Positions 1-32,764 of a stretch of 32,764 nucleotides of DNA are shown piece by piece (positions within the stretch are counted from its first letter, which is position 1; every line of letters starts with the position of its first letter). The notes below the pieces were generated by a model. The model saw only the letters and a list, made by a program, of their open reading frames with translations, did not search any database and was not told where the DNA came from. The stretch lies in assembly GCA_028280565.1 (NCBI GenBank), contig JANQLQ010000068.1, positions 1-32,764 of the forward strand, in the 5' to 3' direction. The translations under genes and the position numbers were made by a program. Origin of the DNA: Fulvivirga sp. Lineage in GTDB: Bacteria > Bacteroidota > Bacteroidia > Cytophagales > Cyclobacteriaceae.

Positions 1-160
1 TGCTGGCGCCCTTTTCTTTTGTTTCGTTTTCTTTTGGGCGCGCAAAAGAAAATGAAAACTGGACTTAGAACCGCAAAATCCCGCTTAAACTGCTCATTGC
101 GAGGTTTGCATTACACGAGACATCTTAAAAACAATGCTTAATTTGCCAAAATTAAACGTT
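1..160 (+). repeat. Interspersed intergenic repeat, copy A
   Basis: This copy matches 32348-32530 in the same orientation. Positions 10-34 are identical to 32357-32381, and 145-160 are identical to 32514-32529; between them the copies remain clearly alignable with scattered substitutions. Positions 21-36 and 43-59 form an imperfect T-rich/A-rich inverted repeat with a short GC-rich loop, so a transcript could fold into a hairpin. No coding potential is visible. Copy B carries about 23 extra bases in the hairpin loop that copy A lacks. The repeat may continue left of the window. Confidence 0.85.
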
Positions 161-493
161 CTCCAGTCAAATTCAATTTTCAAGGACACCCAACCTTAGT
201 AGCCAGGCAAATACAATAGTCGAAAACTGCAATAATTTGAAGACCTCGGCAGAAAACCATAGCCACTAATTCAAGAAAAACTTTGACTTTTAACCCCTAT
301 TTAAATCCCGAAGGGATGGAATTATTGTAGAAAACAAAAACACCTGGACCAACCCCGAAGGGGTGAAATAATGCCACGCTTACAGGGTTATCCCCACCGT
401 TTTCATCCCTTCGGAATTTAACGACCCAGTTCAACAAGTAACTCCAGCCGAAGACCGACGCTCCTTAAATCAAAACATGGAATACAAAAACGC
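161..493. other. Non-coding stretch downstream of the methyltransferase gene
   Basis: No open reading frame with plausible coding character is visible on either strand. The stretch holds the CCCGAAGGG-type module cluster described separately, and otherwise AT-rich unique sequence. No clear intrinsic terminator for the minus-strand gene ending at 494 was found. Confidence 0.6.
306..415. repeat. Cluster of three CCCGAAGGG palindromic modules
   Basis: Modules lie at about 307-327 (CCCGAAGGGATGGAATTATTG), 353-375 (CCCCGAAGGGGTGAAATAATG) and, inverted, 404-414 (CATCCCTTCGG). Each core is itself a palindrome (CCC-GAA-GGG or CCTTCGG). The outer two are in opposite orientation and their flanks also match (TTAAATCCC... 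and ...GGAATTTA), so 300-420 can form a long imperfect stem. Related modules occur at 32382-32405 and 32591-32614. Confidence 0.75.
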
Positions 494-1405
494 TCAACAC
501 AACTTCCGCATCCAGTAAGAGCTGCCCGCCAGCTCACTAAGCTGTACAGGTAAGTCCATAGCCTTTACAATGTACTGCTTCATCTCTTCGTTATTGCAGA
601 GGTAATTATTCGGACAGGTAGTGACATAATTGGACTGGTTGGTCATAAGCATAGTTGCCAATGGGTACTGTTCTGATTCCCAAGCAAACACCCGCTCCGG
701 GGGGTAGTCATAAGGCAAATGGATGTCGTGAATGTGTATGTTAGCATCCTTGGGCAAAAGGGGAAGGATCTCGAGGAAAAACACGGTTACGTCACTGTTC
801 ATAAAACATCGATGAGAACCATCAAAAAATACGAGGTCGTTGGGCTCTAGCGCTTTGAAAAGATCGAGGTCACAATCTTCCAACCCTTTGCGAATAACGG
901 TATCGGACAGGTCATCGATCTCGGCCCTGGGATAAGGGTCTATAGAAGTGATCTTGGTCCGGAGATTAAAGTCCCGGATGGCCTGCTTTACAAATTTGGT
1001 AGAATTTCCCGATCCTATTTCTATGTATTGGGCCGGGTTAGTTTCGGCCAGCTGACAATACAGCACGATGGCATCGAGGCTTGTAAACCAAGGCTGATCC
1101 CAGTAAGGCGCAACATCGTTCTTTTTTTCTACACTGATATTTTTGATTGGGTCGGAGTAGGCGCTGAAACGATCGAATAACTCCTTGTACTCACCAAGCT
1201 GCGCTGCAAATATGGCATCGATATACTGGAGCTTGGGTTTGAAATAGCCATACCGTGGCTTTTGATTCACCGGGTATTTCAAAAATATCGGGAACCAATT
1301 TCTCATGATCCCCCGGGCCACCTCGTTTTTGTATGGGTAAGACAGGAAATTCTTGGAAAACTTTATTGATTTAGCAAGCATGGGAATGATTTTCGTTATT
1401 TTCAA
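494..1405 (-). CDS. Class I SAM-dependent methyltransferase
   Basis: This is probably a SAM-dependent methyltransferase of the Methyltransf_24 type, acting in the cytoplasm on a sugar or polysaccharide precursor; the substrate cannot be read from sequence. Visible evidence is the glycine-rich motif I YIEIGSGNST at about residues 127-136, followed by a Rossmann-like region with SIDPYPR and the acidic strand LVFFDGSHR at about 191-199. No signal peptide or membrane segment is seen. The longest reading frame begins with TTG and overlaps the stop of the upstream tyrosine kinase gene as TTGA, a four-base coupling. An ATG eight codons in (1381) is the alternative start. It is the last gene of the minus-strand export operon, which supports a role in decorating the exported glycan. 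The family assignment is fairly secure; the role is inferred from position. Confidence 0.75.
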   Translation of the reverse strand: MKITKIIPMLAKSIKFSKNFLSYPYKNEVARGIMRNWFPIFLKYPVNQKPRYGYFKPKLQYIDAIFAAQLGEYKELFDRFSAYSDPIKNISVEKKNDVAPYWDQPWFTSLDAIVLYCQLAETNPAQYIEIGSGNSTKFVKQAIRDFNLRTKITSIDPYPRAEIDDLSDTVIRKGLEDCDLDLFKALEPNDLVFFDGSHRCFMNSDVTVFFLEILPLLPKDANIHIHDIHLPYDYPPERVFAWESEQYPLATMLMTNQSNYVTTCPNNYLCNNEEMKQYIVKAMDLPVQLSELAGSSYWMRKLC

Positions 1406-3762
1406 TAGTACATATGACCGTATTCCTTCATTTTGGCGGGCTTTACTCCATTGAAGACGATGTTCACATTTTTGACATTGTCACGCACCAGTGAAGACAT
1501 CGATCGCTCCACCATTTGTTTAGAAGTATAGTTATATCGAAGAACCACCAAGTTGATATCAAAATAAGGTGACATAATAAAGTAATTCGATGACGCCGTA
1601 AACGGGAGTGTATCCACGATGATCACGTCAAATTCCCTTCTAAAAAGCCTGAACAAATTATCCAGCGCTCCCTCCTTTCCTATTAAATTCTGCGCCTCGC
1701 CATTCGGCGGGAAAGACGCAAAATACAAGTTGCTCGAAGAGCTTTTATTCACCAAGCTATCTCGCTCCGTGGGATCAAAACCATTCAAGTGTTTGTTGAG
1801 CTGTATGATATTGTAAGGGTCCTTTTTGTTAGAGAAATAGCGGCTAAGATTTCCCTTGAAAGGATCTGCGTCAATCACTAAGGTTTTTTTACCCGACAGG
1901 GCAAAGGTTTTGGCCAAGTTGATCGAACAAAAGGTCTTCCCTTCTTTGGAATTTAGCGAGGTCACCCCGATCACCTTATGCCCGGGAGATGTATAGAACT
2001 GTTCTAGGTTCACCACTAAGAACTGGAAAGGCTCTAGGGTGAATTTTTTATGGGTAGCCACCCCTACTTTATACCATTTTTTCCCGTAATCCTGTATCGT
2101 GCCAATGATACGGTTATCGGTCAATTCTTTGATCTCGTCCTTATCCACGATGCTTTGCTTAAAAAATAAATGCCCGATAATGACCATCAACGGGATAGCG
2201 AAGCCAAGGACCAAGGCTGCCGCCAAGATCAATTTCTTATTGGGCGAAACCGGCGCATTGCTGGTAAGTCGAGCGTAGTCCACCACCGTTTTATCCGATA
2301 GGTTAGAAGCTATAGCGATACTGGCCTCTGCCCGCCTTTCTAACAGGTAATTATAAAGATTATCGTTCAGGTCAAACTTTCTTTCGATGTTGATCAGGTC
2401 CCGCTCACTTTCGGGGAGCTGGTTCAATTGTCTTGACAGGACATTGATCCTCCGCCTATTATCCGCAATGGCCAAATCGGAAGAAATGATCAGGTTATTG
2501 ATGTTCTCAAAGAGGTTCTCCTTGATGGTGCTGATCTTTCTCTCTAAAACCTTAAGTACCGGGTTGTTTTCATTCGAACTGTAGGATTTTTCAATTTTCT
2601 CCTTGTTCAATTCTGACAGTTGGATCAGCAGGTTATTCAGGAAAGGGTCATGGACATCTACGGATGAAGGGGCCACCACGTCGATCACCGCCTCATCGCG
2701 CTTAAGATTGGCCAGGGTATTTTTAAAATAGGAATTTTGTACCCTCAGCCTTGCTTGGTCCTCTTCCAACTCCTGTAGTTGCTGGGTCAAATTCTCAGAG
2801 GTCGTAGGAATATCAATGATCTGGTTAGAAGCCCGGAACGACTGTAAATTACTCTCCACATTCTTTAAGGAATCATAGACCAGGCCCAGCTGGCCATCCA
2901 GGAATTCAATGGTCTTTAACCCCAGCCGGTTCTTTTTCTCCAGGTCGTTTTGAATGTACACATCGACCAGGGTGTTTATAAAATTGACCCCGCGGTCGGG
3001 CAGTGGACTCGTATACGCCACGTTGACGATATTCGACTCCTTGGAAATAGGAGATATTTTAAGTTTATCCGAATACTTTTTGGTGACTTGATCGAGACTG
3101 TTCACCACGAAAAAATAGGGGTCGTCATAATTGATGCCCATAGAATCCACCACGAGCTGGAAGGATAAATAAGGGCTGGTATATGCGCTGTCTATGGGAA
3201 CAGTCTCGCTGATCTCCACGGTAATATTTTTTGCCAGCAGCTCGTCTTGCTGAATGTCGAATACCTTGGCATTTTCGCTCTCAAAAGTGACGGTGTAGTA
3301 ATACGGGTCTAAAAACTTAACGTAAACAGGCACATTGATCATCTGGGGCTGGCTCTCGTCAAGGATCACCCCAAAGGGCGCCTGCAAGACTTCTTCCGGG
3401 AACTCGACGGCCCCTAAGATCGAGGGGCTTTTGAAGTAGCTAACCGTAACGTCGAGTCTTTCCAATGCCTGTTTGATCATGGAAAAAGAAGACAAAATAC
3501 CGATCTCGTCTTCCAGCTCGGCATTTCCTACCACGAGCTCTAACCCGGTAAAAAACTTATTCTTATCGGAAGGTCTTTTTTCAGATACGCTGATATCCTT
3601 GAGTTGAACTTTAGCGGCCACCTGGTACTGCCCGGGCGTTGTGCGTAAATAAAGGACCGCTAGCAAAAGGCAAATGGACACGCTCACGGCAAAAAAGAGC
3701 CATTTTGATAACAGGTAATCTACTATCCTCTTGATATCGATGTAGTTGTTATCTCTCTGCAT
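1402..3762 (-). CDS. wzc: Wzc-type polysaccharide co-polymerase and tyrosine autokinase
   Basis: This is an inner-membrane protein that controls chain length and export of the polysaccharide and phosphorylates its own C-terminal tyrosines. Domains in order are an N-terminal cytoplasmic stub with a first membrane segment (about 18-38), a Wzz-like periplasmic region, a long coiled coil (about 270-460), a second membrane segment (about 510-532) and a cytoplasmic BY-kinase domain. The kinase shows Walker A SLNSKEGKT, Walker A' VIDADPFKG and Walker B VIIVDTLPF. The first glycine of the usual Walker A is not conserved. The tail carries only three tyrosines (EYGHMYY; Y781, Y785 and Y786), fewer than in many relatives. 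The gene starts with ATG 11 bases after the Wza-type gene and overlaps the methyltransferase start. No low-molecular-weight phosphatase partner (Wzb or CpsB) is in the window. Confidence 0.93.
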   Translation of the reverse strand: MQRDNNYIDIKRIVDYLLSKWLFFAVSVSICLLLAVLYLRTTPGQYQVAAKVQLKDISVSEKRPSDKNKFFTGLELVVGNAELEDEIGILSSFSMIKQALERLDVTVSYFKSPSILGAVEFPEEVLQAPFGVILDESQPQMINVPVYVKFLDPYYYTVTFESENAKVFDIQQDELLAKNITVEISETVPIDSAYTSPYLSFQLVVDSMGINYDDPYFFVVNSLDQVTKKYSDKLKISPISKESNIVNVAYTSPLPDRGVNFINTLVDVYIQNDLEKKNRLGLKTIEFLDGQLGLVYDSLKNVESNLQSFRASNQIIDIPTTSENLTQQLQELEEDQARLRVQNSYFKNTLANLKRDEAVIDVVAPSSVDVHDPFLNNLLIQLSELNKEKIEKSYSSNENNPVLKVLERKISTIKENLFENINNLIISSDLAIADNRRRINVLSRQLNQLPESERDLINIERKFDLNDNLYNYLLERRAEASIAIASNLSDKTVVDYARLTSNAPVSPNKKLILAAALVLGFAIPLMVIIGHLFFKQSIVDKDEIKELTDNRIIGTIQDYGKKWYKVGVATHKKFTLEPFQFLVVNLEQFYTSPGHKVIGVTSLNSKEGKTFCSINLAKTFALSGKKTLVIDADPFKGNLSRYFSNKKDPYNIIQLNKHLNGFDPTERDSLVNKSSSSNLYFASFPPNGEAQNLIGKEGALDNLFRLFRREFDVIIVDTLPFTASSNYFIMSPYFDINLVVLRYNYTSKQMVERSMSSLVRDNVKNVNIVFNGVKPAKMKEYGHMYY

Positions 3763-3773
3763 ACTGGTAGCGG

Positions 3774-4559
3774 CTAGTTATCATCGAGGTATGACAGGAT
3801 CAAAAGCGTAGAAGAAACCGCCCCAAAGACTATACTGGACAGTGTAAAGGTATTTAGGTTATTCCTTGTATTCTTTGCTTTAAGGGGCTGCACATACACA
3901 ACATCGTTGGGTTTCAAGTAGTAGTACTCTGAAGCCAGGACCTTGGGATCTTTTAGGTTGACCAAGATCGCCTCGGAACCCTCATCCACCTGGCGGATAA
4001 TGGTGATGTTTTCACGGTTGCCAAAGTCCGTAAGGTCACCTGCCAGCCCCAAGCCCTCTAGCAAAGTGGCCTGGTCATTATAAATGAAGTAGTATCCCGG
4101 GTTATTCACTTCGCCCAGTACGGTGATCTTAAAGCTTACCAGCTTTAGCAGGATGGAGGCATTGCTAAGGTACGGCTGCAGGGTGTTTTTTACCAATTCC
4201 TGCGCTTGGTTCACCGATAGTCCTGCTACCTCGATCTTGCCGGCCTCCGGGAGATCGATGGTCCCGTCCAGGTCAATGGAATAGCTATTGATGTAGAACC
4301 CCGGGTTGGTGAAATTCAAAAGCCCGTTTTCCGGCATGATGTTAAAATAATCCGCCGTCTCTTTGTCCAGGGTCTTTATCCTGATATTCACCACATCCCC
4401 GGGCTGCAAAAAGTAGGTAGAATTTCCATTAGGAATGGCAGTGGGCCGGTTATAATTAAAGGCCGGGTCCGGGAAATAGATCACTTTTTTGTTAGGAATG
4501 CATGAGCAAAGAAATAGCGCTGTGACAATGTATAGCCCGATTTTAAGGTCAATCTTCAT
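3774..4559 (-). CDS. wza: Wza-type polysaccharide export lipoprotein
   Basis: This outer-membrane export protein partners the adjacent Wzc-type kinase. A lipoprotein signal ends at Cys20 (LFLCSC). The mature protein begins IPNKK, without an acidic cluster after the cysteine, which fits retention on the periplasmic face. The Poly_export domain opens at about residue 48 with YFLQPGDVVNIRI, and an SLBB-like segment follows (ITVLGEVNNPGYY at about 144-156). The C-terminus has a hydrophobic segment (about 238-257) ending in LDDN, as in Bacteroidota homologues with a C-terminal membrane helix. At 261 residues it is shorter than E. coli Wza, as is usual in this phylum. It starts with ATG 42 bases after the one-TIG lipoprotein gene and is probably in the same operon. 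Confidence 0.93.
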   Translation of the reverse strand: MKIDLKIGLYIVTALFLCSCIPNKKVIYFPDPAFNYNRPTAIPNGNSTYFLQPGDVVNIRIKTLDKETADYFNIMPENGLLNFTNPGFYINSYSIDLDGTIDLPEAGKIEVAGLSVNQAQELVKNTLQPYLSNASILLKLVSFKITVLGEVNNPGYYFIYNDQATLLEGLGLAGDLTDFGNRENITIIRQVDEGSEAILVNLKDPKVLASEYYYLKPNDVVYVQPLKAKNTRNNLNTFTLSSIVFGAVSSTLLILSYLDDN

Positions 4560-4601
4560 ACTTGGATCAATATCCGCCTCATAATTTTCAAAAACACTGG
4601 T

Positions 4602-5768
4602 TTACAAACGTACTAAATGACCATGGTTGATAGGTTGAAAGAGTATTTCCGGTTGTGCATTTTCTTTATCCAGGGATAGGCGTAAGATACCCCCGTCAGC
4701 ATAATTGTTGTTGTTTGCCCCGCGAGAGTTCATCCAGTAAAGGTTACGGTTTCCCTGGTCTACAAAAATGGACAGTATGTTCTCCCCTATGCCATCATCA
4801 GAATGAAACAATTTCTCCAGCTCATTCTTACCGGCAACGCTTCCAGTCATGATCCTGGAATCGCCAAATGTAGGGGTGTCTGCAATGTAAACCGTCCCAT
4901 TTTGTTTGTCTATGGTAAAATCAACGGGCCTTTTTAACCCATTTTCACCACCAAACAGGACCGCCGGTTCCGACTTCTCGTTGATATCAGCTTTCATGAT
5001 CTGCCCCAGGTCAGCCTCTGCCCAGTAGATGATCTCATTTTCCAAGTCCATTTCAATACTTTTTGGCCGTATCCTTTCGGCATATAGGGTCTCATGAGAA
5101 GTAGAGTCCTTTAAATTTACCCGGCCGATTGAATTTTGATTAGCGTAGTAAAGCCATTGATCATTGCCCAGGCAAATATCCTCCAGGCCCTCCCCAAGGG
5201 TCATGATCACTTCGGGCGCTTTACCTTCTCCGTCCAGGTCCATTTTATAAATAGTGCCATAAAAATTACCATAGTAAAGCACATTGTTGGCCTGGTCTAT
5301 TTCCAGCCCTCTTGTAAATGCACTTTCCACCAACAGCTCCATGGAAATACCATCCTCGGTCATGATCCCCCTGTATATCTCGTGCTGTGTCCAATAAACA
5401 GCGGGCACATTTCCCGGGACCGGTAAAACCGTGCAGGATACCGCGTTAGAATAAAACCGGGAATCACTACTGGTCACTTTCAGCCGTGATGTTTCGGCGG
5501 CCATCTTGGGCACCTTTATCCTCAGTGACATGGACGATTTGAAATCAACGGAATCTACTTCAACATCTCCAATGTATACTTTTGACTGGTCAGAAAAATT
5601 CGCGCCATAGATAGTCACAAATGTGCCGGGCATTGCTCTATTGGGATGTATTTCCGAAATAGCGATATCCGAATTTCCCTTCAATTCCCCTGTTTGATCT
5701 TTTTCTTTAGAAGAATTACAAGCCCATACTGCAAGGGTAAAAACAACGAGTACTAATAGTCGATCCAT
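4602..5768 (-). CDS. Lipoprotein with one IPT/TIG domain and a YWTD-like beta-propeller
   Basis: This is a probable surface lipoprotein of unknown ligand. The longest frame extends to 5855 and overlaps the sulfotransferase gene, but the ATG at 5768 gives a clean lipoprotein signal ending LAVWAC (Cys17), so that start is chosen. The mature N-terminus NSSKEKDQ has charged and acidic residues just after the cysteine, resembling the lipoprotein export signal for surface display in Bacteroidota. One TIG domain spans about residues 37-113 (begins IHPNRAMPG, with VTIYGANF). From about 120 to the end, repeated blades carry YW or YY motifs (VYWTQ, LYYGN, LYYAN, IYWAE, VYIAD, LYWMN), suggesting a six-bladed YWTD/NHL-type propeller. 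It is paralogous to 6551-8365 and 8378-9976 and lies just upstream of wza. Confidence 0.8.
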   Translation of the reverse strand: MDRLLVLVVFTLAVWACNSSKEKDQTGELKGNSDIAISEIHPNRAMPGTFVTIYGANFSDQSKVYIGDVEVDSVDFKSSMSLRIKVPKMAAETSRLKVTSSDSRFYSNAVSCTVLPVPGNVPAVYWTQHEIYRGIMTEDGISMELLVESAFTRGLEIDQANNVLYYGNFYGTIYKMDLDGEGKAPEVIMTLGEGLEDICLGNDQWLYYANQNSIGRVNLKDSTSHETLYAERIRPKSIEMDLENEIIYWAEADLGQIMKADINEKSEPAVLFGGENGLKRPVDFTIDKQNGTVYIADTPTFGDSRIMTGSVAGKNELEKLFHSDDGIGENILSIFVDQGNRNLYWMNSRGANNNNYADGGILRLSLDKENAQPEILFQPINHGHLVRL

Positions 5769-5784
5769 AGCTTTAAATTTGAAA

Positions 5785-6438
5785 TCAGTTGGTTTGAAGC
5801 AATGATGGTATTGAATAATTAAAGCGTTCAATATCTTCCCTAAACCCCTCGGCAACCATTTTTAACGACTTTTCAGAGTAATGTTTTAAAAAGTCATGAT
5901 CCGCCCTGCTCCGGTTCAAATGGGGCAGTTCTGCCTCCACTTTAAGCCTTTGGCATACCTTTTCAAAATCGGCATGCAGGTTTTCGAATTTCCCGATAAA
6001 ATCAACCAGCAGGTTACCATCTTCATCACAAAACGCCTTCATCTGCAAGTGCAGGTCATTATTTACCCGCCATTCAATGTATTGATCAAAGCTGGTCATG
6101 TTTTTTATGATCCTGTGCTGAGGATGCTTGTGATTTTTCAGCATGAATGTGTATAACGAAACCTGCCAATCCCACGGGTTACGTACAAAGCCAAATTTGT
6201 AATAAGAGTTAAAGATCCCTACGCCCATCTTTGCTTTAAGCTCCCGGGCGGTGATGTGAAAGGGATATTTAAAAGGGTAATGACCCGGGAGAACACGGGC
6301 TGATTGTAGTGCGCGAATAACCGCATTATTCTTTCGCCGATGCGTATTAGAGTAGGGGTGTAACGCCTTACCTACACTGGATCCCGCCACTTTATAATTA
6401 TGAATAAATATAAAATTTTTGGAGTCAGAGATCAGCAT
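5785..6438 (-). CDS. Sulfotransferase (family 2 type)
   Basis: This is predicted to move a sulfuryl group from PAPS to a carbohydrate. The PAPS-binding loops are visible: the 5'-phosphosulfate loop is YKVAGSS at residues 15-21, a variant of the PKTGGTS-type motif, and the 3'-phosphate loop is VRNPWDWQVS at 85-94. The C-terminus has the usual IGKFENLHADFEKV segment and a final DIERFNY. No signal peptide is seen, so it should be cytoplasmic. At 217 residues it is within the size range of bacterial members. It lies between two TIG-lipoprotein genes in an exopolysaccharide locus, so the likely substrate is the exported glycan or its lipid-linked repeat unit (inference). There are 112 bases upstream and 16 bases before the next gene. 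PAPS synthesis genes are not in the window. Confidence 0.85.
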   Translation of the reverse strand: MLISDSKNFIFIHNYKVAGSSVGKALHPYSNTHRRKNNAVIRALQSARVLPGHYPFKYPFHITARELKAKMGVGIFNSYYKFGFVRNPWDWQVSLYTFMLKNHKHPQHRIIKNMTSFDQYIEWRVNNDLHLQMKAFCDEDGNLLVDFIGKFENLHADFEKVCQRLKVEAELPHLNRSRADHDFLKHYSEKSLKMVAEGFREDIERFNYSIPSLLQTN

Positions 6439-6550
6439 ATATTCCTCGTAATCAATTTTTAACTAGTAAAACTAGGTAATAATCTTTCCTCTAAGGTTAC
6501 CCGAAAATTATCTAATCATAAAAGAAGTAAGAGGCCGCTAGGCTCACCGG

Positions 6551-8365
6551 TCAATCGGGTTCTATCAAGTCAAAATAGATCCCATTCCTGATCCCGGATA
6601 CCAGCACCTGCACCTGTGACGGATCACGGCTCACTGGCGCACTCCGGATACTTCCCTCTTCCTCTTTCACGATCCAATAAAGCGTTTGCCCGTCGCTGGA
6701 CAGTTCCAGGTCAGTGATATGATCTCCTATGCCATCCCCCTGGTCATAGATGGCTTGGAGAGGTGCAGAACCATCCTTAGGTCCTGAAAGGATCACCGAG
6801 TTAGAGCCGGAACCTCCAATTTTTGGCTGGACTGGGAAATGGGCAGCCTTCACCACGTAAAGGTCGGACTCCCCTACCGCAAGAGCAACATATTTATCCG
6901 AAGGATTATCGTTATGATCATTGGAATAAAGGGTATTATCCGCAGGGTTCGTCACATCGAGGGATTTGATCACATTCAGGCCGGACAGTTCGCCGCAGAA
7001 ATAGACCATCCCATCCCTGTATTTCATATTCACTACGCCGTTCCGGGTAAATGAACGCTGCCCCCTGAGTAACGCTTCACTGGCTCCATCCCCTAAATTG
7101 ATTTCCCTGATTTCCGTTTCGCCACTGTATACATAAGCCTGCTGGTTGGCCCTATTTAAAGCAATATCTCCCGTTACCTCATCGCGGACGGCACTCGAGG
7201 TCATGGTTTGCAAGTCTCCTTCAAAAATTTCAAAGATGGTGGTAAAATAGATCTTATCATTCCCCGGGTCCAGTGTTACACCAATGTTGGGGTTGGTCGA
7301 GAGATTCAGTGCATTGATGACACCCCCATCAATGGTAGGTTCGGCTACATACAAGGAGTCGTCTATCCTCACCTGCTGGTCGGGGTCGTTGAGACCTACA
7401 TAATAGAACACCGGCAAGGCCAGCCTTTCTAGCACCGTAAAGGTCAGTGGGTCGGTGGTTAATGCTTCTCCATCATCAGCGATCACTGTTACGGAAACAT
7501 TCACCTCTAAACTGCCAAGCCCTTCTACATCGATCTCCGTAGGGACATTGACCACGATCCTTGTCTCTTCTAATTCTACCAGGTCCGCATCTCGCAAGAT
7601 CTCCCCCCCGAAGTCTACGCTAATACTATCCCGATCCGTTTTAAAACGACTTCCGAATATCTCCACCGTAGCGCCTCCAAATCCTGTAGCAGGACTCATT
7701 GATAACAGCAACGGCCGGTCGGGGTCCAACACGGTGAAGTCAAGCCCGGGCGTGTACACGGTATCCCCCTGTACGAGGATACCCGCAAAGATCTCAACGG
7801 GTCCCGATTCAATTTCTGCGGGAATGACCAAGTCGATTTGACTAAAACTTGCTCCAATGATAGAATCTACTTCAACGGCACCAAAAAATACCACTAACCG
7901 GCTAAGATCGGAGGACAGGTTTTGCCCACGCAGGGATATCTTTTCCCCGGGAAAGCCTACATTAGGCGTTACTGCCGTCAGGGTGGGCGACAGCTGGAAT
8001 GGAACACTGCTGATTGTACTAAAGGGCCCTACAGCAATTTGAAGAGGGCCTATTTGCGCATCTTCGGGAACCACCACGTTCAACTGTTCGCCGGTAGCCG
8101 AAGTGACCCGGGCGGTCACCTGCGAAGATTGGAACTGGATCAAATTCCTGATGGGATCCGGGTTAAAACCACTCCCGAAAAGTTGTATCGTATCTCCACT
8201 GAGGGCAGAGATAGGCTCTATCCTAGTCACGGCGAGGTCATTGGATGATAGGTCCACATCTGTGGCGTCTTCACAGGATAAGAAGACAAACACCCCACAG
8301 GCTAGCAGCCATAGGGCGGACCGGGTCAAGACCAAGGGACAACGTTTCGGAAGAACTCGTATCAT
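6551..8365 (-). CDS. Lipoprotein with three IPT/TIG domains and a YWTD-like beta-propeller
   Basis: This is the largest of three paralogous lipoproteins. A long signal region ends in the lipobox FLSC (Cys31), followed by the acidic EDATDVD, a Bacteroidota-type surface export signal. Three TIG domains follow, at about 45-125 (IEPISALSGDTIQLFGSGF), 127-208 (VTPNVGFPGEKISLRG) and 213-310 (MSPATGFGGATVEIFGSRF). The C-terminal region (about 316-604) has propeller-like repeats (VFYYVG, IYFTT, VYFCG, LYVVK, LYWIV) and a final blade with DGIGDHITDLELSSDG. The middle blades keep the YWTD signature less well than in its sisters. ATG at 8365 is 12 bases from the stop of the upstream paralogue. The ligand is unknown; binding of the cell's own polysaccharide is inferred from position only. 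Confidence 0.8.
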   Translation of the reverse strand: MIRVLPKRCPLVLTRSALWLLACGVFVFLSCEDATDVDLSSNDLAVTRIEPISALSGDTIQLFGSGFNPDPIRNLIQFQSSQVTARVTSATGEQLNVVVPEDAQIGPLQIAVGPFSTISSVPFQLSPTLTAVTPNVGFPGEKISLRGQNLSSDLSRLVVFFGAVEVDSIIGASFSQIDLVIPAEIESGPVEIFAGILVQGDTVYTPGLDFTVLDPDRPLLLSMSPATGFGGATVEIFGSRFKTDRDSISVDFGGEILRDADLVELEETRIVVNVPTEIDVEGLGSLEVNVSVTVIADDGEALTTDPLTFTVLERLALPVFYYVGLNDPDQQVRIDDSLYVAEPTIDGGVINALNLSTNPNIGVTLDPGNDKIYFTTIFEIFEGDLQTMTSSAVRDEVTGDIALNRANQQAYVYSGETEIREINLGDGASEALLRGQRSFTRNGVVNMKYRDGMVYFCGELSGLNVIKSLDVTNPADNTLYSNDHNDNPSDKYVALAVGESDLYVVKAAHFPVQPKIGGSGSNSVILSGPKDGSAPLQAIYDQGDGIGDHITDLELSSDGQTLYWIVKEEEGSIRSAPVSRDPSQVQVLVSGIRNGIYFDLIEPD

Positions 8366-8377
8366 GCCATGCTTTGT

Positions 8378-9976
8378 TTAATCTAGATCAAAGTAATTAC
8401 CCGCCTCCGTATTGAAGATCAGCTCAGCATCCCTTTCGCTGGTCGTAGACCTGCGGTACAATCCACCCACCGCCTCAAAATTGGAATCGCGGGTGTCAAG
8501 CATCCAGTATATAAATTCGCTATCTTCATCAATTTCCATATCGGTGATCCCGGCGTTGAATGCGCCCGTGGTAGCTGACGTATACACTTCTGCCAGTGAA
8601 CCGGTCCCACCCAGGTTACCGCGGTAGATGGTGACCCCATCATTTTCCAGGTCAGCGATGTATAAAGTTTGTGTGGCTACACCCACGGCAATAGCCGTAG
8701 GATTTACCAAGCCATCCGCAGTGCTAAACAACGTTTCAATATCTACCAATGCATTGTTCTCCAAAACACCGTACTGTACACTCCCTGCCGTGGCGTCTAC
8801 CCAATAGAAGTCATTTCCCACGATCTTCAGGTTCACTATTGAACTGCCATCGTTCCTGTAAACAATAGTAGGAGGGCTTCCCGGCAAGCTTCCGTCCACA
8901 TTCAAGTTAAACTGCCGGATATCGCTTCTTCCATTCGTAGCGTAAAGCCGCTGGTTGTTGTTCCCTGCCAGCACGATATCCCTTACACCATTAAGGGTCA
9001 GCTCCCTGGAAAATAGCAGGTTCCCTTCTAAATCAGCCGTGTATATGAAGGTGGAGTTCGCCACGAAACTATTTTGATCCGCCCAATAAATAAGCTCACG
9101 TTCTTTATCGATGGCTATACCAGTAGTAAAGTCAAAATTCGATGCTACAAAATTAGAATCAATGGAGATCAAGCCGTCGTCCAGGCTTCCCTTGCGCATG
9201 GAGTAGGTAGCTAATTGTGGAAAGCCCGTCCAGTAGACCGTGGGCACATCCAGTATGCCGGGCAGGATACTAAAGTTTACCGGCTGCGATAGCAATGTAT
9301 CCCCTCTCTCACTGATCACACCTACCCTCAGATCCGTAGGGCCCGCCGGTATAGAGGGCACCTGCGCGTTGATCAGGATAGAATTAGGAGATATAGCGGC
9401 GTTAATGCCTCCAAACAATACCACCATAGAATCTACGTCGATCTCGCCCCCGGGGGTAGTGATAAAATTCCTGGTACTTACGGATACGAACGAACCCGGC
9501 GCCCCCAGCCTTGGGGTTACGTTCTCTATCACGGGCCGTTTTAATAAACTGATCAGCTCGAATTCTACCGGGCTTGATGCCGTATCCACCCCGAAGAGAA
9601 CATTGACAAATCCCCCAAAGGCTTCATCCGGTACAATGACCTGTAGCTCTTGGAATGAAGCTGAAACTACCTTGGCATACTGCCTGGGAGCGTCAACTTC
9701 AAAAAGGCTGTCTTCAACGATCAGCCCATTATCATCCGGGATACCTTGCACGATGCGCACACCTCCGTCAAACGTTACCTGGTTCTGGTAGGTAACGGGA
9801 TCAAACCCTGTACCCATGATGGTAATGGTATCTCCCCTGAGAGCCCCACGTTCGGGGAAAAACCCCGTTATCCCCAAATTAGGATTACCAACAGGCTCAT
9901 TTTCAATCAATTCACATGAAAACAACCCTACGATCCCTAACACCAATGTCAAAAAACTAATGACGGACTTTTTCAT
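8378..9976 (-). CDS. Lipoprotein with two IPT/TIG domains and a YWTD-like beta-propeller
   Basis: The open frame runs up to 10111, inside the upstream receptor gene, but the ATG at 9976 begins a textbook lipoprotein signal ending GLFSC (Cys21), so the protein is taken as 532 residues. The mature end ELIENEP is acidic. Two TIG domains lie at about 32-140 (ITGFFPERGALRGDTI) and 145-235 (VTPRLGAPGSFVSV). A propeller follows from about 245, with clear blade signatures VYWTG, IYWAD, LYATN, FYWVD, LYIAD and IYWML. The start is one base beyond the stop of the TonB-dependent receptor gene, so translation is probably coupled and the two products probably work together at the outer membrane, in the place a SusD-like protein would occupy in a classical uptake pair (inference). 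Confidence 0.82.
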   Translation of the reverse strand: MKKSVISFLTLVLGIVGLFSCELIENEPVGNPNLGITGFFPERGALRGDTITIMGTGFDPVTYQNQVTFDGGVRIVQGIPDDNGLIVEDSLFEVDAPRQYAKVVSASFQELQVIVPDEAFGGFVNVLFGVDTASSPVEFELISLLKRPVIENVTPRLGAPGSFVSVSTRNFITTPGGEIDVDSMVVLFGGINAAISPNSILINAQVPSIPAGPTDLRVGVISERGDTLLSQPVNFSILPGILDVPTVYWTGFPQLATYSMRKGSLDDGLISIDSNFVASNFDFTTGIAIDKERELIYWADQNSFVANSTFIYTADLEGNLLFSRELTLNGVRDIVLAGNNNQRLYATNGRSDIRQFNLNVDGSLPGSPPTIVYRNDGSSIVNLKIVGNDFYWVDATAGSVQYGVLENNALVDIETLFSTADGLVNPTAIAVGVATQTLYIADLENDGVTIYRGNLGGTGSLAEVYTSATTGAFNAGITDMEIDEDSEFIYWMLDTRDSNFEAVGGLYRRSTTSERDAELIFNTEAGNYFDLD

Positions 9977-9977
9977 A

Positions 9978-12900
9978 TCAGTTAATGGTAAAGGAAAAGC
10001 CAAGCGAATAGTAAGCACCGGGTCTATACGCCACTTCTTCATAATCACGACGAACGTTCCCGCCATTTTGTCCCTCAAATCGAATAGAAGACAGATCAGG
10101 GTCAAAAACATAATTGTTGTCCAGGTCCCTGTAGAAATAGATCCTTTGATTCAATACATTCTGGGCGCCGGCCTTGACCGTAAGCAGGTCCGATATCCTT
10201 TGTTTAAAAACAAGGTCTAGCTGGCCCCGCCTTCCTTCTACCAGGTCGCCGATATTTGGCCCGGCGTTATACTCCCGGATCCTGTCCCAGGTCAAGTTGT
10301 AGATAACCGATAGTAATGTCCCGGATCTAATACTCTCGTAATACAAAGCGCCATTCAGCAAGTAGGGCGATGTGCCCTGGAGCCTTATGGTTTCCAGGTC
10401 ATCCGATACACCGGGAAGACTGTAAATATCACTTAAAGAATAGCGCGCCTCGCTGATTATGTAAGAAGCATTCAAGTTAATTGACATGTTACGCAGCACT
10501 GGATTTTTTAAGAAGTCAAACTTCTTTCTTACCTCTAGCTCCATCCCGAATATTTCCGCTTCCCGCGCATTGGCGTAAAATACGTCCGGGGAACCGTCAT
10601 CACCCGGGGATTCGACAAATCGCTGTATCGGTTTATCAATGAACTTATAAAACCCGCCAATGGACATGAACTCGCCCGAACGAGGGAAAAATTCCAGCCG
10701 TAGGTCACCATGATGGATGAGGGAGTTTTCAATGGTAGGATTACCGGTAAAATCTTCGTTGTTTTCAAAATCGTAAAAGGAAAAGCTTTCCCCGTTCGGA
10801 TCCAGGCTACTCGCCCCGGCCTGTTCCCTGAACTGGGGACGATCCACGGACTGACCGTAGGCCAGTCGTATCGCCAGGTCTCCATCCATGAAATTGTACT
10901 TAAGGTTGGCAGACGGCAAGAGGTAGGTAACGTCCTGGTCAGGAACAGTAACAATTCTCCCGGCAAACCGCGTAGTACTTTCCGTAGGAAGGTTAAACTG
11001 GTCATACAGTACCCGCTTAAAACGGGCATAGCGTACCCCGCCATAGAAAGACAACCTATCGGGGATCAAGGGATAGCTCATACTCGCATAGGCCTCCCGC
11101 GATTCATCGTCGAAAAAATACGCTCCCTGCCCTTGTGGATTGGCCAGGTACAATTGATCCAGGTCGAAATTTTCAGCAGCATATATTGAATCCAATTTAA
11201 GCCAGGGCCTATACACCGGTCCATAGTCTACCGAATTTGGATCTTGCGTACTAAAAATCGCATACCGCTGCGAGAAGAATTCGCGTTCCTTACGATCATA
11301 GAACACTCCCGCTCTCAAGTAGACCTGGCTGGAAAGGTCTAACCTGTAATCCAGCCTGCCTGTCAGCGAGCGCTCTTCGGTCTCAAAAACGTAATGCGAC
11401 TGGAAGGTATCATCGCCGGTGCCTCGGCCCACCCGGACGCTCCAAAAGCCTGCCGAATCATCCTCAATGTTTTGAACGAATAGGAAACGCTGAAGATCCG
11501 GGATGTCATTCCTCGTGATCGAGGACCCCACGGTCCAGTCTATGGAATGCTTATCGTTCAATCGATGGCTACCTCCCAATTGCCCCACGATTATATCACG
11601 TTGCTCATAACGGAACAGGAAGTTTTTGGCGATCTCGTCTTCCTGGGTATTTAGGTCTACCGAAGTACGGTTCAGGACCCGGTCCGTGCCAAACCGGTTG
11701 TAAAATAAGGTAACACTGACATTATGATCATCATTAAACAACAGGCCCAAACTTTGCACAGCGCTGATCCTGATCTGCTCTTCGTGTATAGAGTCCGTAC
11801 CGATAAGATCCGGTCGTTCCAAAAAGAATTGCTGACCTTCACCATTTACCAAGGTATCGGAATCCGGGTTATTATTGACCTGGGAATACACCCCAGCATT
11901 GAACGCACGATCCAAATCCCAAAAAAATCTTTCCTGGGTGTAGCTGGCGGCCGTTAAGTTATTCAAACTCAGCTTGCCGATCTGCCATGAATCATAATAG
12001 CTTATATTGGCTCGCTTATCAAAATCATGCGTATCCTGGGTAGGGGTAAATGTTCTAAAAGAGTTAGACCTGGCAATGGAAAGGTTTTCCAGCGGGTAAT
12101 CATTGATGTTAGGATATTGGAAATACGGTTGGCGCAAAAGCGCCGGCAGGCGGCGATCTCCTGCGCCGTTAGCCATCCAGTCCTTGCTGCTTCCATTGTA
12201 CGTTACAAAATTATTGGTAAAACTGGAGCCCTCGGTTCTTGCTGCACCGGATACATTAATATTGATCTGTCGTGCCTTCGCAAAGTTGCGTGTGTAGATC
12301 TTCATGATGCCTCCTCCCCACATAGCTGGCAAATGCGGGGCCGGTGATTTTTCCAGCTCCATCCGGTCGATAACTCCCGTAGGCAAAGCATCGTAGGAAA
12401 AGGCCCGTGAATTATCTTCTGAACTGGGAGCCACTATGCCATTGATGAGTGTCAGGTTATACCGCGTGTCCAACCCCCGGATGACCACAAACCTATCTAC
12501 CAGTGAAACCCCCGAAATCCGCTGTGCGATCTGGGAAGCGTCACGGTCAACGGACTTTATGATCTGCTCATTTGAGATCCCTGTGATGATCCCCTCGCTG
12601 TACTTGATAGCATTCACCAACTGGATATCCGTAGAATTCCTGATGGGCGAATAGCGGATATCTGCTTTGGCCACCACCACGATCTCATCGAGCTGGGTAG
12701 TAGAAGACTGTAGCTGCACCGTGACGTTCACAAGTATACCCTGTTGTATCTTCACCGCTATTTCCGATGTGGCATATCCCACAAAGGACACTACTAGGGT
12801 CTGGTTGCCTTCTTCCACACCGGAAAGGTAGAAATCACCGCTTAAGCCAGTGATGCTCCCATTTTGAGTGCCCTTGATCACCACGGTGGCTCCTATTAGC

Positions 12901-13040
12901 TCTTCACCGGTCTCTGCGTCCAGCACTTTTCCTGAAATTTCACCTGTGCCGTCTTCCACGGGAGCAAAGGCTAATGCTACCGGGGCGCTTATCATATAAA
13001 ACCAACAATAGAAGAGAGTTACGAGACGAGAAATTATCAT
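9978..13040 (-). CDS. TonB-dependent outer-membrane receptor with CarboxypepD_reg-like domain
   Basis: This is a 22-strand-type outer-membrane channel that takes up or moves a ligand using TonB energy. The N-terminus is a signal peptide ending around ALAFA (about residue 25). A carboxypeptidase-regulatory-like beta-sandwich follows at about 33-115 (ISGKVLDAETGEELIGATV, FVGYAT), then the plug at about 130-265 (with FVVIRGLDTRYNLTLING and GGIMKIYTRN), and the barrel to residue 1020. The protein ends YSLGFSFTIN, not in the aromatic residue typical of many barrels. A TonB box cannot be assigned with confidence. No SusD homologue is adjacent; two TIG/propeller lipoproteins follow instead. It heads the minus-strand operon with the export genes wza and wzc, so it may import breakdown products of the exopolysaccharide or help place it at the surface. 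The substrate is unknown. Confidence 0.9.
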   Translation of the reverse strand: MIISRLVTLFYCWFYMISAPVALAFAPVEDGTGEISGKVLDAETGEELIGATVVIKGTQNGSITGLSGDFYLSGVEEGNQTLVVSFVGYATSEIAVKIQQGILVNVTVQLQSSTTQLDEIVVVAKADIRYSPIRNSTDIQLVNAIKYSEGIITGISNEQIIKSVDRDASQIAQRISGVSLVDRFVVIRGLDTRYNLTLINGIVAPSSEDNSRAFSYDALPTGVIDRMELEKSPAPHLPAMWGGGIMKIYTRNFAKARQININVSGAARTEGSSFTNNFVTYNGSSKDWMANGAGDRRLPALLRQPYFQYPNINDYPLENLSIARSNSFRTFTPTQDTHDFDKRANISYYDSWQIGKLSLNNLTAASYTQERFFWDLDRAFNAGVYSQVNNNPDSDTLVNGEGQQFFLERPDLIGTDSIHEEQIRISAVQSLGLLFNDDHNVSVTLFYNRFGTDRVLNRTSVDLNTQEDEIAKNFLFRYEQRDIIVGQLGGSHRLNDKHSIDWTVGSSITRNDIPDLQRFLFVQNIEDDSAGFWSVRVGRGTGDDTFQSHYVFETEERSLTGRLDYRLDLSSQVYLRAGVFYDRKEREFFSQRYAIFSTQDPNSVDYGPVYRPWLKLDSIYAAENFDLDQLYLANPQGQGAYFFDDESREAYASMSYPLIPDRLSFYGGVRYARFKRVLYDQFNLPTESTTRFAGRIVTVPDQDVTYLLPSANLKYNFMDGDLAIRLAYGQSVDRPQFREQAGASSLDPNGESFSFYDFENNEDFTGNPTIENSLIHHGDLRLEFFPRSGEFMSIGGFYKFIDKPIQRFVESPGDDGSPDVFYANAREAEIFGMELEVRKKFDFLKNPVLRNMSINLNASYIISEARYSLSDIYSLPGVSDDLETIRLQGTSPYLLNGALYYESIRSGTLLSVIYNLTWDRIREYNAGPNIGDLVEGRRGQLDLVFKQRISDLLTVKAGAQNVLNQRIYFYRDLDNNYVFDPDLSSIRFEGQNGGNVRRDYEEVAYRPGAYYSLGFSFTIN

Positions 13041-13488
13041 TTACTTTGATAGTTATAGAGAGAACCTCGTTCTAACGGGAGGCCAATTAAATCATTTTAT
13101 TTTGAATTTCAGAGAATCTTTTTTCCATAAAAATCATAAAAAATCAAATTTAATATTTGCTTCATTTTAGGTTAATTCCGTAACGAGGCAACCCGGTCAT
13201 CCTGCTGGGTTTCAATAGGTAACATATAGTGTTCCTATGCCCAGACCAGGGGTTGTATTCCCTAAATCCAGGTGGATTTTATGAGCGCTGGGAAGGTTTT
13301 ACCAGGAGAATCCAGGTTTGGGAAATTTCGGCAATCGAAATCGTTCTGCCGGTTTTGTGGCCCTCTTTGAGTCACTCGCCTAAGGAAAGATTAGTTAATG
13401 TAATCTTAATAAATTGATAGGGCCCTGGTCTTTGAGGAACCATAAGGAGTCTATATATTTAGTTGGGTGTGAATGACATAGATCTAAG
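13041..13488. other. Divergent intergenic region between receptor and beta-helix genes
   Basis: This stretch of about 450 bases separates two divergent genes. Its left third is very AT-rich (13090-13180) and contains the candidate minus-strand promoter given separately. A short hairpin AAATCC-AGGT-GGATTT occurs at 13264-13279. A 62-codon frame at 13229-13417 (+) has no recognisable features and is not called. No exact TAnnTTTG box was found for the plus-strand gene. Confidence 0.55.
13145..13175 (-). promoter_or_regulatory. Candidate Bacteroidota promoter for the receptor-TIG-wza-wzc operon
   Basis: On the minus strand TAAATTTG (13152-13145) is an exact match to the Bacteroidota -7 box TAnnTTTG. 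A weak -33 element, TTA instead of TTG, lies 20 bases upstream (13175-13173). The distance to the receptor ATG is about 105 bases. This is a plausible but unproven start for the operon running down to 494. Confidence 0.4.
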
Positions 13489-15423
13489 ATGATTTCCATA
13501 ACACCTTTCCATCTTCTTATGCTGATAATCTCAATTCAAGGCCATTGGGATTATGAAAAAAGCGTCTCTCTTTATGACGCTCCTCATACCTATTTTGTAA
13601 GCCCCGAGGGTAACGATTCTAACCCGGGTATGAAGATAGAGGAGCCCCTGCGTACCATTTCGGCAGCTGTAACCAAAATGCAACCGGGTGATACATGTTT
13701 TATCCGGGGAGGGATATATCGTGAAACCATTAAAATAAAGGGGCGCGACCTTACCTTCAAGAACTACAAAAATGAAAAAGTAACGGTGTCCGGGCTGGAC
13801 GTAGTGAAAAATTGGGTCCCATTTGATGGTCAAACTTATAGCGCATACTTTAAACCCTCGGATAAGGAAAATAATCTTTCCATGCCTCGCCATTTAGGAA
13901 ATAGGGGTGGATTATTTACACAGGTTTTTGCCGACGGCGAGCTCATGGAAATCTCAAAATTCCCAAACCAACCTGGCGACCTGCTCCATTGGGAAACCCA
14001 TGGAACGCCTGTCACTGCCTATGTAGACGGTACATTCAAATTTGAAGCCCCGGGAGCTAAAGAGATCCCTCCTCCAAGCTTAGAGGGAGGTATTTTTCAT
14101 GCTATGGTAGACAAAAAGTTTGGGCCGTTACAAGGTGTGGTGGACGATTTTAATGGTGATTCTTTCCGCTGTTCCTGGCGGTCAGAAGGATGGAGAAAAA
14201 GTACCCTTGACCACTTTGTCAAATACCTTTTTACTGCTAAAAACGGGGGCGTCCCCATGGGACGAGGAAGGGGATTTATAGCACATCACTTGGCCGCTAT
14301 AGATAAGGAAAAGGAGTGGTATTGGGATAAACGGCAAAACAAGCTGTACCTAAAGCCTCCAAAGGGTAAAAAACCAAGTCAAATGATCATCGAAGCCAAG
14401 AGCCGGATCAATGCTTTCGTTATCAATTTCTCTCAAAACATCGTGATCAGTGGCATAGATATCAAAGCCGCCGGGGTGGAATTGAATAATTCGACATACT
14501 GCAGGCTGGATCATATGGATATTACCTACCCCGTGCCATTTTATATGCACAATCACGAACTAGGAGGTTATGTGACGGTAAAGATCAAAAATGGAAGTAA
14601 CAATAAATTCACCAACAGCCGAATAGCACACAGCTGGGGCAGCGGGATGACTGTAGAGCTGGGAACAGACCATGAGGTCAGTAACTGCATTATTGAAGAT
14701 GTAAATTGGATGGGTAACTATAACGCGTGTATCAACGTGGGGGGCAGAAATACCAGGGTCGTAAATAATGTACTCAGGAAGTCAGGAAGGTTCATTCTAT
14801 GGGGTATTGGGGTTAAGAAGGGGTGGATCGCCTATAATGATATGTATGATTGCATGAAGATCGGGCAGGATGGAGGTGTTTTCTATACCAATGGGGCGCT
14901 GGGCGATAGCACTGTAATTGCTTACAATTGGATCCATGATGTACACGGCATAACGTACGAAGACTCTAATCGCCCCAATCATAATATTGCCATAGGAGTT
15001 TACCTGGATGGGGGCTGTAGGGACTTCCTCATCCATCATAATGTGATTTGGGGAATGGAACATGCCGTTATACTTTCTCCCGGGCGCAATGGAAAGCTCG
15101 CCCAAGGCAACATTATTATGAACAATACTTGTTATGTCTATGGCAAAGGGTCGATCGTCACCTTCAACCAGCCGGGTATGTATAAGGCCAATGTGTATAA
15201 GAACAATTTGACGAATAAGAAAATAGGCGCTCTTGGCGAGAAGTCAGGAAATCATTGGGACCAGCAAGGGAAATTCATGCCGCTACTTTTTACCGACGGT
15301 GCTTTCAACAAGGGTTCACTGGAACGAGCAAGGGAATTTCCATCCGCCGGCGCCTATGATAAGCCTCCTTTTTGGGTCCCGGGTTTAAAAAAACGGGAAG
15401 GAAAGCCCTCAACTGTGGACTAA
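13489..15423 (+). CDS. Right-handed parallel beta-helix protein, possible polysaccharide lyase or epimerase
   Basis: This is a 644-residue protein with the DUF1565/beta-helix opening typical of bacterial glycan-acting helices: TYFVSPEGNDSNPG at about 34-47, then RTISAAVTKMQPGDTCFIRGG. The later part (about 310-600) is rich in short asparagine/isoleucine repeats (such as NNSTYCRLDHMDI, NNKFTNSRI, NNVLRKSG, AYNWIHDV, NIIMNNTCYVYG) that fit Beta_helix/NosD-type coils. The N-terminus has a hydrophobic stretch (LLMLIISI) that could be a signal peptide, though a weak one. It is the only plus-strand gene within the polysaccharide block, and its stop lies 15 bases inside the 3' end of the convergent O-antigen ligase gene. 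By analogy with AlgG, AlgL or PL6-like helices it may trim or epimerise the exported chain. Catalytic residues could not be identified, so the reaction is open. Confidence 0.75.
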   Translation: MISITPFHLLMLIISIQGHWDYEKSVSLYDAPHTYFVSPEGNDSNPGMKIEEPLRTISAAVTKMQPGDTCFIRGGIYRETIKIKGRDLTFKNYKNEKVTVSGLDVVKNWVPFDGQTYSAYFKPSDKENNLSMPRHLGNRGGLFTQVFADGELMEISKFPNQPGDLLHWETHGTPVTAYVDGTFKFEAPGAKEIPPPSLEGGIFHAMVDKKFGPLQGVVDDFNGDSFRCSWRSEGWRKSTLDHFVKYLFTAKNGGVPMGRGRGFIAHHLAAIDKEKEWYWDKRQNKLYLKPPKGKKPSQMIIEAKSRINAFVINFSQNIVISGIDIKAAGVELNNSTYCRLDHMDITYPVPFYMHNHELGGYVTVKIKNGSNNKFTNSRIAHSWGSGMTVELGTDHEVSNCIIEDVNWMGNYNACINVGGRNTRVVNNVLRKSGRFILWGIGVKKGWIAYNDMYDCMKIGQDGGVFYTNGALGDSTVIAYNWIHDVHGITYEDSNRPNHNIAIGVYLDGGCRDFLIHHNVIWGMEHAVILSPGRNGKLAQGNIIMNNTCYVYGKGSIVTFNQPGMYKANVYKNNLTNKKIGALGEKSGNHWDQQGKFMPLLFTDGAFNKGSLERAREFPSAGAYDKPPFWVPGLKKREGKPSTVD

Positions 15424-16752
15424 TTCCCCGGCACTTCTTTTATTTTTCATTGTGCTGGTACCGGGTCTCGTTTTTACTACTGGATCTGTTTCCAAACCCT
15501 TCCTGACCATTAGGCCGGAGAAAAGGGTAAAGGCTATAAAAGAACCTAAGCTTTGGAAATATACATACCCGTCGACCTGGAAAAGGAAAAGCAAGTAGAC
15601 AATCACGCTGAGCATGATAGCGTCCGGGTGCCCTGTAAGCTGGTAGGACCAGGCACGTTTGATACACTTGTAAAATAAAAGCAACAAGGGTAAGGTACCT
15701 ACCAGCCCAATGGACAACAGGTATTCCAATAAACTACTGTGCATGTGAAATGTAAGGGCACTTGTTTTGTTGTAAAACTCGGCGAGATCATCGAGCAACC
15801 CGATGTAATAGTGACCCGTGACCCCTTTTCCCCATAAAAACCCTTCCCCTTGATTTAGGAACCACTCAATCCCTCTTTCCCATAGATCCCTCCGCCCGTT
15901 AAAGCCAGTTACATCCTCGTAACTCAAACGCCGGATGACGGAGCTTAACAAGGGCAGTTGGAATATCTTGTAGATCAGGTCGGACAAGTTAATAATGATA
16001 GGAATGGTAAAGAATGACAGGATGTATAAAACCGGGTAAAAACTGACCATCCTCGTTACCCGTATGATAACGATCATGATAAAAACCATGATGGACAACC
16101 GGGAGTTAAAGCCTACCATCAAGTAGAGGTTAGTCAAAAACTGGACGAGGGTAAACGCTTTCATCCAGGGATTGTCAATTCCACGGTACCACCTTTCGAT
16201 GATCAAAAGATTGATGATCGCCACGGTATTCGCAGTGGAATAAAAACCGGACGCAAATGGAAAGTTGAGGCGCCCCGGGATGGCATGAACAGCATTGGTT
16301 AAACCCGCCGAATACCCTGCAAAATTCACCAAGATCAGCAGGGTAAGCCCCCAATACAAAATATCGGCTATGCTGAACGCCGGGTCGTCGATATTGTAGA
16401 ACTGTACGATCACCGAGGTACTAAACCAGGCCAGCACAAAAAAGGAAATGGAGAAAATGTTAACGGCATTATAGCCGGGATGACCATGTTGGTAGGCTAC
16501 GAACAAAGCACCCATACACGCCACGGAAAACCATAGCAAGAGTAAGTAATTACCTGATAGCAGGAAATACACGCCCTTCTTGTTAATAATGATATCCAGC
16601 AACCAAATAATGATGATACACAACAACGGGATGAGGCCGATGGCATTGCCTACGGAATAGTTGCCCACTTTCATCAGGTACTTCCCCACCCCGTACATCG
16701 TAAAGCTGGCGAGGTATAAGAAGTTTATGACTTGTACCTTGTTTAACAACAT
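15409..16752 (-). CDS. O-antigen ligase / polysaccharide polymerase (Wzy-like) family membrane protein
   Basis: This 447-residue protein has roughly ten or more hydrophobic segments spread along its length and a larger soluble loop at about 275-325, the layout of the Wzy_C/O-antigen ligase family. That loop contains FNGRRDLWERGIEWF and GKGVTGHYY, and the following segment has FHMHSSLLEYLLSIGLVG; the arginine-rich and histidine positions match those conserved in the family. It would polymerise lipid-linked repeat units, or ligate chains to a lipid, on the outer face of the inner membrane. It is the last gene of the WcaJ-headed operon, 65 bases after the SGNH-like gene, and overlaps the convergent beta-helix gene at its 3' end by 15 bases. 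Sequence alone does not separate polymerase from ligase; the presence of Wzc/Wza favours polymerase. Confidence 0.85.
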   Translation of the reverse strand: MLLNKVQVINFLYLASFTMYGVGKYLMKVGNYSVGNAIGLIPLLCIIIIWLLDIIINKKGVYFLLSGNYLLLLWFSVACMGALFVAYQHGHPGYNAVNIFSISFFVLAWFSTSVIVQFYNIDDPAFSIADILYWGLTLLILVNFAGYSAGLTNAVHAIPGRLNFPFASGFYSTANTVAIINLLIIERWYRGIDNPWMKAFTLVQFLTNLYLMVGFNSRLSIMVFIMIVIIRVTRMVSFYPVLYILSFFTIPIIINLSDLIYKIFQLPLLSSVIRRLSYEDVTGFNGRRDLWERGIEWFLNQGEGFLWGKGVTGHYYIGLLDDLAEFYNKTSALTFHMHSSLLEYLLSIGLVGTLPLLLLFYKCIKRAWSYQLTGHPDAIMLSVIVYLLFLFQVDGYVYFQSLGSFIAFTLFSGLMVRKGLETDPVVKTRPGTSTMKNKRSAGELVHS

Positions 16753-16817
16753 ATAAAATGGGGTCTGTGACCTGGATCTACACTATGTTGTACGCAATAT
16801 AGTACCATTATTAACAA

Positions 16818-17903
16818 CTAATACGTAGCCCCGCTTAACTCAACCTTTTGTATGATCCCCATTCGTTTTGCTTTATTGGCCAATTGTGCCGTAAATATAT
16901 GGGCTCCCTTTGCATTGAAATGAGAAATGTCGAAACTGTTATCAAATTCATAAAACTCCGGGTATTCCGCGGGGTCAGACAAGTCTATCACGGGTGATCG
17001 CGTGATGTGATGCGCCACTTGGTGAAAAAAATCAATGTCATCTTCGTTAAAATTCCGGGGTTTGATAAACAGTACGAGGTTTACCCCCTGCTCGGCAAAC
17101 CGGTCTGAGAGCTCGTTTAAAAAAGTAGCATACCTGGTGACAGGAGGGTCAAAGTTACTGGGCTCATGAAAAATGTTCTTTTTAGCCAGCCTGCCTAGTA
17201 CTTTCTTATTTTTTCTAAACTTATTATGTCGAATGACATTTCCTTCGTTGAGCTCATTTTGGTTCTCCCTAATGTCCTGGTCAAAGGAATAATACCCGTC
17301 ATTTTCCAGGATAGGGGCGAAACGGTTCGTGCCAGATCCCGGCTTTTCCGAGACCATTTGGCCTAGTACCCCGGTACCGAAATACTTATAAAGTAACGTT
17401 TGTGTGTATATGTAGATATATTTGAGTTTTCGCTCTTTTGTATACCCCGAATTGATAATGGATTGCATCACCATTTCATAATAGTTGAAATCAAGCGCGT
17501 ATAAGGAAGGGCTTGTATTAAAATTGCTTTTCAGGGTGGCGAAAGCGTTGAGTTCAAAGAAAATATAGTCCAGGTCCCAACTTTCAAGGCTCATCGCCTC
17601 TAAGAAGGCAAACGAACGTACCGGCATGAAACCGCCAGAACCCAAATTGAATGAATAGGTATGACAAATGGAATCAAAGGTACGCGTATTGATATGGCGG
17701 AACACGGTACTGCTGCCGATGAAAACCGTGTTGTACTTCTCTTCATTTTGTTTTAGGTAATGATACTTGGCCACCAGGTCTTCCACTTCCATCTTATCGA
17801 AATCATCTGCGGAGCCCGATAGTGTATAGAGTAATGCCGTCAATGGGAAAAACAGCACTAAAAACGTTGCGTAAATACCGATTTTTTTCAAAAACTGTCC
17901 CAT
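16818..17903 (-). CDS. SGNH-like protein, probable partner of the MBOAT acyltransferase
   Basis: This protein has an N-terminal signal anchor (about 8-28) and a periplasmic domain. A block-I-like motif FIGSSTVFRHIN (GSST, 63-66) supplies a possible nucleophilic serine, and a C-terminal DISH (325-328) fits the DxxH pair of SGNH esterases and acyltransferases. Its layout resembles AlgJ/AlgX, DltD and PatB proteins, which take an acyl group passed through the membrane by an MBOAT protein and put it on the polysaccharide. The ATG at 17903 is three bases from the stop of the MBOAT gene, strongly suggesting joint expression. The catalytic Ser63-66/Asp325/His328 reading is by eye. A structural, non-catalytic role is possible because the classical GDSL is replaced by GSST. 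Confidence 0.75.
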   Translation of the reverse strand: MGQFLKKIGIYATFLVLFFPLTALLYTLSGSADDFDKMEVEDLVAKYHYLKQNEEKYNTVFIGSSTVFRHINTRTFDSICHTYSFNLGSGGFMPVRSFAFLEAMSLESWDLDYIFFELNAFATLKSNFNTSPSLYALDFNYYEMVMQSIINSGYTKERKLKYIYIYTQTLLYKYFGTGVLGQMVSEKPGSGTNRFAPILENDGYYSFDQDIRENQNELNEGNVIRHNKFRKNKKVLGRLAKKNIFHEPSNFDPPVTRYATFLNELSDRFAEQGVNLVLFIKPRNFNEDDIDFFHQVAHHITRSPVIDLSDPAEYPEFYEFDNSFDISHFNAKGAHIFTAQLANKAKRMGIIQKVELSGATY

Positions 17904-17906
17904 GGC

Positions 17907-19337
17907 CTAAAATTGAAAATATATAAATTGCTGGCCGTTGTATGAAAATGCCACGATCAGGTAAGAGACCATTCCATAGATACAATATTTCATAAAAAAT
18001 GGCCGGTGATCAAAGTTGAACGGATGGAGCTTATCACGATTCAGCCATTCAATCGCGACTAGCAGTACTATCCATCCCAGCATATACAGCATTCGCCAGC
18101 CTGGAAAGGCCCAGGAGTCGAAGGAGACCATCGCTTTGATAAAAAAGCCGGCAGAGTATAAGCTTTCCGATCTAAAGAAAATAAAAGCAAACGAGACCAG
18201 CAGGAAGGTGACCGCCATCTGTAGAAATTCTTTCCCACTGGGTAAAAGCCTTTGGTGTCCTACTTCATCGAGGTGCACCCTCGTGGATTGTGACAGGAGC
18301 AGTGGGATGTAGTAAAGCCCATGGAGAAACCCCCAAACGATAAAGGTCCAATTGGCACCGTGCCAAGCCCCGCTTACCGTAAAGATTATGATCACGTTAC
18401 GGATCCTTCCTAGGGTACCCACCCGGCTACCTCCTAGGGGAATGTAGAGGTAGTCCCTGAACCACGAAGAAAGTGAGATATGCCACCTTCTCCAGAACTC
18501 TGCAATGTCCCTGGCAAAATAAGGATATCGAAAATTCCGCATCAGGTCTATTCCAAAGAGCTTAGCCGTGCCAATAGCCACATCAGAATACCCTGAAAAA
18601 TCTCCATAGATCTGAAAGGCGAAGAATATCGCCCCCAGGAATAACATACTCCCGGGATACTCCCCCGGGGCCGCAAAAATCTCGTTGACGAAAATCGCGC
18701 ACTGGTCGGCGATCACTACTTTTTTGAATAACCCCCAAATCACCAGCTTTATCCCCTCTTTCCCTTTTTCAAACTCGAAAGCCCGGGCTTTTTTGAACTG
18801 GGGTAGCAATGTGCTCGCGCGTTCAATAGGACCGGCTACGAGCTGCGGAAAAAAGCTGACGTATGCCATGAACGAGAGCAAGTCTTTGGTAGGTGAGATC
18901 GTACGCCGGTATACATCAAGCGTGTAGCTCAAGGTCTGGAAGGTATAAAAGCTAATGCCTACCGGCAGGATAACATACAAAGAGTATAAATTTACCTGTA
19001 TCCCAAAATGCCCGAACGATTCAACTACGGTATCAATAAAAAAATTGTAGTATTTAAAAAAGCCAAGGATGCCCAGGTTCACCAAAAGGCTTGCGCCAAG
19101 TAAGATCTTCCTATGCTGAGGCTTAGAGGTTTGGCCTAATTTAAGCGCAATGATATAGTCACTTAGCGAGCTGATAACGATCAGTGACAGGAAGCGGTAA
19201 TCCCACCAACCATAAAAAAGGTAACTGCTGATCAACAGGATCAAATTCTGCCTCTTGTGATTACCGCTGAAAACATACCAATGCAGCAAGAATACCAGTG
19301 GTAGAAATAATGCAAATGTAAAGGAGTTAAACAGCAT
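17907..19337 (-). CDS. MBOAT family O-acyltransferase (AlgI-like)
   Basis: This 476-residue polytopic protein moves acyl (probably acetyl) groups across the inner membrane for polysaccharide O-acylation. The family signature GAWHGANWTFIVWGFLHG is present with the likely catalytic histidine at residue 326 and a second conserved histidine at 339. Upstream conserved stretches include FFPQLVAGPIER, YGDFSGYSDVAIGTAKLFG, FWRRWHISLSSWFRDYLYIPLGGSR, all typical of AlgI/DltB relatives. Length matches AlgI. It forms a pair with the adjacent SGNH-like gene. The 143 bases upstream (19338-19480) separate it from the WecG-type gene; no clear promoter is visible there. Confidence 0.93.
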   Translation of the reverse strand: MLFNSFTFALFLPLVFLLHWYVFSGNHKRQNLILLISSYLFYGWWDYRFLSLIVISSLSDYIIALKLGQTSKPQHRKILLGASLLVNLGILGFFKYYNFFIDTVVESFGHFGIQVNLYSLYVILPVGISFYTFQTLSYTLDVYRRTISPTKDLLSFMAYVSFFPQLVAGPIERASTLLPQFKKARAFEFEKGKEGIKLVIWGLFKKVVIADQCAIFVNEIFAAPGEYPGSMLFLGAIFFAFQIYGDFSGYSDVAIGTAKLFGIDLMRNFRYPYFARDIAEFWRRWHISLSSWFRDYLYIPLGGSRVGTLGRIRNVIIIFTVSGAWHGANWTFIVWGFLHGLYYIPLLLSQSTRVHLDEVGHQRLLPSGKEFLQMAVTFLLVSFAFIFFRSESLYSAGFFIKAMVSFDSWAFPGWRMLYMLGWIVLLVAIEWLNRDKLHPFNFDHRPFFMKYCIYGMVSYLIVAFSYNGQQFIYFQF

Positions 19338-19480
19338 GTAAATAAAGTAGTAGAATCCTAGTGTCTAATCCAGGTCTAGCCATAAAGCCGGTTACAAAAG
19401 CTTACCTTACTCATTGGTTAGCAGGTTGGGCCACACGTTATCACCAACCCCTGGGAACATACCGGTAAAGCATAGTAGGG

Positions 19481-20263
19481 TCATGAACTTATGCCACGAC
19501 TGGGCCTTAACCCAAACACCTGCCGAACGAACAGGAAAATGAAGTATGAATTAGTAAAAAGGTATCTCTTCCAAAGCCTGGAAGGCTCCTGCATAAGCCG
19601 GAACAACCACTCCAGTCCATTACGCTGCATCCAGCTGGGAGCGATCACAGAGTTTCCTGCCAAAAAGTCGAAGGCGGCTCCCACGGCCATCATAGGGGCA
19701 TGTACGCTGCCGATATGGTTAGCCACCCATACCTCCTGTCGCGGACACCCCCGCCCGACTAAAACGAGGTTAGCGTTCGAACCATTGATCTTTTGGATGT
19801 CCTCTTGGTCCTCCTCTTCCGTGGCTTCCCGGAACCTATCCGCGTGTATACCACATATTTCAATATTGGGAAACTCCTTGTTTATGTACTGCTCAAACTT
19901 CTCCAAAGTATCACGGGTGCTTCCATACAAATACACCTTTAACCCCGCCTTATCTGCCTTCTTCAATACATGATAAGTGATAATACGGCCAATCACACGG
20001 CTTTTTAATTTCGTGCGGTAAAAAAAGTTAAGAGCCCAAACAATGGGTTGGCCATCCGGAACGACCAGGTCGATCTTATTGACCAATCGATTTAGATCCT
20101 TATCCCACACAGATTCTATCAAACCATGTACTGCCAGCGCTGTCATACCAAAGCTCTTATTTTGCTTGGCATGTTCGATGATTACGTCACTTGCCGAATC
20201 ATAATCTACTAAGGAATAGTTGACTGAAAATAGATCCTGTTTCTTGTAAGTTGTCATTTTCAT
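19481..20263 (-). CDS. WecG/TagA/CpsF family glycosyltransferase (GT26)
   Basis: This is a membrane-associated glycosyltransferase that adds the second sugar (a ManNAc or ManNAcA-type residue in characterised relatives) to a polyprenyl-linked first sugar. Family motifs visible are VVPDGQPIVW, GRGCPRQEVWVANHIG and the C-terminal run APSWMQRNGLEWLFRLMQEPSRLWKRY. No transmembrane segment is evident; the basic C-terminus is the usual membrane-association region. At 260 residues it has the usual length. It follows the WcaJ-type gene by 37 bases, so initiation and second step are encoded together. The ATG at 20263 is used; a second ATG two codons in is equally possible. Confidence 0.9.
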   Translation of the reverse strand: MKMTTYKKQDLFSVNYSLVDYDSASDVIIEHAKQNKSFGMTALAVHGLIESVWDKDLNRLVNKIDLVVPDGQPIVWALNFFYRTKLKSRVIGRIITYHVLKKADKAGLKVYLYGSTRDTLEKFEQYINKEFPNIEICGIHADRFREATEEEDQEDIQKINGSNANLVLVGRGCPRQEVWVANHIGSVHAPMMAVGAAFDFLAGNSVIAPSWMQRNGLEWLFRLMQEPSRLWKRYLFTNSYFIFLFVRQVFGLRPSRGISS

Positions 20264-20300
20264 GTATCAGTGGTTAGGGAAAGACTACTCATGAAGCCTA

Positions 20301-21728
20301 TTAGTAGGCTGTATTTTCACCCTTAAACAGGTTGATGATGGTTTTGTAAATGATCTGGAGGTCCAGTAAAATGCTCCAGTTTTCAAGATAGTATTTATCA
20401 AAGAGGACCCTCTTTTCCATTTGCCAAGGCTCCTTGATCTCACCCCTGAATCCATTGACCTGCGCATAGCCTGTTATGCCGGCTTCTATCGCATGGCGAA
20501 TTTTAAACGTAGCGAATTCCCGGGTATATTGATCGGTATGTACGATCATATGAGGTCTCGGACCCACGATTGACATATCACCGCGCAGTGCATTAAAAAA
20601 CTGCGGAAGCTCATCCAAACTGGTTTTCCTCAGGAATCGCCCCACGGCCGTCACCCTTTTGTCATCCCGGGTGGCCTGTTTCAAATGTGCTTCATTATTG
20701 ACCGTCATCGTCCTAAACTTATAGCACCAAAATGTCCGGCAGCTTTTGCCCGTCCGCAGTTGTTTAAAGAAAATAGGTCCCTTCGAATCCATTTTGATCA
20801 TAATAGCGATGACCGGGAACAAGGTTAAGGAAAGTAAGACCAGCACAATGGAAGAAACCACGATATCAAACGATCGCTTTGTGAACCTATTGATATGCGA
20901 GGAAAGTGGCGTTCGCTCATAAGAGACCACGGGTATTCCATGATGATCAATTACGTGTGTACGCAGTTTAAAATCATCCTCAATATCAAGATCAGGAACT
21001 ATGCCTAGGAAAATGTAATTTTCATCTGCAAAACTGCGTAGCTCATTCAGGTAATCCTTGTGGTTGGCAAGTGTGTAGTATATCTCGTCCACCTTGTGTT
21101 CCAGGCAATAAGATTTCACATCGTTTAGCTCCCCCAGGTAGAAGTCTATATACTCCTCTTCAAAATTATCACGGGCATCAAATAACCCCTCAACCTGGGC
21201 TGTACTGACGCTCTTGTCGGAAAAGTGATCGATTAAGCGCCTGGCCGTAGCGTTAGATCCGATGATCACGATCTTCTTACGTTTTCGATAGCCCCGGTCC
21301 GTGATTTTGTACACCATAAAGAAGGCCATCCTGCTGATCAAAAGGATGATGAAAGAATAAACAAACACCAGCAGCGCTTGTACGAAAGAGAAGCCCATGA
21401 AATCATTGACCGAAATCAACGAAACCGTGATGATCCCATAAATGACCCCTGACGTTCCCAGCGCGCCGAGGTAGTGCTTGGTTTTGTTAAGGTTCTTAGA
21501 CTGGAGCATAGACACGATGAAAACGGATAGTATCCATCCCAACACCAGTATTACAGCTATCAAGATCTTATTTTGTCGTGAGAGTATAGGCAAAGACAAA
21601 ATCGGGAAGAATGACCCCCTAATGTATCCAAGAAGAAAAATCAAAATGAGGGAATCAAAAAATGAATATACCGGGAAAAATATATTCATTAGATCGTCTC
21701 TCAAGATTAGCTTTTTCAAGTAATTCAT
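20301..21728 (-). CDS. Exopolysaccharide polyprenyl glycosylphosphotransferase (WcaJ-type)
   Basis: This enzyme starts repeat-unit synthesis by moving a sugar-1-phosphate onto undecaprenyl phosphate at the inner membrane. The N-terminal half has four or five hydrophobic segments (about 10-150), followed by a Rossmann-like region (VIIGSNATARRLIDHF). The catalytic C-terminal half begins near 280 with KRSFDIVVSSIVLVLLS and contains the family motifs FFKQLRTGK, CYKFRTM, RFLRKTSLDELPQFFNAL, DMSIVGPRPH and GITGYAQVNG. At 475 residues it is full length. It is the first gene of the minus-strand operon ending at 15409. The donor sugar (glucose or galactose) cannot be told from sequence. The leader upstream contains overlapping inverted repeats described separately. 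Confidence 0.93.
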   Translation of the reverse strand: MNYLKKLILRDDLMNIFFPVYSFFDSLILIFLLGYIRGSFFPILSLPILSRQNKILIAVILVLGWILSVFIVSMLQSKNLNKTKHYLGALGTSGVIYGIITVSLISVNDFMGFSFVQALLVFVYSFIILLISRMAFFMVYKITDRGYRKRKKIVIIGSNATARRLIDHFSDKSVSTAQVEGLFDARDNFEEEYIDFYLGELNDVKSYCLEHKVDEIYYTLANHKDYLNELRSFADENYIFLGIVPDLDIEDDFKLRTHVIDHHGIPVVSYERTPLSSHINRFTKRSFDIVVSSIVLVLLSLTLFPVIAIMIKMDSKGPIFFKQLRTGKSCRTFWCYKFRTMTVNNEAHLKQATRDDKRVTAVGRFLRKTSLDELPQFFNALRGDMSIVGPRPHMIVHTDQYTREFATFKIRHAIEAGITGYAQVNGFRGEIKEPWQMEKRVLFDKYYLENWSILLDLQIIYKTIINLFKGENTAY

Positions 21729-22220
21729 GGGAATATCTGTTGGTTGATATTTACATTTTTTTAATCATTCTTATTGTTTAAAGCAACTATGAAATACAAA
21801 GAGATTTAGTGTCTAACAGGTTGATTACGTAGCTATTGAAAGGACACTAAATTCATTTTTTAGAAAATGAATTTCAATTTAACCGTATGAAGAAATTATG
21901 AATTAAACTTGAACGTAAGGTAAATCTGGCAGTAGGCAGGCCCGTGTTTGTCACTTTATCCTGGAAGGGAAACAGGAGAGTACCGCCGGTCGATTTTATT
22001 TTAGTAAGCGTCCGGAGTTAGGGCACCATCCGTACATTTAGCTCCTGGAGCCCTCCTTAACGGCCTGCTTCTATGGATTGCATCTCTTCTTTTTAAAATC
22101 ACCGGACCGGCACAAGGTAAGATACCCTGTGTTATGGTAACATGAAGACCTTACAAATCGTAAGGCCGGGATCATAGGCAGTACCCCCGGCGAGGTATCA
22201 GCCGATATCATTTTCCAACC
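21729..22220. other. Non-coding spacer between the exopolysaccharide and T6SS blocks
   Basis: This stretch of about 490 bases has no credible gene. It holds the nested inverted repeats at 21804-21874. Two small stems lie close to the end of the tssO gene: TGTTA-TGG-TAACA at 22130-22142 and CCTTAC-AAATC-GTAAGG at 22149-22165. Neither is followed by a T-run on the minus strand, so they are weak terminator candidates for the tssE-tssO arm. Confidence 0.55.
21804..21874 (-). promoter_or_regulatory. Two overlapping inverted repeats in the leader of the WcaJ-type operon
   Basis: Stem 1 is a perfect 11-base inverted repeat, AAATTCATTTT at 21849-21859 and AAAATGAATTT at 21864-21874, with loop TTAG. 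Stem 2 is a perfect 10-base inverted repeat, ATTTAGTGTC at 21804-21813 and GACACTAAAT at 21843-21852. The two share 21849-21852, so both cannot form fully at once. They end about 75 bases upstream of the start codon at 21728. They could be alternative RNA folds or DNA operators; nothing in the sequence decides between these. No exact TAnnTTTG box was found in this leader. Confidence 0.55.
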
Positions 22221-22733
22221 TTACCGCCTGCTCATTTGGCGGCAGATATCTAAGTCCCGCTGGGCTTGGTTTAAGTCACGCTTATACTGGTCGATCAGTT
22301 CGTCATATTCATCGAGTTCCCCACGCACGTCATTGAGCTGGATCAGGGAAGATTTTGCATTTTTAAGCTCCAAAAAAGTCTGGATAATATTAGAATACAT
22401 CCTGCGGCGGTAAGTAGAATCTTCAACCGGCAATGAGCTTTGCATATCCGCCAGCTCTGAGCTAACCAAACGTTCCATATAATCAGAATTGACCCCGGGC
22501 ATGTCCATGGAGTCCAGCAGCGATTTTACTTCTTCCATTTGCTGGGCAAAACTCCTGCCCTGCCCCTCTTTGTTAATGATTTGACGGTTTCGTTCGCGGT
22601 GCATGGCGTTTTCTATGGATGGAACTCTAAATCCAAAGAAAACGGCCAAAACAATGACCGACGTGGTGACTGTAAATAATAAAAGAAATAAGAAAAAAGT
22701 ATTTATTCGTTGCTTAGAATTCAATGGTTTCAT
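22221..22733 (-). CDS. tssO: T6SSiii membrane-complex protein TssO
   Basis: This is a small inner-membrane protein of the Bacteroidota-specific T6SSiii trans-envelope complex (the TssN/Q/O/P/R set, which replaces TssJLM). It has a short basic N-terminus (MKPLNSKQR), one membrane segment at about 13-34 and a periplasmic helical domain. The C-terminal part (about 110-168) is a predicted coiled coil (LDEYDELIDQYKRDLNQAQRDLD). Length (170) and layout fit TssO. It is the last gene of the minus-strand T6SS arm, 70 bases after tssK. Identification rests on topology, an N-terminal region resembling the TssO family, and the flanking tss genes. Confidence 0.78.
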   Translation of the reverse strand: MKPLNSKQRINTFFLFLLLFTVTTSVIVLAVFFGFRVPSIENAMHRERNRQIINKEGQGRSFAQQMEEVKSLLDSMDMPGVNSDYMERLVSSELADMQSSLPVEDSTYRRRMYSNIIQTFLELKNAKSSLIQLNDVRGELDEYDELIDQYKRDLNQAQRDLDICRQMSRR

Positions 22734-22803
22734 AGATCAAACTCGTTAAAAATATGGGTTAGTTACTGGAACTGCGATTAGGCCGGGAGGTAGAAAGTCT
22801 TTC

Positions 22804-23973
22804 TTACTCGGCAAGGAACCTGCCCCTCCATGTCGCTTTTTCTTCTTTGGGCTCCGCGTTGACCGCCTCCTCTTTGACGAAAATATTGGTTTTGCTTTTT
22901 TTGCCTATGTAGTCCAGCTCGGCCAGTTTTTGGAAAAGCGATGACACTATGCCCATGAAACTGTCTATCGCTTCAATAGAGCGCCTAATGTCATAATGCT
23001 GGTAATCATGACCGATCATGGCGTCCAGGTCTTTTTCAAACTCGGCTTGGTTCAGCCCACACCACTCTGCCAAGTAGGTCAATAGCTGCTCCGCTCCTAT
23101 GCCGGCTCTCAGGGTAATCTCATTTTTAATGATCCGCGCCATCGCCGCCGTGTGGGTGACCATAAATACCGGGGAGCGATAAGGCACCACCTGTTCGAAA
23201 ACAGTCGATTGGTGACTGGTATACTGGATAAGCGCACGGCAAATCACCGTAATGATCTGTGCCAGCCCATTTTTGATCTGCTTGGTATAAACTTTTTGAA
23301 TGATCTGGATACAGTTGAACTCCAACTCACTGAGGAAGCGCACCTGCCGCTCGTGGGCCTCCATAAGGAATGGGTGGCTCCTGGCAGAAGAAGAAGGCTG
23401 AATGTAACCGTCTTGCAATACCGCTTTGCCACTGTTAACCTCTATTTTTCCCACTACCAAATGATAAAGACCTACCTCGCCCATGCCCATATTTTTTGCC
23501 GGCACTAGGTCCAGCGAGTAATTGGGAAGGGTATAAGGCTTGCGAGGGGGAGTTTCACCCGGGTCCGCATCCCCTACCGGTATCCTGCTAAAAGGATCAC
23601 AGGTAAGGATTACCAAAAGATCGTCATTGGCGCTTTCGTCGAGCTGCAATACAGATCGAAGCTCATGGGCCGATAGTTTCAATTGGTCCGCGATCTCCCG
23701 AGTAATTTCTATGCGCACACCGCCTAATGTCACGGCATTGCAGCGATTCAGATGAACAGACACACGGTTTTGGCTATCGATGTTCATCCAAATGTCTACG
23801 GGATCATCCATTCCCGGGGCAGAAGGCAGTAAGCCGTAAGAAAGTGCATCCACTTGGTTCTGCCGGGCATCCCTCACATGATCCGTGATCTCGTTTTCAA
23901 GGCCCAGCAGATGGCTTTTGTTGATGTTCATCCCATCTACCCAGTTGACCTGTTGATGTTTTATGCTCTCCAT
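22804..23973 (-). CDS. tssK: T6SS baseplate protein TssK
   Basis: TssK is the baseplate subunit that links the TssF/TssE wedge to the membrane complex. The N-terminus has the family pattern VNWVDGMNINKSHLLGLEN (about 9-27), followed by a beta-rich shell domain and a helical middle domain (RSHPFLMEAHERQVRFLSELEF). The C-terminal region includes VVPYRSPVFMVTHTAAMARIIKNEI, which fits the receptor-binding portion. The last ~35 residues are charged and probably disordered. At 389 residues it is shorter than proteobacterial TssK (about 440), as expected for subtype iii. ATG at 23973 is 10 bases from the stop of the PKD-domain gene, so the two are cotranscribed. In this subtype TssK should dock on a TssN/O/P-type complex, not on TssL/M. 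Confidence 0.88.
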   Translation of the reverse strand: MESIKHQQVNWVDGMNINKSHLLGLENEITDHVRDARQNQVDALSYGLLPSAPGMDDPVDIWMNIDSQNRVSVHLNRCNAVTLGGVRIEITREIADQLKLSAHELRSVLQLDESANDDLLVILTCDPFSRIPVGDADPGETPPRKPYTLPNYSLDLVPAKNMGMGEVGLYHLVVGKIEVNSGKAVLQDGYIQPSSSARSHPFLMEAHERQVRFLSELEFNCIQIIQKVYTKQIKNGLAQIITVICRALIQYTSHQSTVFEQVVPYRSPVFMVTHTAAMARIIKNEITLRAGIGAEQLLTYLAEWCGLNQAEFEKDLDAMIGHDYQHYDIRRSIEAIDSFMGIVSSLFQKLAELDYIGKKSKTNIFVKEEAVNAEPKEEKATWRGRFLAE

Positions 23974-23983
23974 ACGTATTGCA

Positions 23984-24976
23984 TTAAAAGATTTTAGTCC
24001 TGTACTTGATTTCTACCCTTACGATACATTGATTGTGATCACGGAAAGAAAACAGTTTCTTGATCTTTAGGTCTTTGCCTTCGATCTTCTTGAAGAAATC
24101 CGTGACCCTCATCATCTCCCCGTTCACCCTGAACACACTGGCATACATCCCTGAACATAGGTATGGGTCAATAATTTCCTTTTTCTGCCGCCCTTCGGCC
24201 ACATCTTTGATCAAGATCAGCAGGTCCTCATCAGAAATGTATTCGAAAGCCGCCTCTTCCGGTTCTTCCACTTCCTCATACTCTACATACTCCTCTGGCG
24301 ACTCGGGGATATAAGGTTCTTCCTTAGGCTTAGGAGTCGGCCTCCTCCTCGCCCTTCTTTTTGATTTGGGCAGTACCTTTATCGTCTTCTCGGCAATGTA
24401 TTTCATGTTGCCATTTACAATAAGCGATACCTTAACACGCCCGGGCTGCTTAAAGGTGTACAACGGGTTTTTGGCTCTCGAATCTACCTTACCAGACTCC
24501 CCGAACCTCCATTCCCAGGCATTGGCGCCGTCCGTGAGATCATTAAACCGTATTCTCTCCCCCACGGTTACTTTAGCCGGGGCGGTAAATGATGGGATCA
24601 GCGTCTTGTCTACTACCGGGATTGAATTTTTCACCACGATGGTCTTGTAATCGAAGCACTGCCCGTTAACCCTGAGCTTTACGATGTATTCGCCAGGCCT
24701 ACTGTAGATGTGCATGGGGTGTTCCGTGTGTACAAGTTCAGTACTGTCCCCGAAATCCCACTCGTATCTATAAGCCCCCGCAGTGAGATTGGTAAAATGG
24801 ATCACCTCATCCGCACGCAGGTTATATTTTTGGATCTCGAAAGATACACTGGGGCAAGGTTCGTGGTAATAGAGCTTAAAGCCAACGATGACAGAAGAAA
24901 CGGCAATGAGCGACACAAAGACCAGGATCACCATACGGTCAATATGCCAGGTCACTTTTTTTGTCTTGGGGTTCAT
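23984..24976 (-). CDS. tssP: PKD-domain membrane protein of the T6SSiii cluster (TssP candidate)
   Basis: This is a single-pass inner-membrane protein with a short basic cytoplasmic start and a membrane segment at about 14-35. Two PKD-like domains follow in the periplasm: the first (about 42-110) has the hallmark YEWDFGDST, and the second (about 128-196) has the degenerate WEWRFGESG. Next is a linker that switches from strongly basic (KSKRRARRRPTPKPK, about 202-216) to proline-rich and strongly acidic (EYVEYEEVEEPEEAAFEY, about 226-243). A compact C-terminal domain (about 246-330) carries two cysteines. It lies between tssF and tssK with spacings of eight and ten bases, so it is an integral part of the arm. 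TssP is the best match among known T6SSiii membrane-complex parts by topology and context. That assignment is inference. Confidence 0.6.
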   Translation of the reverse strand: MNPKTKKVTWHIDRMVILVFVSLIAVSSVIVGFKLYYHEPCPSVSFEIQKYNLRADEVIHFTNLTAGAYRYEWDFGDSTELVHTEHPMHIYSRPGEYIVKLRVNGQCFDYKTIVVKNSIPVVDKTLIPSFTAPAKVTVGERIRFNDLTDGANAWEWRFGESGKVDSRAKNPLYTFKQPGRVKVSLIVNGNMKYIAEKTIKVLPKSKRRARRRPTPKPKEEPYIPESPEEYVEYEEVEEPEEAAFEYISDEDLLILIKDVAEGRQKKEIIDPYLCSGMYASVFRVNGEMMRVTDFFKKIEGKDLKIKKLFSFRDHNQCIVRVEIKYRTKIF

Positions 24977-24984
24977 GGGTTGTT

Positions 24985-26865
24985 CTATTGATCGGTTAAT
25001 ATCATTTCATCATTCAAAAAGAATCGAAAAGGAAAAACGCTCACGGACTGTTGCTGCAGGGTGACGGAAAGGTCTTTACAGAGCTGCTGCCATTCCGGGT
25101 CCTCCGCATCGGCGCCGGCGTGCTGTAGGTGTATGTCCACGGTCCGTACAAAGCCCCCTTTCAGAGAGAGGCTCTCAGCGTATCCTTTTTTGATCGTGAC
25201 ATCAGTGATACGCTGCTCAAAGTGATGCAGGCACTTGGCACGTATATCCTGGTCCGTCACAATTTTATCCCTGGAAAGCAAAGAGCTGCGGTAGGCATTC
25301 ACCCGGCCCTCGTAATCCAGTTTATCTCTCCCACCTTGGGTATCCTTAAGCAGCCTAATGCCCTCCTTCATTTCACTGCCCACAAAAGCTTTCATCGTAG
25401 ACCCCGCCTTTATATGGTTAGCTTCCGAACCATTGGTGGTGTAAAAGTCGAGGAAGAGTATGTCCTGGTCCTCGTGACTTTTCAACAGCAAATAAGTGAC
25501 GTTATGGCCCGTTTCCACGTTATCCACGCGCTGTTCGAGCCGGGAGATCAATTGGTTCAAGCTATGGACTTCTTTGGAGAGTGCCTCCCTGCCGAAGATA
25601 GAAAAAGACGCGCTCTCATCCCTGAGCAACTCCAAAAGCTGGCCAATGAACTGCGAGGCACTACGCGAATCAAAGCGACCCATACCTTCTGCCCGGGTCA
25701 AAAGCTCACCGGGTTTTAAATTGCTAATGCTGTCAAAATGCTTTTTCATGAAGTCCTGCCCGTTGTCATCCTGTACTTTCTCAATATCAAGGAAAAAGTC
25801 ATCGGTTAACAATGGAATAATATTGAGGTACTTTTTCAGCTTGAAGCTGGAAGAATGAAACCTCTTATTGATCACTGGAAAAGTATTGATAGCACAAAAT
25901 AAGCGGGACATCACACGCTCATCGATCACCGTAGAAAACTCTACTTTTAACCAGGCGATGTTTTCCGTGTTTACCTGGTCGAGGTCCTGCGCATCGAAAG
26001 ATACATCAAATCCCGCGGGGAAGGGAGCCGTTTTCTTGCTTTTATTATAAGCTGCCCACTGCTGCTTGCCTGGCTTGATCGTTATAAAATGATCTTCATA
26101 ATAATGATTCACATGCCTGAGAGCATCGGAATACCGGTCTATCACCTTTTCAAACCCGGTAGACAAGCTATCATCGCCATATACATCATGGCTATCACCA
26201 TAGCCGGGGGTTACGGTCAAGGGGTTATCGCCTAAGTGCCACCGTGAGTTTTTAAGGTTGTAAAAGAACAATCGTGTCTTGGAGGCATCGGGAAAGTCAA
26301 AATAGAAAGAAATTCCCGGCAGGGGGTTGACTTTTTCATTGAGTTCGAGGCCTAGGTATAGGCAAGACTGGGGAAGCCTTTTATCCTTGGCTTGAAATAA
26401 AACTTCCTTATGATGGTCCTGGTCGATTTCAGTAAAGGTATTGTCAAACGCCATATAGCGTATCCTTCCGTCTACCAATGGAATGGACAAAGTGGAAGAA
26501 AAGAATATATCCTTCCCGGCTGCTTCTGTATTTTTCTGGCTGCTACGAACTTTCTTGTTGAAAAAGAATTGGTACCCCGGTTTCAGCAAGTAGGAAGATT
26601 CGGTAGGCCTGCCGGTCGCCACGGCGTGCGCGGGGATCACTCCTGCAAGGGTGCCCGGGCTCAGTAATTCTATTAACTTTTCCGTTACCCTCGCTTGGGA
26701 TTCGCTGATCTCGTGAGAAATATTCACTAGCTCAGAAGCGCAAGCTGTAAGTAGCATGCTCACAAGCGGGTCGAAAGATGTCTCTGCCTCGTTCTCGGCA
26801 TAGCCCCACATTTTAGAGGCCGTCCTGAACATCCTACTTTTGATTTTTTCCCTGCTTTCCGCCAT
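24985..26865 (-). CDS. tssF: T6SS baseplate protein TssF
   Basis: TssF is the core wedge protein of the T6SS baseplate. The N-terminal motif (about 10-45) reads SRMFRTASKMWGYAENEAE then FDPLVSMLLTACASELVNISHEI, very characteristic of Bacteroidota TssF, followed by LLSPGTLAGVIPAHAVATGRP. The central region and the C-terminal region (QDIRAKCLHHF) also fit. At 626 residues it is full length for the family. ATG at 26865 is used; 194 bases separate it from tssE upstream. TssF normally works as a 2:1 complex with TssG, whose gene usually follows. Here the next gene is the PKD protein and no tssG is in the window. Confidence 0.9.
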   Translation of the reverse strand: MAESREKIKSRMFRTASKMWGYAENEAETSFDPLVSMLLTACASELVNISHEISESQARVTEKLIELLSPGTLAGVIPAHAVATGRPTESSYLLKPGYQFFFNKKVRSSQKNTEAAGKDIFFSSTLSIPLVDGRIRYMAFDNTFTEIDQDHHKEVLFQAKDKRLPQSCLYLGLELNEKVNPLPGISFYFDFPDASKTRLFFYNLKNSRWHLGDNPLTVTPGYGDSHDVYGDDSLSTGFEKVIDRYSDALRHVNHYYEDHFITIKPGKQQWAAYNKSKKTAPFPAGFDVSFDAQDLDQVNTENIAWLKVEFSTVIDERVMSRLFCAINTFPVINKRFHSSSFKLKKYLNIIPLLTDDFFLDIEKVQDDNGQDFMKKHFDSISNLKPGELLTRAEGMGRFDSRSASQFIGQLLELLRDESASFSIFGREALSKEVHSLNQLISRLEQRVDNVETGHNVTYLLLKSHEDQDILFLDFYTTNGSEANHIKAGSTMKAFVGSEMKEGIRLLKDTQGGRDKLDYEGRVNAYRSSLLSRDKIVTDQDIRAKCLHHFEQRITDVTIKKGYAESLSLKGGFVRTVDIHLQHAGADAEDPEWQQLCKDLSVTLQQQSVSVFPFRFFLNDEMILTDQ

Positions 26866-27059
26866 TGGCTAAAGGTGTTTAACGCATGCACCGAATACTC
26901 ACAGCCTGGTAAGTGATAGGGTGATCATGTCATGTGGTCTAAAGGATCTAGCAGCGTATCTATGTCATTGAAAAAGAGGTGACAGGTCCACGATCAAAGC
27001 CGTGGCGCAAGGCCTTGTACACCTCGATAACTCAATACATTGAATAACTAGTCACTAAG
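26866..27059. other. Gap between tssE and tssF
   Basis: No gene is visible in these 194 bases. They contain a stem CCACG/CGTGG (26988-26992 and 27001-27005) next to a perfect 10-base palindrome CAAGGCCTTG at 27008-27017. No TAnnTTTG box is present on the minus strand. The stems could be a processing or attenuation site within the tssE-tssO arm. Confidence 0.45.
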
Positions 27060-27488
27060 TCAATAATAGGACAAAGGGCCTATGAAGAAATATTCATAGT
27101 AGCTAAACCTTTCGTCTGTTGAAGCCAACTTTCCAGCGATTGAAATGTCTATTCTTTTTTTAATTCTTTGGACCAGGACCTGCAATTCGGTTTGTTTGAT
27201 ATCTACTGACAGCTCAAAGTCAGTGATCCGTTTTTCATAGGTATGAATGGCGTGGGTCAGGGATCGTTTTAAGTTCTCTTTTAATTCATTGTTTGTTGAA
27301 GCATTGTCGAAATCCACCTCCCATACGCTGCAGCCAAAGTTGGGATCATACTTTGACTCGCCCAAGAAGGTAGTTGCAATCAGATGGATATTCTGAGCAA
27401 TAGATGCTTTTAAGCCTGATTTAGGCAGCTCACGCTGCCCACAAGCGGCACCCATATCCAGCGGCAATTTGTAATATTGATTTTTCAA
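27060..27488 (-). CDS. tssE: T6SS baseplate protein TssE (gp25-like)
   Basis: This homologue of phage T4 gp25 joins the baseplate to the contractile sheath. Its 142 residues carry the Bacteroidota TssE/GPW_gp25 pattern: an opening YYKLPLDMG, then SIAQNIHLIATTFLGESKYDPNFGCSVWEVDFD, where the phenylalanine-glycine-cysteine region is highly typical. The start codon read here is TTG at 27488. The next in-frame ATG (codon 12) would remove the conserved YYKLPL segment, and an in-frame stop lies a few codons upstream, so TTG is preferred. It heads the minus arm of the T6SS cluster, with a good promoter match 30-60 bases upstream. Confidence 0.88.
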   Translation of the reverse strand: MKNQYYKLPLDMGAACGQRELPKSGLKASIAQNIHLIATTFLGESKYDPNFGCSVWEVDFDNASTNNELKENLKRSLTHAIHTYEKRITDFELSVDIKQTELQVLVQRIKKRIDISIAGKLASTDERFSYYEYFFIGPLSYY

Positions 27489-27517
27489 ACCAGGAATAAA
27501 TCAATGGATTCGTAAAT

Positions 27518-27547
27518 CAAAAATAATTGTAAAAAACTTTTGGGCAA
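27518..27547 (-). promoter_or_regulatory. Bacteroidota-type promoter for the tssE arm
   Basis: On the minus strand a TTG (27547-27545) is followed after exactly 19 bases by TATTTTTG (27525-27518), an exact match to TAnnTTTG. This is the consensus layout of the primary sigma factor in Bacteroidota. Transcription would start about 23 bases before the TTG start codon of tssE. Good by pattern, untested. Confidence 0.6.
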
Positions 27548-27615
27548 TAAAAAACCAAACGATTATACAAGAACCCCCTTAATTCATCCTATTTGTGCAC
27601 GCAATTAAACCTCAA

Positions 27616-27644
27616 TTGACAAAATAACCAGGTTTGGTTGTATA
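27616..27644 (+). promoter_or_regulatory. Candidate promoter for the tssH-tssB-tssC arm
   Basis: TTGACA at 27616-27621 is followed by 17 bases and TGTATA at 27639-27644, a sigma-70-like arrangement. It does not match the Bacteroidota -7 box. It lies about 117 bases before the tssH ATG and is divergent from the tssE promoter. Confidence 0.35.
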
Positions 27645-27700
27645 TGAATGAAAAAAAGTGTAGTATTCAAGCTTAAATTGAGCTCGTCTAATAGTTGGGT

Positions 27701-27729
27701 GGAACGTCTCGGGTAACGAGGATCGCTCC
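27701..27729 (+). other. Imperfect hairpin in the tssH leader
   Basis: GGAACGTCTCG (27701-27711) can pair with CGAGGATCGCTCC (27717-27729) with one mismatch and two single-base bulges. It would form a GC-rich stem in the 5' untranslated region about 30 bases before the tssH start. Its role is unknown; it is not followed by a T-run. Confidence 0.35.
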
Positions 27730-27760
27730 AAGTCTAAAGTATCCAGAATGAAACCCCTGT

Positions 27761-30238
27761 ATGCTACATACACTCGACTATATTCTTACCGCTGCGTCAG
27801 AAAAGGCAATTCATATTGCACAGGCGCTTGCCAAGGAAAACCAACACCCTAAGTTCTCCTGTGCCCACTTGCTCAAAGCACTGTTGCATAAAGACATTGG
27901 CCTGCTCCCCTTATTAGAGCAGTTGAAAAAAGATATATATTACCTACAGGAGTGGGCCGAAGTACGCATGGAATCGCTTCCAAAGACCGCTACGGTCTTA
28001 GACCCTGTCCCTGGGGATGACCTCGTAGACTGTGTGCTGCTCGAAGCTGATACTTTACGGTTAAAACTTTCCCATGAAGAGATTGATCCCATCCTCCTGC
28101 TGGCTGCGCTGGTCTCCCCCGGGGTAGGCTTTTCGCGTGATCAGCTAAAGAGTATGCCTTTAACGGCGAAGGAACTTCTCCAAGCAGTAACGGAAAAAGT
28201 AACATTAACAGGGGATGGAACTTCCTCGCTGGCCACTGACAATGGGTCGTCTGCATTTCCTGCTATGACTGCCGGCGCTTTAGAAAAATACTGCACAGAT
28301 AAACTCGACCAGGCCCGTGCAGGTGACCTCGATAGGATCATAGGACGTGACCGCGAGGTACGTATGATCGTCGAGATACTGGGCAGGCGCTCAAAGCCCA
28401 ATGTGATCATCACCGGTGAGCCCGGGGTAGGCAAAACAGCTTTAGTAGAAGGGTTTGCCCTGCAGTTGGCCACCCAAACACTGCCCGGCACCCTTAAAGA
28501 AGCCAGGCTTTTCGAACTCGATATGGGATCGCTGCTGGCAGGAGCCTCTTACAAAGGAGAGGTGGAAGACCGGCTTAAAAGCATACTGGCAGAACTTAAG
28601 ACTTTCAGCCGGGCCATCCTGTTCATCGACGAGATCCATGTGATCATGGACAAAGCCACTGGCAACCAAGGGATCATTAATATCCTGAAGCCCGAGCTGG
28701 CCCGTGGCACGCTCACAGTAATAGGCGCTACCACCCACGACGAATACCGGAAACATGTAGAATCGGATGAAGCGTTCAAAAGACGGTTTGAGACCTTGAC
28801 GGTAGACCCACCCGATGATACCACCACAAAAATGATGATGAAAGGGGTCTTACCTTACTATGAAGAGCATCACCAAGTAAAGCTTGCCGACCAAGCCGTA
28901 GAGGATTCTATCCGGCTTGCGAAGCGATACATCCAAGAAAAGCAACTCCCCGATGCTGCGCTCGACTTGGTGGACCGTACCATGTCTGCCGTTAAAAACT
29001 TACGAGAAAATGCCGAAAAAGAGCTGCTTGAAATCCAGCAAGAGATGGACGAAATGCAGGCCAACGCAGAGTATGTAGCAGAAGAAGTAGCATGGTTTGT
29101 TAAAACCCTAAAAGACCGGGTAAGCTATTTACTGTTTACTGAAATAGAGGAGGCCACCGGTGAGCAGGAGACGGGATCTAAAGATGAGGCTTTTGGTTAC
29201 CTCACAACACTCTTAGGCAAACTTAAAACGGCCTTAGCCGAGCGAGGAGAAGAGGTGACCGGCGCCGACCTGGCCGCCACGGTATCCCAGCATACCGGTA
29301 TACCTTTAGGCAAGATAAGGACCCAGGAGAGGGAACGTCTCCTGAATATGGAAAAACACCTCAAGGCACGGGTAGTAGGCCAAGATCATACGCTCACTAG
29401 CCTTACGGAAGCTATTTTGGAATCACGCTCAGGGCTGGCGAGACCCGGGCAGCCCATCGGATCTTTCTTCTTTTTAGGGCCTACTGGTACAGGCAAGACA
29501 GAACTGGCCAAAGCACTGGCAGAATTCCTTTTCGAGACGGAAAGCGCCATGATACGTTTTGACATGTCGGAGTTTAAAGAGGAGCATTCTGCTGCTTTAC
29601 TCTATGGAGCACCGCCGGGTTACGTGGGGTACGAAGAGGGGGGTATGTTGGTCAATAAGATCCGGCAGCAGCCCTACGCTGTAGTGCTATTTGACGAGAT
29701 AGAAAAAGCGCATAAATCTGTTTTTGATATTTTCTTACAGATCTTGGATGAAGGCAAGCTCAACGATAGGCTGGGCAAGCAAGGTGATTTTTCCAATGCA
29801 GTAGTGCTGTTCACTTCCAACATTGGCAGTGACCACATCATCAAATCCTTTGCTGAAGATAGGGTACCCCCGTCTTCAGAATTATTGGAGATCATGTCAG
29901 CTTACTTCAGACCCGAGTTTCTAGGTCGCCTAAGCGGTATATTGCCCTTCTCTCCCATTACGGAAGATAATATCCTGCAGATCTTCGATATACAACTGGA
30001 AGAATTGTTAGTAACGCTGGGTAAACAAGGGATCACACTCGAAGTGACCCAAGAGGCGAGGAAGCACTTGGCCACCTTAGGCTTCACCCCGAAGTACGGG
30101 GCAAGGCCGCTCAAAGGAGTGATCAGGGCCGAAGTACGCTCTCCGTTATCAAGGATGATCGTGGCAGGATCTTTGAAAAAGGGAGATACGATCCGACTTG
30201 ATGTAAACAAAAACGGCAAGGTCATATGGAAGAATTAA
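27761..30238 (+). CDS. tssH: T6SS sheath-recycling AAA+ ATPase TssH (ClpV)
   Basis: ClpV disassembles the contracted TssB/TssC sheath in the cytoplasm for reuse. Visible domains are an N-terminal double Clp-N repeat (about 1-150), then D1 with Walker A GEPGVGKT (about 219-226) and Walker B LFIDEIH (about 286-292). A short middle coiled coil follows (about 415-450), then D2 with Walker A GPTGTGKT (about 573-580) and Walker B VVLFDEIEKAH (about 640-650), ending in a ClpB-type C-terminal domain. All ATPase motifs appear intact. At 825 residues it is somewhat shorter than proteobacterial ClpV (about 870-890), mainly in the middle region. It leads the plus-strand arm and sits directly before the sheath genes it serves, supporting TssH over a general ClpB or ClpC. 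Confidence 0.93.
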   Translation: MLHTLDYILTAASEKAIHIAQALAKENQHPKFSCAHLLKALLHKDIGLLPLLEQLKKDIYYLQEWAEVRMESLPKTATVLDPVPGDDLVDCVLLEADTLRLKLSHEEIDPILLLAALVSPGVGFSRDQLKSMPLTAKELLQAVTEKVTLTGDGTSSLATDNGSSAFPAMTAGALEKYCTDKLDQARAGDLDRIIGRDREVRMIVEILGRRSKPNVIITGEPGVGKTALVEGFALQLATQTLPGTLKEARLFELDMGSLLAGASYKGEVEDRLKSILAELKTFSRAILFIDEIHVIMDKATGNQGIINILKPELARGTLTVIGATTHDEYRKHVESDEAFKRRFETLTVDPPDDTTTKMMMKGVLPYYEEHHQVKLADQAVEDSIRLAKRYIQEKQLPDAALDLVDRTMSAVKNLRENAEKELLEIQQEMDEMQANAEYVAEEVAWFVKTLKDRVSYLLFTEIEEATGEQETGSKDEAFGYLTTLLGKLKTALAERGEEVTGADLAATVSQHTGIPLGKIRTQERERLLNMEKHLKARVVGQDHTLTSLTEAILESRSGLARPGQPIGSFFFLGPTGTGKTELAKALAEFLFETESAMIRFDMSEFKEEHSAALLYGAPPGYVGYEEGGMLVNKIRQQPYAVVLFDEIEKAHKSVFDIFLQILDEGKLNDRLGKQGDFSNAVVLFTSNIGSDHIIKSFAEDRVPPSSELLEIMSAYFRPEFLGRLSGILPFSPITEDNILQIFDIQLEELLVTLGKQGITLEVTQEARKHLATLGFTPKYGARPLKGVIRAEVRSPLSRMIVAGSLKKGDTIRLDVNKNGKVIWKN

Positions 30239-30317
30239 CAAGAGATAGAGCCCTTAAGCCGTTGAAAACGCTGTTCAACGTGAGCACAGGAAAAGAAAAG
30301 AACGTCATAAGATTGAA

Positions 30318-30347
30318 TTGACACATTTTGACTATATTTAATATATA
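30318..30347 (+). promoter_or_regulatory. Candidate internal promoter before tssB
   Basis: TTGACA at 30318-30323 is followed by a very AT-rich stretch with TATATA at 30342-30347 (18-base spacing), 13 bases before the tssB ATG. This would give an extremely short leader. The AT-rich run alone might also serve as a Bacteroidota-style ribosome-entry region. Confidence 0.3.
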
Positions 30348-30360
30348 AAATAAATAAACC

Positions 30361-30801
30361 ATGAGTACGACTTACGGATTAGGAGGTACTGAAGTAAAAC
30401 AAGATGCGAACGAGGCAATACAGGATATTCCTCAGAACAGGACCTTACTCGTAGAAAAATTAACGGCCAACACCCCGGTAAAGCCCGAGTTTTCGGAAGG
30501 GCTCAAAACGGTCGAAGAAGTATTTGCCCATTACCAACCAAAAATTGACATCGATTTTGAAGATAATAAGGGGAAGAATATAAAAGAAACCCTGGCATTC
30601 AAAAACTTAGGTGATTTTGGCGCAAAAGGGATCACCAATCAAAGTCAATTCCTGAGAGACCTGGCCACGGAAAAAGAACAATTCCAGAAGGTGATCAAAC
30701 AGCTCAAGACCAATAAAATATTGAGAGCTGCACTTACAGACCCGGAAGCAAAGCAGGCACTGATCAAGGCCATTAAGTCCATGATCAGCGAATTAGATTA
30801 A
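30361..30801 (+). CDS. tssB: T6SS contractile sheath small subunit TssB
   Basis: TssB pairs with TssC to build the contractile sheath. Its 146 residues show the family features of subtype iii: a central KIDIDFEDNKGKN (about 61-73), LAFKNLGDFGAKGITNQSQFLRDL (about 77-100) and a helical C-terminus with ALTDPEAKQALIKAI. No signal or membrane segment. It lies 122 bases after tssH and 34 bases before tssC. The long spacing from tssH and the TTGACA/TATATA pair leave room for separate, stronger expression, as expected for a protein needed in many copies. Confidence 0.92.
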   Translation: MSTTYGLGGTEVKQDANEAIQDIPQNRTLLVEKLTANTPVKPEFSEGLKTVEEVFAHYQPKIDIDFEDNKGKNIKETLAFKNLGDFGAKGITNQSQFLRDLATEKEQFQKVIKQLKTNKILRAALTDPEAKQALIKAIKSMISELD

Positions 30802-30835
30802 ACACAAACCAGGAAAACACTTTTTTGATTACACG

Positions 30836-32179
30836 ATGGCAGAAAAAGCTAAAATACAAGAGGCAGCAGTTAAAGAAAAGGAAGTAGCCGAGATCGCCGA
30901 CCAGCTGGTCAAGTACGGTGGATTTGACCTGATTGAAGCCACCATCGAGGGTTCCCAAAACCTAAACCCCGGCAGGAAGGCCCGGAAAAAGATCTTTCTC
31001 TCTGAAGAGGAAAAAAAGACAGAAAGATCGATCCTAAAAAAGACCTTGAACATATGGGCGGACATACTTAGCAGCTCTGACGACACCAGCGAAATGATCA
31101 ATAAAGCCGGCGAAGGCGCCGAGGCCGCTGAAAAGTCACTGGAGAAAAACCTGGGAATGGCTTTAGACGAGACCCGGGAGCTAGAGACCTCGTACCGCTC
31201 TGTGGCGCTCTTCTTCAAAAATACGGAATCTGACAAGGTTAAAAATGTAACGATCCTCAATGCGGAACTGGACCAGTTGCAGGACTTAGATAATACCCGG
31301 TTTATCGATGTAGTAGCCGAGGAACTGAAAGCAAATTATGACCGGCTCGATCTCAGGGACAACTATGGCCTACTGGTGGTGCCGGGCTACCTTGGCTCCA
31401 ACAAGGTAGTGGAAAAATGGGCTAAGATCGCGCATGAAAACAAAGTGATGCTGATCACTGACTTTGAACACCTTGACGAACCGGACGATGTCATGGAAAT
31501 GTTTGAAGCCGCTAACCTCACAGGGGGTGATATCTACCGCTCCAATGTGATCATGACCTGCAACTGGCTCGTAGGAAGAGGGAAAGTAGATGACGTGGGA
31601 GAAGAAGAGGACGTACATGTACCTCCGGCCGGTGCCTTAGCAGGTAAGATCTATAAAACGTTAATGTCGCAAGTGACAGCGGGTAAAAAATTCGGCGGGA
31701 TCAACGAAATAGATGCTGTCCGGTTCGACCTGAAGAAAAGTGAAATTGCAAGCCTTGAGAAACTAGGGCTGGTGCCCATGGTGAACGAATATGGAAAAGT
31801 GATGGCTTTTTCGGCTAAAACGTTATTCAATGGGGATAACCTCGGCCTGCAAACCTATTCCGTGGTCAGGGTTTTCGACTACATCACCAAAGTATTAATG
31901 GACTTCCTGAACCGAAGGGCCTTTGAAAATTTCAACTCTAAAATGAAAAAGGAGCTCGTCGGCCAGATCATCCGGTTCCTCGATAGCGTCACCGGCCCGG
32001 ACCGGCTGATTGAAGGTTTTGATATCAAAAGATTCGAGCAAGACCCTCAGCAAAAAGACCGCATTTACCTCGATATTCATATGAGGCCTTATTTCCCGGC
32101 GAAGAACTTTATGATCAAACTGGACGGACAAAAAGGAGATGACGGGACCAGCTGGGATACCGAATACGAACAAAGCTAG
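30836..32179 (+). CDS. tssC: T6SS contractile sheath large subunit TssC
   Basis: This is the large sheath subunit; with TssB it forms the helical tube that contracts to drive the Hcp needle. The 447-residue protein includes the conserved YRSVALFFKNTESDKVKNVTIL region (about 122-143), LVVPGYLGSNKV and, near the C-terminus, RAFENFNSKMKKELVGQIIRFLDSVTG. The final part (about 395-435) has the beta-rich region DIHMRPYFPAKNFMIKLDGQ that contacts neighbouring subunits. Length is normal for subtype iii. It is the last gene in the window. In many loci tssD (Hcp) follows, but here 585 bases of repeat-bearing non-coding sequence follow instead. Confidence 0.93.
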   Translation: MAEKAKIQEAAVKEKEVAEIADQLVKYGGFDLIEATIEGSQNLNPGRKARKKIFLSEEEKKTERSILKKTLNIWADILSSSDDTSEMINKAGEGAEAAEKSLEKNLGMALDETRELETSYRSVALFFKNTESDKVKNVTILNAELDQLQDLDNTRFIDVVAEELKANYDRLDLRDNYGLLVVPGYLGSNKVVEKWAKIAHENKVMLITDFEHLDEPDDVMEMFEAANLTGGDIYRSNVIMTCNWLVGRGKVDDVGEEEDVHVPPAGALAGKIYKTLMSQVTAGKKFGGINEIDAVRFDLKKSEIASLEKLGLVPMVNEYGKVMAFSAKTLFNGDNLGLQTYSVVRVFDYITKVLMDFLNRRAFENFNSKMKKELVGQIIRFLDSVTGPDRLIEGFDIKRFEQDPQQKDRIYLDIHMRPYFPAKNFMIKLDGQKGDDGTSWDTEYEQS

Positions 32180-32347
32180 CCATAGAAGCTGGGGGAAAGA
32201 CTTTTTATTGTTTTTTTAGGGCATTCTTGAAAATTCAAGTGGCATATGGAGGGGAGACCTCCGGGAACAGCGTGGTCCATTTGAGGCTTGTGGGCATACG
32301 GCCTGTAAAGGCTGAACAGTGCGTTTAGTGGGGAAAATGGGCTTGGT

Positions 32348-32530
32348 TACTAGCGTCCTTTTCTTTTGTTTCGTTTTCTTTCCCCGAAGGGATGCCTATG
32401 GCATGGGCGTGCAAAAGAATATGAAAAACTAGACTTAGAATCTCGAAACCCCGATTAAACTGCTCATTGAGAGGTTCGCATTACCTAGAATGTTTCAAAA
32501 TGCAGCCTAATTCGCCAAAATTAAACGTTT
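32348..32530 (+). repeat. Interspersed intergenic repeat, copy B
   Basis: This aligns with 1-160 in the same orientation. It differs by scattered substitutions and by a ~23-base insertion at 32382-32404 in the loop of the T-rich/A-rich hairpin. The inserted bases are a CCCGAAGGG module, so one repeat family appears to sit inside another. Confidence 0.85.
32382..32405 (+). repeat. Short CCCCGAAGGGATGCCTATGG module, first right-end copy
   Basis: This 24-base module matches 32591-32614 at 20 of 24 positions and shares its CCCCGAAGGG core with the copies at 307-414. It interrupts copy B of the longer repeat relative to copy A. Confidence 0.7.
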
Positions 32531-32590
32531 TAACCTGGACTCGGGATAAGAATACTCAAATAAAGCCAAAACATATTCTGCTCGTCATTG

Positions 32591-32614
32591 CCCCAAAGGG
32601 ACGCCTATGGCGCG
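32591..32614 (+). repeat. Short CCCCAAAGGGACGCCTATGG module, second right-end copy
   Basis: This is the second copy of the 24-base module, directly repeated 209 bases after the first. It appears inserted in the degenerate CATTGC.../...GAAGCAATC repeat, again placing one repeat family within another. Confidence 0.65.
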
Positions 32615-32764
32615 AACCCAGGGCCTGGTTTGTAGGGCTAACGGTGAAGCAATCCCCTACTCAAGAAGCGGTAGCAAAGTCCATGCGGTGTATCTCTTGG
32701 AGGAGATGGCTTCGTAGCCCCTGCACGGGCATCGCCAGCCTACCTATGACATACTTTTTCAAAG

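Follow-up and report, generated by a model that had tools for sequence, protein, structure and literature searches.

Gene content and arrangement of the locus

The window, that is, the whole stretch of DNA that was analyzed, is an entire 32,764-bp contig of a Fulvivirga-type bacterium with a 9.05-Mb genome assembled in 337 contigs. On the minus strand, the gene for a TonB-dependent receptor (TBDR) is followed, in transcription order, by the genes for two lipoproteins with TIG domains (TIG1 and TIG2), a sulfotransferase, a third TIG lipoprotein (TIG3), Wza, Wzc, and a methyltransferase, on whose side the contig terminates (Table 1). The intergenic gaps from the TBDR to the methyltransferase gene are 1, 12, 112, 16, 42, 11, and -4 bp, in that order, and no minus-strand terminator-like site was found in them. 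From this spacing, we infer that the genes from the TBDR through wzc are cotranscribed. Pfam searches bore out the gene order given by the first-pass annotation, a TBDR and then three TIG lipoproteins running into wza and wzc, and the 1- and 12-base spacings that it reported after the receptor were also correct (9978/9976 and 8378/8365). Its gene inventory was otherwise as described here, but it overlooked the sulfotransferase gene between TIG2 (112 bp away) and TIG3 (16 bp away).

Farther upstream on the same strand, past a divergent gene for a beta-helix protein, are wzy, a gene without a Pfam match, and the genes for an MBOAT protein, WecG, and an initiating transferase. Because exopolysaccharide (EPS) genes are found on both sides, the TBDR/TIG set lies inside an EPS gene cluster. 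Pfam matches account for its initiating transferase, Wzy, Wza, and Wzc; no flippase family was detected among the Pfam matches on the contig.

Table 1. Features of the TBDR/TIG set and the surrounding EPS genes
Feature	Position	Strand	Basis or remark
Methyltransferase (Methyltransf_24)	494..1405	-	Pfam; 4-bp overlap with wzc
Wzc-type chain-length/tyrosine kinase	1402..3762	-	Wzz, GNVR, AAA_31
Wza-type outer-membrane polysaccharide exporter	3774..4559	-	Poly_export, SLBB (Pfam)
Lipoprotein TIG3, weak surface signal	4602..5768	-	1 TIG, YWTD-type propeller
Sulfotransferase (Sulfotransfer_2), 217 aa	5785..6438	-	PF03567, E = 5.1e-12
Lipoprotein TIG2, predicted surface-exposed	6551..8365	-	Lipobox Cys, 3 TIG, six-bladed propeller (predicted)
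Lipoprotein TIG1, predicted surface-exposed	8378..9976	-	Lipobox Cys, 2 TIG, six-bladed YWTD-type propeller (predicted)
TonB-dependent receptor, 1020 aa	9978..13040	-	CarboxypepD_reg and Plug (Pfam); STN not found
Right-handed beta-helix protein, likely signal peptide	13489..15423	+	Divergent from TBDR; Beta_helix 25.8 bits
Wzy-type polymerase/ligase	15409..16752	-	Wzy_C (Pfam)
MBOAT O-acyltransferase of polysaccharide cluster	17907..19337	-	Pfam
WecG/TagA glycosyltransferase	19481..20263	-	Pfam
Initiating sugar-phosphate transferase	20301..21728	-	Bac_transf (Pfam)

Domain structure of the lipoproteins

The three lipoproteins contain two, three, and one TIG stretches (PF01833) in transcription order, with each protein above the cutoff, as had been counted before. 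The AlphaFold2 models of TIG1 (mean pLDDT, 81.0) and TIG2 (pLDDT, 78.9) both end in a domain of 24 strands, which we read as six four-stranded blades. Foldseek matched these models to YWTD propellers of the LDLR/LRP/ROS1 type (ROS1, megalin, LRP4, and LRP6) and also to the Bacteroides TIG-propeller proteins 3tc9 and 4hw6. The TM-scores for the latter were low (0.25 to 0.41) and the rmsd large (12 to 21 A), which indicates that the kinds of domain are shared but the overall arrangement is not. In sequence searches, the propeller of TIG3 matched LRP2 (E = 6.1e-18), and no propeller match at E ≤ 0.01 was obtained for TIG1 or TIG2 in the PDB. A profile constructed from 13 TIG/propeller proteins matched both the LDLR/LRP YWTD propellers and the Bacteroides TIG-propeller structures. 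YWTD-type propellers, which had been proposed from sequence signatures, were thus recovered in the predicted structures of TIG1 and TIG2 and in the LRP2 match of TIG3.

The propellers are distant from one another and from their relatives. Those of TIG2 and TIG3 are only 24 to 27% identical to that of TIG1, so that the lipoproteins can be called paralogous only in a distant sense. The end branch of TIG2 in the propeller tree is 2.81, and no close orthologue of the window propellers was found.

The residues that start at the lipid cysteine are clearly acidic in TIG1 (CELIENE) and TIG2 (CEDATDV). TIG3 (CNSSKEKD) has one acidic residue in positions +2 to +7, a weak signal, and the acidic or charged signature ascribed earlier to all three lipoproteins therefore holds well for the first two but poorly for the third. 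Wza, which had been said to lack such a signal, does lack it: basic residues are present instead (CIPNKKV), and the same is true of most of 20 other Wza proteins, by our reading of the list.

The receptor and its relatives

The TBDR scored 70.2 bits against the SusC/RagA model TIGR04056 (NCBIfam; cutoff, 368.25), with the best stretch at residues 34 to 126. SusCD systems also combine a TonB-dependent receptor with surface lipoproteins. However, the Pfam scan of 20 window proteins revealed no SusD family, as the first-pass annotation had noted, and the same kind of scan did reveal SusD at another locus from the same genus (L060). With the receptor so far below the SusC/RagA cutoff and SusD absent among the 20 scanned proteins, identification as a SusCD system was rejected.

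Searches with the TBDR yielded matches in 43 of 98 related genomes (E ≤ 1e-60) and in 12 of 295 genomes of the family (E ≤ 1e-120), the genome of the window being included in both counts. We mapped 22 different loci with a TBDR of this group; they were selected by TBDR similarity rather than at random, and two (L096 and L099) are from one genome. Duplicates were left out (L094, equal to L051; L032, equal to L049; L034 and L035, equal to L050; L052, equal to L036; and L055, equal to L038). Gene content and sequence kinship place the window TBDR in a module that recurs in Bacteroidota and comprises an ECF sigma factor, FecR, the TBDR, a beta-helix lipoprotein, and one or more TIG/propeller lipoproteins. 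In most of the relatives, the set stands apart as an uptake unit controlled by a sigma factor and FecR of its own.

A propeller lipoprotein was found at 19 of the 21 other loci; the exceptions were L054 and L056, and in the latter Pfam identified a TIG protein and a TEN_NHL protein. The proposal of a surface assembly in which propeller lipoproteins stand beside a TBDR in place of SusD is well supported by this count, with surface exposure itself a prediction. Seven of these loci (L031, L049, L050, L036, L037, L051, and L053) contributed to the propeller profile; among the 14 loci independent of its construction, 12 have a propeller. The beta-helix lipoprotein was likewise present at 19/21 loci (not at L053 and L056), FecR at 18/21 (not at L036, L054, and L057), and STN at 17/21. 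For the beta-helix profile, which was built from ten of the 21 loci, the independent count was 9 of 11 (L053, L056, and L095 to L103).

The window contains a TBDR of this group with TIG/propeller genes downstream and lacks the beta-helix lipoprotein after the TBDR, FecR, STN, and FecI. Because a beta-helix gene is directly downstream of 27 of 30 mapped TBDRs, from 47 matches listed (19 of 22 for TBDRs outside the beta-helix profile), its absence from the window, one of the three without it, looks derived. The open reading frame caller may hide a gene beneath an opposite-strand frame, and the beta-helix gene of L112 (equal to L014) was missed in this way.

Matches to the propeller profile were obtained in 9 of 98 relatives (E ≤ 1e-20), 7 of 390 genomes of the order (E ≤ 1e-30), and 2 of 395 genomes of the phylum (E ≤ 1e-35), again with the window's genome included. 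These thresholds are strict, the phylum and order scans scored six candidates per genome, and distant propellers such as those of L098 to L103 may fall below them. At the loci of the weak matches in three of the 98 genomes (G001, G025, and G088) and of the match in G374 from the phylum scan, no TBDR of the group was found; the G001 locus encodes a SusCD system together with PKD/YWTD lipoproteins.

The window TBDR is 29 to 37% identical to its relatives. In the tree it was placed with the Fulvivirga sediminis/Reichenbachiella/Tamlana group, which consists of eight STN-bearing receptors (support, 100/99), a position that is unsure because the end branch of the window TBDR is long (1.72). With a profile built from four TBDRs, STN was detected in 17 of the 22 TBDRs of the group, in every case with FecR upstream. 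Both STN and FecR are missing from the window, L036, L054, and L057, and L056 has FecR and no STN match. A search for STN ahead of the TBDR start of the window, in all three frames of the minus strand, gave nothing better than E = 0.46. The receptors of the wider family are shorter (938 to 969 aa), and the one that was scanned (L045) gave no STN match. With the long window branch and the lack of an STN match in L045, loss of STN and its ancestral absence are indistinguishable. The branch length, a possibly ancestral absence of STN, and the occurrence in a single genome were all counted against the interpretation favored below.

The scanned neighbors of the module in other genomes code mainly for peptidases, LRR proteins, and phosphatases. 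A subtilase with a T9SS tail is near the module at six loci (L032/L049, L051/L094, L095, L096, L097, and L103), a subtilase without the tail at L037, and an alkaline phosphatase adjoins it on the opposite strand at L057. A phosphodiester glycosidase/metallophosphoesterase at L058 was the only glycan-related enzyme among the scanned neighbors of the relatives.

Comparison with known systems

The arrangement in the relatives resembles the phosphate utilization cluster PUSIII of Flavobacterium johnsoniae (Fjoh_3851-3859), a set of genes for a sigma factor, FecR, a TBDR, a polygalacturonase-like lipoprotein (FI), and T9SS/lipoprotein genes that is reported to be induced by phosphate depletion (PMC8115612). 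The likeness is one of gene order and description alone, and the window differs from PUSIII in having no sigma factor, FecR, or beta-helix lipoprotein. No clear phosphate gene was found among 29 scanned neighbors of the wider TBDR/beta-helix family, which leaves the PUSIII gene order, L057, and L058 as the basis of the link to phosphate.

The propeller lipoproteins BtuG and XusB form lids over their TonB-dependent receptors (PMC10404256, PMC13142918). The BtuBG (vitamin B12) and XusAB (siderophore) systems of Bacteroides are like the window in pairing a TBDR with a propeller lipoprotein and in having no SusD. Their propeller is seven-bladed, whereas those of the window are six-bladed and of the YWTD type in our reading of the TIG1 and TIG2 models, carry one to three TIG domains, and are encoded beside EPS genes. 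DUF4374, the family of XusB, was not among the Pfam matches of the window. The window has a TBDR with an adjoining, predicted surface-exposed propeller lipoprotein, but by our reading of the models not the seven blades of BtuG and XusB proper. This difference in blade number was also counted against the favored interpretation.

The Bacteroides proteins described as functioning in auxiliary nutrient binding (3tc9, BT_3476; 4hw6, BACOVA_00264; and also 3kya and 3hrp) have TIG followed by a propeller, as in the window. However, by our own reading they have one TIG domain, and their structural alignments with the window lipoproteins give 11 to 15% identity and low TM-scores. In the literature searched, which covered few subscription journals, no description of an EPS-linked TBDR/TIG-propeller system was found.

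Linkage to polysaccharide genes

Homologues of wza or wzc were found at none of the 21 other TBDR loci in BLAST searches with the window's proteins (E ≤ 1e-6), over stretches that span 4.5 to 15.6 kb downstream and 1.1 to 9.9 kb upstream. Wza is present in 93 of the 98 genomes, and 20 other wza loci were compared: three from the same genome, six from the same genus, the ten next-best, and L105, which was chosen for its sulfotransferase. The cluster in the window has the genes of Wza/Wzc/Wzy EPS or capsule clusters, but none of these 20 loci has a propeller or beta-helix match (E ≤ 1e-3). A related TBDR was present at one of them (L073), where it is distant and about 9 kb from wza. No conserved neighborhood of TBDR, TIG-propeller, and wza/wzc genes was thus seen among 21 TBDR loci and 20 wza loci, and the link was seen only in the window's genome. 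The first-pass annotation had suggested a search for such a neighborhood and had named rare co-occurrence of TIG and export genes as an outcome that would overturn its view; with 0/21 and 0/20, that was the outcome. These counts also leave its proposal of a polysaccharide-specific function (binding, retention, or re-import) unsupported, and as judged from gene neighborhoods, there is no support for a polysaccharide-handling system that is conserved.

The closest relative of the sulfotransferase (L104; 47 to 49% identity) is encoded about 3.5 kb from a homologue of WecG (67% identity), and the gene for a second mapped relative is inside a wza-wzc cluster (L105). The surroundings of these two genes suggest that the sulfotransferase gene may have arrived with the EPS cluster. 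Around a third mapped relative (L106), none of the EPS genes of the window has a homologue.

The divergent gene at 13489-15423 scored just under the Beta_helix cutoff (25.8 versus 25.9 bits), and the N terminus of its product resembles the xylosidase 3vst (E = 6.9e-06). It is possible, on these matches, that the product is a polysaccharide enzyme. Relatives were found in 3 of 98 genomes, its own included, at E ≤ 1e-25. This protein was rejected as the beta-helix lipoprotein of the module; a search of its own genome with the beta-helix profile gave no match on the window contig. The adjoining enzyme-like beta-helix gene and the sulfotransferase would better suit a polysaccharide ligand, and this was likewise counted against the favored interpretation.

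Possible function of the TBDR/TIG set

The sequence shows which parts are present, how they are ordered, that they are related to a recurrent module, and that the beta-helix lipoprotein, the regulators, and STN are missing. We favor, at about even confidence, the interpretation that the set is a lipoprotein-assisted TonB-dependent module for capture and import that is now part of an EPS operon. In its favor are the TIG/propeller lipoproteins that adjoin receptors of this group at 19 of 21 other loci (including 12 of 14 independent ones), the placement of the window TBDR in the tree, the joint absence of STN and FecR, the tight same-strand gaps without terminator-like sites, the precedent of the seven-bladed propeller lids on BtuB and XusA, and the neighbors of the module in other genomes.

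In such a module, the propellers would be raised on TIG stalks at the cell surface, where they might catch a ligand and hand it over to the barrel, with TonB energy drawing it inward, by analogy with BtuBG and XusAB. Three propellers on stalks of differing lengths could probe the EPS layer at several depths. As FecI/FecR and STN are missing, expression may be uncoupled from the ligand and track the EPS genes instead, which from the spacing is most likely the case. The most probable ligand is not the polysaccharide itself but some solute or fragment that the EPS layer retains, of a sort that relatives import; some of the neighbors in relatives hint at protein or organophosphate sources.

An alternative is that the assembly acts on the polysaccharide of the cell itself, which may be sulfated, with the propellers tethering it to the outer membrane or the TBDR re-importing fragments made by the product of 13489-15423. 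Several features are consistent with this: the set is placed between wzy and wza with the sulfotransferase interleaved, two of the three mapped sulfotransferase relatives are near WecG or in a wza-wzc cluster, the beta-helix partner is absent and the propellers have diverged strongly (above all TIG2), as a switch to another ligand would predict, and the gene divergent from the TBDR is enzyme-like. However, wza/wzc and the propellers do not co-occur at any other locus compared, the TBDR is not SusC-like, no activity has been assigned to the beta-helix protein, whose relatives are few, and the scanned neighbors of the module in other genomes include a glycan-related enzyme only at L058. This alternative seems unlikely. 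Retention or re-import of the bacterium's own polysaccharide is a hypothesis whose one direct support is position in one genome. A more specific form, in which LDL-receptor-like propellers on graded stalks hold or recapture a sulfated EPS and the TBDR retrieves fragments as a dedicated receptor, is doubtful.

It is also rather unlikely that the neighborhood arose by chance, through rearrangement of an uptake module into an EPS cluster in which both work independently. The arrangement is not conserved, and the G+C content of the TBDR-TIG1-TIG2 stretch (0.48 to 0.50) is slightly above that of the flanking EPS genes (0.41 to 0.47), as might be expected from such an event. The tight same-strand spacing and terminator-free gaps argue against it, and the interleaving of the sulfotransferase and TIG3 genes suggests more than an insertion at a single point.

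A conserved, dedicated role of the TBDR and propellers in polysaccharide export, for which the neighborhood alone speaks, is very improbable, since neither propellers nor the beta-helix lipoprotein occur at any of the 20 other wza loci compared and only one of these has a related TBDR, so that export in general is independent of them, and since, to our knowledge, every characterized TBDR is an importer.

Implications

In the favored reading, the locus encodes a receptor system of a familiar type in an uncommon setting; its parts are known, and their combination was met in no other genome examined. Lipoprotein-assisted TonB receptors are emerging for vitamins, siderophores, phosphorus sources, and glycans. 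To these, the present results add a recurrent version with TIG stalks and predicted six-bladed YWTD-type propellers, usually controlled by a dedicated sigma/FecR switch, as well as a single genome that carries this version inside an EPS cluster and lacks the switch there. If the coexpression is real, the locus would offer a simple test of whether TonB receptors manage a bacterium's own capsule. If the set does act on the bacterium's own EPS, synthesis, export, tethering, and recycling of the capsule would be combined in one operon.

Conservation of the receptor and its partner genes

The beta-helix lipoprotein gene directly followed the TonB-dependent receptor (TBDR) gene in 27 of the 30 loci retrieved (L001-L030), and the two form a strongly conserved pair. 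A Pfam scan of two full-length members of the beta-helix lipoprotein family assigned them to no Pfam family, and a sequence search of the PDB with the family profile recovered no relative. In the wider TBDR/beta-helix family, a gene of about 180 to 200 amino acids came next after the pair in 12 of 21 gene maps, and two of these genes had a lipobox.

Within the TBDR group (22 loci), the STN domain and FecR occur together. FecR was encoded upstream of every STN-bearing receptor (17/17) and was absent from four of the five receptors without an STN match.

Additional copies and neighboring genes

The Fulvivirga genome contains a second module of the same TBDR group (L031), in which a second beta-helix copy is shorter than the first. 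There is also a third, stand-alone beta-helix lipoprotein, with a metallophosphoesterase ∼4 kb away. The beta-helix protein of the window, which had relatives in 3 of 98 genomes, its own included (E ≤ 1e-25), is possibly an enzyme of the polysaccharide. Type VI secretion genes adjoin the exopolysaccharide cluster.

Coordinates of features in the window and in related loci
Feature	Location	Content
Beta-helix protein	window 13489-15423	
Type VI secretion genes	window 22221-32179	TssO, TssF, ClpV-like, VipA (weak match), TssC
Second module	L031 (G000:C259:1-20000)	FecR, TBDR, beta-helix lipoprotein, three TIG/propeller lipoproteins, second beta-helix copy
Second beta-helix copy	L031 8463-9284	
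Third beta-helix lipoprotein	L107 (G000:C47) 8993-10516	stand-alone
Metallophosphoesterase	L107 (G000:C47) 14715-18104	T9SS-tailed
TIG lipoprotein	L075 (G097) 3636-4925	YWKNG-type motif, repeated

Propeller lipoproteins in other settings

A different TIG lipoprotein is encoded ∼6 kb upstream of wza in another genome (G097), and its repeated motif suggests that it is likely a propeller. The map of the matching stretch (L076) in a near relative, G082, had no counterpart. In another genome of the same genus (L060, G001:C265), two lipoproteins similar to the propellers are encoded downstream of a SusCD pair; the one that was scanned had PKD and LDL-receptor class B repeats. This gene arrangement indicates that such propellers are also found with classical SusCD.
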